From contig OY730175.1 of assembly GCA_963422465.1 (NCBI GenBank), positions 2,294,001 to 2,358,000 of the forward strand: a stretch of 64,000 bases of DNA. Reading direction: 5' to 3'. Shown piece after piece: positions 1 to 64,000 of this stretch (position 1 is its first letter; each line of letters starts with the position of its first letter). The notes beneath the pieces are model-generated. The model saw nothing but the letters and a program-made list of their open reading frames with translations, had not been told where the DNA came from and did not search any database. The DNA comes from Lichina pygmaea (lineage: Eukaryota > Ascomycota > Lichinomycetes > Lichinales > Lichinaceae). The position numbers and the translations under genes are program-made.

Positions 1-277
1 GTGCATGTAGGATCTTCTTGACATGCTGTTTGTGCTCCTCCAAGATTCCATTGGTGTATACCAAGATGTCGTTGATATAAGCGGTGACAAATATATCCAG
101 GTATTGTCAGAGGACAGTGTTAATAAGTGATTGGAATGTCGCCGGTGCATTTGTAAGGCCGAATGGCATCATGGTATACTTGTAGTGCCTGTACCTTGTA
201 CGAAAGGCTGTCTTCCATTCTTCACCGTCTTTCATCCTAACCAGGTTGAAAGCGCCTCAAATGTCAAACTTGGTAAA

Positions 278-1870
278 CTATTTGGCTCCTTGGATCTGGT
301 CTTGGATTTCTGATATCAATGGCAGCGGGTAACAGTTTTTTACTGTAATCGCATTTAGCTGCCGATAATCAACACACAGTCGAAGTTTGCTGTCTTTCTT
401 TGGCACAAACAATATCAGGTATCCAGCCGGTGATGTTGAAGGTCTTATGAACTCTTTTGCTAGGTTCTTGTCCAGGTAGTCTCTCAGGGCCTCAAGCTCT
501 TTTGCTGACAGAGTGTAGATAGGGCTGTGTGTGGGTTTTTTTCTGTCTTCCAGCGGAATCTTGTGGTCCCACTCCTGATGTTCCGGTAGTGTCATGATCG
601 CTGTTTCTTCGAACATCTCCTGGTATTCTTTATACTCACTTGGCAGCTGCGGTGCCTGAGTCTTGCCCACGGTGTCTTGCGTAGTGCAAAGTTGTTGTGT
701 TCGGGGCTTCATCCAGGCCACACAGGCCTCCCCGCGCTGGTGGTATTTCTTCCACTGTGTCAGTGAGATTTCTTTAATCATCACCCCTGGTTCTGACATG
801 ACCAGTGTCTCGTCCGGAAAGACTAGTTGCCTTCTTTTCCAGTCAATCCTTGGGTTTTGTTTTTCCAACCACGGAAGTCCTAATATAACTTCATGTGGTA
901 TCCGGACCAAGTTGAATTCTTCTGTTCTGATCGTCATGCTATGGACACTCAGTCTCAGGCTCTTGGTCTCCTTCGTCACTTGTCCCTTGTCTTTGGAGAG
1001 TGGTGTTCTGTCCACTACCGTCAACTGGTAGAGGTCTCTCTTGCCTTGGACTGGAACCTTGTTTCTTCTGGCAAAGCTTTCTGACATGAAGTTGCCAGTC
1101 ACACCAGAGTCAATCATGGCCTTAGCCAACCACCCATTGACTCTGATCTTGATGTGAAAATGCGGGCTGCAGGCTGTTGCGTCAAGACTCAGCTTGACTC
1201 CTTCCTCCCGGGGTGTTGTCTTGCCTCGCTTCTCAAGCTCTCTCTCGAACTGTCGGTCATCGATGCGAGCCGCAGTCTCAATCATTTCGTAGAGCTCGGT
1301 TGGTCGGTCTCCTCGCGTGATGTCGTCATTGACTTGTTCCTTGAGGTCTTGGTAGAATAGTGCTGTTAGTGCACTGTCTCCCCACTGGGTCCTCACTGCT
1401 AGTTGTTGGAACTTCGCCGTGAATTCCGATGCTGATCCAGTTTGCCGCAGTGCTTGGAGCTTTCGTTCCACATCTCTTTCCTTGTCGAGGATCCCAAACA
1501 TCTTTCTCATAGCTGTCTTAAAAGTTTTCAAGCTTCCCATGACCTGTCGGGTATTGTCTTCTTGCTCCTTGGGGTCTGCCTGATTGTCTAGGTAATCTCT
1601 TAAGTAGATGTTGAACCAAGCGAAGACTGGTCCTTCCAGGTAGAAGGCTGCAAATAGCACCTTCTCCTGGTCTGTTGGGAACTGGGCTGTGTTGAACCCA
1701 TAGTAGAGCTCCAGTTGTGAGAAGAACAACTCCAGTCCTCCCCTGGATCCATCATACCTCTTCAGGGCACCTACCTTCAAGGGCTTCGGGGGTAGGTTAA
1801 CAATAGGTGCCGCCTGGACAGCCTGGACTTGGGCTGCCTGGGAAGGGGTAGGGCTTCGTGGATCCACCAT
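278..1870 (-). CDS. Gag-protease-RT N-terminal segment of Gypsy-A copy A1
   Basis: This is the longest open frame in any LTR element of the window (530 codons). The first ~215 residues look like a retrotransposon gag, with an Ala/Gln-rich start followed by a helical capsid-like region. An aspartic-protease active-site motif, IDSGVTGNF, lies near residue 253. The beginning of reverse transcriptase (a run toward [18 protein letters not shown]) is at about residues 440-530. The start codon at 1870 lies 38 bases inside the 5' LTR edge, where gag normally begins. Gag and pol share one frame in this piece, as in many fungal chromoviruses. RT sequence continues into 1-277. It is a fossil element part, not a host gene. 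Confidence 0.85.
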
Positions 1871-1908
1871 CGTATCAAGTTAGTGTCCTGTACGTTAGAG
1901 ACTGAAAC

Positions 1909-2401
1909 TGTTAAAGGCCAGGCTGGGTTCACACAGAAACCAGTACAGTCTGTTGCTTCGTGGGTGGATTCTTAGACAGGGACTTGGTAGAGGAATAGAC
2001 AGGTGGGGTAACTCTCCTGTGCTATTGTCTCTGTACGATGGGTTTGTATTGTGTTCAGCCTGGAGAGCTAATCCCTCCGGGCTCTTTGGGGGTCTTTATA
2101 CAGATGCCCCAAGGGGGGGGTCTCCTTGAGGGGTATCATCTTTTTGTGTGGACAAGCTCCTCGCTTAGCTCCTGCTTGTCCACCGGACGAGCTCCTCGCT
2201 TAGCTCCTGCTCGTCCACCAGACGAGCTCCTCGCTTAGCTCCTGCTCGTCCACCGGACAAGCTCCTCGCTTAGCTCCTGCTCGTCCACCGGACAAGCTCC
2301 TCGCTTAGCTCCTGCTTGTCCACCGGATCGGTCGGATGTTGTTCCGCATGACTAACACCTCTCCCTCGCTTACCTGGGCTGTTCCGGCCTAGGCCTTAAC
2401 A
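1909..2401 (-). repeat. 5' LTR of A1 (493 bp)
   Basis: Bounded by TGTTA...TAACA on the plus strand and matched by both LTRs of A2. A sense TATA-like box (TATAAAG on the minus strand) is at 2094-2100. The tandem array at 2150-2324 lies upstream of that box in the direction of gag-pol transcription. It has one more repeat unit than the A2 LTRs (five against four), which explains most of its extra length. Confidence 0.92.
2150..2324. repeat. Tandem array, five 35-bp units, in A1 LTR
   Basis: Five head-to-tail 35-bp units. Each begins GGACAAGC or GGACGAGC and ends with its reverse complement (GCTTGTCC or GCTCGTCC) plus a short CACC-type spacer, so every unit is itself an inverted repeat with 8-bp arms about 16 bp apart. 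In two of the units both arms carry the compensating change, so the symmetry is kept. Confidence 0.9.
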
Positions 2402-5400
2402 GTTTGGTGAAGCTCTGCTTGATATTCTGATGTTCACATGTTGTCCAAAATTGGCAAAAAATAGTGATTCCTTTGTTGAGTCTGATCTGTGCTGGTTGAT
2501 TGCCAGCTGTGCCACTGGTAATAACTGTACCCAATTGCTGTGGGTCTGGTTGATGTAATACTGTAAGTAAGTCTCCAGGACTTGGTTTCTTCACTCTATC
2601 TGGCTATCAGTTCGTGGGTGATAGGCTGTAGATATTTTGGGTTTTGTTCCTATGGCTGCACTGATTGTCTTCCAGTAGTTGGATGTGAAGAGTTTGTCTC
2701 TGTCTGTAATGATCATGATTGGAACTCTGTGGTCTCTGACCAATCTGTCCAGTAAGAGGTGTCCTAACTGTTCTGCTGTGTGGGTCTTCTTGAATAGTAC
2801 TGCTATTAGATATTTTGTGAATCTGTCCACTATCACCATAATCAAGTTGTAGGTGATTCCTGTGACTGGGTCTTTGGACTTGGGTAGCTTTGTGATGAAG
2901 TCTATTGACATGTCTTCCCACAAGCCTCTTGGTATTGTGTTTGGGTGTCCTTCTCTGTATGGCTTATGTCTTCCATGTTTGTTTTTCTGGCATAGTAGAC
3001 ACTTGCTAATGTAGCTTGTGACATGTTGTCAGAGGTTAATAACATTGTTCCCTGCCTGTTGGATAAGGTCTGTGGTCTTGGAGATTCCTGGGTGACTATG
3101 TACTGGATTATCATGGTAGTTCCTTATTAGTTCTTCAATGTCTTCTGCTGTGAGCTTGTTGATCTGTGGTTGAGGCACCAGGTTTCCTTGCTGGTCCTGC
3201 TGTAAGATTGTTCCTTGGTGTTCATCATCTTCCATGTAGTCTTTTTGTCAGCTTAGTGTGTCTGCTCTCCTGTTGTCTTATCTAGGGGTGTACAAGATCT
3301 TGAACTTGTGTTGCCCTAGGAGTTCAGCCTATCTGACTTGCTGTCTGTTCAGCTTCTTGGTTGTTGTGAATATTGTCAGATTCTTGTGGTCTGTGAGAAC
3401 AGTGAGTTCAGAACTACTTTCCATGTACACTCTCCAGTGTTCAAGTGTGTTGACAACTACCAGTAGCTCTTTATCGTGGATATCATAGTTTTGTTCCACT
3501 TGTGTTATTTTTCGTGAGTAGTAGGCAACTGGGTGCCACTTGCTGTCTGCCTGTTGGTATAGACATGCTCCCACTGCCTGATCTGAAGTGTCTGTCTTGA
3601 TTCATGTTGGTTGGCCTGTCTTGAAGTTGAGGAGAACTGGTTCCTTGGCGCAAGTGTTCTTGAGCTGTTGGAATACTTTTTGTTGTCTCTCTGTCCACCA
3701 GTACTCCATGTCCTTCTTTGTGAGTTCTGTCAGTGGTGTTGCCATCTGTGAGTAGTTCTTAATAAACTGTCAGTTGAAGTTGGCAAATCCTAGAAAAGCT
3801 TGTACTTCCTTAACTGATGTCAGTGTTGGCTATTACTGAATCACTTTGATTTTCTCAGGGTCAATCTTGATCTCTTCAATCCCTATGATGTATCTGAGGA
3901 ATTTAACTTCCAGTTTGTTGAACTTGTATTTCTTCAGGTTGAGCTTGAGCTCTACCTCTTGTAGGTATCGTAGAACATCCTTCACATGTTTGGTGTGTTC
4001 CTGTTGCGTGTTCAAGTAGACAAGAATGTTGTCCAGGTAGGTGATAGCTGTTTGGTCCAGGTGTGCTCTGATGACGTTATTGATCAATGCTTGACATATT
4101 GCTGATGTGTTTGTGAGTCTGAATAGTATAACCAGATACTTGTAGTATCTGTATCAGGTTCTGAAGACTGTCTTCCATTCTTCTCCTTCTTTCATGCATA
4201 TCAGATTGTATACTTCTTTCAAGTCCAGCTTGGTAAAGATTGTAGCTTGGCTGATCCTGTCTCGCAATTTGTTCGCATTTGGCAACAGATACCAGTTCTT
4301 GATGGTAATGTTGTTGAGTTTTCTGTAATCCACACAAAGTTGAAGACTTCTGTCTTTCTTTGGTGCAAATAGTATCAGGTATCCTGCTGGTGATTGAGAT
4401 TCTTGAATGAAACTCTTTTTCAGGTTTTCCTCCAGGTACTTGCGAAGTACTTGGAGCTCTTTCTCTGATAACTGGTAAATTGGTCCAAATCCTGGCTCTG
4501 TCCCTGGTTGCAACTTGATCTTATGATCCCAAGGTTGGTGCTTAGGCAACACTGCTGTTGTTGTCTCTTCCTGAAAGAGGTTATCATACCCAGGTCAGTA
4601 CTCTTCAGAGATCTCCAGAGAGTTAACAACTTCCTTTCTCTTCATCTCTGACTGTTTGGCCACCTGGTTCTGGGGTGTGCCTGTCAAGGTGGACCTCTTC
4701 TCTTGAGAGTTGTCCTTTCTGTCAGTGAGGTTCCACTGAGGACTCCTTCCCTTATCTGTCCACACCTGCGGCTGGTAACAGGTCTGAGCTGTGTTGTTAG
4801 TGCAGTTCCTAAACGTAAGTACTCCTGTCCTCCAGTTAACAACTGGGTTGTGCTTCTTTAGCCAAGGCATCCCCAAATAGATATCCTGAGTGGCCAACTT
4901 GACAATATCAAGGTAGATCCTTTCAGCATAGTGTCTGGTAACTATTTCCATTGGCTGTGTCTTATGGCAGACTAGCTCTGTCTGTCTATTTACTATCGCG
5001 AGCTGATAGAGCTACTGCTTGCGTCTCCTTCCAGTGCCAAGAGTGTTGTAAAGTTATCTCAAGATGTAGTTTCCACTGGCTCCAGAGTCAACAAGTGTGT
5101 ATGTCTGTACTGGTGTGTTGGTGTGTAGTGACACAGGCAATCACAGGTGCTTTGTGTTGCTAGGGGTCATGTTGTTGAGCTCCCAATGTTGCCCCTTGAC
5201 AAGGGAGTTCAGTCTTTTCCTGATTGAAGTGTTTTTCCACTGACTGGACAATGGATCCAGCTATTCCCATCAGTTCTGAGGAATCTGTTCATGAATTTGT
5301 CTTGCTGATGCTTGTCACATCCAGGCTTGAGGCAGTACTGCCAATTGTTGATGTAGCAGTTGTTGTTGTTGCCTTGCTGTAGGAACATGAGGTGTTTGTG

Positions 5401-5456
5401 CCAATCATGTGTGTGCCTGGGGAATGTGGTGTGTTGGTGTTTGTCCCAAAGATAGA
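2402..5456 (-). pseudogene. B2 pol segment: integrase, RNase H, RT, protease (fossil)
   Basis: Reading from high to low coordinates, the domains are in Ty3/Gypsy order. The aspartic protease and its downstream region lie at about 4595-5130, reverse transcriptase at about 3833-4552, RNase H at about 3329-3700, the integrase zinc-binding region at about 2900-3235 and the integrase core at about 2402-2923 (SIDFITKLPKSKDPVTGITY, DRDKLFTSNYWKT). The same blocks recur in B1, B4, B5, C1, C2 and C3. The coding potential is a set of short open pieces, and I treat the interval as a decayed polyprotein gene. Confidence 0.85.
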
Positions 5457-5692
5457 TGTTGTGGTCTGTACTGTACTGTCCTATCCGAGTATATGATTAG
5501 GGTGAGAGGTGGAAGGTAGGTTGGTTCTCGCAGGAGAGGAGTGTCAAGGAGTGTGAAGGGGTTTGGTGGAACATGGTGGTGGTGACACCTGATCAACAGC
5601 TTCGTACAAAAGGATTGTATTGAAGTAGATCTAGTTGTCTGGATCACAACATGAGTTGAAGACGATTGTTCCATAGGGGAACTATTGCCAGA

Positions 5693-5700
5693 CTATATAG
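5693..5700 (-). promoter_or_regulatory. Sense TATA-like box of B-type LTR
   Basis: CTATATAG (self-complementary) lies directly downstream of the array in the gag-pol direction. It is conserved in B and C LTRs (for example 27924-27931 and 44402-44409). Its role as the core promoter for gag-pol is inferred from position. Confidence 0.55.
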
Positions 5701-5710
5701 TGCTCAATTT

Positions 5711-5932
5711 GTGAGCACAGTGAGCTCTGCTCACTTTGCTCACTCGGTGAGATCAGTGAGCTCTGCTTACTTTGCTCACAGTTCATGCACGCTGCGGCAA
5801 GCTGGGTGAGCTCTGCTCACTTTGCTCCCTTGTTCATGCACGCTGCGGCAAGCTGGGTGAGCTCTGCTCACTTTGCTCACTTTTCATACACGCTACAGTG
5901 AGCTGGGTGAGCTCTGCTCACTTTGCTCACTT
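5711..5932. repeat. Tandem array of ~51-bp units in B1 3' LTR
   Basis: Every unit contains GTGAGCTCTGCTCAC, an inverted repeat of GTGAGC around TCT, followed by TTTGCTCAC. The longer units add a TTCATGCACGCTGCGG-type linker. The number of units differs between LTRs and accounts for most of the length differences among B LTRs. Confidence 0.88.
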
Positions 5933-5978
5933 GTTTGTGCATAGGCATGCTGCGGCAAGTACTCTCTGGTTTGTCTCG

Positions 5979-5994
5979 CCAGTCACGTGACTGG
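5979..5994. promoter_or_regulatory. Perfect 16-bp palindrome with E-box CACGTG
   Basis: CCAGTCACGTGACTGG reads the same on both strands and contains TCACGTGA, a typical bHLH target. The equivalents at 11901-11916 and 62724-62739 keep the CACGTG core. Some other B LTRs carry a CACATG-type variant. Family C keeps a 10-bp version, GTCACGTGAC, at 28180-28189. Confidence 0.6.
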
Positions 5995-6053
5995 TTCCTG
6001 TGCCACGCTGTCTGGTACTTCTGTCCAGTATCCTGTCTGCTGCTTTCTGTGAG

Positions 6054-6062
6054 TATATAAAG
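6054..6062 (+). promoter_or_regulatory. Antisense-facing TATA box in B1 3' LTR
   Basis: TATATAAAG on the plus strand lies 25 bases before the inner LTR edge (6087), so initiation would fall near the LTR boundary and run into the antisense ORF that begins at about 6118. Family C has TATAAATA in the same place (28253-28260). Promoter activity is inferred from position and sequence. Confidence 0.6.
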
Positions 6063-6117
6063 ACTGTGTTCCTCCTTGGTCATAACACTATCCTCCTCTC
6101 CATCTTTCATCATCTTG

Positions 6118-6615
6118 ATGAAATCTGGTCATACCTCCAAAGTCATGTGCGACTGTTAGCTGAACTCAGCTTGCTGCTCAAATCTGCGATCAGGGTTTTG
6201 TTTCGTGTACGCCCTGCGACTTTTGTGTTCTTCGTGGTCATCTGTGCTTCCAGATGTCAGGAGAAGACAATAAGTTGAAATGTGCTGCGTGCACTCAGCG
6301 CAGAAGGTCTTGTGTCTCTGTGTCCTGGGAATCTCTGAACATGTCCCAGGACAACCTCTGTGAGGATGTGGCCACTGACAAGGCAACACGCAACACACTC
6401 TTTGAACAACTTGCCACAGTGCAGGCTTATCTGTCTTGGAAGTGAAAGGTGTTGGAGAGTGCTGAGGTCTGTGTGAGGCAGAAGCTTCAGTGCTTGGTGA
6501 AAGAGATGGAGTCGGATGGCAAGGATTTGACTTGATCAGTCATTGACACGTCTCTCCTGCAGACTGAGCTGTTCAGTCCTACTCCTGCTGAAACTGTCGC
6601 AGAAGAAGCTGGCAG
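6118..6615 (+). pseudogene. Antisense Zn2Cys6-like ORF of B1 (fossil)
   Basis: This ORF runs opposite to gag-pol, starting about 30 bases inside the 3' LTR edge and ending tail-to-tail with the last codons of pol. One open stretch contains six cysteine codons between 6215 and 6313 in the order C-x2-C-x6-C-x11-C-x2-C-x6-C, which fits the spacing of the fungal Zn(II)2Cys6 binuclear cluster. The second half reads KCAACTQRRRSC. It is followed by SWESLNMSQDNL and a region with leucines at heptad-like spacing (LFEQLATVQ), suggesting a coiled coil. B4 (35890-36255), B5, C1, C2 and A2 have equivalents. Short proteins of this type are, from memory, often annotated as hypothetical in filamentous fungi. 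DNA binding is inference. Confidence 0.7.
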
Positions 6616-7610
6616 TTCAGGAGGTTCTTGAGTGGTTCCCAGGTATTTTCCGAGTCTGGGTATCCTTTCCACTTGACAAGGTATTGCTGACCTTTTCTAG
6701 CCAGGATCTGTTCAACTTCAAACTCTTGTTCTTCTTCAGGTTGATAATGGAATATTTCCTGCAAGGGTGTGCTCTGGTCAGCTGGTTCAATCATCAACAT
6801 ATGAAAGTTTGGATAGACTCTGGCATCCCTTGGTACTTGTATCTTGATGTTGACTGGTCCTGTTCTTTCTTCGACTGAAAATAGTCTGACCTTGATGTTG
6901 TCAAGTTTCTTTGTCTTTGGTTTCTTTGTTTTCCAATTTCTTGTGAGGAGGTAGACTTTATCCCCCTTCTTTAGCTGAGATGCTATTTTCAATTTCTTGT
7001 CTATTTGACATTGTATTCTTTCTGAGGTCTCTTGAAGGTAGTGCCTTATCATTGTGTGTGTTTGTTGTAGGAGCTTGTCATGTTGGAGTGCTTTCTCCAT
7101 GTTTGGTGAAGCTCTGCTTGGCATCCCGATGTTCACATGTTGTCCAAAATTGGCAAAAAATGGTGATTCCTTTGTTGAGTCTGATCTGTGCTGGTTGATT
7201 GCCAGCTGTGCCACCAGTAGTAACTGTACCCAATTGCTGTGGGTCTGGTTGATGTAATACTGTAAGTAAGTCTCCAGGACTTGGTTTACTTGCTCTGTCT
7301 GGCTGTCAGTTCGTGGGTGATAGGCCGTAGACATTTTGGGTTTTGTTCCTATGGCTGCACTGATTGTCTTCCAGTAGTTGGATGTGAAGAGTTTGTCTCT
7401 GTCTGTAATGATCATGATTGGAACTCTGTGGTCTCTGACCAATCTGTCCAGTAAGAGGTGTCCCAACTGTTCTGCTGTGTGGGTCTCCCTGAATAGTACT
7501 GCTATTAGATATTTTGTGAATCTGTCCACTATCACCATAATCAAGTTGTAGGTGATTCCTGTGACTGGGTCTTTGGACTTGGGTAGCTTTGTGATGAAGT
7601 CTATTGACAT
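6579..7610 (-). CDS. Integrase core plus chromodomain, C-terminal pol piece of B1
   Basis: An open piece of 343 codons. Residues 1-170 are an integrase core with SIDFITKLPKSKDPVTGITY, IVDRFTKY, ITDRDKLFTSNYWKT, STAYHPRTDSQTEQVNQ and NWVQLLLVAQLAINQ. The next ~110 residues are the basic integrase C-terminus (KKGDKVYLLTRNWKTKK). A chromodomain closes the piece ([34 protein letters not shown]) at about residues 285-330. In chromoviruses such chromodomains steer integration to methylated-H3K9 heterochromatin. The 3' end overlaps the antisense ORF tail-to-tail. It is part of a fossil element. Confidence 0.88.
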   Translation of the reverse strand: MSIDFITKLPKSKDPVTGITYNLIMVIVDRFTKYLIAVLFRETHTAEQLGHLLLDRLVRDHRVPIMIITDRDKLFTSNYWKTISAAIGTKPKMSTAYHPRTDSQTEQVNQVLETYLQYYINQTHSNWVQLLLVAQLAINQHRSDSTKESPFFANFGQHVNIGMPSRASPNMEKALQHDKLLQQTHTMIRHYLQETSERIQCQIDKKLKIASQLKKGDKVYLLTRNWKTKKPKTKKLDNIKVRLFSVEERTGPVNIKIQVPRDARVYPNFHMLMIEPADQSTPLQEIFHYQPEEEQEFEVEQILARKGQQYLVKWKGYPDSENTWEPLKNLLNCQLLLRQFQQE

Positions 7611-10600
7611 ATCTTCCCACAGGCCTCTTGGTATCCTGTTCGGGTGTTCTTCTCTGTATGGCTTATATCTTCTATGTTTGTTTTTCTGGCATAGTAGACA
7701 CTTGCTGATGTAGTTTGTGACATGTTGTCAGAGGTTAATGACATTGTTCTCTGCCTATTAGATAAAGTCTGTGGTCTTGGAGATTCCTGGGTGACTATGT
7801 GCTGGATTATCATGGTAGTTCCTTATTAGTTCTTCAGTGTCTTCTGCTGTGAGCTTGTTGATCTGTGGTTAAGGCACCAGGTTTCCTTGCTAGTCCTGCT
7901 GTAAGATCATTCCTTAGTGTTCATCATCTTCCATGTGGTCTTTTCGTCAGCTTAGTGTATCTGCTCTCCTATTGTCTTGTCCAGGGGTGTACAAGATTTT
8001 GAACTTGTGTTGCCCTAGGAGTTCAGCCCATCTGACTTGCCATCTGTTCAGCTTCTTGGTTATCATGAACATTGTTAGATTCTTGTAGTCTGTGAGAACA
8101 GTGAGTTCAGAACTGCTTTCTGTGTACACTCTCCAGTGTTCAAGTGTGTTGACAACTGCCAGTAGCTCTTTGTTGTGGATATCATAGTTTTGTTCCCCTT
8201 GTGTTATTTTTCATGAGTAGTAGGCAACTTGGTGCCACTTGCCGTCTGCCTGTTGGTATAGATATGCTCCCACTGCCTGATCTGAAGTGTCTGTCTTGAT
8301 TTGTGTCGGTTGGCCTGTCTTGAAGTTGAGGAGAACTGGTTCCTTGGCGCAAGTGTCCTTGAGCTGTTGGAATACTTTTTGTTGTCTCTCCATCCACCAG
8401 TACTCCACATCCTTCTTTGTGAGTTCTGTCAGTGGTGTTGCCATCTGTGAGTAGTTCTTAATAAACTGTCAGTTGAAGTTGGCAAATCCTAGGAAGGCTT
8501 GTACTTTCTTAACTGATGTCATTGTTGGCTATTGCTGAATCAGTTTAATTTTCTCAGAGTCAATCTTGATCTCTTTGATCCCTATGATGTATCTGAGAAA
8601 TTCAACTTCCGGTTTGTTGAACTTGCATTTCTTTGGGTTGAGCTTGAGCCCTACCTGTTGTAGGTATTGTAGAACATCCTTCACATGTTTGGTATGTTCC
8701 TGTTGCGTGTTCGAGTAGACAAGAATGTTGTCTAGGTAGATGATAGCTGTTTGGTCCAGGTGTGCTCTGATGATGTTGTTGATCAATGTTTGACATGTTG
8801 CTGGTGCATTTGTGAGTCTGAATGGCATAACCAGATACTTGTAGTGTCTGTATCAGGTTCTGAAGGCTGTCTTCCATTCTTCTCCTTCTTTCATGCATAT
8901 CAGGTTTTATGCTCCTTTCAAGTCCAGCTTGGTAAAGATTGTAGCTTGGCTGATCCTGTCTCACAATTTGTTCGCATTTGGCAACAGATATCAGTTCTTG
9001 ATGGTAATGTTGTTGAGTTTCCTGTAATCCACACAAAGTCGAAGACTTCTGTCTTTCTTTGGTGCAAATAGTATCAGGTATTCTGCTGGCGATTGAGATT
9101 CTTGAATGAAACTCTTTTTCAGATTTTCCTCCAGGTACTCGCAAAGTACTTGGAGCTCTTTCTCTGATAACTGGTAAATTGGTCCAAATCCTGGCTCTGT
9201 CCCTGGTTATAACTTGATCTCATGATCCCAAGGTTGGTGCTTAGGCAACACTGCTGTTGTTGTCTCTTCCTGAAAGAGGTTATCATACCCAGGTCAGTAC
9301 TCTTCAGAGATCTCCAGAGGGTTAACAACTTCCTCTCTCTTCATCTCTGACTGTTTGGCCACCTGGTTCTGGGGTGTGCCTGTCAAGGCAGACCTCTTCT
9401 CTTGAGAGTTGTTCTTTCTGTTGGTGAGGTTCCACTGAGGACTTCTTCCCTCATCTGTCCACACCTTCTGCGGCTGGTAACAGGTCTGAGCTGTGTTGTT
9501 AGTGCAGTTCCTAAATGTGAGTACTCCTGTTGTCCAGTTAACAACTGGGTTGTGCTTCTTTAGCCAAGGCATCCCCAAATAGATATCCTGAGTGGCCAAC
9601 TCAACAATATCAAGGTGGATCCTTTCAGCATAGTGTCTGGTAACTATTTCCATTGGCTGCGTCTCATGGCAGACTAGCTCTGTCTGTCTATTTGCTATCG
9701 TGAGCTGATAGGGCTGCTGCTTGCGTCTCCTTCCAGTGCCAAGAGTATCGTAAAGTTGTCTCAAGATGTAGTTTCCACTGGCTCCAGAGTCAACAAGTGT
9801 GTATGTCTGTACTGGCGTGTTGGCGTGTAGTGACACAGGCAATCGCAGGTGCTTTGTGTTGCTAGGAGTCATGTTGTTGAGCTCCTGATGTCACCCCTTG
9901 ACAAGGGAGTTCAGTCTTTTCCTGATTGAAGTGTCTTTCCACTGACTGGGCAATAGGTCTACCCATTTCCATCAGTTCTGAGGAATCTGTTCATGAATTT
10001 GTCTTGCTGATGCTTGCCACATCCAGGCTTGAGGCAGTACTGCCAATTGTCAACATAGCAGTTGTGGTTGTTGCCTTGCTGTAGGAACATGAGGCTTTTG
10101 TGCCAATCATGTGTGTGCCCAGGGAATGTGGTGTGTTGGCATTTGTCCCAAAGGTGGATCTCACACGCATCCTTCTCGCAATTGACCCAATGCTTGTGGC
10201 AGGTGGCGTGGTAGGGTGAATGTCCTCTATACCTTTGTAGTTGTTCGTGGTAGGTGCAGTAGTACTTTGTGCAAAACCTCCACTGTAGTTCGCTGTGCTG
10301 TAGATTTTGTGAGTCTATGCTGTAAGCATAGCTTCCTTGTGGTATTTCTTCTTTGATAGACACGGGTTTGTCTCAGTCCCTATCAGAGGTAGTTAAGGAC
10401 TCCTGTCCCTTGTCCTGACCTATCTGTTCTGGTAGGTCCTTGCCTCCTGATGTTGCCAGTTGGTGGGCTGCTCCCAATATCTGATCGTAGTTGTCCTATT
10501 GTTCAAGAGATAGCTGAGCCTCTCATGGTGGGTCCTCTGGCTTGATGATATTTCAGTCTCTGTCAAGTCTATTAAGTTGCTGTCAGTACACCTTGTTCTT

Positions 10601-11428
10601 TGAACAACAGTCTTTCACCATGTGGTCTAGCTTGCCACAGGCATAGCACTTCAGTGCTTTCCTTTTTTTGTTGTTCCTTCCCTTTGTGAACCTTCTCTTG
10701 TGGTGGACTGCAGCCAGTTCCATGGGTGCATAGCTATATGGGTCATGTGCTGGTGCCTTGTTAGGCAGCTTGTAGTGGTTGCTCACATGCTATGCAGGGT
10801 GGCTGTATTCTCTGTTATGGTGTTTCTCCATCACTCGCTCAAATAGTTTGTTATCAATGTTGATTACTTGTGCGATGAGTTTGTCCAGTGTGTTGACTAC
10901 TCATCTGTCGAAGGTGATTTCATCCCTCATGTTTTCCTTGAGTCTACGTCAGTACATGACCATCAGGGTGTTGTTGTCCCAGTCAGTCAGTACTGAGTAT
11001 TGTTTGAACTGCGTGGTGTACTCTGCGGCTGTGTGTTATTGTTTGATGTGCTGGATCATTCGTATAGCCACTTTGTCTTTGTTAGATAGTCCAAGGATTC
11101 TTTTGATCTTGTCCTTGAATTGTGTCTATTTTGTCATCTATTCTGTTGTGCTGTTGTGGTCTCTGTTTCCTGAGAGATGTTTGTTGACGTAGAGCTTGAT
11201 CCATTGATAAGCATTGTCTCTCATGTAAGTGGTTATGAAGAGGGGCCACTTTTCCTTAGGCAGCTTCGTCTCTGGTTGGAATTGAAAGTAGACTTGGAGT
11301 TGCATGAGCTAGTCGTCAACCTTGTTTCTTTCACCGTAGAACAGGTCTGGCTTGGCGACACTAATCTTTCCATCTGGGAAGTTGGGGTTGGTTGCTCCTG
11401 ATGTACTTATTCTTGAGGGTCTTCAAAG
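7611..11428 (-). pseudogene. B1 internal region: gag, protease, RT, RNase H, integrase zinc region (fossil)
   Basis: From the 5' LTR downward: a gag start (the MSTSGATNPNF block in other copies) near 11400; capsid region to about 10800; a CCHC knuckle CYACGKLDHMVKDC near 10600-10650; spacer with Thr/Asn/His-rich sequence at about 9960-10360; aspartic protease (VDSGASGNYI) in the open piece 9294-9872; reverse transcriptase at about 8529-9240; RNase H at about 7947-8444 and integrase zinc region at about 7620-7920. All blocks match the other B and C copies. Confidence 0.85.
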
Positions 11429-12009
11429 TGTTGCAGTCTGTACTGTACTATCCTATCCAAGTATAGGATTAGGGTGAGAGGTGGAAGGCAGGTTGGTTCT
11501 CGCAGGAGAGGAGTGTTAAGGAGTGCGAAGGGGTTTGGTGGAACATGGTGGTGGTGACACCTGATCAACAGCTTCGTACAAAAGGATTGTATTAAAGTAG
11601 ATCTAGTTGTCTGGATCACAACATGAGTTGAAGACAATCATTCCATAGGGGAACTATCACCAGACTATATAGTGCTCAGTTTGTGAGCACAGTGAGCTCT
11701 GCTCACTTTGCTCACTCGGTGAGATCGGTGAGCTCTGCTCACTTTGCTCACTTGTTCATGCACGCTGTGGTGAGCTGGGTGAGCTCTGCTCACTTTGCTC
11801 ACTTTTCATGCACGCTGCGGCAAGCTGGGTGAGCTCTGCTCACTTTGCTCACTTGTTTGTGCATATGCATGCTGCGGCGAGCACCCCCTGGTTTGTCTTG
11901 CCGGTCACGTGACTGGTTCCCGTGCCACGCTGTCTGGTACTTCTGTCCAGTATCCTGTGTGCTGCTTTCTGTGAGTATATAAAGACTGTGTTCCTCCTGG
12001 GTCGTAACA
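11429..12009 (-). repeat. 5' LTR of B1 (581 bp)
   Basis: TGTTGCAG...GTAACA. It is about 50 bp shorter than the 3' LTR, close to one 51-bp array unit. It keeps the sense TATA-like box, the CACGTG palindrome (11901-11916) and the antisense-facing TATATAAAG. Differences from the 3' LTR are mostly transitions. Because of CpG-type decay, LTR divergence is a poor clock here. Confidence 0.9.
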
Positions 12010-12107
12010 ATAGATCTCACACACATCCTTCTCGCAATTGACCCAATGCTTGTGGCAGGTGGCGTGGTAGAGTGAATATCCTCTGTACCTTCGTAGTTGT
12101 TCGTGGT
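12010..12107 (-). pseudogene. B2 fragment between B1 and LINE copy 1
   Basis: A 98-bp piece of the gag-protease spacer of B2. It starts with the ATAGA TSD of B1 and ends with the 15-bp TSD of LINE copy 1. It is collinear with 39001-39095 of C1. No separate gene. Confidence 0.85.
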
Positions 12108-12286
12108 TTTTATTTTATTTTATTTTTATTTGATTCTTACACTGGTAGTAGCTTTACAGCCATGCAGATCTTCTAGCTAATAGTGAACTCCTTCAGAAAA
12201 CCTTTGAAGGGATAAAAACTGAAGGCAGGGTGTGACTAGGGAATGTACCAAAAGGAATCTTGAAGTTTCTGGTAAGAGAAGAGAAT

Positions 12287-15200
12287 CTAGGTATTAGATT
12301 GGGAATAGTGGAGTTTGAAAGCTAGATTAAACTGGTTTAGTTTTTTCAAAGACATAAACCAGTACAAGAACTTCTGTAGTAGCTCTGGGTTTGAAATAAT
12401 AGTGGTGAAGTCTTGGGGATTAAAAGAGACTTGTTGTCTTTGTCTTGAATAAAGAGAGCATGAAGAGGTGATATGTTTTGCAGTTTCTTCTGCTTGGCCA
12501 CACACACATAGTAGGGTAGAGAAGTCAGGAACTCCAGCTCTGAAAAGAAAACTTGCCAGACCAATTCTTCCAGTCCTGATTTGCAGTAGCAGACTTGCCT
12601 CAGCTTTCTGTAACTCTTTGTAGAGCTTCAGATTGTTTTTGTGTGGCTTTTGACAGAAAGTCTGCCAGCCTGGATAGCTTCTTCTTTTCTTCTCTTCCCA
12701 TTGGTCTTCCCACTCTTTAGTAAAGAGCTTTTGTAGTTCTTTCTTTGAACTAGCCTGGTTAGTAGTTATTTGACTTAACCAAGTGAATTTCCACTTAGGA
12801 GAGATAGTTGAGGATTCCTTTAAAGGTTTCTTCAAGAGAGAGGCATGGCTGGAAATAGTCGAAAAGATACTGTCAAGAAAGTATTTGAGAGGGGAGTTTT
12901 GAATAGAAGAAAGAAAACAGGCAGTGCGAAATTTAAAGTATAGGTCTAGAGGTAGAAGAAAAAGCTCACTCTCTAATAGAAAAGAAGGAGTGGCTTTGAA
13001 GGCACCCCCAATAAGTCTTAGGCATCTGTTTTGAAATGAAACAAGAGAAGAGATATTGGAGGATTTTCTTAGAGGGTTAAACCAGATCCCCACTGCATAG
13101 CTCAGTAGAGATCTCAGTATAGCAGTGTACACCAGACATGATGTGTGAACTGGAAAGCCCCAAGTAGAATAGGAAGTTCTAGATAGAGAAGAGAGTGCTT
13201 TCTGTGCTTTTTGAAGAATAATCCTCTGGTGTTTGTGCCAGTGGAGCTTTGCATCTAGGTACACTCCAAGTACTCGCACTTCTTCTTTTGGTTTGAGAAT
13301 CACATTCCCCAGTCTGAGCTTGAGCTGAAGATTGTCTGATCTTCTTCTGGAAAAATGAAGTATTTCATATTTCTCAGGAGAGAAGACCATTCCATGTCTT
13401 GCAGCCCATGATAGACATTTGAGGTGTGTGTTCTTTAACTTCAGAAGGTTACTTTTCAAGGAGTGACCAAAAGCAAGCAGATTTGTATCCTCTGCAAACC
13501 CCAGGGCAGATACACCAGAAGAGGGAGTATGCACAGTCTCATGCAATTCAGAAATGTAGAATAGAAAAAGAATAGGGGATAATGGAGAATCTTGAGAAAC
13601 TCCACAATGAATAGGAATTGAACAAGACTCAGAATCATCAAAGACAAGAGTGGTAGAGCACTTATCACAGAAGGAGTAGATCCAGGAAGCTAGCCAGGCA
13701 GGTATTCCTTTTCTTTTCAGAATTTGCTGTAGTATCTTGGGGAGAACTCTGTCATAGGCTCCTGAGATATCCAGTGAGAGTAGGGATGCAACCATGCCTT
13801 CCTTCCAGACTTTTTCCACTTGGGAGGTTAGAAGGAAAAGTGCTGCTTCTGTGGATCTTCCTTTCCTAAAGCCCATCTGGATATCTGGCAATATTTCAGC
13901 TTCTTCTGCTATCTTGCTTAGTCTGGCTGCAGCAATAGCTTCCATCAGCTTGCCTGTTGTGTTTAGCAGAGCTATAGGGCGCCAGGCTTTAGCTTGATTG
14001 TAGGTTCCCTTGCCAGGTTTCCTCAAGCAGACTGTTTTTGCACTCTTAAATCTTTCAGGGAAGTACTCCAGTTTCCAGCATGTTGAAGTCAGAATAGCTA
14101 GAGCTTGGCAGAACCTAGGCCCCAGACCTCTCAGAAATCCATTTGGCAGCTTATCTCTCCCTCCTGCTGTGAAAGGTTTCTTCTTGGCCAGAATTTGCTC
14201 CACTTCTTCACATGTTACCCCCTGGGAGAGCTGTATCTCAGAGATAGTCTGGGAACTTTCTGAGCCTGGTTCTGGAACTAGAGCTTTTGGAAAGAACTGC
14301 TGTGAGAAGGCTTTAGTCTTTTCCTCAAAGGTTTTGGCTATTCCTTCTTGTGTTTCCAGGTCAGGAACCAGAGGAAGATCAGGAGTCTTGTTGGCTTTGG
14401 ACCTTCCCCACTTTGCAAGCTTCCAGAACTTTGAAGAGCTGGCCAGCTCATGGATTTGGTGTCTGAAAGTGTTCTGTTTTCCATCTCTGACTGCCTTTTT
14501 CTTGAGCTTAGTTGCTTGCTCAAGTTCCTCCTGACTTGCTTGTCTTTTTTGCACTTTTCTTCTTACTCTTCTTTCCTCTTTAACCTTGTTTTGGATCTCT
14601 TGATTCCACCAGGGAACTGAGTGGCCAGATTGCTTCTGGAGCTGTGTGGATTTGCTTGCTATTTCTTGGAGAAAGTTGTCAAGATACTCCAAGTACTCAT
14701 CCACTTCATATTTGTCTTGGAAGTGGAAGGGCAGGTGTAGCTTCTCACACTCTACTCTTGCAAGGTTTGAGTCCAGTGTTCTCCAGTTTCTTTCTGGTTT
14801 CCAGATTTTCCTTGGAGGATCCAGGTCCAGGCAGGTTAGTACAGGTCTGTGGTCTGACCCATGAAAGAACTGAAGAGCCACTTTAGAGAAAATCAGAGAG
14901 TTAGAAAGAGAAGAAGAAATAAAAGACAGATCAATAGAAGAACATGGTTTTTCAGAAGGAGATCTTGCTCTGGTAGGGGTGAAAGGTGCAATAGCTAAAT
15001 CCAGATTTAAACCTTTCATTAGGTCTTGAAACTTGTTTGCAGTCTCAGAGTACAGTCTTCTTTTCTTTGACCAGTCTGGGTGGTGAAGATTTGAGTCTGT
15101 GAGAAGAATATGTTGTCCTTGTTCTTGTAAAGCATTTTGGAGTAAACAGAGAAGAGCTTCTGATGCCTCTGTGTAGTTTTCTTGACTTGATGGGGTGAAG

Positions 15201-15529
15201 TAGAGATTATGTACCCAAAGAGAAGTAGGAGAGTTTTCCAAGTAGATTTCAAGAGAAACAAAGTCTTTATTCCAGAAGGTAGGATGAAGAGAAGAGAGTT
15301 TCAGATTTTTATTAATAAGAAAAAGTGTTCTGCCAATCTCTGAACTGTAGAGAGGAAGAAAGGAAGAGAAAACAGTTGAAGTGCTTGTTTCTAGGTGAGG
15401 GTTTTTCCAGGGCTCTTGAAGTGCAATAATGTCCACCTCTTGGAGAGCTGAGGTTGCTAGCAGTAGCTCTTGGACTGATTGGCTTTTTTGCACATTATAC
15501 TGGAGAAGTGTCAGCTTTGTGTCTTTCAT
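12287..15529 (-). CDS. LINE copy 1 ORF2: endonuclease-reverse transcriptase
   Basis: 1080 residues, unbroken. An APE-type endonuclease occupies residues ~1-235, with N12, QEP at 38-40 (catalytic Glu39), TDSN at 144-147 and a GSDHRP motif near 225. Reverse transcriptase spans ~470-770, with RPIALLNTTGK, GFRKGRSTEAAL and SLDISGAYDR (Asp587). A C-terminal C-x-C-x7-H-x4-C zinc motif (CVCGQAEETAKHITSSC) starts at 1008. No RNase H domain is visible. Two hallmark residues differ from copy 2: the catalytic FADD (678-681) reads FAED (codon 13490-13492), and the conserved SQGSPLSP reads SQDSPLSP (Gly647 to Asp, 13589-13591). This copy is therefore probably dead for reverse transcription although its frame is open. 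The start overlaps the ORF1 stop as ATGA. Confidence 0.95.
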   Translation of the reverse strand: MKDTKLTLLQYNVQKSQSVQELLLATSALQEVDIIALQEPWKNPHLETSTSTVFSSFLPLYSSEIGRTLFLINKNLKLSSLHPTFWNKDFVSLEIYLENSPTSLWVHNLYFTPSSQENYTEASEALLCLLQNALQEQGQHILLTDSNLHHPDWSKKRRLYSETANKFQDLMKGLNLDLAIAPFTPTRARSPSEKPCSSIDLSFISSSLSNSLIFSKVALQFFHGSDHRPVLTCLDLDPPRKIWKPERNWRTLDSNLARVECEKLHLPFHFQDKYEVDEYLEYLDNFLQEIASKSTQLQKQSGHSVPWWNQEIQNKVKEERRVRRKVQKRQASQEELEQATKLKKKAVRDGKQNTFRHQIHELASSSKFWKLAKWGRSKANKTPDLPLVPDLETQEGIAKTFEEKTKAFSQQFFPKALVPEPGSESSQTISEIQLSQGVTCEEVEQILAKKKPFTAGGRDKLPNGFLRGLGPRFCQALAILTSTCWKLEYFPERFKSAKTVCLRKPGKGTYNQAKAWRPIALLNTTGKLMEAIAAARLSKIAEEAEILPDIQMGFRKGRSTEAALFLLTSQVEKVWKEGMVASLLSLDISGAYDRVLPKILQQILKRKGIPAWLASWIYSFCDKCSTTLVFDDSESCSIPIHCGVSQDSPLSPILFLFYISELHETVHTPSSGVSALGFAEDTNLLAFGHSLKSNLLKLKNTHLKCLSWAARHGMVFSPEKYEILHFSRRRSDNLQLKLRLGNVILKPKEEVRVLGVYLDAKLHWHKHQRIILQKAQKALSSLSRTSYSTWGFPVHTSCLVYTAILRSLLSYAVGIWFNPLRKSSNISSLVSFQNRCLRLIGGAFKATPSFLLESELFLLPLDLYFKFRTACFLSSIQNSPLKYFLDSIFSTISSHASLLKKPLKESSTISPKWKFTWLSQITTNQASSKKELQKLFTKEWEDQWEEKKRRSYPGWQTFCQKPHKNNLKLYKELQKAEASLLLQIRTGRIGLASFLFRAGVPDFSTLLCVCGQAEETAKHITSSCSLYSRQRQQVSFNPQDFTTIISNPELLQKFLYWFMSLKKLNQFNLAFKLHYSQSNT

Positions 15530-16918
15530 GCAGACATCTCAGCATCAAAGATCTTGAAGGAGTTAGCTGGTAGCTTTCCTCCAGAGTTGGCTGATCTTGA
15601 AGAAAGAATTTGCACTTCTGGGAGTGCACCTCTGAGTCGCTCTGAGCTTCTGCTTGGCTCAGCTGTTTTACGTTTTTTCCCTCCTGGTAGAGACTGAGAG
15701 AGAGGGAAAGACATAACTGGGGGGGGGTTGTAGAGCTGGAACAGAGGTAGCTGTTGGGATCTCATATTTTCCTGGGCATGTGTTCCATGCTTCTCTTGCC
15801 TTCTTGGCTGCTTCCTGGCGTACTGGACAGACACTAGCCCAGGCTGGGTGAGCTCCTCTGCAGTTGCAGCATTTTGGCTTGAGAAGCTGTTCAGAAACTT
15901 GGCAGGCTCTCCTTTCATGCTGGCCTCCACAGGCACCACACACAGCTTTGTTCTTGCAGAAGCGTGCTTGGTGCCCATAGCCAAAGCACTTGAAACATTG
16001 TGCAATGACTGTGTCTGCCAGGAAAGATTCTGCTTCATGCATCCTGTGCCCCAGCACTAGCCCACTCTCAATCAAAAGATTGGCTTGTTCAGGGGTAGCC
16101 AGATCCAGGTGGAGAGAGGTAACTGGCTTCTTTTGAGCTATAGCCTTCTTAGACCAGTAGGCTCTCAGGATGGTGATTTGTTTGCTCAGAGATGGGTTAC
16201 TGTTCTGGATTATCTGGCAGGTTTTCTCCAGGTCTTCAGGTTGGATATCTTCTGTTCTGACTCCATGGATCAGAACTGGGAATCTCTTGGGCTGGATGGT
16301 TGCTTCCTTTGTGAAGATAGCTGATACTCAGGCAGGGTTTTTCTCTAGGAAGACTTTAGTCTCTTGGCTTTCTGTGTTAATAAGGATATCCCCTGAAGGA
16401 AGTTTCCTTACTGCTCTGACCTGCTTGTTGTAGGGGCTGGGTAGTCTGTCTTGAAGAGCCTGGAAAAGCTGGATGTGAGTTCTATTAGCCATGTCAGGTG
16501 GCTGGATACCAGGATGTACAAGAACTTCTTTGAGAATTCTTGCAGGTAGAGGGATTTGTGCTGGAATAGATTTTTGGACAGCCTGGGCATATGATGGCTT
16601 GGCTTCTTGTTTGTCCAGCCGCTTGTTGATATTCTCCAGCTCCTGGAAGATTCTGTTGGTGAGGCCAGTAGAGCTAGACTGGGCTTCTGTAGAGAAGGAG
16701 TTCTTTTTGATATTTTCCCAGCTTTTCAGAATAGATTCTGGGACTGGTTGGGTTTTGATCCAGGAGTCTACTAGTTTGTAGTCATTCTGGGGAGCTGGTT
16801 GGAGGGTAGGAGAGCTGGACTGGGTGCTAGGCAGACTGGAAGCTGGTTGGGAGAGTATAGCTGGTGTAGCTCTGGTGTTACTTTCTGAAGAGGTGGGTTT
16901 TTTCTTCTTGGGAGCCAT
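15526..16918 (-). pseudogene. LINE copy 1 ORF1 (gag-like RNA-binding protein), broken
   Basis: Homologous throughout to the 463-residue ORF1 of copy 2. It has two visible lesions. Trp197 is a TGA stop (16328-16330), which ends the first piece after 196 residues. A homopolymer near 15719-15727 has nine G against eight C in copy 2, which shifts the frame before the C-terminus. The region between still encodes the CCHC knuckles (CFKCFGYGHQARFC and two more). The TGA at the end overlaps the ORF2 start. Function in the family is RNA binding and RNP assembly with ORF2. Confidence 0.92.
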
Positions 16919-17006
16919 GTTAGAGATTGTTTGGCACTGGTTGGGTGTTTTCTGTCTGCAGAGTACTGCCAGAAAGAAGAGTCACCTGGTTTCCCAGCAG
17001 TAATAA

Positions 17007-17120
17007 TCTAGTCCTGGGACCAATCCCCAAGACTAGACTTTCCTGGGCAGCTTTTTCCAACTAAGCTCTGGGCAAAGCTAGAAGTATTAACCTAGACTAG
17101 GGACCAGACCCTCTATCTAG
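17007..17120 (-). other. Two 5'-UTR stem-loops of LINE copy 1
   Basis: Equivalent to the hairpins of copy 2 at 48523-48553 and 48607-48637. Here they lie at 17092-17120 and 17007-17037. Both stems close on a GGTCCC or GGGACC side and are kept in both copies. Confidence 0.55.
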
Positions 17121-17211
17121 ACTTTCCTTGAGCCAAAGACTCTGCTAGCTCCAGAGTCAGTCAGACTCTAACCATTCCTCTTATCCTGAGACTCTCTCTC
17201 TGATTGTGGGT

Positions 17212-17782
17212 GTAGTTGTTCGTGGTAGATGCAGTAGTGCTTTGTGCAAAATCTCCACTGTAGTTCACTGTGCCATAGATTTTGTGGGTCTATGCTGTAA
17301 GCATAGCTTCCTTGTAGTATTTCTTCTTTGATAGACGCAGGTTCGTCTTGGTCTCTATCAGAGGTGGTTAAGAGCTCCTGTCCCTTGTCCTGACCTGTCT
17401 GTTCTGGTAGGTTCTTGCCTCCTGATGTTGCCAGTTGGTGGGCTGCTTCCAATGTCTGATTGTAGTTGTCTTATTGTTCAAGGGATAGCTGAGTCTCTCC
17501 TGGTGGGTCCTCTGGCTTGATGATATTCCAGTCTCTGTCAAGTGTATTAAGTTGCTGTCAGTGCACCTTGTTCTTTGAACAACAGTCTTTCACCATGTGG
17601 CCTAGCTTGCCACAGGTATAGCACTTCAGTGCTTTCCTTTTTTTGTTGTTCCTTCCCTTTGTGAACCTTCCCTTGTGGTGGACTGCATCCAGTTCCATGG
17701 GTGCATAGCTATATAGGTCATGTGGCAGTGTCTTGTTAGACAGCTTGTAGTGGTTGCTCACATACTATGCGGGGTGGCTGTA
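17212..17782 (-). pseudogene. B2 gag-protease spacer and zinc knuckle fragment
   Basis: Collinear continuation of B2 after the LINE. It contains the spacer (17212-17460) and a CCHC knuckle CYTCGKLGHMVKDC in the piece 17558-17761. It ends with CTGTA (17778-17782), the TSD of A2. The middle (17453-17557) shows nothing beyond element sequence. Confidence 0.85.
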
Positions 17783-18244
17783 TGTTAAAGGCTGGGCCGG
17801 GTTCACACAGAAGGCGGCTCAGTCTGTTGCTTTGCAGGGCGGATTCTAGACAGGGACTCGGTAGAGGAATAGACAGGTGGGGTAACTCTCCTGTGCTATT
17901 GTCTCAGTACGATGGGTTTGTATTGTGTGTTCAGCCTGGAGAGCTAATCCCTCCAGGCCCTTTGGGGGGTCTTTATACAGATGCCCCAAGAGGGGGGGTC
18001 TCCTCGAGGGGTATTATCCTTTTGTGTGGACAAGCTCCTTGCTTAGCTCCTGCTTGTCCACCAGACAAGCTCCTCACTTAGCTCCTGCTTGTCCACCAGA
18101 CAAGCTTCTTGCTTAGCTCCTGCTTGTCCACTGGACAAGCTCCTCGCTTAGCTCCTGCTTGTCCACTGGATCAGTCAGATGTTGTTCCACATGACTAACA
18201 CTCCTCCCTCACTTACCTGGGCTGTTCCGGCCTAGGCCTTAACA
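17783..18244 (-). repeat. 3' LTR of A2 (462 bp)
   Basis: TGTTAAAGG...CCTTAACA. Contains a four-unit 35-bp array at 18028-18167 and the sense TATA-like box. I see no clear TATA box facing the antisense ORF in this family, unlike B and C. Confidence 0.93.
18028..18167. repeat. Four-unit 35-bp array in A2 3' LTR
   Basis: Units run GGACAAGC ... GCTTGTCC plus spacer, as in A1. The 5' LTR of the same element has four units at 23845-23984. Confidence 0.9.
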
Positions 18245-18259
18245 CTATCCCCTCCCTCC
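18245..18259 (-). other. Polypurine tract of A2
   Basis: Directly adjoins the 3' LTR. The minus strand reads GGAGGGAGGGGATAG, the expected primer site for plus-strand DNA synthesis. Families B and C have a very similar tract in the same place (6088-6101, 28289-28304, 36335-36355). Confidence 0.75.
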
Positions 18260-18305
18260 AAGGGTTCTGTCCCCAGATCCTTTTTGTTCCTGCTCCTCTT
18301 TTGTC

Positions 18306-18878
18306 ATGAACCAAAGCCAGACAACTTGAACTTGTCATCGCAATTTTCTTTCTTGTCGTATTGGCAAAATAGGCAAGGAATCAAAAATCACATGCAGTGC
18401 TTGTTGTCGTGACCTCGCCAAGTGTGTCGTTAGCTCTGCATCATCTTTTTGTCATCGGTGTGTTGAGAAGGGTCATCACTGTGACCTTCATCTCTCAGAA
18501 TCAGAATAGAAGAAGATGGAACTTGAGTGCGAGCAGCTCAAGGCTCAGTTGCGGGAGACCAATGACCAATTATCAAAGTTGCTTCCCTGGCAGATCCACC
18601 TCCACTGGCAGCTGGGTTGTCTCTCACAGAAGGAGGCTGATGCCATCTGTCGTGAGCTGTCTGCCATCAAGAATCAGGAATCTCTTGATGCTCAGGAACA
18701 GGAGACTCTCCATGTTATCTGCGAACAGGAGGCCAGTCAGGCTGCTGCTCCGCTGTCCTTTGAGGATGTCTTCTCTTCAGAGACTTTGGCTTCTCTTGAG
18801 CTGTTGTCTCTGTCAGACCTGGTCACTGCGGGTTTGCTTGGTGGTAATCCACCAGCTTCTGGTTCATCGCAGAGCTAA
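18306..18878 (+). pseudogene. Antisense Zn2Cys6-like, coiled-coil ORF of A2 (fossil)
   Basis: Opposite to pol, between the 3' LTR and the chromodomain end. Six cysteine codons between 18393 and 18482 follow C-x2-C-x6-C-x8-C-x2-C-x6-C. The open piece 18516-18878 (120 codons) is rich in Glu, Gln and Leu (LECEQLKAQLRETNDQL, ending in a Ser/Gly-rich tail) and looks like a coiled coil followed by a short acidic segment (SFEDVFSSETLASLELLSLS). There is little sequence similarity to the B/C version, but the architecture and location are the same. It overlaps the pol 3' end tail-to-tail. Function unknown. Confidence 0.68.
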
Positions 18879-21800
18879 AGTTCTTGGTTGGTTCCCACAA
18901 ATTTTCCTCTTTGTCAAATCCTAACCACTTCACCAGGTACTCAGTTTTCTGTCTGTTTCTTCGACTATCCAGGATTCTTTCAACATCGTACTCTTCTTTG
19001 TTATCCTTGAAGTTCTATTCTGTCTTGATCTCTGCGTCACTGGGTGCTGGTTCAAGCAGTAAGACATGGAATACTCAGTGTATCCTTGCTTTTTGTGGTA
19101 GTCTCAGTTGATAGTTGACCTTCCCAGTGTGCTTCTTGATTTCAAATAGTCTGATTTGTACGTGATCCAGCTTTTTGCTTGGTCGCTTTGAGTGCAGGTT
19201 TTTTGTTGATAGGTAGACCTTATCCCCCCTTTCCAGGGTTGGTCCCTTCAACCTTTTGTCATGTAATCAGCGGGTGGTGGTGTTCTGGGCACAGTTGATT
19301 GTTGTTTTCATCATCTCGTGCATAGCAGCAAGTTTGCTAACATCAACAACATTGCCTTCTGCTGTTGCCTGCCATCAGGGGTTTCTTCCGTAGTTCACAA
19401 AGAATGGTGTTGTCTCTGTCACACTATGTTGCTGGTCGTTGTACGCAAACTGGGCTATTGGTAGCAGTTCCACCCAGTTATCCTGCTGGTGGTTGACGTA
19501 GTGTTGTAGATACTGCTCTATTGTCTGGTTTGTCCACTCAGTTTGTCTGTCAGTTTGTGGGTGGTAGGCTGTTGACATCCTTGTATCAATGCCAAGTTGC
19601 CTTGTCCACGTGTTCCAGAATTTCGAGGTGAAGAGTTTGTCTTGATCCAAGATGATTGTCTTTGGTAGCCCTCAGTGGCTTACCAGCTCTCTGAGTAGGA
19701 CACTCGCAAGTTTGTTCGCAGTTCCTGACTCTTTCCACAGGACCAGGTGGGTGTATTTGGTGAGCTTGTCAACAACCACCAAAATACTATTGTATACCAC
19801 CTTTGTTGCTGAGTCTGTTGACTTTGGCAACTTGACCACAAAATCCATCGTGATAGTTTCCTATAGTGCCTCGGGTAGGTCCATTTGCTGTGCCTGCCCA
19901 TAGGGCTTATGTCTTGATGGCTTGTTCTTCGCACACTGTTCGCAGTTGCGGATGAACTCTGTCACTTTGCACTTTATTCTATCAAAGTGGTAATCTCTTT
20001 GGATTTTCTCCAAGGTTTTATCTTGCCCAGGGTGTCTGTGCAAAGGCCTGTCATGGTGCCTCCGGATCACCTCCTCTTGTGCTCTTTCTGGCACAATTTC
20101 CTTTTTGTTTGCTGTCTTGTGGCCAAGGGTAAGGAGTGGACCTTTTGTTTCTGTTGTTGCCAGTTGGGGTTGGGCATAGACCAGGGTTTGTCTTTTTGTT
20201 GCTAGGATTGGGTGTTCCTCTGTTGTTTTCTTGTCCATCAGGTCTGGTCACCTGCTGAGAGTGTCCGCTTGAGTATTTTCAGTGCCCTTCCAGTAGAGGA
20301 TTTGGAAGTTGTATGATGCCAACAACTCTGCCCATCAAACTTGTTGTCAGTTTAGCTTCTTTGTTGTTGTGAAGTAAGCTAAGTTCTTGTGGTCTGAGTA
20401 CATGTCTACTGTGTATTTTGCCCCCTCCAAGTAAGACCTCCATTCTTGGAATACATTGACGATTGCTAGCAACTCTTTGTCATGAACATCATACCTCAGT
20501 TCTGGGCCAGAGAACTTTCTTGATCAGTACACAACAGGGTGTAAGCGGTTGTTGGTGTCTGGTTGACACAAGCAGGATCCCAATGCTTGGTCTGAGGCAT
20601 CAGTTTCCAGAATGATCCTCTTCTCAGGATCAAATGATGCCAAAATGGGTGCGGAGATGAATTTATCCTTCAACTCCTGGAAGGCTGCTTGTTGGCTCTC
20701 CCCCCACCTGAAAGATTTGTTCTTTCTGGTTAACTCTGTCAAGGCTGCTGCTGTTCTTGAGTAGTCCTTGATGAATTGTCAGTAGAAGTTTGCAAATCCT
20801 AGGAAGGATTGTACTTCTTTGAGGTTTTTGGGTGTTGGCCAGTCTTGTACTGCTGCTGTCTTTGTGTCATCCATTCAGATTCCTTCTGTTGTCAGGATTG
20901 ACCCCAAATATTCCACTTCTTTTGTGTGGAAAACACTTTTATCAAGGCGTAACCTTATGCCTGCTTTCTGGAGTGCATGTAGGATTGTTTTGACATGCTG
21001 TTTATACTCCTCCAAGGTTCCATTGGTGTATACCAAGACATCATCAATATAAGCAGTGACAAATATGTCCAGGTATTATCGGAGGACAGTGTTAATAAGT
21101 GATTGGAATGTTGCCAGTGCATTTGTAAGGCTGAATGGCATCACAGTATACTTGTAGTGCCTGTACCTTGTACAAAAGACTGTCTTCCATTCTTCACCAT
21201 CTTTCATCCTAACCAGGTTGAAAGTGTCTTGAATATTGAACTTGGTAAACTATTTGGCTCCTTGGATCTGGTCTTGGATTTCTGATATCAATGGCAGCGG
21301 GTAGTGGTTCTTCACCGTAATCGTATTTAGCCACTAGTAATCAACACACAGTCGAAGTTTGCTGTCTTTCTTTAGCACAAACAATATCGGGTATCCAGCT
21401 GGTGATGTTGAAGGTCTTATGAACCCTTTCGCTAGGTTCTTGTCCAGGTAGTCTCTCAGGGCCTCAAGCTCTTTTGCTGACAGAGTGTAGATAGGGCTGT
21501 GTGTGGGTTTTTTTCTGTCTTCCAGCGGAATCTTGTGGTCCCACTCCTGATGTTCCGGTAGTGTTGCGATCACTGTTTCTTCGAACATCTCCTAGTATTC
21601 TTTATACTCACTTGGCAACTGCGGTGCCTGAGTCTCGCCCACGGCGTCTTGCGTGGTGCAAAGTTGTTGTGTTCAGGGTTTCATCCAGGCCACACAGGCC
21701 TGCCTGTGCTGGTGGTATTTCTTCCAGCGTGTCAGTGAGATTTCTTTAATCGTCACCCCTGGTTCTGACATGACCAGTGTCTTATCTGGAAAGACTAGTT

Positions 21801-22350
21801 GCCTTCTTGTCCAGTCAATCCTTGGGTTTTGTTTTTCTAACCACAGAAGTCCCAATATAACTTTGTGTGGTATTCAGACCAAGTCAAATTCCTCTGTTCT
21901 GATTGTCATGCCATAGACACTCAGTCTCAGGCTCTTGGTCTCCTTCATTACTTGTCCCTTGTCTTTGGAGAGTGGTGTTCTGTCCACCACTGTCAACTGG
22001 TAGGGGTCTCTCTTGCCTTGGACTGGAACCTTGTTTCTTCTGGCAAAGCTTTCTGACATGAAGTTGCCAGTCACACCAGAGTTGATCATGGCCTTAGCCA
22101 ACTGCCCATTAACTCTGATCTTGATGTGAAAGTGCGGGCTGCAGGCTGTTGCGTCAAGGCTCAGCTTGACTCCTTCCTCCTGGGGTGTTGTCTTGCCTGC
22201 TCTTCCGACCCTGGTTTTGAAGAGCACTGCTAGTTTTTTGAGCTGCCTAGGCCCTGGGCCTGACACTCTACCACGTGTTGTTTGCATCATGTGGTGGTGT
22301 CTTTGACCTGTGTGATGCTGAGAGTATTGTCGACCTATCATGACACTTGC
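18830..22350 (-). pseudogene. A2 pol: protease, RT, RNase H, integrase, chromodomain (fossil)
   Basis: Protease region and linker at about 21673-22250; RT at about 20800-21590; RNase H at about 20290-20742 (ETDASDQALGSCLCQPD); the HH-CC integrase zinc region at 19861-20238 (ends CEQCAKNKPSRHKPYGQAQ); integrase core at 19375-19900 (DQDKLFTSKFWNTW, MSTAYHPQTDRQTEWTNQ); and a chromodomain at about 18840-18965 (EYLVKWLGF, LWEPTKNF). The gene order is that of a Ty3/Gypsy chromovirus. It is clearly diverged from the B/C pol. Confidence 0.87.
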
Positions 22351-23560
22351 GTCTCCCCTATTTCTGATAGGGTTGTGTCCTGTCGTTGAAGGACAGGTTT
22401 GTCGGGGACTGGTGGTGGCTGGGCTTCCTCATCGTCAACCCATTTCTCTATATAGCCAGTTGTGTCAAACTCGGAGATCAGGTTGTCCTCCCAGTGGATT
22501 CTGTTGACCTTTCTTCAGACCTTGTCAAGGTGGTCCAAGGTTTCTTGGAGCATGTTCTCAAGTTTTTCGGCGTGTTGTCAGAGGTTGTCCTCCTCTCTGA
22601 GGAGTGCTGCCTCAGGGTGATTGTGGGGCAGTGTGCCTTGGGGAGCCCTCTGGGGCTTCTCCATCTCCCTGCCTTTCCAGGCGCTTGTGGTGTTCAACTG
22701 CTTCCCTTTGCCCTTCTTGTTCTTCTTCTTGCTCCTGCAGTTCACCGCAAGGTGGCCCACTTTCTGACAGTTGTAACACTTCCATGTCTCCTTCTTTTGT
22801 AGTTCCACCGTATTGATTTCTATAGGTACCAAGCTGTAGTTATCTTTGGCAGGTGTTGGCTTTTTCTTCACCCATAGTTTTGTCTGCTTGCCTCACTTCT
22901 CAAGCTCTCTCTCAAACTGTCAGTTGTCGATGTGAGCTGCAGTCTCAATCATTTTGTAGAGCTCGGTTGGTCAGTCTCCTCGCGTGATGTCATCCTTGAC
23001 TTGTTCCTTGAGGCCTTGGTAGAATAGTGCTGTTAGTGCACTGTCCCCCCACTGAGTCCTCACTGCTAGTTGTTGGAACTTCGCTGCGAATTCCGATGCT
23101 GATCCAGTTTGCCGCAGTGCTTGGAGCTTTCATTCCGCATCTCTTTCCTCGTCAAGAATCCCAAACATCTTCCTCATGGCTGTCTTAAAGGTTTTCAAGC
23201 TTCCCATAACCTGTCGGGTATTGTCTTCTTGCTTCTTGGGGTCTGCCTGATTGTCTAGGTAATCCCTTAAGTAGATGTTGAACCAAGCGAAGACTGGTCC
23301 TTCCAGGTAGGAGGCTGCAAACAGCACCTTCTCCTGGTCTGTCGGGAACTGGGCTGTGTTGAACCTATAGTAGAGCTCCAGTTGTGAGAAGAACAACTCC
23401 AGTCCTCCCCTGGATCCATCGTACCTCTTCGGGGCACCTACCTTCAAGGGCTTCAGGGGTAGGTTAACAATAGGTGCTGCCTGGACAGCCTGGGCCTGAG
23501 CCGCCTGAGCAGCCTGGGCTTGGGCTGCCTGAGAAGGGGTAGGGCTTTGTGGATCCACTA
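22351..23560 (-). pseudogene. A2 gag with CCHC knuckle (fossil)
   Basis: The N-terminal 142-codon open piece (23130-23558) begins [15 protein letters not shown], with Ala/Gln repeats, then the capsid-like region seen in A1. A CCHC knuckle CYNCQKVGHLAVNC with a Lys-rich flank lies in the piece 22578-22871. Confidence 0.85.
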
Positions 23561-23599
23561 TCGTATTGAGTCAGTGTCCTATGTGTTAGAGGCTGAAAC

Positions 23600-24061
23600 T
23601 GTTAAAGGCCAGGCCAGGTTCACACAGAAGGTGGCTTGGTCTGTTGCTTTGCGGGGTGGATTCTAGACAGGGACTTGGTAGAGGAATAGACAGGTGGGGT
23701 AACTCTCCTGTGCTATTGTCTCAGTACGATGGGTTTGTATTGTGTGTTCAGCCTGGAGAGCTAATCCCTCCGGGCTCTTTGGGGGGTCTTTATACAGATG
23801 CCCCAAGGGGGGGGGTCTCCTCAAGGGGTATCATCCTTTTGCGTGGACAAGCTCCTCACTTAGCTCCTGCTTGTCCACCGGACAAGCTGCTCACTTAGCT
23901 CCTGCTTGTCCACCAGACAAGCTCCTCGCTCAGCTCCTGCTTGTCCACCGGACAAGCTCCTTGCTTAGCTCCTGCTTGTCCACTGGATCAGTCGGATGTT
24001 GTTCTGCATGACTAACACTCCTCCCTCACTTACCTGGGCTGTTCCGGCCTAGGCCTTAACA
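23600..24061 (-). repeat. 5' LTR of A2 (462 bp)
   Basis: Same length and order as the 3' LTR. The sense TATA-like box is at 23788-23794 (TATAAAG on the minus strand) and the four-unit array at 23845-23984. Confidence 0.93.
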
Positions 24062-24687
24062 CTGTATCCTCTGTTGTGGTGTTTCTCCATCACTTGCTTG
24101 AATAGTTTGTCATTGATGTTGATTGCTTGTGTGATGAGTTTGTCCAGTGTGTCGACCACTTGTCTGTCAAAGGTGATTTTATCCTTCATGTTTTCCTTGA
24201 GTCCACATCAGTACATGACCATCAGGGTGTTGTTGTCCCAGTCAGTCAGTACTGAGTATTGTTTGAACTGCGTGGTGTACTCTGCGGCTGAGTGTTGTTG
24301 TTTGATGTGCTGGATTATTTGTATAGCCACTTTGTCTTTGTTAGATAGTCCAAGGATTCTTTTGATCTTGTCCTTGAATTGTGTCTATTTTGTTATCTAT
24401 TCTGTCATACTGTCATAGTCTCTATTTCCTGAGAGATGTTTGTTGACATAGAGCTTGATCCATCAATAAGTATTACCTCTCATGTAAGTGGTTGTAAAGA
24501 GGGGCCACTTTTCCTTAGGCAGCTTCATTTCTGGTTGGAATTAAAAGTAGACTTGGAGTTGCATAAGCCAGTCATTGACCTTGTTTCTTTCACTGTAGAA
24601 TAGGTCTGGCTTGGTGATGCTAATCTTTCCATCTGGGAAGTTGGGGTTGGTTACTCCTGAGGTACTCATCCTTGAGGGTCTTCAAAG
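24062..24687 (-). pseudogene. B2 gag N-terminal half (fossil)
   Basis: Continuation of B2 after A2, starting with the CTGTA duplicate. On the minus strand it matches the gag beginning (the MSTSGATNPNFPDGK block) and capsid region of B4 and B5, including the stretch ahead of the knuckle found at 17558-17761. Confidence 0.83.
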
Positions 24688-25368
24688 TGTTGCAGTCTGT
24701 ACTGTACTGTCCTATCTGAGTATAGGATTAGGGTGAGAGGTGGAAGGTGGGTTGGTTCTCGCAGGAGAGGAGTGTCAAGGAGTGCAAAGAGGTTTGGTGG
24801 AATGTGGTGGTGGTGACACCTGATCAATGGCTTTGTACAAAAGGATTGTATTGAAGTAGATCTAGTTGTCTGGATCACAACATGAGTTGAAGACAATTGT
24901 TCCATAAGGGAACTATCACCAGACTATATAGTGCTCAGTTTGTGAGCACAGTGAGCTCTGCTCACTTTGCTCACTTGGTGAGATCAGTGAGCTCTGCTCA
25001 CTTTGCTCACAGTTCATGCACACTGCGGTGAGCTGGGTGAGCTCTGCTCACTTTGCTCACTTGTTCATGCACGCTGCGGCAAGCTGGGTGAGCTCTGCTC
25101 ACTTTGCTCACTTGTTCATGCAAGCTGCAGTGAGCTGGGTGAGCTCTGCTCACTTTGCTCCCTTTTCATGCACACTGTGGTGAGCTGGGTGAGCTCTGCT
25201 CACTTTGCTCACTTGTTTGTGTATATGCATGCTGTGGTGAGCACTCCCTGGTTTGTCTCACCAGTCACATGACTGGTTCCCGTGTCACGCTGCCTGGTAC
25301 TTCCATCCAGTATCCTGTCTGCTGCTTTGGTGAGTATATAAAGACTGTGTTCCTCCTGGGTTGTAACA
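24688..25368 (-). repeat. 5' LTR of B2 (681 bp)
   Basis: TGTTGCAG...TTGTAACA. It is the longest B-type LTR in the window because it has extra array units at about 24945-25215. It keeps TATATAAAG near its right end. The E-box palindrome is in a CACATG form. Confidence 0.9.
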
Positions 25369-27686
25369 AGAGGTAACATGTGACGCACTTTTTGAACAGC
25401 TTGCTGTAGTGCAAGTTTGTCTGTCTCAGAAGTGAAAGGTGTTGGAAGGTGCTGAGGTCTGTGTGAGGAAGAAGCTTCAGTGTCTGGTGAAAGAGATAGA
25501 GTTAGATGGTGAGGATTTGACTTGGTTAGTCATTGACATGTCCCTTCTGCAGGCTGAGCTGTTCAGTCCTACTCCTGCTGATACTGTCGCAGAAGAAGAT
25601 AGCAGTTTGTGAGGTTCTTGAGTGGTTCCCAGGTATTTTCCAAGTCTGGGTATCCTTTCCACTTGACAAAGTATTGCTGACCTTTCCTAGCCAGAATCTA
25701 CTCAACTTTGAACTCTTGTTCTTCCTCTGGTTGATAGTGAAATGTTTCCTGCAAGGGTGTACTCTGGTCGGCTGGTTTAATCATTGATATATAAAAGTTT
25801 GGATAGACTCTGGCATCCCTTGGTAGTCGTATCTTGATATTGACTAGTCCTGTTTTCTCTTCGACTGAAAATAGTCTGACCTTGATATTGTCAAGTTTCT
25901 TCGTCTTTGGCTTTTTTGTTTTCCAATTTTTTGTGAGAAGGTAGACTTTATCCCCCTTCTTCTGCTGAGGTGCTATTTTTGATTTTTTGTCTATTTGGTG
26001 TTGCATCTTTTCTGAGGTTTCTTGAAGGTAGTGCCTTATCATTGTGTGTGTTTGTTATAGGAGCTTGTCATGTTGGAGTACTTTCTCTGTGTTTGGTGAA
26101 GCTCTGCTTGGTATTCTGATGTTTGTGTGTTGTCCAAAATTGGCAAAGAATAGTGATTCCTTTGTTGAGTCTGATCTGTGCTGGTTAATTGCCAGCTGTG
26201 CCACTGGTAATAGCTGTACCTAATTGTTGTGAGTCTGGTTGATGTAATACTGCAAATAAGTCTCCAGGACTTGGTTCACTTGCTCTGTCTGGCTGTCAGT
26301 TTGTGGGTGATAGACTGTAGACATTTTGGGTTTTGTTCCTATGGCTGCACTGATTGTTTTCTAGTAGTTGGATGTGAAGAGTTTGTCTCTGTCAGTAATG
26401 ACTGTGATTGGAACTCCATAATCCCTGACCAATCTGTCCAGTAGGAGATATCCCAACTGCTCTGCTGTGTGAGTTTCCTTGAATAGTACTGCTATTAGGT
26501 ATTTTGTGAATCTGTCCACAATCACTATAATTGAGTTGTAGGTGATTCTGGTGACTGGGTCTTTGGACTTGGGTAGCCTTGTGATAAAGTCTATTGACAC
26601 ATCTTCCCAAGAGCCTCTTGGTATTGTGTTCGGGTGTCCTTCTCTGTATAGCTTATGTCTTCTATGTTTGTTTTTCTGGCATAGTAGATACTTGCTGATG
26701 TAGCTTGTGACATGTTGTCAGAGGTTAATAACATTGTTCCCTGCTTGTTGGATAAGGTCTGTGGTTTTGGTGATTCCTGGGTGACTATGTGCTAGATTAT
26801 TGTGGTAGTTCCTTATTAGTTCTTCAGTGTCTTCTGCTGTGAGCTTGTTGATCTGTGATTGAGGTACCAGGTTTCCTTGCTAGTCCTGCTGTAAGATCAT
26901 TCCTTGGTGTTCATCATCTTCCATGTGGTTTTTTCATCAGCTTAGTACGTCTGCTCTCCTATTGTCTTGTCCAGGGGTGTACAAGATCTTGAACTTGTGT
27001 TACTCTAGGAGTTCAGCCTATCTGACTTGTTGTCTGTTCAGCTTCTTGGTTGTTGTGAATATTGTCAGATTCTTGTGGTCTGTGAGAACAGTGAGTTCAG
27101 AACTACTTTCCATGTACACTCTCCAGTGTTCAAGTGTGTTGACAACTGCCAGTAGCTCTTTATCGTGGATATCATAGTTTTGTTCTGCTTGTGTTATTTT
27201 TCGTGAGTAGTAGGCAACTGGGTGCCACTTGCTGTCTGCCTGTTGGTATAGACATGCTCCCACTGCCTGATCTGAAGTGTCTGTTTTGATTCATGTTGGC
27301 TGGCCTGTCTTGAAGTTGAGGAGGACTGGTTCCTTGGTGCAAGTGTTCTTGAGCTGTTGGAATACTTTTTGTTATCTCTCCATCCACCAGTACTCCACAT
27401 CCTTCTTTGTGAGTTCTGTCAGTGGTGTTGCTGTCTGTGAGTAGTTCTTGATAAACTGTTGGTTGAAGTTGGTAAATTCTAGGAAGGCTTGTACTTCCTT
27501 GACTGATGTCAGTGTTGGCTATTGCTGAATCACTTTGACTTTCTCAGGGTCAATCTTGATCCTTTTGATTTCTATAATGTATCTGAGGAATTCAACTTCC
27601 AGTTTGTTGAACTCACATTTCTTCAGGTTGAGCTTGAGCTCTGCCTCTTGTAGGTATCATAGAACATTCTTCACATGTTTGGTATA
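25369..27686 (-). pseudogene. C3 3' part: antisense ORF remnant, chromodomain, integrase, RNase H, part of RT (fossil)
   Basis: B-like antisense remnant on the plus strand at 25369-25620. Then on the minus strand: chromodomain and integrase C-terminus at about 25600-26042, integrase core at about 26280-26600, zinc region at about 26620-26920, RNase H at about 26930-27400, and RT end up to 27686 where C1 is inserted. Confidence 0.83.
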
Positions 27687-27938
27687 TGTTGTGGTCTGTA
27701 CCATGCTGTCCTAACCAAGTATAGGATTAAGGGTGAGATGCAGAAGGCAGGTTGGTTCTCGCAGAAGAGGAGTGTCAAGGAGTGTGAAGGGGTTTGGTGG
27801 AACATGGTGGTGGTGACACCTGATCAATAGCTTCGTACAAAAGGATTGTATTGAAGTAGATCTAGTTGTCTGGATCACAACATAAGTTGAAGATGATTAT
27901 TCTATAAGGGAACTATCGCCAGACTATATAGTGCTGGC

Positions 27939-28160
27939 CTGTCAAGACAATCAAGATTGTCTTGACAGTCTTGATGTCAAGACAGGTGAGATTGTCTTGA
28001 CAGTCCCACCATATTATGCACCCTGCGTCAAGACTGGTGAGATTGTCTTGATGCTTCATGCATCCTGTGTCAAGACTGGTGAGATTGTCTTGATACTTCA
28101 TGTATCCTGCGTCAAGACTGGTGAGATTGTCTTGATGCTTCATGCATGCTGTGTCAAGAC
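27939..28160. repeat. Palindrome plus ~42-bp tandem array in C1 LTR
   Basis: 27939-27968 is a perfect inverted repeat with 13-bp arms (CTGTCAAGACAAT) around CAAG. Array units follow, each carrying TCAAGAC ... GTCTTGA with a ~10-bp spacer (TGGTGAGATT). The palindrome recurs at 40528-40557 and 44417-44446. This array replaces the GTGAGC array of family B. Confidence 0.88.
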
Positions 28161-28252
28161 TCCTGTGTGTGTCTCGACAGTCACGTGACCTCTTGTTGGT
28201 TGGTCACTTGACTTCCATGGTGTCCTCTTGCCTGGCCTGCAGCCTGATTACT

Positions 28253-28260
28253 TATAAATA
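28253..28260 (+). promoter_or_regulatory. Antisense-facing TATA box in C1 3' LTR
   Basis: TATAAATA lies 28 bases before the LTR inner edge and points to the antisense ORF. The same element is at 40848-40855 and 44729-44736. Confidence 0.6.
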
Positions 28261-28332
28261 AGTGGCTCCTATCCCATGGGTCATAACACTACCCTCCTCT
28301 CCTTCATTTATTGTCCTGATGAATTCTTGAGT

Positions 28333-28832
28333 ATGTCTGCAAAATCATGTGCCTCTGCTTACTGAAAACAACTGGCAGCCCAGATCTGTGATCATAACTT
28401 CATGTCACTTGCTCTGTGTGACTTCTGTGTTTTGAACCACAAGCCCTGCTTCTGAATATCTGACAACAACAATAAGTTGAAGTGCGCTGAATGCACTTGT
28501 CGTGGGAAGTCCTGTGTGTCACTTTCTTGGGAGTCGCTGAACATGACCTGAGATAATCTTCACGAGGATTTAGCTGTTGATGAGGCCAAGCAGGATGCTC
28601 TTGTTGAGCAGCTTGCCAAGCTGCAGGCTTGTGTGTCCTGAAAGTGAAAGGTTCTTGAAGGTGCTGAGGGTCAAGCAAAGAAGAAGCTCCAGTGCCTTGT
28701 TGCTGAAATGGAGGTGGATGGTGAAGATTTGTCGGCAACAGTCATTGATGTGTCTGCACTGCAGGCCAAGCTGTTCAGTCCTACTTCTGCCAGAACTGCT
28801 GCAGGAGGAGCTGGCAGTTCACGAGGTTCCTG
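28333..28832 (+). pseudogene. Antisense Zn2Cys6-like ORF of C1 (fossil)
   Basis: Equivalent to that of C2. The cysteine codons run from 28417 to 28515 in the same spacing as family B. A helical region follows (about 28560-28700). It ends tail-to-tail with the pol C-terminus. Confidence 0.65.
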
Positions 28833-30382
28833 AGTAGTTCCCAGGTATTTTCTGAGTCTGGGTATCCTTTCCACTTGACAAGGTATTGCTGACTTTTCCT
28901 AGCCAGAATCTGTTCAACTTTGAACTCTTGTTCTTCTTCAGGTTGGTAATAAAATGTTTCCTGCAATAGTGTGTTCTGGTCAGCTAATTTGATCATTGAG
29001 ATGTGAAAGTTGGGGTGTACCTAAGCATCTCTCAGTAGTCGCAGTCTGACATTAACTGGTCCAGTTTTTTCTTTGACTGAAAATAGTCTGACCTTGACAT
29101 AGTCCAGTTTCTTTATTCTTGGTTTCTTGACTTTCCAATTTTTTGTGAGGAGGTAGACTTTATCCCCCTTCTTCAGCTGAGGTGCTATTTTCAATTTTTT
29201 GTCTATTTGGTGTTGCATCTTTTCTGAGGTCTCTTGAAGGTAATACATCATTATTGTGTGTGTTTGTCGTAGGAGCTTGTCATGTTGGAGTGCTTTCTCT
29301 GTGTTTGGTGAAGCTCTGCTTAATATTCTGATGTTTGCGTGTTGCCCAAAATTGGCAAAAAATAGTGATTTCTTTGTTGAGTCTGATCTGTGCTGGTTGA
29401 TTGCCAGCTGTGCCACCGGTAATAACTGTACCTAATTGCTGTGGGTCTGGTTGATGTAATACTGTAAGTAAGTCTCCAGAACTTGGTTTGCTCACTCTGT
29501 CTGGCTGTCAGTTCGTGGGTGATAGACTGTAGATATTTTGGGTTTTGTTTCCATGGCTGCACTGATTGTTTTCCAGTAGTTGGATGTGAAGAGTTTGTCT
29601 CTGTCAGTAATGATTGTGATTGGAACTCTGTAGTCTCTGACCAATCTGTCCAGTAAGAGGTGTCCCAACTGTTCTGCTGTGTGGGTCTCCTTGAATAGTA
29701 CTGCTATCAGATATTTTGTGAATCTGTCCACTATCACCATAATCAAGTTGTAGGTGATTCCTGTGACTAGGTCTTTGGACTTGGGTAGCTTTGTGATGAA
29801 GTCTATTGACATGTCTTCCCAAGGGTCTCTTAGTATTGTGTTTGAGTATCTCTCTCTGTATAGCTTATGTCTTCCATGTTTGTTTTTCTGGCATAGTAGA
29901 CACTTGCTGATGTAGCTTGTGACATGTTGTCAGAGGTTGATGACATTGTTCCCTGCCTGTTGGATAAGGTCTGTGGTTTTGGTGATTCCTGGGTGACTAT
30001 GTACTGGATTATTGTGGTAGTTCCTTATTAGTTCTTTAGTGTCTTCTGCCATAAGCTTCTTGATCTGTGGTTGAGGCACCAGGTTTCCTTGCTGGTCCTG
30101 CTGTAAGATTGTTCCTTGGTGTTCATCATCTTCTATGTAGTCTTTTTGTCAGCTTAGTGTGTCTGCTCTCCTATTGTCTTGTCCAGGGGTTTACAAGATC
30201 TTGAACTTGTGTTGCCCTAGGAGTTCAGCCTATCTGACTTGTTGTCTGTTCAGCTTCTTGGTTGTTGTGAACATTGTCAGATTCTTGTGGTCTGTAAGAA
30301 CAGTGAGTTCAGAACTGCTTTCCGTGTACAGTCTCCAGTGTTTGAGTATGTTGACGACTGCCAGTAGCTCTTTGTTGTGGAT
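28781..30382 (-). pseudogene. C1 3' pol: chromodomain, integrase, RNase H end (fossil)
   Basis: Chromodomain in the piece 28781-28996 ([19 protein letters not shown]). Integrase C-terminus at 29021-29416, integrase core at 29492-29812, zinc region at about 29840-30130 and the end of RNase H up to 30382, where B4 is inserted. Confidence 0.85.
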
Positions 30383-31014
30383 TGTTACAACCCAGGAGGA
30401 ACACAGTCTTTATATACTCACAGGAAGCAGCAGACAGGATACTGGACAGAAGTACCAGGCAGTGTGACACGGGAACCAGTCATGTGACTGGTGAGACAAA
30501 CCAGGGGGTGCTTGCCACAGCATGCATATACATGAACAAGTGAGCAAAGTGAGCAGAGCTCACCCAGCTTGCCGCAGCGTGCATGAACAAGTGAGCAAAG
30601 TGAGCAGAGCTCACCCAGCTCACCTCAGCGTGCATCAACAAGTGAGCAAAGTGAGCAGAGCTCACCCAGCTCACCGCAGCATGCATGAACTGTGAGCAAA
30701 GTGAGCAGAGCTCACCAATCTCACCAAGTGAGCAAAGTGAGCAGAGCTCACTGTGCTCACAAACTGAGCACTATATAGTCTGGCAATAGTTCCCCTATGG
30801 AATGATCATCTTCAACTCATGTTGTGATCCAGACAACTAGATCTACTTCAATACAATCCTTTTGTACGAAGTTATTGATCAGGTGTCACCACCACCACGT
30901 TCCACCAAACCCCTTCGCACTCCTTGACACTCCTCTCCTACAAGAACCAACCTGCCTTCCACCTCTCACCCTAATCCTATACTCAGATAGGACAGTACAG
31001 TACAGACTGTAACA
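30383..31014 (+). repeat. 5' LTR of B4 (632 bp)
   Basis: TGTTACAACCC...CTGTAACA. Contains TATATA near its left end (facing outward), the GTGAGC array and ACTATATAGT. The first internal bases, CTTTGAAGACCCTCAAAG, can fold back. I could not match them to a tRNA 3' end, so the primer-binding mode is unresolved. Confidence 0.92.
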
Positions 31015-31032
31015 CTTTGAAGACCCTCAAAG

Positions 31033-32480
31033 ATGAGTACCTCAGGAGCAACCAACCCCAACTTCCCAGATGGAAAGATTAGTGTTGCCAAGCCAGACCT
31101 GTTCTACAGTGAAAGAAACAAGGTTGACGACTGGCTCATGCAACTCCAAGTCTACTTTCAATTCCAACCAGAGATGAAGCTGCCTAAGGAAAAGTGGCCC
31201 CTCTTTGCAACCACTTACATGAGAGGTAATGCTTATTGATGAATCAAGCCCTACGTCAACAAACATCTTTCAGGAAACAGGGACCACAACAGCACAAGAG
31301 AATAGATGACAAAATAGACGTGATTCAAGGACAAGATCAAAAGGATCCTTGGACTATCTAACAAAGACAAAGTGGCTATACAAATGATCCAGCACATCAA
31401 ACAACAATGCTCAGCCGCAGAGTACACCACGCAGTTCAAACAATACTCAGTACTGACTGACTGGGACAACAACACCCTGATAGTCATGTACTGACATGGA
31501 CTCAAGGAAAACATGAAGGATGAAATCACCTTCGACAGACAAGCAGTCAATACACTGGACAAACTCATCACACAAGCAATCAACATTGATGACAAGCGAT
31601 TCAAGTGAGTGATGGAGAAATGCCACAACAGAGAATACAGCCACCCCGCATAGCATGTGAGCAACCACTACAAGCTGCCTAACAAGGTACCACCACATGA
31701 CCCATATGGCTATGCACCCATGGAACTGGATGCAGTCCACCACAAGGGAAGGTTCACAAAGGGAAGGAACAACAAAAAGGGGAAAGCACTGAAGTGCTAT
31801 ACCTGTGGCAAGCTAGGCCACATAGTGAAAGACTGTTGTTCAAAGAACAAGGTGCACTGACAGCAACTTAATACACTCGACAGAGACTGGAATGTCATCA
31901 AGCCAGAGGACCCACCAGGAGAGACTCAGCTATCCCTTGAACAATAGGACAACTACAATCAGACATTGGAAGCAGTCCACCAACTGGCAACATCAGGAGG
32001 CAAGGACCTACCAGAACAGACAGGTCAGGACAAGGGACAGGAGCTCTTAACTACCTCTGATGGGGACTGAGATGAACCCACGTCTATCAAAGAAGAAATA
32101 CCACAAGGAAGCTATACTTACAGCATGGACCCATGAAATCTACAGCATAGTGAACTACAGTGGAGGTTTTGCACAAAGTACTACTGCAACTACCACAAAC
32201 AACTACAAAGGTACAGAGAACATTCACCCTACCACACCACCTGCCACAAGCATTGGGTCAATTGCGAGAAGGATACGTGTGAGATCTATCTTTGGGACAA
32301 ACACCAACACACCGCATTCCCCGGGCACACACATGATTGGCACAAACACCTTATATTCCTACAGCAAGGCAACAACTACAACTGCTATGTTGAGAATTGG
32401 CAGTACTGCCTCAAGCCTGGATGTGACAAGCATCAGCAAGACAAATTCATGAACAGATTCCTCAGGACTGATGGGAATAG
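31033..32480 (+). pseudogene. B4 gag with CCHC knuckle and spacer (fossil)
   Basis: Gag begins MSTSGATNPNFPDGKISVAK 19 bases after the LTR. A capsid-like region follows (VDDWLMQLQVYFQFQPE). The CCHC knuckle CYTCGKLGHIVKDC is in the piece 31657-31860. A Thr/Asn/His-rich spacer fills about 31900-32480. Confidence 0.85.
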
Positions 32481-32489
32481 CTGGACCTA

Positions 32490-34500
32490 TTGCCCAGTCA
32501 GTGGAAAGACACTTTGATCAGGAAAAGACTGAACTCTCTTGTCAAGGGGCGACATCAGGAGCTCAACAACATGACCCCTAGCAACGCAAAGCACCTGCGA
32601 TTGCCTGTGTCACTACACGCCAACACGCCAGTACAGACATACACACTTGTGGACTCTGGAGCCAGTGGAAACTACATCTCAAGACAACTTTACAATACCC
32701 TTGGCACTGGAAGGAGATGCAAGCAGTAGCCCTATCAGCTTGTGATGGTAAATAGACAGACAGAGCTAGTCTGCCATGAGACGCAGCCAATGGAAATAGT
32801 TACCGGACACCATGCTGAAATGATCTCCTTTGATATTGTCAAGTTGGCCACTCAGGATATCTATTTGGGGATGCCTTGGCTAAAGAAGCACAACCCAGTT
32901 GTTAACTGGAAGACAGGAGTACTCACGTTTAGGAACTGCACTAACAACACAGCTCAGACCTGTTACCAGCCGCAGAAGGTGTAGACAGATAAGGGAAGAA
33001 GTTCTCAGTGGAACCTCACTGACAGAAAGGACAACTCTCAAGAGAAGACATCCACCTTGACAGGCACACCCCGGAACCAGGTGGCCAAACAGTCAGAGAT
33101 GAAGAGAGAGGAAGTTGTTAACCCTCTGGAGATCTCTGAAGAGTACTGACCTGGGTATGATAACCTCTTTCAGGAAGAGATAACAACAGTAGTGTTGCCT
33201 AAGCACCAACCTTGGGATCATGAGATCAAGTTGCAACCAGGGACAGAGCCAGAATTTGGACTAATTTACCAGTTATCAGAGAAAGAGCTCCAAGTACTTT
33301 GCGAGTACCTGGAGGAAAACCTGAAAAAAGGTTTCATTTGAGAATCTCAATTGCCAGCAGGATACCTGATACTATTTGCACTAAAGAAAGACAGAAGTCT
33401 TCGACTTTGTGTGGATTACAGGAAACTCAACAACATTACCATCAAGAACTGATATTTGTTGCCAAATGCGAACAAATTACGAGACAGGATCAGCCAAGCT
33501 ACAATCTTTACCAAGCTGGACTTGAAAGAAGCATACAACCTGATACACATGAAAGAAGGAGAAGAATGGAAGACAGCCTTCAGAACCTGATACAGACACT
33601 ACAAGTATCTGGTGACGCTATTCAGACTCACAAACACACCAGCAACATGTCAAGCATTGATCAATAACATCATCAGAGCACACCTGGACCAAACAGCTAT
33701 CACCTACCTGGACAACATTCTTGTCTACTTGAACATGCAACAAGAACATACCAAACATGTGAAGGATGTTCTACGATGCCTACAAGAGGCAGGGCTCAAG
33801 CTCAACCTGAAGAAATGTGAGTTTAACAAACTGGAAGTTGAATTCCTCAGATACATCATAGGGATTGAAGAGATCAAGATTGACTCTGAGAAAATCAAAG
33901 TGATTCAGCAATAGCCAACACTGACATCAGTTAAGGAAGTACAAGTCTTCCTAGGATTTGCCAACTTCAACTGACAGTTTATTAAGAACTACTCACAAAT
34001 AGCAACACCACTGACAGGACTCACAAAGAAGGACATGGAGTACCAGTGGACAGAGAGATAACAAAAAGCATTCTAACAGCTCAAGGACACTTGCGCCAAG
34101 GAACCAGTTCTCCTCAACTTCAAGACAGGCCAACCAACATGAATCAAGACAGACACTTCAGATCAGGCAGTGGGAGCATGTCTATGCCAACAGGTAGACA
34201 GCAAGTGGCACCCAGTTGCCTACTACTCACAAAAAATAACACAAGCAGAACAAAACTATGATATCCACAACAAAGAGCTACTGGCAGTTGTCAACACACT
34301 CAAACACTGGAGAGTGTACGCAGAAAGCAGTTCTGAACTCACTGTTCTCACAGACCACAAGAATCTGACAATGTTCACAATAACCAAGAAGCTGAACAGA
34401 CAGCAAGTCAGATGGGCTGAACTCCTAGGGCAACACAAGTTCAAGATCTTGTACACCCCTAGACAAGACAATAGGAGAGCAGACACACTAAGCTGATGAA
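32490..34500 (+). pseudogene. B4 protease, RT and RNase H (fossil)
   Basis: Aspartic protease in 32490-32984 (LVDSGASGNYISRQLYNTL). RT at about 33180-33914, with the [15 protein letters not shown] block at 33400-33450. RNase H in 34170-34496 ([29 protein letters not shown]). Confidence 0.86.
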
Positions 34501-34832
34501 AAAACCACATGGAAGATGATGAACACCAAGGAATAATCTTACAGCAGGACCAGCAAGGAAACCTGGTGCCTCAACCACAGATCAACAAGCTCACAACAGA
34601 AGACACTGAAGAACTAATAAGAAACTACCACAATAATCCAGCACATAGTCACCCAGGAATCTCCAAGACCACAGACTTTATCTAACAGGCAGGGAACAAT
34701 GTCATTAACCTCTGACAACATATCACAAACTACATCAGCAAGTGTCTACTATGCCAGAAAAACAAACATGGAAGACATAAGCCATACAGAGAAAGACACC
34801 CGAACACAATACCGAGAGGCCTGTGGGAAGAC

Positions 34833-35846
34833 GTGTCCATAGACTTCATCACAAAGCTACCCAAGTCCAAAGACCCAGTCACAGGAATCACCTACAACTT
34901 GATTATGGTGATAGTGGACAGATTCACAAAATATCTAATAGTGGTACTATTCAAGAAGACCCACACAGCAGAACAGTTGGGACACCTCTTACTGGACAGA
35001 TTGGTCAGAGACCACGGAGTTCTGATTATGATCATTACAGACAGAGACAAACTCTTCACATCCAACTACTGGAAGACAATCAGTGCAGCCGTAGGAACAA
35101 AACTCAAAATGTCTACAGCCTATCACCCACAAACCGACAGCCAGACAGAGCAAGCAAACCAAGTCCTGGAGACTTACTTACAGTATTACATCAACCAGAC
35201 CCACAGCAATTGGGTACAGTTATTACCAGTGGCACAGCTGGCAATCAACCAGCACAGATCAGACTCAACAAAGGAATCGCTATTTTTTGCCAATTTTGGA
35301 CAACATGCGAACATCAGGATGCCAAGCAGAGCTTCACCAAACATGGAGAAAGCACTCCAACATGACAAGCTTCTACAACAAACACACACGATGATGAGGC
35401 ACTACCTTCAAGAGACCTCAGAAAGAATGCAACATCAAATAGACAAGAAATTGAAAATGGTACCTCAGCTAAAGAAGGGGGATAAAGTCTACCTCCTCAC
35501 AAGAAATTGGAAAATGAAGAAACCAAAGACAAAGAAACTTGACAACATCAAGGTCAGACTATTTTCAGTCAAAGAAAAAACAGGACTAGTCAACGTCAAG
35601 ATACAACTACCAAGGGATGCCAGAGTCCATCCAAACTTTCATATGTTGATGATTGAACCAGCCGACCAGAGCACACCCTTGCAGGAAACATTCTATTATC
35701 AACCTGAAGAAGAACAAGAGTTTGAAGTTGAACAGATCCTGGCTAGAAAAAGTCAGCAATACCTTGTCAAGTGGAAAGGATACCCAGACTCGGAAAATAC
35801 CTGGGAACCACTCAAGAACCTCGCGAACTGCCAGCTTCTTCTGTGA
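34833..35846 (+). CDS. Integrase core plus chromodomain, C-terminal pol piece of B4
   Basis: An open piece of 337 codons, equivalent to 6579-7610 in B1. Integrase core motifs SIDFITKLPKSK, VDRFTKY, ITDRDKLFTSNYWKT and STAYHPQTDSQTEQANQ lie in the first 130 residues. The basic C-terminus (KKGDKVYLLTRNWKMKK) and a chromodomain ([20 protein letters not shown]) follow at about residues 285-330. The zinc-binding region lies upstream at 34500-34800 in separate pieces. Fossil element part. Confidence 0.88.
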   Translation: MSIDFITKLPKSKDPVTGITYNLIMVIVDRFTKYLIVVLFKKTHTAEQLGHLLLDRLVRDHGVLIMIITDRDKLFTSNYWKTISAAVGTKLKMSTAYHPQTDSQTEQANQVLETYLQYYINQTHSNWVQLLPVAQLAINQHRSDSTKESLFFANFGQHANIRMPSRASPNMEKALQHDKLLQQTHTMMRHYLQETSERMQHQIDKKLKMVPQLKKGDKVYLLTRNWKMKKPKTKKLDNIKVRLFSVKEKTGLVNVKIQLPRDARVHPNFHMLMIEPADQSTPLQETFYYQPEEEQEFEVEQILARKSQQYLVKWKGYPDSENTWEPLKNLANCQLLL

Positions 35847-35889
35847 CAGTTTTGGCAGGAGCAGGACTGAACAGCTCAGCCTGCAGGAG

Positions 35890-36290
35890 GGACATGTCAA
35901 TGACTGATCAAGTCAAATCCTCACCATCCAACTCTATCTCTTTCACCAAGCACTGAAGCTTCTGCCTCGCACAGACCTCAGTACCCTCCAACACCTTTCA
36001 CTTCCGAGACCGACAAGCCTGCACTGTGGCAAGTTGTTCAAAGAGTGTGTTGTGTGTTGCCTTGTCAGTGGCCACATCCTCACAGAGGTTGTCCCGGGAC
36101 ATGTTCAGAGATTCCCAGGACACAGAGACACAAGACCTTCCGTGCTGAGTGCACACAGCACATTTCAACTTATCGTCTTCTCCTGACATCTGGAAGCATG
36201 GATAACTACAAAGAACACAAAAATCGCAGGGTGTACGTGAAACAAAACTCTGATTGCGGATTTGAGCAGCAAGCTGAGTTCAGCTAACAG
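35890..36290 (-). pseudogene. Antisense Zn2Cys6-like ORF of B4 (fossil)
   Basis: On the minus strand, opposite to this plus-strand element. The six cysteine codons run from 36228 down to 36130 in one open stretch, spaced C-x2-C-x6-C-x11-C-x2-C-x6-C. The open piece 35998-36189 continues with KCAVCTQHGRSCVSVSWESL and a Leu-spaced helix. The same arrangement as in B1 and B5 shows that the ORF travels with the element. Confidence 0.7.
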
Positions 36291-36334
36291 TCACACATGA
36301 CTTTGGAGGCATGACCGGATTTCATCAAGATAAT

Positions 36335-36355
36335 GAAAGATGGAGAGGAGGATAG
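36335..36355 (+). other. Polypurine tract of B4
   Basis: Nearly pure purine run ending GGAGAGGAGGATAG just before the TGTTAC start of the 3' LTR. Confidence 0.75.
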
Positions 36356-37023
36356 TGTTACAACCCAGGAGGAACACAGTCTTTATATACTCACAGGGAG
36401 TAGCAGACAGGATACTGGACAGAAGTACCAGGCAGCATGACACGGGAACCAGTCATGTGACCGGCGAGACCAACCAGGGGGTGCTCACCACAGCATGCAT
36501 ATGCACGAACAAGTGAGCAAAGTGAGCAGAGCTCACCCAGCTCACCGCAGTGTGCATGAACAAGTGAGCAAAGTGAGCAGAGCTCACCCAGCTCACCGCA
36601 GCGTGCATGAACAAGTGAGCAAAGTGAGCAGAGCTCACCCAGCTCACCGTAGTGTGTATGAACTGTGAGCAAAGTGAGCAGAGCTCACCAATCTCACCGA
36701 GTGAGCAAAGTGAGCAGAGCTCACCAATCTCACCAAGTGAGCAAAGTGAGCAGAGCTCACTGTGCTCATGAACTGAGCACTATATAGTCTGGCAATAGTT
36801 CCCCTATGGAACAATCATCTTCAACTCATGTTGTGATCCAGACAACTAGATCTACTTCAATACAATTCTTTTGTACGAAGTCATTGATCAGGTGTCACCA
36901 CCACCACATTCCACCAAACCCCTTCACACTCCTTGACACTCCTCTCCTGCGAGAACCAACCCGCCTTCCACCTCTCACCCTAATCCTATACTCGGATAGG
37001 ACAGTACGGTACAGACTGCAACA
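36356..37023 (+). repeat. 3' LTR of B4 (668 bp)
   Basis: Same ends as the 5' LTR but 36 bp longer, with an altered number and type of array units (36505-36755). On the minus strand TATATAAAG reads leftward into the antisense ORF. Confidence 0.92.
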
Positions 37024-37028
37024 TGGAT

Positions 37029-40000
37029 ATCATAGTTCTATTCCACTTGTGTTATTTTTCGTGAGTAGTAGGCAACTGGGTGCCACTTGTCATCTGCCTG
37101 TTGGTATAAGCATGCTCTCACTGCCTGATCTGAAGTGTCTGTCTTGATTCATGTCAGTTGGCCTATCTTGAAGTTGAGGAGAACTGGTTCCTTGGCAGAA
37201 GTGTTCTTGAGCTGCTGGAATGCTTTTTGTTATCTCTCTATCCACCAGTACTCCACGTTCTTCTTTGTGAGTTCTGTCAGTGGTGTTGCCATCTGTGAGT
37301 AGTTCTTGATGAACTATCAGTTGAAGTTGGCAAATCCTAGGAAGGCTTGTACTTCCTTAACTGATGTTAGTGTTGGCTATTGTTGAATCACTTTGATTTT
37401 CTCAGGGTCAATCTTGATCTCTTTGATTTCTATGATGTATCTGAGGAATTCAACTTCTGGTTTGTTAAACTTGTATTTCTTTAGGTTAAGCTTGAGCTCT
37501 ACCTCTTGTAGGTATCATAGAACATCCTTCATATGTTTGGTATGTTCCTGTTGCGTGTTCGAGTAGACAAGAATGTTGTCTAGGTAGATGATAGCTGTTT
37601 GGTCCAGGTATACTCTGATGATGTTGTTGATCAATGCTTGACATGTTGCTGGTGTGTTCATGAGTCTGAATGGCATTACCAGATACTTGTAGTGTCTGTA
37701 TTGGGTTCTGAAAGCTGTCTTCCATTCTTCTCCTTCTTTCATGTGTATCAGGTTGTATACTCCTTTCAAGTCCAGCTTGGTAAAGATTGTAGCTTGGCTG
37801 ATCCTGTCTTGCAATTTATTCGCATTTGGTAACAGATATCAGTTTTTAATAGTAATGTTGTTGAGTTTCCTGTAATCTACACAAAGTTGAAGACTTCTGT
37901 CTTTTTTTAGTGCAAATAGTATCAGGTATCCTGCTGGCGATTGGGATTCTTGAATGAAACTCTTTTTCAGGTTTTCCTCCAGGTACTCGCGAAGTACTTG
38001 GAGCTCTTTCTCTGATAACTGGTAAATTGGTCCAAATCCTGGCTCTGTCCCTGGTTGCAACTTGATCTCATGATCCCAAGGTTGGTGCTTAGGCAACACT
38101 GCTGTCATTGTCTCTTTCTGAAAAAGGTTATCATACTCAGGTCAGTACTCTTCAGAGATCTCCAGAAGGTTAACAACTTCCTCTCTCTTCATCTCTGACT
38201 GTTTGGCCACCTGGTTCTGGGGTGTGCCTGTCAAGGTGGACCTCTTCTCTTAAGAGTTATCCTTTCTGTCAGTGAGGTTCCACTAAGGACTCCTTCCCTC
38301 ATCTGTCCACACCTTCTGCGGCTGGTAACAGGTCTGAGCTGTGTTGTTAGTGTAGTTCCTAAACGTGAGTACTCCTGTTCTCCAGTTAACAACTGGGTTG
38401 TGCTTCTTTAGCCAAGGCATCCCCAAATAGATATCCTGAGTGGCCAACTTGACAATATCAAGGTAGATCCTTTCAGCATAGTGTCCAGTAACTATTTCCA
38501 TTGGCTGCGTCTCATGGCAGACTAGCTCTGTCTGTCCATTTACTATCGTGAGCTGATAGGGCTACTGCTTGTTTCTTCTTCTGTGCTGAGGGTGTTGTAA
38601 AGTTGTCTTGAAATGTAGTTTCCACTGGCTCCAGAGTCAACAAGTGTGTATGTCTGTACTGGCATGTTGGCGTGTAGTGACACAGGTAATCGCAGGTGCT
38701 CTACATTGCTAGGGGTCATGTTGTTGAGCTCCTGATGTCACCCCTTGACAAGGGAGTTCAGTCGTTTCCTGATTGAAGTGTTTTTCCACTGACTGGACAA
38801 TGGATCCAGCCATTCCCATCAGTTCTGAGAAATCTGTTCATGAATTTGTCTTGCTGATGCTGGTCACATCCGGGTTTGAGGTAGTACTGCCAATTGTTGA
38901 TGTAGCAGTTGCAGTTATTGCCTTGCTGTAGGAACATGAGGTGTTCATGCCAATCATGTGTGTGCCCAGAGAATACAGTGTGTTGGTGTTTGTCCCAAAG
39001 ATAGATCTCACACACATCCTTCTCACAATTGACCCAATGCTTGTGGCAGGTGGTGCAGTAGGGTGAATGTCCTCTGTACCTTTGTAGTTGTTCATGGTAG
39101 GTGTAGTAGTGTTTTGTGCAAAACCTCCACTGTAGTTTGCTGTGCTGTAGGTTTTGTGGGTCCATGCTGTAAGCATAGCTTCCTTGTGGTATTTCTTCTT
39201 TGATAGACATGGGTTTGTCTTGGTCTCTATCAGAGGTGGTTAAGGGCTCCTGTCCCTTGTCCTGACCTGTCTGTTCTGGTAGGTTCTTGCCTCCTGATGT
39301 TGCCAGTTGGTGGGCTGCTTCCAATGTCTGATCATAGTTGTCCTATTGTTCAAGGGATAGCTGAGCTTTTTCTGGTGGGTTCTCTGGCTTGATGATATTC
39401 CAGTCTCTGTCAAGTGTATTAAGTTACTGTCAGTGCACCTTGTTCTTTGAACAACAGTCTTTCGCCATGTAGTCTAGCTTACCACAGGCATAGCACTTCA
39501 GTGCTTTCCCCTTCTTGTTGTTCCTTCCTTTTGTGAACCTTCCCTTGTGGTGGACTGCATCCAGTTCCATGGGTGCATAGCCATATAGGTCATGTGGTGG
39601 TGCCTTGTTAGGTGGCTTGTAGTGGTTGCTCACATACTATACAGGGTGGCTGTATCCTCTGTCATCATGTTTCTCCATCGCTCACTTGAATAATTTGTTG
39701 TTGATGTTGATTGCTTGTGTGATGAGTTCATCCAGTGTGTTGACTGCTTGTCTGTTGAAGATGATCTTATTCTTCATGCTTTCCTTGAGTCCACATCAGT
39801 ACATAACTATCAGGGCATTGTTGTCCCAGTCAGGCAGTACTGAATATTGTTTGAACTGCGTGGTGTACTCTGTGGCTGAGTGTTGTTGTTTGATGGGCTG
39901 GATCATTTGTATAGCCACTTTGTCTTTGTTAGATAGTCCAAGAATCCTTTTGATCTTGTCCTTGAATTGTGTCTATTTTGTCATCCATTCTGACATGTCA

Positions 40001-40275
40001 TTGTGGTCTCTGTTTCCTGAGAGATGTTTGTTGATGTAGGGCTTGATCCATCAATAAGCATTACCTCTCATGTAAGTGGTTGTGAAGAGGGGCCACTTTT
40101 CCTTAGGCAGCTTCATCTCTGGTTGGAATTAAAAGTAGACTTGGAGTTGCATAAGCCAGTTGTCAACCTTGTTTTTTCTGCTGTAGAACAGGTCTGGCTT
40201 GGCAACACTAATCTTTCCATCTGGGAAGTTGGGGTTGGTTACTCCTGAGGTAGTTATCCTTGAGGGTCTTGAAAG
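37029..40275 (-). pseudogene. C1 5' part: gag, protease, RT, start of RNase H (fossil)
   Basis: On the minus strand: gag start near 40240, capsid to about 39650, CCHC knuckle piece 39430-39633, spacer 38758-39324, protease and linker about 38280-38740, RT 37486-38108, and RNase H start 37029-37250, continuing in 30382 and below on the other side of B4. Confidence 0.85.
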
Positions 40276-40877
40276 TGTTGCAGTCTGTACCATACTGTCC
40301 TAACTGAGTATAGGATTAAGGGTAAGATGTGGAAGGCAGGTTGGTTCTTGCAGGAGAGGAGTGTTAAGGAGTGCGAAGGGGTTTGGTGGAACATGGTGGT
40401 GGTGATACCTGATCAATACCTTTGTACAAAAGGATTGTATTGAAGTAGATCTAGTTGTCTGGATCACAACATAAGTTGAAGACAATTGTTCCATAAGGGA
40501 ACTATCACCAGACTATATAGTGCTGGCCTGTCAAGACAATCAAGATTGTCTTGACAGTCTTGACATCAAGATGGGTGAGATTGTCTTGACAGTCCCACTA
40601 TATTATGCACCCTGTGTCAAGACTGGTGAGATTGTCTTGATGCTTCATGCATCCTGTGTCAAGACTAGTAAGATTGTCTTGATACTTCATGTATGCTGTG
40701 TCAAGACTGGTGAGATTGTCTTGATGCTTCATGCATGCTGTGTCAAGACTCCTGTGTGTGTCTCAACAGTCACGTGACTTCTTGTTGGTTGGTCACTTGA
40801 CTTCCATAGTGTCCTCTTGCCTGGCCTGCAGCCTGATTGCCTATAAATAAGTGGCTCCCATCCCATGGGTCATAACA
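40276..40877 (-). repeat. 5' LTR of C1 (602 bp)
   Basis: TGTTGCAG...CATAACA. Same architecture as the C1 3' LTR, with the palindrome at 40528-40557, CACGTG at 40771-40776 and TATAAATA at 40848-40855. Confidence 0.92.
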
Positions 40878-40882
40878 GTATA

Positions 40883-43613
40883 TTCCTGTTGCGTGTTCAA
40901 GTAGATAAGAATGTTGTCCAGTAGACAATAGCTGTTTGGTCCAGGTGTGCTCTGATGATGTTGGTGATCAATGCTTGACATGTTGCTGGTGTGTTTGTGA
41001 GTCTGAAAGGCATAACCAGATACTTGTAGTGTCTGTATCAGGTTCTGAAAGCTGTCTTCCATTCTTCTCCCTTTTTCATGTGTATCAGGTTGTATACTCC
41101 TTTCAAGTCCAGCTTGGTGAAGATTGTAGCTTGGCTGATCCTGTCTTGCAATTTGTTCACATTTGGCAACAGATATCAGTTTTTGATAGTAATGTTGTTG
41201 AGTTTCCTGTAATCCACACAAAGTCGAAGACTTCTGTCTTTCTTTAGTGCAAATAGTATCAGGTATCCTGCTGGCAATTGAGATTCTTGAATAAAACTCT
41301 TTTTCAGATTTTCCTCCAGGTACTCGCAAAGTACTTGGAGCTCTTTCTCTGATAACTGGTAAATTGGTCCAAATCCTGGCTCTGTCTCTAGTTGGAACTT
41401 GATCTCATGATCCCAAGGTTGGTGCTTAGGCAACACTGCTGTTGTTGTCTCTTCCTGAAAGAGGTTATCATACCCAGGTCAGTACTTTTCAGAGATCTCC
41501 AGAGTGTTAACAACTTTCTCTCTCTTCATCTCTGACTGTTTGGCCACCTGGTTCTGGGGTGTGCCTGTCAAGGCAGACCTCTTCTCTTGAGAGTTGTCCT
41601 TTCTGTTAGTGAGGTTCCACTGAGGACTCCTTCCCTTATCTGTCCACACCTTCTACAGCTAGTAACAGGTCTGAGCTGTGTTGTTAGTGCAGTTTCTAAA
41701 CTTGAGTACTCCTGTCCTCCAGTTAACAACTGGGTTGTACTTCTTTAGCCAAGGCATCCCCAAATAGATATCCTGAGTGGCCAACTTGATAATATCAAGG
41801 TGGATCCTTTCAGTATAGTGTCCAGTAACTTTTTCCATTGGCTACGTCTTATGGCAGACTAGCTCTGTCTGTCTATTTGCTATTGTGAGCTGGTAGGGCT
41901 GCTGCTTGCATTTCTTTCCAGTGCTGAGAGTGTTGTAAAGTTGTCTTGAAATGTAGTTTCCACTAGCTCCAGAATCAACAAGTGTGTATGTCTGTACTGG
42001 TGTGTTGGTGTGTAGTGACACAGGCAATCACAGGTGCTTTACATTGCTAGGGGTCATGTGGTTAAGCTCCTGATGTTGCCTCTTGACAAGGGAGTTCAGT
42101 CTTTTCCTGATTGAAGTGTTTTTCCACTGACTGGGCAATGGATCCAGCTATTCCCATCAGTCCTGAGGAATCTGTTTATGAATTTGTCTTGCTGATGCTT
42201 GTCACATCCGGGTTTGAGGCAGTACTGCCAATTGTTGATGTAGCAGTTGTTGTTGTTGCCTTGCTGTAGAAACATAAGGTGTTCATGCCAGTCATGTGTG
42301 TGCCCAGGGAATGCGGTGTGTTTGTGTTTGTCCCAAAGGTAGATCTCACACGCATCCTTCTCGCAATTGACCCAATGCTTGTGGTAGGTGGTGTGGTAGG
42401 GTGAATGTCCTCTGTACTTTTGTAGTTGTTCATGGTAGGTGCAGTAGTGTTTTGTGCAGAACCTCCTCTGTAGTTCACTGTGCTGTAAGTTTTGTGGGTC
42501 CATGCTGTAAGCATAGCTTCCTTGTGGTATTTCTTCCTTGATAGACATAGGTTTGTCTCAGTCCCTATCAGAGGTGGTTAAGAGCTCCTGTCTCTTATCC
42601 TGACCTGTCTGTTCTGGTAGATCCTTGCCTCCTGATGTTGCCAGTTGGTGGGCTGCTTCAAGTGTTTGATTGTAATCATCCTATTGTTTGAGGGATAGCT
42701 GGGCCTCTTCTGGTGAGTCTTCTGGCTTGATGATGTTCCAGTCTCTGTCAAGTGTATTAAGTTGCTGTCAGTGCACCTTGTTCTTTGAACAACAGTCTTT
42801 CACCATGTGGCCTAGCTTGCCACAGGCATAGCACTTCAGTGCTGTCCTCTTTTTGTTGTTCCTTCCCTTCATGAACCTTCCTCTGTGGTAGACTGCATCC
42901 AGTTCCATAGGTGTATAGCTATATAGATCATGTGGTGGTGCCTTGTTAGGCAGCTTGTAGTAGTTGCTCACATGCCATGCAGGGTGGCTGTATCCTCTGT
43001 CATGGCACTTCTCCATCACTTGCTTGAATAGCTTGTTGTTGATGTTGATTGCTTGTGCGATGAGCTCATCCAGTGTGTTGACCACTTGTCTATCAAAGAT
43101 GATCTTGTCCTTCACATTTTCCTTGAGTCCACGTCAGTACATGACCATCAGGGTGTTGTTATCCCAGTTGGTTAGTACTGAGTATTGTTTGAACTGTGTG
43201 GTGTACTCTGCGGCTGAGTGTTGTTGCTTGATGTACTGGATTATTTGTATAGCCACTTTGTTTTTGTTAGATAGTCCAAGGATTCTTTTGATCTTGTCCT
43301 TGAATTGTGTCTATTTTGTCATCTATTCTGATGTGCTGTTGTGATCTCTGTTTCCTGAGAGATGTTTGTTGACGTAAGGCTTAACCCATCAGTGGGCATT
43401 GCCTCTCATGTAAGTGGTTGCAAAGAGTGGCCACTTTTCTTTAGGCAGCCTTATCTCTGGTTGGAATTGAAAGTAGACTTGAAGTTGCATAAGCCAGTTG
43501 TCAACCTTGTTCCTTTCACTGTAGAACAGGTCTGGCTTGGCAACACTAATCTTTCCATCTGGGAAGTTGGGGTTGGTTACTCCTGAGGTACTTATCCTTG
43601 AGGGTCTTCAAAG
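40883..43613 (-). pseudogene. C3 RT, protease and gag (fossil)
   Basis: RT at 40883-41436, where it meets the RT end of 27686 across C1. Protease and linker 41500-42070 (LVDSGASGNYISRQLYNTL in the piece 41842-42027), spacer 42096-42548, CCHC knuckle and gag in 42768-43115, and gag start near 43586. Confidence 0.84.
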
Positions 43614-44165
43614 TGTTGTGGTCTGTACCATGCTGTCCTAACTGAGTATAGGATTAAGGGCAAGATGTGGAAGGCAGGTTGGTTCTTGCAGGAGAGGAGT
43701 GTCAAGGAGTGTGAAGGGGTTTGGTGGAACGTGGTGGTGGTGACACCTGATCAATAGCTTTGTACAAAAGGATTGTATTGAAGTAGATCTAGTTGTCTGG
43801 ATCACAACATGAGTTGAAGATAATCATTCTATAAGGGAACTATCACTGGACTATATAGTGCTGGCCTGTCAAGACAATCAAGATTATCTTGACAGTCTTG
43901 ACGTCAAGACAGGTGAGATTGTCTTGACAGTCCCACCATGTTATGCATCCTACGTTGAGACCAGTGAGATTGTCTTGACACTTCATGCACACTGTGTCAA
44001 GACAGGTGAGATTGTCTTGATGCTTCATGCATGCTGTGTCAAGCCACCCGTGTTTGTCTTCACAGTCACATGACCCTTTGTCAGTTTGGTCACTTCACTT
44101 CCCATAGTGTCCTCTTGCCTGGCCTGTGGCCTGATTGCTTATAAATAAGTGGCTCCCATCCAGGG
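43614..44165 (-). repeat. 5' LTR of C3, main part, interrupted by C2
   Basis: C-type LTR starting TGTTGTGG, with palindrome, TCAAGAC array and TATAAATA. It breaks at CCCATC-CAGGG, the C2 insertion site. Its last bases, ATTGTAACA, are at 56029-56037 on the far side of C2. Confidence 0.82.
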
Positions 44166-44762
44166 TGTTGCGGTCTGTACTGTACTGTCCTATCCGAGTA
44201 TAGGATTAGGGCAAGAGGTGGAAGGCAGGTTGGTTCTCGCAGGAGAGGAGTGTCAAGAAGTGTGAAAGAGTTTGGTGGAATGTGGTGGTGGTGACACCTG
44301 ATCAATAGCTTCGTACAAAAGGATTGTATTGAAGTAGATCTAGTTGTCTGGATCACAACATGAGTTGAAGATAATTGTTCCATAAGGGAACTATTGCCAG
44401 ACTATATAGTGCTGGCCTGTCAAGACAATCAAGATTGTCTTGACAGTCACAACATCAAGACAGGTGAGATTGTCTTGACAGTCCCACTATGTTATGCACC
44501 CTGCGTCAAGACTGGTGAGATTGTCTTGATGCTTCATGTATCCTGTATCAAGACCAGTGAGATTGTCTCAATGCTTCATGCACCCTGCGTTGAGACTGGT
44601 GAGATTGTCTTGATGCTTCATGCATCCTGCGTCAAGACTCCCGTGTCTCGACAGTCACGTGACCCCTTGTTGGTTGGTCACTTGACTTCCATGGTGTTCT
44701 CTTGCCTGGCCCACAGCCTGATTGCCTATAAATAAGTGGCTCCCATTCCCTGAGTCATAACA
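44166..44762 (-). repeat. 3' LTR of C2 (597 bp)
   Basis: TGTTGCGG...CATAACA, with palindrome 44417-44446, ~42-bp array, CACGTG at 44657-44662 and antisense-facing TATAAATA at 44729-44736. Confidence 0.91.
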
Positions 44763-44806
44763 CTACCCTCCTCTTCTTTATTCATCATCCTGATGAATTC
44801 TTGAGT

Positions 44807-45298
44807 ATGTCTGCAAAATCACATGCCTCTGCTTACCAAAAACAACTGGCAGTCCAGATCTGTGATCATAACTTTGTGTCGCTTGCTCTGTGTGACTTCT
44901 GTGTTTTGAGCCACAAGCCCTGCTTCTGAATATCTGACAACAACGATAAGTTGAAGTGCGCTGAATGCACTTGTCGTGGGAAGTCCTGTGTGTCACTTTC
45001 TTGGGAGTCGCTGAACATGACTCAGGATAACCTTCGCGAGGATTTGGCTGTTGATGAGGCCAAGCGGGATGCTCTTGTTGAGCAGCTTGCTGAGCTGCAG
45101 GCTTGTGTGTCCCAAAAGCGAAAGGTTCTTGAAGGTGCTGAAGGTTGAGCAAAGAAGAAGCTCCAGTGCCTTGTTGCTAAAATAGAGGCAGATGGTAAAG
45201 ACTTGTCGGTGACAGTTATTGACATGTCTGCGCTGCAGGCCAAGCTGTTCAGTCCTGCCTCTGCCGGAACTGTCGCAGAAGAAGCTGGCAGTTCGTGA
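44807..45298 (+). pseudogene. Antisense Zn2Cys6-like, coiled-coil ORF of C2 (fossil)
   Basis: Starts 45 bases inside the LTR edge with ATGTCTGC and ends over the pol C-terminus (about 50 bp tail-to-tail overlap). Cysteine codons between 44891 and 44989 follow C-x2-C-x6-C-x11-C-x2-C-x6-C. The open piece 44951-45148 reads KCAECTCRGKSCVSLSWESL and then a charged heptad-like helix (LVEQLAELQACVSQKRKVLE). This is the clearest family-C example of the element-encoded antisense protein. The homology to Zn2Cys6 regulators is a spacing match only. Confidence 0.7.
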
Positions 45299-48237
45299 GG
45301 TTCTTGAGTGGTTCCCAGGTATTTTCCAAGTCTGGGTATCCTTTCCACTTGACAAGGTATTGCTGACCTTTCCTAGCCAGGATCTGTTCAACTTTGAACT
45401 CCTGTTCTTCCTCTGGTTGGTAATGAAATGTTTTCTGCAAGGGTGTGCTCTGGTCAGCTAATTTGATCATTGAGATGTGAAAGTTTGAGTGTACCCAAGC
45501 ATCTCTCGGTAGTCACAGTCTGATGTTGACTGGTCCAGTTTTTTCTTTGACTGAAAATAGTCTGACCTTGATGTTGTCAAGTTTCTTTGTCTTTAGTTTC
45601 TTTGTTTTCCAATTTCTTGTGAGGAGGTAGACTTTATCCCCCTTCTTTAGCTGAGGTGCCATTTTCAATTTCTTGTCTATTTGATGTTGTATTCTTTTTG
45701 AGGTCTCTTGAAGGTAGTGCCTTATTATCGTGTGTGTTTGTTGTAGGAGCTTGTCATGTTGGAGTGCTTTCTCCACGCTTGGTGAAGCTCTGCTTGGCAT
45801 CCTGATATTCGTATATTGTCTAAAATTAGCAAAAAATAGTGACTCCTTTGTTGAGTCTGATCTGTGCTGGTTGATTGCCAGCTGTGCCACCGGTAATAAC
45901 TGTACCTAATTACTGTGGGTCTGGTTGATGTAATACTGTAAGTAAGTCTCCAGGACTTGGTTTGCTTGCTCTGTCTGGCTGTCAGTTTGTGGGTGATAGG
46001 CTGTAGACATTTTGGGTTTTGTTCCCATGGCTGCACTGATTGTCTTCCAGTAGTTGGATGTGAAGAGTTTGTCTCTGTCTGTAATGATTGTGATCAGAAC
46101 TCTGTGGTCTCTGACCAATCTGTCCAGTAAGAGGTGTCCCAACTGTTCTGCTGTGTGGGTCTCCTTGAATAGTACCACTATTAGATATTTTGTGAGTCTG
46201 TCCACTATCACCATAATCAAGTTGTAGGTGATTCCTGTGACTGGGTCTTTGGACTTGGGTAGCTTCGTGATGAAGTCTATTGACACATCTTCCCATGGGC
46301 CTGTCAGTATTGTGTTCAGATATCCTTCTCTGTATGGCTTATGTCTTCCATGTTTGTTTTTCTGGCATAGTAGACACTTGCTGATGTAGTTTGTGATATG
46401 TTGTCAGAGGTTAATGATATTATTCCCTGCCCATTGGATAAGGTCTGTGGTCTTGGTGATTCCTGGGTGACCATGTACTGGATTATCATGGTAGTTCCTT
46501 ATTAGTTCTTCAGTGTCTTCTGCTGTGAGCTTGTTGATCTGTGGTTGAGGTACCAGGTTTCCTTGCTGGTCCTGCTGTAAGATTGTTCCTTAGTGTTCAT
46601 CATCTTCCATGTGGTCTTTTTGTCAGCTTAGTGTGTCTGCTCTCCTATTGTCTTGTCCAGTGGTGTACAAGATCTTGAACTTGTGTTGCTCTAGGAGTTC
46701 AGCCCATCTGACTTGCTGTCTGTTCAGCTTCTTGGTTATTGTGAACATTGTCAGATTCTTGTGTTCTGTGAGAACAGTGAGTTCAGAACTGCTTTCTGCG
46801 TACACTCTCCAGTGTTCGAGTATGTTCACAACTGCCAATAGCTCTTTGTCGTGGATATCATAGTTTTGTTCTGCTTGTATCATTTTTCGTGAGTAGTAGG
46901 CAACTGGGTGCCACTTGCCATCTGCCTGTTGGCATAGACATGCTCCCACTGCCTGATCTGAAGTGTCCGTCTTGATTTGTGTTGGTTGGCCTGTTTTGAA
47001 GTTGAGAAGAACTGGTTCTTTGACGCAAGTGTCCTTGAGTGGTTAGAATGTTTTTTGTTGTCTCTCTGTCTACTGGTACTCCACATTCTTCTTTGTGAGT
47101 TCTGTCAGTGGTGTTGCCATCTGTGAGTAGTTCTTAATAAACTGTCAGTTGAAGTTGGCAAATCCTAGGAAGGCTTGTACTTTCCTAACTGATGTCAGTG
47201 TTGGCCATTGCTGAATCACTTTGATTTTCTCAGGGTCAATCTTGATCTCTTCGATTCCTATGATGTATCTGAGGAATTCAACTTCCAGTTTGTTGAACTC
47301 GCATTTCTTCAGGTTGAGCTTGAGCCCTGCCTTTTGTAGGCATCGTAGAACATCCTTCACATGTTTGGTATGTTCCTGTTGTGTGTTCAAGTAGATAAGA
47401 ATGTTGTCCAGGTAGGCAATAGCTGTTTGGTCCAGGTGTGCTCTGATGATGTTGTTGATCAATGCTTGACATGTTGCTGGTGTGTTCGTGAGTCTGAATA
47501 GTATAACCAGGTACTTGTAGTGTCCATATCAGGTTCTGAAGGCTGTCTTCCATTCTTCTTCTTCTCTCATGTGTATCAGGTTGTATGCTCCTTTCAAGTC
47601 TAGCTTGGTAAAGATTGTAGCTTGGCTGATCCTGTCTTGCAATTTGTTCACATTTGGCAACAGATATCAGTTCTTGATAGTAATGTTGTTGAGTTTCCTG
47701 TAATCCACACAAAGTTGAAGACTTCTGTCTTTCTTTAGTGCAAATAGTATCAGGTATCCTGCTGGCGATTGAGATTCTTGAATAAAACCCTTTTTCAGGT
47801 TTTCCTCCAGGTACTCGCGAAGTACTTGGAGCTCTTTCTCTGATAACTGGTAAATTGGTCCAAATCCTGGCTCTGTCCCTGGTTGCAACTTGATCTCATG
47901 ATCCCAAGGTTGGTGCTTAGGCAACACTGCTATTCTTGTCTCTTCCTGAAAGAGGTTATTATACCCAGGTCAGTACTCTTCAGAGATCTCCAGAGGGTTA
48001 ACAACTTGCTCTCTCTTCATCTCTGACTGTTTGGCCACCTGGTTCTGGAGTGTGCCTGTTAAGGCAGACCTCTTCTCTTCAGAGTTGTCCTTTCTGTCAG
48101 TGAGGTTCCACTGAGGACTCCTTCCCTCATCTGTCCACACCTTCTGCGGCTGGTAACAGGTCCAAGCTGTGTTGTTAGTGCAGTTCCTAAACATGAGTAC
48201 TCCTGTCCTCCAGTTAACAACTGGGTTCACAAAACTC
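45249..48237 (-). pseudogene. C2 pol: chromodomain, integrase, RNase H, RT, part of protease linker (fossil)
   Basis: Chromodomain piece 45249-45470; integrase C-terminus 45513-45890; integrase core 45906-46286; zinc region about 46310-46610; RNase H 46623-47086; RT 47145-47927; linker to 48237, where LINE copy 2 interrupts. Confidence 0.86.
48226..48237. repeat. 12-bp TSD of LINE copy 2
   Basis: AACAACTGGGTT at 48226-48237 is repeated at 53534-53545. The uninterrupted sequence in C1 (near 38385) has one copy. The first A residues are ambiguous with the A-rich tail. Confidence 0.88.
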
Positions 48238-48522
48238 TTCCCAGAACCACGTTCTTCAAGGACCATCAATTTTGACAAACACCACAATTTGTCATATGTT
48301 CTGGAAAACAGCCGAGTTCCTCTCTGAAACCACCCAAACCTTAAGGTGAAAACCCATCACCTTTGAGAATCACACCTGTTTGTCAAAAGTTGTGATCTTG
48401 AATCCACGATCTTCTTCAACAACCAGCAATCTACCCACAACCAGAGAGAGAGTCTCAGGATAAGAGGAATAGTTAGAGTCTGACTGACTCTGGAGCTAGC
48501 AGAGTCTTTGGCTCAAGGAAAG

Positions 48523-48637
48523 TCTAGATAGGGGGTCTGGTCCCTAGTCTAGGTTAATACTTCTAGCTTTGCCCAGAGCTTAGTTGGAAAAAGCTGCCCA
48601 GGAAAGTCTAGTCTTGGGGATTGGTCCCAGGACTAGA
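48523..48637 (+). other. Two stem-loops in the LINE 5' UTR
   Basis: Hairpin 1 (48523-48553): CTAGA-TAGGG pairs with CCCTA-TCTAG with one bulged G. Hairpin 2 (48607-48637): the 12-bp stem TCTAGTCTTGGG with CCCAGGACTAGA, including one G-U pair, around a 7-nt loop. The two share AAAGTCTAG and GGTCCC, so one may be a duplicate of the other. Both are retained in copy 1. Role unknown. Confidence 0.6.
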
Positions 48638-48725
48638 TTATTACTGCTGGGAAACCAGGTGACTCTTCTTTCTGGCAGTACTCTGCAGACAGGAAACACC
48701 CAACCAGTGCCAAACAATCTCTAAC

Positions 48726-50117
48726 ATGGCTCCCAAGAAGAAAAAACCCACCTTTTCAGAAAGTAACACCAGAGCTACACCAGCTATACTCTCCCAACCA
48801 GCTCCCAGTCTGGCTAGCACCCAGTCCAGCTCTCCTACCCCCCAACCAGCTCCCCAGAGTGACTACAAACTAGTAGACTCCTGGATCAAAACTCAACCAG
48901 TCCCAGAATCCATTCTGAAAAGCTGGGAAAATATCAAAAAGAACTCCTTCCCTACAGAAGCCCAGTCTAGCTCCACTGGCCTCACCAACAGAATCTTCCA
49001 GGAGCTGGAGAATATCAACAAGCGGCTGGACAAACAAGAAGCCAAGCCATCATATGCCCAGGCTGTCCAAAAATCTATTCCAGCACAAATCCCTCTACCT
49101 GCAAGAATTCTCAAAGAAGTTCTTGTACATCCTGGTATCCAGCCACCTGACATAGCTAATAGAACTCACATCCAGCTTTTCCAGGCTCTTCAAGACAGAC
49201 TACCCAGCCCCTACAACAAGCAGGTCAGAGCAGTAAGGAAACTTCCTTCAGGGGATATCCTTATTAACACAGAAAGCCAAGAGACTAAAGTCTTCCTAGA
49301 GAAAAACCCTGCCTGGGTATCAGCTATCTTCACAAAGGAAGCAACCATCCAGCCCAAGAGATTCCCAGTTCTGATCCATGGAGTCAGAACAGAAGATATC
49401 CAACCTGAAGACCTGGAGAAAACCCGCCAGATAATCCAGAACAGCAACCCATCTCTGAGCAAGCAAATCACCATCCTGAGAGCCTACTGGTCTAAGAAGG
49501 CTATAGCTCAAAAGAAGCCAGTTACCTCTCTCCACCTGGATCTGGCTACCCCTGAACAAGCCAATCTTTTGATTGAGAGTGGGCTAGTGCTGGGGCACAG
49601 GATGCATGAAGCAGAACCTTTTCTGGCAGACACAGTTATTGCACAATGTTTCAAGTGCTTTGGCTATGGGCACCAAGCACGCTTCTGCAAGAACAAAGCT
49701 GTGTGTGGTGCCTGTGGAGGCCAGCATGAAAGAAGAGCCTGCCAAGTTCCTGAACAGCTTCTCAAGCCAAAATGCTGCAACTGCAGAGGAGCTCACCCAG
49801 CCTGGGCCAGTGTCTGTCCAGTACACCAGGAAGCAGCCAAGAAGGCAAGAGAAGCATGGAACACACGCCCAGGAAAATATGAGATCCCAACAGCTACCTC
49901 TGTTCCAGCTCTACAACCCCCCCCAGTTATGTCTTTCCCTCTCTCTCAGTCTCTACCAGGGGGGAAAAAACGTAAAACAGCTGAGCCAAGCAGAAGCTCA
50001 GAGAGACTCAGAGGTGCACTCCCAGAAGTGCAAATTCTTTCTTCAAGATCAGCCAACTCTGGAGGAAAGCTACCAGCTAACTCCTTCAAGATCTTTGATG
50101 CTGAGATGTCTGCATGA
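48726..50117 (+). CDS. LINE copy 2 ORF1: gag-like zinc-knuckle RNA-binding protein
   Basis: 463 residues. It starts with a basic MAPKKKKPT, then a Ser/Pro/Gln-rich low-complexity region to about residue 50 and a short helical stretch (ELENINKRLDKQEAK) near 90-110. A central region (about 130-280) follows, as in LINE ORF1 proteins. Three zinc knuckles come next: C308-x2-C311-x4-H316-x4-C321, C327-x2-C330-x3-H334-x4-C339 and C350-x2-C353-x3-H357-x6-C364. A basic GGKKRKT cluster lies near 411. Family role: binds element RNA and forms the RNP with ORF2. The stop TGA overlaps the ORF2 start (ATGA, 50114-50117). Copy 1 has a broken version. Confidence 0.95.
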   Translation: MAPKKKKPTFSESNTRATPAILSQPAPSLASTQSSSPTPQPAPQSDYKLVDSWIKTQPVPESILKSWENIKKNSFPTEAQSSSTGLTNRIFQELENINKRLDKQEAKPSYAQAVQKSIPAQIPLPARILKEVLVHPGIQPPDIANRTHIQLFQALQDRLPSPYNKQVRAVRKLPSGDILINTESQETKVFLEKNPAWVSAIFTKEATIQPKRFPVLIHGVRTEDIQPEDLEKTRQIIQNSNPSLSKQITILRAYWSKKAIAQKKPVTSLHLDLATPEQANLLIESGLVLGHRMHEAEPFLADTVIAQCFKCFGYGHQARFCKNKAVCGACGGQHERRACQVPEQLLKPKCCNCRGAHPAWASVCPVHQEAAKKAREAWNTRPGKYEIPTATSVPALQPPPVMSFPLSQSLPGGKKRKTAEPSRSSERLRGALPEVQILSSRSANSGGKLPANSFKIFDAEMSA

Positions 50118-53100
50118 AAGACACAAAGCTGACACTTCTCCAGTATAATGTGCAAAAAAGCCAATCAGTCCAAGAGCTACTGCTAGCAACCTCAGCTCTC
50201 CAAGAGGTGGACATTATTGCACTTCAAGAGCCCTGGAAAAACTCTCACCTAGAAACAAGCACTTCAACTGTTTTCTCTTCCTTTCTTCCTCTCTACTGTT
50301 CAGAGATTGGCAGAACACTTTTTCTTATTAATAAAAATCTGAAACTCTCTTCTCTTCATCCTACCTTCTGGAATAAAGACTTTGTTTCTCTTGAAATCTA
50401 CTTGGAAAACTCTTCTACTTCTCTTTGGGTACATAATCTCTACTTCACCCCATCAAGTCAAGAAAACTACACAGAGGCATCAGAAGCTCTTCTCTGTTTA
50501 CTCCAAAATGCTTTACAAGAACAAGGACAACATATTCTTCTCACAGACTCAAATCTTCACCACCCAGACTGGTCAAAGAAAAGAAGACTGTACTCTGAGA
50601 CTGCAAACAAGTTTCAAGACCTAATGAAAGATTTAAATCTGGATTTAGCTATTGCACCTTTCACCCCTACCAGAGCAAGATCTCTTTCTGAAAAACCATG
50701 TTCTTCTATTGATCTGTCTTTTATTTCTTCTTCTCTTTCTAACTCTCTGATTTTCTCTAAAGTGGCTTTTCAGTTCTTTCATGGGTCTGACCACAGACCT
50801 GTACTAACCTGCCTGGACCTGGATCCTCCAAGGAAAATCTGGAAACCAGAAAGAAACTGGAGAACACTGGACTCAAACCTTGCAAGAGTAGAGTGTGAGA
50901 AGCTACACCTGCCCTTCCACTTCCAAGACAAATATGAAGTGGATGAGTACTTGGAGTATCTTGACAACTTTCTCCAAGAAATAGCAAGCAAATCCACACA
51001 GCTCCAGAAGCAATCTGGCCACTCAGTTCCCTGGTGGAATCAAGAGATCCAAAACAAGGTTAAAGAGGAAAGAAGAGTAAGAAGAAAAGTGCAAAAAAAG
51101 CAAGCAAGTCAAGAGGAACTTGAGCAAGCAACTAAGCTCAAGAAAAAGGCAGTCAGAGATGGAAAACAGAACACTTTCAGACACCAAATCCATGAGCTGG
51201 CCAGCTCTTCAAAGTTCTGGAAGCTTGCAAAGTGGGGAAAGTCCAAAGCCAACAAGACTCCTGATCTTCCTCTGGTTCCTGACCTGGAAACACAAGAAGG
51301 AATAGCCAAAACCTTTGAGGAAAAGACTAAAGCCTTCTCACAACAGTTCTTTCCAAAAGCTCTAGTTCCAGAACCAGGCTCAGAAAGCTCCCAGACTATC
51401 TCTGAGATACAGCTCTCCCAGGAGGTAACATGTGAAGAAGTGGAGCAAATTCTGGCCAAGAAGAAACCTTTCACAGCAGGAGGGAGAGATAAGCTGCCAA
51501 ATGGATTTCTGAGAGCTCTGGGGCCTAGGTTCTGCCAAGCTCTAGCTATTCTGACTTCAACATGCTGGAAACTGGAGTACTTCCCTGAAAGATTTAAGAA
51601 TGCAAAAACAGTCTGCTTGAGGAAACCTGGCAAGAGAACCTACAATCAAGCTAAAGCCTGGCGCCCTATAGCTCTGCTAAACACAACAGGCAAGCTGATG
51701 GAAGCTATTGCTGCAGCCAGACTAAGCAAGATAGCAGAAGAAGCTGGACTATTGCCAGATATCCAGATGGGCTTTAGGAAAGGAAGATCCACAGAAGCAG
51801 CACTTTTCCTTCTAACCTCCCAAGTGGAAAAAGTCTGGAAGGAAGGCATGGTTGCATCCCTACTCTCACTGGATATCTCAGGAGCCTATGACAGAGTTCT
51901 CCCCAAGATACTACAGCAAATTCTGAAAAGAAAAGGAATACCTGCCTGGCTAGCTTCCTGGATCTACTCCTTCTGTGATAAGCGCTCTACCACTCTTGTC
52001 TTTGATGATTCTGAGTCTTATTCTATTCCTATTCATTGTGGAGTTTCTCAAGGTTCTCCATTATCCCCTATTCTTTTTCTATTCTACATTTCTGAATTGC
52101 ATGAGACTGTGCATACTCCCTCTTCTGGTGTATCTGCCCTGGGGTTTGCAGATGATACAAATCTGCTTGCTTTTGGTCACTCCTTGAAAAGTAACCTTCT
52201 GAAGTTAAAGAACACACACCACAAATGTCTATCCTGGGCTGCAAGACATGGAATGGTCTTCTCACCTGAGAAATATGAAATACTTCATTTTTCCAGAAGA
52301 AGATCAGACAATCTTCAGCTCAAGCTCAGACTGGGGAATGTGATTCTCAAACCAAAAGAAGAAGTGCGAGTACTTGGAGTGTACCTAGATGCAAAGCTCC
52401 ACTGGCACAAACACCAGAGGATTATTCTTCAAAAAGTACAGAAAGCACTCTCTTCTCTTTCTAGAACTTCCTATTCTACTTGGGGCTTTCCAGTTCACAC
52501 ATCATGTCTGGTGTACACTGCTATACTGAGATCTCTACTGAGCTATGCAGTGGGGATCTGGTTTAACCCTCTAAGAAAATCCTCCAATATCTCTTCTCTT
52601 GTTTCATTTCAAAACAGATGCCTAAGACTTATTGGGGGTGCCTTCAAAGCCACTCCTTCTTTTCTATTAGAGAGTGAGCTTTTTCTTCTACCTCTAGACC
52701 TATACTTTAAATTTCACACTGCCTGTTTTCTTTCTTCTATTCAAAACTCCCCTCTCAAATACTTTCTTGACAGTATCTTTTCGACTATTTCCAGCCATGC
52801 CTCTCTCTTGAAGAAACCTTTAAAGAAATCCTCAACTATCTCTCCTAAGTGGAAATTCACTTGGTTAAGTCAAATAACTACTAACCAGGCTAGTTCAAAG
52901 AAAGAACTACAAAAGCTCTTTACTAAAGAGTGGGAAGACCAATGGGAAGAGAAGAAAAGAAGAAGCTATCCAGGCTGGCAGACTTTCTGTCAAAAGCCAC
53001 ACAAAAACAATCTGAAGCTCTACAAAGAGTTACAGAAAACTGAGGCAAGTCTGCTACTGCAAATCAGGACTGGAAGAATTGGTCTGGCAAGTTTTCTTTT

Positions 53101-53356
53101 CAGAGCTGGAGCTCCTGACTTCCCTACCCCACTATGTGTGTGTGGCCAAGCAGAAGAAACTGCAAAACATATCACCTCTTCATGCTCTCTTTATTCAAGA
53201 CAAAGACAACAAGTCTCTTTTAATCCCCAAGACTTCACCACTATTATTTCAAACCCAGAGCTACTACAGAAGTTCTTGTACTGGTTTATGTCTTTGAAAA
53301 GACTAAACCAGTTTAATCTAGCTTTCAAACTCCACTATTCCCAATCCAATACCTAG
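50114..53356 (+). CDS. LINE copy 2 ORF2: endonuclease-reverse transcriptase
   Basis: 1080 residues, open. APE endonuclease ~1-235 (N12, Glu39 in QEP, Asp145 and Asn147 in TDSN, GSDHRP). A linker rich in Lys/Gln lies at ~300-370. Reverse transcriptase spans ~470-770, with RPIALLNTTGK, GFRKGRSTEAAL, SLDISGAYDR (Asp587), GVSQGSPLSP (Gly647) and FADD (678-681). The post-RT region LRSLLSYAVGIWF is typical of LINEs. The C-terminal IRTGRIGLASFLFRAG leads to a C-x-C-x7-H-x4-C zinc motif at ~1008-1023. No RNase H domain is seen between RT and the zinc motif. The function in target-primed reverse transcription is established for the family. The start by ATGA overlap suggests coupled termination-reinitiation. 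Confidence 0.96.
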   Translation: MKDTKLTLLQYNVQKSQSVQELLLATSALQEVDIIALQEPWKNSHLETSTSTVFSSFLPLYCSEIGRTLFLINKNLKLSSLHPTFWNKDFVSLEIYLENSSTSLWVHNLYFTPSSQENYTEASEALLCLLQNALQEQGQHILLTDSNLHHPDWSKKRRLYSETANKFQDLMKDLNLDLAIAPFTPTRARSLSEKPCSSIDLSFISSSLSNSLIFSKVAFQFFHGSDHRPVLTCLDLDPPRKIWKPERNWRTLDSNLARVECEKLHLPFHFQDKYEVDEYLEYLDNFLQEIASKSTQLQKQSGHSVPWWNQEIQNKVKEERRVRRKVQKKQASQEELEQATKLKKKAVRDGKQNTFRHQIHELASSSKFWKLAKWGKSKANKTPDLPLVPDLETQEGIAKTFEEKTKAFSQQFFPKALVPEPGSESSQTISEIQLSQEVTCEEVEQILAKKKPFTAGGRDKLPNGFLRALGPRFCQALAILTSTCWKLEYFPERFKNAKTVCLRKPGKRTYNQAKAWRPIALLNTTGKLMEAIAAARLSKIAEEAGLLPDIQMGFRKGRSTEAALFLLTSQVEKVWKEGMVASLLSLDISGAYDRVLPKILQQILKRKGIPAWLASWIYSFCDKRSTTLVFDDSESYSIPIHCGVSQGSPLSPILFLFYISELHETVHTPSSGVSALGFADDTNLLAFGHSLKSNLLKLKNTHHKCLSWAARHGMVFSPEKYEILHFSRRRSDNLQLKLRLGNVILKPKEEVRVLGVYLDAKLHWHKHQRIILQKVQKALSSLSRTSYSTWGFPVHTSCLVYTAILRSLLSYAVGIWFNPLRKSSNISSLVSFQNRCLRLIGGAFKATPSFLLESELFLLPLDLYFKFHTACFLSSIQNSPLKYFLDSIFSTISSHASLLKKPLKKSSTISPKWKFTWLSQITTNQASSKKELQKLFTKEWEDQWEEKKRRSYPGWQTFCQKPHKNNLKLYKELQKTEASLLLQIRTGRIGLASFLFRAGAPDFPTPLCVCGQAEETAKHITSSCSLYSRQRQQVSFNPQDFTTIISNPELLQKFLYWFMSLKRLNQFNLAFKLHYSQSNT

Positions 53357-53545
53357 ATTCTCTTCTCTTACCAGAAACTTCAAGATTCCTTTTGTTACAT
53401 TCCCTAGTCACACCCTGCCTTCAGTTTTTATTCTTTCAAAGGTTCTCTGAAGGAGTTCACTATTAGCTAGAAGATCTGCATGGCTGTAAAGCTACTACCA
53501 GTGTAAGAATCAAATAAAATAAAAAAAATAAAAAACAACTGGGTT

Positions 53546-55422
53546 GTGCTTCTTTAGCCAAGGCATCCCCAAATAGATATCCTGAGTGGCCAACTTGACA
53601 ATATCAATGTGCATCCTTTCAGTATGGTGTCTGGTAACTATTTCCATTGGCTGTGTCTCATGGCAGACTAGCTCTGTCTGTCTATTTGCCATCGTGAGCT
53701 GATAGGGCTGCTGCTTGCGTCTCCTTCCAGTGCCAAGGGTGTTGTAGAGTTGTCTTGAAATGTAGTTCCCACTAGCTCCAGAGTCAACAAGTGCGTATGT
53801 CTGTACTGGCGTGTTGGTGTGTAGTGACACAGGCAATCACAGGTGCTTTGTGTTGCTAGGAGTCATGTTGTTGAGCTCCTGATGTCACCCCTTGACAAGG
53901 GAGTTCAGTCTTTTCCTGATTGAAGTGTTTTTCCACTGACTGGGCAATGGATCCAGCTATTCCCATCAGTCCTGAGGAATCTGTTTATGAATTTGTCTTG
54001 CTGATGCTTGTCACATCCGGGTTTGAGGCAGTACTGCCAATTGTTGATGTAGCAGTTGTTGTTGTTGCCTTGCTGTAGAAACATAAGGTGTTCATGCCAG
54101 TCATGTGTGTGCCCAGGGAATGCGGTGTGTTTGTGTTTGTCCCAAAGGTAGATCTCACACGCATCCTTCTCGCAATTGACCCAATGCTTGTGGTAGGTGG
54201 TGTGGTAGGGTGAATGTCCTCTGTACTGTCGTAGTTGTTCATGGTAGGTGCAGTAGTGCTTTGTGCAAAACCTCCACTGTAGTTCACCATGCTGTAGATT
54301 TTGTGGGTCCATGCTGTAAGCATAGCTTTCTTGTGGTATTTCTTCTTTGATAGATGTGGGTTTGTCTCAGTCCCTATCAGAAGTGGTTAAGGGCTCCTGT
54401 CCCTTGTCCTGACCTGTTGGTTCTGGTAGGTCCTTGCCTCCTGATGTTGCCAGTTTGTGGGCTGCTTCCAATGTTTGATCGTAGTTGTCCTATTGTTCAA
54501 GGGATAGCTGAGCCTCTCCTGGTAGATCCTCTGGCTTGATGACATTCCAGTCTCTGTCAAGTGTATTAAGTTGCTGTCAGTGCACCTTGTTCTTTGAACA
54601 ACAGTCTTTCACCATGTGGCCTAGCTTGCCACAGGCATAGCACTTCAGTGCTTTCCCCTTTTTGTTGTTCCTTCCTTTTGTGAACCTCCCCTTGTGGTGG
54701 ACTGCATCCAGTTCCATGGGTGTATAGCCATATAGGTCATGTGGCAGTGCCTTGTTAGGTGGCTTGTAGTGGTTGCTCACATGCCATGTGGGGTGGCTGT
54801 ATCCTCTGTCATGGTGTTTCTCTATCACTCACTTGAATAGTTTGTCATCAATGTTGATTGCTTGTGTGATGAGTTCATCCAGTGTGTTGACTGCTTGTCT
54901 GTCAAAGGTGATTTCATCCTTCACATTTTCCTTGAGTCTACATCAGTACATGACTATCAGGGTGTTGTTATCCCAGTCAGTCAGTACTAAGTATTGTTTG
55001 AACTACGTGGTGTACTCTGCGGCTGAGTGTTGTTGTTTGATGTGCTGGATCATTCGTATAGCCACTTTGTCTTTGTTAGATAGTCCAAGGATTCTTTTGA
55101 TCTTGTCCTTGAATCATGTCCATTTTGTTATCTATTCTGTTGTGCTATCGTGGTCTCTGTTTCCTGAGAGATGTTTGTTGACGTAGGGCTTGATCTATCG
55201 ATAAGTATTACCTCTCATGTAAGTGGTTGCGAAGAGGGGCCACTTTTCCTTAGGCAGCTTTGTCTCTGGTTGGAATTGAAAGTAGACTTGGAGTTGCATA
55301 AGCCAGTCATCAACCTTGTTTCTTTTGCTGTAGAACAGGTCTGGCTTGGCAACACTAATCTTTCCATCTGGGAAGTTGGGGTTGGTTGCTCCTGAGGTAC
55401 TCATCCTTGAGGGTCTTTAAAG
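53546..55422 (-). pseudogene. C2 gag and protease (fossil)
   Basis: Protease piece 53510-53836 (its last part reads into the LINE tail; VDSGASGNYISRQ), spacer 53905-54323, CCHC knuckle CYACGKLGHMVKDC in 54577-54828, capsid to about 55190, and gag start piece 55195-55404 (MSTSGATNPNFPDGK). Confidence 0.86.
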
Positions 55423-56023
55423 TGTTGCAGTCTGTACTGTACTGTCCTATCTGAGTATAGGATTAGGGCGAGAGGTGGAAGGCAGGTTGGTTCTTGTAGG
55501 AGAGGAGTGTCAAGGAGTGTGAAAGAGTTTGGTGGAACATAGTGGTGGTGACACCTGATCAATGGCTTTGTACAAAAGGATTGTATTGAAGTAGATCTAG
55601 TTGTCTAGATCACAACATAAGTTGAAGATGATTGTTCTATAAGGGAACTATCGCCAGACTATATAGTGCTGGCCTGTTGAGATGATCAAGATTGTCTTGA
55701 CAGTCTTGATGTCAAGATGGGTGAGATTGTCTTGACAGTCCCACCATGTTATGCACCCTGCGTCAAGACTGGTGAGATTGTCTCAATACTTCATGCATCC
55801 TGTGTCAAGACTGGTGAGATTGTCTTGATACTTCATGCACCCTGCGTCAAGACTGGTGAGATTGTCTTGATGCTTCATGCATCCTGTGTCAAGACTCCCG
55901 TGTGTGTCTCAACAGTCACGTGACCCCTTGTTGGTTGGTCACTTGACTTCCATAGTGTCCTCTTGCCTGGCCCGCAGCCTGATTGCCTATAAATAAGTGG
56001 CTCCTATTCCCTGGGTCATAACA
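55423..56023 (-). repeat. 5' LTR of C2 (601 bp)
   Basis: TGTTGCAG...CATAACA with the C-type array (about 55680-55895), CACGTG at 55918-55923 and TATAAATA near 55989. Followed by the TSD CAGGG. Confidence 0.91.
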
Positions 56024-56028
56024 CAGGG

Positions 56029-56037
56029 ATTGTAACA
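56029..56037 (-). repeat. Last nine bases of the C3 5' LTR
   Basis: ATTGTAACA completes the C3 LTR interrupted at 44165. It is followed directly by element D. The expected C3 TSD here is CTTCT (56038-56042), with its partner off the window. Confidence 0.7.
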
Positions 56038-56460
56038 CTTCTGAATATCTCAGGATCCAGATAGGCTTGACTTGAACCTCTGAATATGCAAGATTCTTGG
56101 GCTTGAGAACAACTTGCTCCATGAAGTCTTGACAGAGATCACTGTCTGACAGGAGGTCTTGGGAATGTTGAGTGAGGGTGTCAGTCTTGCACTGACTCTC
56201 TGGACAGTAGCTGATCTTGAAATTGAAGTGTGACAAGAACTCACTCCAACAGGCTTGACAGTGGGAAAGGCACTTTGACAACATGAAGTACTCCAAGTTC
56301 TTGTGATCAGAGATCACTTTGACAGGTTCTGGAGATCCTTCAAGCTCTGCTCACTATTCTTCAAAGGCACAGACAATTGCCAGCAATTCTTTGTCATAGA
56401 TCTTGTAGTTGCATTCTGCCAGCAGGTGGTGGCATGATAAGAAGGCAACAGGGCGTAGAA
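56038..56460 (-). pseudogene. Element D, RNase H part (Ty3/Gypsy, fossil)
   Basis: A different Gypsy lineage from A-C. The minus strand shows the second part of RNase H (SDHKNLEYFMLSKCLSHCQACW, then a region ending in TDTLTQHSQDLL). It ends at TAGAA (56456-56460), the TSD of B5; the upstream part of the same gene resumes at 62833. Confidence 0.82.
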
Positions 56461-56897
56461 TGTTGTGGTCTGTACTGTACTGTCCTATCCAAGTATAGGA
56501 TTAGGGTGAGAGGTGGAAGGCGGGTTGGTTCTCACAGGACAGGAGTGTCAAGGAGTACAAAGGGGTTTGGTGGAACATGGTGGTGGTGACACCTGATCAA
56601 CAGCTTCGTACAAAAGGATTGTATTGAAGTAGATCTAGTTGTCTGGATCACAACATGAGTTGAAGATGATCATTCCATAAGGGAACTATCACCAGACTAT
56701 ATAGTGCCCAGTTTGTGAGCATAGTGAGCTCTGCTCACTTTGCTCACTTTTCATGCATGCTGCGGCGAGCACTCTCCGGTTTGTCTCACCAGTCACATGA
56801 CTGGTTCCCGTGTCACGCTGCCTGGTACTTCTGTCCAGTATCCTGTCTGCTGCTTCCTGTGAGTATATAAAGACTGTGTTCCTCCTGGGTTGTAACA
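56461..56897 (-). repeat. 3' LTR of B5 (437 bp)
   Basis: TGTTGTGG...TTGTAACA. Only about one array unit is left, against several in the 5' LTR (595 bp); the ~158-bp difference is about three units. The antisense-facing TATATAAAG is at 56864-56872. Confidence 0.91.
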
Positions 56898-56927
56898 CTA
56901 TCCTCCTCTCTATCTTTCATCATCTTG

Positions 56928-57420
56928 ATGAAATCCAGTCATACCTCCAAAGTCACATGCGACTGTTAGCCGAACTCAACTTACTGCTCAAATCTGCGAT
57001 CAGGGTTTTGTTTCACATACGCCCTGCGACTTTTGTGTTCTCTGTAGTCGTCCATGCTTCCAGATGCTGGGAGAAGACAATAAGTTGAAATGTGCTGCAT
57101 GCACTTGGCGCAGAAGGTCTTGTGTCTCTGTGTCCTGGGAATCTCTGAACATGTCCCGGGACAACCTCTGTGAGGATGTGGCCGCTGACAAGGCAACACG
57201 CAACACACTCTTCAAACAACTTGCCACAGTGTAGGCTTATCTGTCTCAGAAGTGAAAGGTGTTAGACAGTGCCAAAGTCTGTGCAAGGCAGAAGCTTCAG
57301 TGCTTGGTGAAAGAGATGGAGTCAGATGGTGAGGATTTGACTTGATCAGTCATTGACACATCCCTCCTGCAGGCCGAGCTGTTCAGTCCTGCTCCTGCCG
57401 AAACTATCACAGAAGAGCTG
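56928..57420 (+). pseudogene. Antisense Zn2Cys6-like ORF of B5 (fossil)
   Basis: The six cysteine codons lie between 57025 and 57123 with the family-B spacing, within one open stretch. The second half reads KCAACTWRRRSCVSVSWESL. It overlaps the pol end tail-to-tail near 57346-57420. Confidence 0.7.
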
Positions 57421-58023
57421 GCAGTTCACAAGGTTCTTGAGTGGTTTCCAGGTATTTTCCGAGTCTGGGTATCCTTTCCACTTAACAAGGTATTGCTGAC
57501 TTTTTCTAGCCAGGATCTGTTCAACTTTGAACTCTTGTTCTTCTTCAGGTTGATAATGGAATGTTTCCTGCAAGGGTGTGCTCTGGTCAGCTGGTTCAAT
57601 CATCAATATATGAAAGTTTGGATGGACTCTGGCATCCCTTGGTAGTCGTATCTTGATGTTGACTAGTCCTGTTTTTTCTTCAACTGAAAATAGTCTGACC
57701 TTGATGTTGTCAAGTTTCTTTCTCTTTGGTTTCTTTGTTTTCCAATTTCTTGTGAGGAGGTAGACTTTATCCCCCTTCTTTAGCTGAGGTGCCATTTTTG
57801 ATTTCTTGTCTATTTGATGTTGCATTCTTTCTGAGGTCTCTTGAAGGTAGTGCCTCATCATTGTGTGCGTTTGTTGTAGGAGCTTGTCATGTTGGAGTGC
57901 TTTCTCCATGTTTGGTGAAGCTCTGCTTGGCATCCTGATGTTCGCATGTTGTCCAAAATTGGCAAAAAATAGTGATTCCTTTGTTGAGTCTGATCTGTGC
58001 TGGTTGATTGCCAGCTGTGCCAC
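57346..58023 (-). CDS. Integrase C-terminus and chromodomain piece of B5
   Basis: A 225-codon open piece. It starts in the late integrase core (AQLAINQHRSDSTKES), continues through the basic C-terminus (KKGDKVYLLTRNWKTKKPK) and ends with a chromodomain ([20 protein letters not shown]). Part of a fossil pol gene. Confidence 0.86.
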   Translation of the reverse strand: MAQLAINQHRSDSTKESLFFANFGQHANIRMPSRASPNMEKALQHDKLLQQTHTMMRHYLQETSERMQHQIDKKSKMAPQLKKGDKVYLLTRNWKTKKPKRKKLDNIKVRLFSVEEKTGLVNIKIRLPRDARVHPNFHILMIEPADQSTPLQETFHYQPEEEQEFKVEQILARKSQQYLVKWKGYPDSENTWKPLKNLVNCQLFCDSFGRSRTEQLGLQEGCVND

Positions 58024-61000
58024 CAGTAATAACTGTACCCAATTGCTGTGGGTCTGGTTGATGTAGTGCTGTAAGTAAGTCTCCAGGACTTGGTTTGCTC
58101 ACTCTGTCTGGCTGTCAGTTTGTGGGTGATAGACTGTAGACATTTTGGGTTTTGTTCCCATGGCTGCACTGATTGTCTTCCAGTAGTTGGATGTGAAGAG
58201 TTTGTCTCTGTCTGTAATGATCATAATCAGAACTCTGTGGTCTCTGACCAATCTGTCCAGTAAGAGGTGTCCCAACTGTTCTGCTGTGTGGGTCTCCTTG
58301 AATGGTACCACTATTAGATATTTTGTGAATCTGTCCACTATCACCATAATCAAGTTGTAGGTGATTCCTGTGACTGGGTCTTTGGACTTGGGTAGCTTTG
58401 TGATGAAGTCCATTAACATGTCTTCCCACAGGCCTCTCGGTATTGTGTTCAGATATCCTTCTCTGTATAGCTTATGTCTTCCATGTTTGTTTTTCTGGCA
58501 TAGTAGACATTTGCTGATGTAGTTTGTGACATATTGTCAGAGGTTAATGATATTGTTCCCTGCCTGTTGGATAAGGTCTGTGGTCTTAGAGATTCCTGGG
58601 TGACCATATGCTCGATTATCGTGGTAGTTCCTTATTAGTTCTTCAGTGTCTTCTGCTGTGAGCTTGTTGATCTGTGGTTGAGGCACCAGGTTTCCTTGCT
58701 GGTCCTGCTGTAAGATCATTCCTTAGCGTTCATCATCTTCCATGTAGTTTTTTTGTCAGCTTAGTGTGTCTGCTCTTCTGTTGTCTTGTCCAGGGGTGTA
58801 CAAGATCTTGAACTTGTGTTGCCCTAGGAGTTCAGTCTATCTGACTTGCTGTCTGTTCAGCTTCTTGGTTGTTGTGAACATTGTCAGATTCTTGTGGTCT
58901 GTGAGAACAGTGAGTTCAGAACTACTTTCCACGTACACTCTCCAGTGTTCAAGTGTGTTGACAACTGCCAGTAGCTCTTTGTCGTGGATATCATAGTTTT
59001 GTTCCACTTGTGTTATTTTTCATGAGTAGTAGGTAACTGGGTGCCACTTGCCATCTGCCTGTTGGCATAGACATGCTCCCACTGCCTGATCTGAAGTGTC
59101 TGTCTTGATTTGTGTCAGTTGGCCTGTCTTGAAGTTGAGAAGAACTGGTTCCTTGGCGCAAGTGTCCTTGAGCTGTTGGAATACTTTTTGTTGTCTCTCC
59201 ATCCACCAGTACTCCACGTTCTTCTTTGTGAGTTCTGTCAGTGGTGTTGCTATCTGTGAGTAGTTTTTTATGAACTGTCAGTTGAAGTTGGTAAATCCTA
59301 GGAAGGTTTGTACTTCCTTAACTGATGTCAGTGTTGGCCATTGCTAAATCACTTTGATTTTCTCAGGGTTAATCTTGATCCCTTTGATCCCTATGATGTA
59401 TCTGAGGAATTCAACTTCCAGTTTGTTGAACTTGTATTTTTTTAGGTTGAGCTTGAGCCCTGCCTGTTGTAGGCATTGTAGAACATCCTTCACATGTTTG
59501 GTATGTTCTTGTTACGTGTTCAAGTAGACAAGAATGTCATCTAGGTAGGTGATAGCTGTTTGGTCTAGGTGTGCTCTGATGATGTTATTGATCAATACTT
59601 AACATGTTGCTGGTGTGTTCATGAGTCCGAATGGCATCACCAGATACTTGTAGTGTCTGTATTGGGTTCTGAAAGCTGTCTTCCATTCTTCTCCTTCTTT
59701 CATGCGTATCAGGTTGTATACTCCTTTCAAGTCCAGCTTGGTAAAGATTGTAGCTTGGCTGATCCTGTCTCGCAATTCGTTCACATTTGGCAACAGATAT
59801 CAGTTCTTGATGGTAATGTTGTTGAGTTTCCTGTAATCCACACAAAGTCAAAGACTTCTGTCTTTCTTTAGCGTAAATAGTATCAGGTATCCTGCTGGTG
59901 ATTGAGATTCTTGAATAAAACTCTTTTTCAGGTTTTCCTCCAGGTACTTGTGAAGTACTTGGAGCTCTTTCTCTGATAACTGGTAAATTGGTCCAAATTC
60001 TGGCTCTGTCCCTGGTTGCAACTTGATCTCATGATCCCAAGGTTGGTGCTTAGGCAACACTGCTGTTGTTGTCTCTTCCTGAAAGAGGTTATCATACCCA
60101 GGCCAGTACTCTTCAGGGATCTACAGAGGGTTAATAACTTCCTCTCTCTTCATCTCTGACTGTTTGGCCACCTGGTTCTGGGGTGTGCCTGTCAAGGTGG
60201 ACCTCTTCTCTTAAGAGTTGTTCTTTCTGTCAGTGAGGTTCCACTAAGGACTCCTTCCCTCATCTGTCCACGCCTTCTGCGGCTGGTAACAGGTCCAAGC
60301 TGTGTTGTTAGTGCAGTTCCTAAACATGAGTACTCCTGTCTTCCAGTTAACAACTGGGTTGTGCTTCTTTAGCCAAGGCATCCCCAAATAAATATCCTGA
60401 GTGGCCAACTTGACAATATCAAGGTGGATCCTTTCAGCATGGTGTCCGGTAACTATTTCTATTGGCTGCGTCTCATGGCAGACTAGCTCTGTCTGTCCAT
60501 TTGCCATCGTGAGCTGATAGGGCTGCTGCTTACATCTCCTTCCAGTGCTGAGGGTATTGTAAAGTTGTCTTGAGATGTAGTTTCCGCTGGCTCCAGAGTC
60601 ACCAAGTATGTATGTCTGTACTGGCGTGTTGGCGTGTAGTGACACAGGTAATCGCAGGTGCTTTGTGTTGCTAGGGGTCATGTTGTTGAGCTTCTGATGT
60701 CACCCCTTGACAAGGGAGTTCAGTCTTTTCCTGATTGAAGTGTCTTTCCACTGACTGGGCAATAGGTCCAGCCATTCCCATCAGTTCTGAGAAATCCGTT
60801 CATGAATTTGTCTTGCTGATGCTTGCCACATCCAGGCTTGAGGCAGTACTGCCAATTGTTGACATAGCAGTTGTGGTTGTTGCCTTGCTGTAGGAACATA
60901 AGGTGTTCATGCCAATCATGTGTGTGCCCGGGGAATGTGGTGTGTTGGTGTTTGTCCCAAAGATAGATCTCACATGTATCCTTCTCGCAATTGACCCAAT

Positions 61001-62237
61001 GCTTGTGGCAGGTGGTGTGGTAGGGTGAATGTCCTCCATACCTTCGTAGTTGTTTGTGGTAGGTGCAGTAGTGCTTTGTGCAAAACCTCCACTGTAGTTC
61101 ACTATGCTGTAGATTTCATGGGTCTATGCTGTAAGCATAGCTTCCTTGTGGTATTTCTTCTTTGATAGACGTGGGTTTGTCTCAGTCCCTATCAGAGGTG
61201 GTTAAGGGCTCCTGTCCCTTGTCCTGACCTGTCTGTTCTGGTAGGTCCTTGCCTTCTGATGTTGCCAGTTGGTGGGCTGTGTCCAATGTCTGATCGTAGT
61301 TGTCCTATTGTTTGAGGGATAGCTGAGCCTCTCCTGGTGGGTCCTCTGGCTTGATGATATTCCAGTCTCCGTCAAGCGTATTAAGTTGCTGTCAGTGCAC
61401 CTTGTTCTTTGAACAACAGTCTTTCACCATGTGGCCTAGCTTGCCACAGGTATAGCACTTCAGTGCTTTCTCTTTTTTGTTGTTCCTTCCCTTTGTGAAC
61501 CTTCTCTTGTGGTGGACTGCATCCAGTTCCATGGGTGTATAGCTATATGGGTCATGTGGCAGTGCCTTGTTAGGCGGCTTGTAGTGGTTGCTCACATGCC
61601 ATGCGGGGTGGCTGTATCCTCTGTCATGGTGTTTCTCCATCACTCGCTTGAATAGTTTGTCATCGATGTTGATTGCTTGTGTGATGAGCTTGTCCAGTGT
61701 GTCAACCACTTGTCCATCAAAGGTGATTTCATCCTTCATGTTTTCCTTGAGTCCACATTGGTACATGACCATCAGGGTGTCGTCGTCCCAGTCAGTCAGT
61801 ACTGAGTATTGTTTGAACTGTGTGGTGTACTCTGCGGCTGAGTGTTGTTGCTTGATGTGCTGGATCATCTGTATAGCCACTTTGTCTTTGTTAGATGGTC
61901 CAAGGATCCTTTTGATCTTGTCCTTGAATCATGTCTATTTCATCATCCATTCTGTTGTGCTGTCGTGGTCTCTGTTTCCTGAGAGATGTTTGTTGACGTA
62001 GGGCTTGATCCATCAATAAGCATTACCTCTCATGTAAGTGGTTGCGAAGAGGGGCCACTTGTCCTTAGGCAGCTTTGTCTCTGGTTGGAATTGAAAGTAG
62101 ACTTGGAGTTGCATAAGCCAGTCGTCAACCTTGTTTCTTTCACTGTAGAACAGGTCTGGCTTGGCGATGCTAATCTTTCCATCTGGGAAGTTGGGGTTGG
62201 TTGCTCCTGAGGTACTCATCCTTGAGGGTCTTCAAAA
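58024..62237 (-). pseudogene. B5 gag to integrase core (fossil)
   Basis: Integrase core 58099-58419; zinc region 58537-58719; RNase H about 58780-59217; RT 59585-60060; protease and linker 60244-60681 (YILGDSGASGNYISRQ); spacer 60800-61102; CCHC knuckle (CYTCGKLGHMVKDC) and capsid in the 162-codon piece 61392-61880; gag start in 62013-62219. Confidence 0.86.
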
Positions 62238-62832
62238 TGTTGTGGTCTGTACTGTACTGTCCTATCTGAGTATAGGATTAGGGTGAGAGGTGGAAGGCGG
62301 GTTGGTTCTCGCAGGAGAGGAGTGTCAAGGAGTGCGAAGAGGTTTGGTGGAACGTGGTGGTGGTGACACCTGATCAACAGCTTCGTACAAAAGGATTGTA
62401 TTGAAGTAGATCTAGTTGTCTGGATCACAACATGAGTTGAAGATGATTATTCCATAAGGGAACTATCACCAGACTATATAGTGCCCAGTTCGTGAGCATA
62501 GTGAGCTCTGCTCACTTTGCTCACAGTTCATGCACACTGCGGTGAGCTGGGTGAGCTCTGCTCACTTTGCTCACTTGTTCATGCACGCTGCAGTGAGCTG
62601 GGTGAGCTCTGCTCACTTTGCTCACTTTTCATGCACGCTGCAGTGAGCTGGGTGAGCTCTGCTCACTTTGCTCACTTGTTCGTGCATATGTATACTGCGG
62701 CGAGCACCCTCCAGTTTGTCTCGCCGGTCACGTGACTGGTTCCCGTGTCACACTGCCTGGTACTTCCGTCCAGTATCCTGTCTGCTGCTTCCTGTGAGTA
62801 TATAAAGACTGTGTTCCTCCTGGGTTGTAACA
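62238..62832 (-). repeat. 5' LTR of B5 (595 bp)
   Basis: TGTTGTGG...TTGTAACA, with the GTGAGC array at about 62500-62672, the CACGTG palindrome at 62724-62739 and TATATAAAG near 62799. Confidence 0.92.
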
Positions 62833-63524
62833 TAGAACTTCTTCATGATCTGGCTGCGACAGGACAGCACCAGAGACATAGTCAGAAGTGTCAGTCTCAA
62901 CAACACACTCCTTCTCCAGATCAAAGTGTTGCAGGATGGGTGTAGTGCTGAACACCTTCTTGATACTTTCAAACAAGTGCTGCTCTGGGGTTTCCCACTT
63001 GAAGGCAATATTCTTCTTGGTCAGAGCTGTGAGTGGGGATGCAAGCTTGGCAAAGTCTTTGATGAACCAGTGGTAGAAGTTTGCAAAGACAATGAAGCTC
63101 TGCACTTCCTTGAGACTGGCAGGAGGCTTCCACTCCTTGATCGCGTCAGTCTTGGCTGGGTCCATACTCACAGATCCGGGTCAGCTGTCTTCAGTGGCAA
63201 ACTGAATGATGAGGCCAAGGTACTTGACTTGATAGACTTCAAAGTCACACTTGGAGATGTCAACTTGCAGGCTTGCATCTTGTAGTTGACTGAGAACAAG
63301 CTTGACGTGCTTCCAGTATTCCTTGAGTATCTGACTGTAGACAAGGATGTCATCCACATAGGCAGTGCCAAAGACGTCAAGGATGTCAGGTCCCAAAACA
63401 TCATTGATGTAGTTCTGGAATATGCTTGGAGTATTGGCAAGACCAAAGAGTATGACAAGGTATTTGTAGAGGCCTGAGTGTGTGCGGAACACAGTCTTCT
63501 ATTCTTCACCTTCCTTCATCCGGA
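62833..63524 (-). pseudogene. Element D, RT and first part of RNase H (Ty3/Gypsy, fossil)
   Basis: RT in the piece 63181-63492 (LYKYLVILFGLANTPSIFQNY, TAYVDDILVYS). The RT connection and start of RNase H are in 62838-63171 (DPAKTDAIKEWKPPASLKEV, ETDTSDYVSGAVLSQPD). The sequence differs clearly from A-C. The upstream part of the gene is beyond LINE copy 3. D is the oldest host visible in the stack. Confidence 0.85.
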
Positions 63525-64000
63525 TTTTTTTATTTTATTTTATTTGATTCTTACACTGGTAGTAGCTTTACAGCCATGCAGATCTTCTAGCTAATAGTGA
63601 ACTCCTTCAGAAAACCTTTGAAAGAATAAAAACTGAAGGCAGGGTGTGACTAGGGAATGTAACAAAAGGAATCTTGAAGTTTCTGGTAAGAGAAGAGAAT
63701 CTAGGTATTGGATTGGGAATAGTGGAGTTTGAAAGCTAGATTAAACTGGTTTAGTCTTTTCAAAGACATAAACCAGTACAAGAACTTCTGTAGTAGCTCT
63801 GGGTTTGAAATAATAGTGGTGAAGTCTTGGGGATTAAAAGAGACTTGTTGTCTTTGTCTTGAATAAAGAGAGCATGAAGAGGTGATATGTTTTGCAGTTT
63901 CTTCTGCTTGGCCACACACACATAGTGGGGTAGGGAAGTCAGGAGCTCCAGCTCTGAAAAGAAAACTTGCCAGACCAATTCTTCCAGTCCTGATTTGCAG
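63525..64000 (-). mobile_element. LINE copy 3, 3' end (cut by the window)
   Basis: Same LINE family as copies 1 and 2, inserted in the RT of D. The T-rich start on the plus strand is the TAAAA-type tail. The 3' UTR and the end of ORF2 follow. The visible ORF2 end is closer to copy 2 than to copy 1. The 5' end and TSD partner are beyond the right edge. Confidence 0.93.
63701..64000 (-). CDS. LINE copy 3 ORF2, last ~99 residues (partial)
   Basis: Open from the window edge to its stop at 63701-63703. It contains the end of the IRTGRIGLASFLFRAG block and the zinc motif CVCGQAEETAKHITSSC, matching copy 2 (the same LTSLPHYV stretch in the alternative frame, showing DNA identity). Nothing can be said about the rest of the copy. 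Confidence 0.9.
   Translation of the reverse strand: MQIRTGRIGLASFLFRAGAPDFPTPLCVCGQAEETAKHITSSCSLYSRQRQQVSFNPQDFTTIISNPELLQKFLYWFMSLKRLNQFNLAFKLHYSQSNT

Follow-up and report, generated by a model that had tools for sequence, protein, structure and literature searches.

The window analysed here, 64,000 nucleotides of contig OY730175.1 of the ascomycete Lichina pygmaea, holds nested LTR elements, as seen by comparing it with itself, and raises the question of whether the reading frames that run against pol in its Gypsy families are genes of these elements, and if so what their product would do. A sequence-only reading had described such a frame in three families (A, B, and C), with six cysteines spaced as in Gal4-type DNA-binding proteins, and had proposed it as a standard part of the elements.

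Placement and copy number of the antisense gene

The proposed position, opposite pol and beside the 3' LTR with a tail-to-tail end, was confirmed by the pol stops and the ends of the antisense frames. In A, B, and C an antisense gene with six cysteines (the Cys6 gene) sits between pol and the 3' LTR, and a fourth family, A2, likewise carries one. The gene meets pol tail-to-tail with an overlap of 53-56 bp (pol stop at 6579-6581 and antisense frame end at 6631 in B; 18823-18825 and 18878 in A), and about 90% of it lies outside pol (Table 1). The elements have the features of chromoviruses, namely an integrase followed by a chromodomain, and gag/protease, with PF00385, PF03732, and PF08284 above their cut-offs. 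In the B element the chromodomain exceeds its Pfam cut-off, while the integrase core and SH3 domains fall just below theirs (PF00665, 32.1 against 32.6 bits; PF24626, 29.9 against 30).

Table 1. Features of the window discussed in the text (strand "." where none applies).
Feature	Positions	Strand	Remarks
B 3' LTR	5457..6087	.	element on minus strand; from self-comparison
B TATA-like site toward gag-pol (sense)	5694..5699	-	far side of array
B LTR tandem array	5711..5935	.	contains palindromes; 36- and 50-bp units, GTGAGC/GCTCAC half-sites
TATATAAA toward B antisense gene	6054..6061	+	
Polypurine tract adjoining B 3' LTR	6088..6105	-	from the sequence itself
B antisense Cys6 gene	6131..6631	+	start codon lost, in-frame stops; Cys block 6215-6313
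B pol fragment (integrase, SH3, chromodomain)	6579..7727	-	overlaps antisense gene by 53 bp, 6579-6631
A 3' LTR	17783..18244	.	from self-comparison
A TATA-like site toward gag-pol	17972..17977	-	TTTATA on + strand
A LTR tandem array	18029..18166	.	35-bp unit, GGACGAGC/GCTCGTCC half-sites, partly decayed
A antisense Cys6 gene	18306..18878	+	in-frame stops; Cys block 18393-18482; overlaps pol
B antisense gene, C-terminal piece	25370..25618	+	
C 3' LTR	27687..28288	.	from self-comparison
C TATA-like site toward gag-pol	27925..27930	-	
C LTR tandem array	27954..28161	.	42-bp unit, TCGAGAC/GTCTCGA half-sites, partly decayed
TATAAAT toward C antisense gene	28253..28259	+	
C antisense Cys6 gene	28333..28833	+	internal stops; Cys block 28417-28515
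Antisense Cys6 gene, inverted B element	35815..36312	-	Cys block 36130-36228
LTR tandem array beside inverted B copy	36502..36760	.	
LTR tandem array beside second C copy	44494..44639	.	
Antisense gene, second C element	44807..45304	+	C/B mosaic at end
Antisense gene, further B element	56941..57432	+	Cys block 57025-57123

None of the window copies is a complete ORF: each of the seven copies or pieces has stops and/or has lost its start or a part, and open copies are found only elsewhere in the genome. The first had been placed from 6118 on, but the ATG there is in another frame, and the gene frame begins at 6131. This ATG, 13 bp upstream, would give a short overlapping upstream ORF, and an out-of-frame upstream ATG is also present in an open B copy (L016). 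All six cysteine blocks were found where they had been reported. Four are open with the claimed spacing (the A block and those of the three B copies, one of them on the minus strand), while the two C blocks (28417-28515 and 44891-44989) have a stop between the third and fourth cysteines. The decay looks CpG-like, in that Arg positions have become Cys, His, Gln, Trp, or stop codons. Additional cysteines in old copies are therefore products of decay, and conservation of the cysteines has to be assessed by comparing families and from copies that have decayed less. The antisense gene at 44807-45304, like two others (L075 and L082), joins a C-type cysteine domain to a B-type later part, pointing to recombination between families. 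Among the other elements of the window, a LINE-like element with endonuclease and reverse transcriptase occurs at 12107-17211 (minus strand), 48433-53534 (plus strand), and 63525-64000 (cut by the window end). Both long copies hold an open ORF of 1083 aa and are 98.6% identical; this element is apparently younger than the LTR elements. Self-matches also place the A element inside a B/C-type element (17783-24063) and a LINE inside another element (48228-53534).

We then searched the whole genome (32.5 Mb, 8 contigs). Open full-length antisense genes occur at 9 of the 30 A loci read and at one of the 30 B loci, these 60 loci being the best matches rather than a random sample, and the proteins from open copies measure 190 aa in A, 176 aa in A2, and 166 aa in both B and C. 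At least 150 genome matches were found with each query: B-type (150 of 495 candidates), A-type (150 of 261), a C-like relative (150 of 509, B matches among them), and an A2-like relative (150 of 291, including many A matches). The 59-aa cysteine segment is free of stops in all 150 A matches listed, and many of the B matches listed have a stop within the matched segment. Among the 150 chromodomain matches listed (of 966 candidates), 114 have an antisense gene within 1.5 kb, where random placement expects 4.8 such pairs; all 114 pairs are on opposite strands, and 113 have the expected side and spacing. This pairing used 337 antisense places, with A-query matches left out. All 12 chromodomains inspected among the 36 unpaired ones also have the gene or its remains: the motif is present in 10 (some with stops or one cysteine lost), one has the full length minus two cysteines, and one retains only both ends. 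On these counts the antisense gene is a standard part of these elements, as the sequence-only reading had claimed.

A conserved six-cysteine protein and its predicted fold

The antisense gene is under purifying selection. Between families, with the pol overlap excluded, dN/dS is about 0.1-0.2 overall: 0.21 for A against A2 (bootstrap 0.12-0.32; a second A2 copy gives 0.24), and 0.12 and 0.09 for B against C, the latter being rough values with synonymous sites near saturation and an undefined upper bootstrap bound. One opposite frame also has a low ratio (0.18-0.43), as is expected where third codon positions coincide. Only the antisense frame is free of stops in both partners, and this holds for all four between-family pairs compared.

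Three profile searches, each scoring 8000 candidates, returned at least 79, 73, and 98 proteins; those with an organism name come from Talaromyces marneffei, T. stipitatus, Fusarium sp. NRRL 66182, and Watsoniomyces obsoletus (a MAG). The earlier claim of constraint turned on whether the cysteines are better conserved than other residues, and they are. In an alignment (A7) of 28 sequences chosen for holding the whole N-terminal part (24 database relatives, one being the Fusarium protein, and four from this genome), no column other than those of the six cysteines is invariant; next in conservation are a Gly before the last Cys (93%) and a Trp, a Leu, and an Ile (89% each). Of the 73 relatives fetched, 56 span all six positions and 53 of these have all six cysteines, which again make the best columns (98-100%, then a Trp at 95%), although profile searches favour conserved residues and so inflate this conservation somewhat. 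The three with a lost cysteine (P0171, P0185, and P0222) are all outside A7. Homology between the A and B proteins is shown by hhalign (probability 95%, P 5e-8, 131 columns), and A2 matches C by blastp (E 5e-5, 155 columns, 25% identity), while blastp of A against B or C alone gave no good match; on the two positive matches we rejected an independent origin of A and B. Scans of viral contigs and of genome contigs confirmed no distant relatives. When 231 proteins were back-translated and compared with a chromodomain motif, to see whether the C-termini of relatives lie opposite a chromodomain, only two weak cases appeared (shuffle P 0.055 and 0.08). Six relatives (P0146, P0179, P0184, P0195, P0200, and P0214) share a conserved extra C-terminus (SSWGF...TWQDSxLSH), which is perhaps encoded opposite pol; one back-translation test gave no sign of this.

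The Zn2Cys6 domain (PF00172) has the pattern C-x2-C-x6-C-x(5-12)-C-x2-C-x(6-8)-C, and all 28 members of A7 show the six-cysteine pattern with loops of 8-14 residues, the exceptions in detail being P0146, whose loop of 14 exceeds the usual range, and P0147, with x5 in the first half. The proposed Gal4-type arrangement stood in its six cysteines, its predicted fold, and its best match, in that a profile of the relatives searched against PDB sequences found GAL4 first (E 0.0016). It did not stand as formal membership: the curated PF00172 score of 21 bits was not reached (19.0 for P0184, the best bit score listed, 16.4 for A, and 14.9 for A2; the best E value was 0.00076 in one protein set), and for this reason we call the protein Zn2Cys6-like. 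When the B alignment was used by itself, the PDB search gave no match; the A alignment by itself gave coiled-coil and RING matches but no Zn2Cys6. Two AlphaFold models resemble Zn2Cys6 DNA-binding domains, with a predicted cluster of two short helices each started by CxxC and then a helix of 63 or 83 residues, in agreement with the helical region that had been noted after the cysteine block, and the structural matches listed are DNA-binding clusters. No bZIP family was among the matches of 5, 10, and 8 proteins, nor, for 21 further proteins, among the 25 of 55 matched families listed. Like Gal4 and other Zn2Cys6 factors, the antisense protein has the six-cysteine pattern, the predicted cluster fold, a long helix after the cluster, and an acidic tail; in contrast to them, it scores below the Pfam cut-off, is encoded by a retrotransposon, and is without a large middle domain or a conserved loop proline before the fourth Cys (none conserved in A7, invariant in 8 host PF00172 domains). 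The protein likely folds as a Zn2Cys6-like cluster and is probably a dimeric DNA-binding protein. In the whole 32.5-Mb genome only 27 matches to PF00172 have E<=0.001; this is few for a filamentous ascomycete, and introns may hide some.

Tandem arrays and TATA sites in the LTRs

The LTRs of all four families contain tandem arrays, mostly rich in palindromes, between the sense TATA and the antisense start region. The half-sites are specific to each group, except that A2, which has a larger array unit, shares GGACGAG with A, and the array sequences differ between families where the proteins differ. Four or more of the group's half-sites are present per locus in 30/30 B, 25/30 A, 2/2 A2, and 2/2 C loci (in 11 further loci the upstream sequence was too short, and one more gave no match). 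A TATA toward the antisense gene lies 75-79 bp before its start codon in 30/30 B and 2/2 C loci and in 0/30 A and 0/2 A2 loci. On the other strand, TATA-like sites are located farther upstream, in 29/30 B, 30/30 A, 2/2 A2, and 2/2 C loci; their commonest positions are -350, -400, and -436/-437 in B and -264, -299, -334, and -369 in A, with a spacing close to the array unit lengths.

Palindromes within 420 bp upstream of the start codon were compared with shuffles. The arms reach 14 in both C copies (0/400 shuffles), 10 in B (P 0.0025), 8 in A (P 0.07), and 9 and 6 in the two A2 copies (P 0.0125 and 0.57), while controls inside the gene gave P >= 0.1. The longest inverted repeat of each array unit gave shuffle P values of 0.007 for A, 0.04 for A2, 0.105 for C, and 0.20 for B, so that single units alone are weak evidence. 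No enrichment of CGG was found in six copies. The B copy L016 also has a perfect 16-bp palindrome, CCGGTCACGTGACCGG, some 150 bp upstream of the antisense start codon, between the array and the antisense TATA.

A proposed self-encoded regulator

Taken with the predicted fold, this design leads us to consider it fairly probable that the element encodes its own regulator, a Zn2Cys6-like dimer made from a bidirectional LTR that binds the LTR array. The accessory gene would be ancestral to these chromodomain Ty3/Gypsy elements, antisense and just inside the 3' LTR, and its predicted product would consist of a short N-terminal helix, a zinc-binding binuclear cluster, a long coiled-coil helix for dimerisation, and an acidic tail. 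The U3 region of the LTR would act as a bidirectional promoter: gag-pol would be transcribed from the sense TATA, and the accessory gene from an antisense promoter located at the inner margin of the 3' LTR. The family-specific palindromic array between both promoters is the most likely binding site of the dimer, through which the element would regulate itself and set its own gag-pol transcription, whether by activation or by repression. Gal4 sits between GAL1 and GAL10, and the array-bound antisense protein would be placed similarly between the sense and antisense promoters.

The evidence for the fold would equally fit a selected factor that acts on host chromatin or genes (it might, for example, tether integration, oppose silencing, or alter host transcription), with the LTR arrays serving host factors. 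Host proteins might indeed bind the arrays, and the L016 palindrome contains CACGTG, which we take to look like a host E-box. However, each element group has its own array, lying between both promoter regions where examined, and the A and A2 families have in common the GGACGAG half-site as well as the type of protein, so that we consider a host-acting factor unlikely. We give still less credence to a role on element RNA or cDNA, such as Rev-like export, a nucleocapsid-like function, or a pre-integration one. The protein is small, with a basic N-terminus and a zinc cluster, and functions comparable to those of accessory proteins in retroviruses have been suggested for antisense ORFs of plants in a review (PMC7264820), but the structural matches are to clusters that bind DNA, and gag, identified by position, has its own CCHC knuckles in six B/C-type copies and one A-type copy of the window. 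The presence of these knuckles also led us to reject the replacement of a missing nucleocapsid knuckle.

It would be very improbable, in our judgement, that the antisense RNA is what matters (through dsRNA, small RNAs, or promoter interference) and that the ORF is merely carried along. The same review considers that antisense transcripts may trigger silencing (PMC7264820), yet a dN/dS of 0.1-0.2 and the conservation of six cysteines across diverse relatives argue for a translated product. Scarcely credible is an ORF that arises as a side effect of composition or of the coding sequence opposite it: the tail overlap with pol and the CpG decay that turns Arg codons into Cys codons could both produce such an appearance, but most of the gene is outside pol, the other frames have stops, and the cysteines are also conserved in less decayed copies and in relatives. 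We rejected this explanation on the stop-free frames of the between-family pairs.

Antisense genes of LTR elements are already known, namely Botrytis brtn, those of plant Retand and Grande, and HBZ of HTLV-1. The brtn gene was reportedly described by Zhao et al. in Virology in 2011. HBZ is a spliced bZIP protein, a dimerising DNA-regulatory one, and the HTLV-1 LTR has repeated regulatory units. The proposed regulator would resemble it in an antisense gene driven from the 3' LTR, in dimerising, and in the repeated LTR units, and differs in not being bZIP and spliced; it would work alike without being a member. The antisense promoter of HTLV is placed inside the 3' LTR in parts of a 2020 review (PMC7264820). 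The brtn gene is antisense in Boty-like elements of Botrytis cinerea (PMC8365987, PMC4227169, PMC5987419), and the passages on it in these citing papers mention neither a Zn2Cys6 cluster nor an LTR array. As portrayed in sections of the plant literature, the TRP28 ORFs of Retand (PMC11963269) and gene23 of maize Grande (PMC7264820) are, like the present gene, antisense between pol and the 3' LTR in most copies, with a nuclear or DNA-related role suggested; in contrast, they have another protein domain and belong to plant lineages, Retand is not a chromovirus, and gene23 is said to be transcribed from a promoter in its own upstream region. The review passages stated the function of the antisense genes in Grande, RIRE2, Retand, and brtn to be unknown (PMC7264820). 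The word "antisense" is absent from the main text of a survey of fungal LTR elements (PMC3248453) and of PMC4427930, and, brtn aside, the titles and abstract starts listed from the open-licence literature describe no fungal retrotransposon antisense gene of this kind. What is new here is the Zn2Cys6-like protein class and the LTR array design, neither being described in those titles and abstract starts.

Because the protein class is recognisable and its putative target is visible and differs between families, specificity, autoregulation, and co-divergence are directly testable. The array and the protein gene are physically linked, so their co-divergence is only suggestive. We put forward tentatively, and lean slightly against, a wider reading, in which an ancient fungal retrotransposon lineage carries an antisense Gal4-like master regulator with a matching array, and the co-diverged specificities GGACGAG, GTGAGC, and TCGAGAC provide every family with a transcription switch of its own, as a fungal counterpart of HTLV HBZ. 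The antisense protein may read the end repeats of its own element, and the retrotransposon may thus bring its own control switch. If this is true, a genome can receive the gene of a DNA-binding protein in hundreds of copies together with their target arrays, and these would be a possible source of new host regulators.
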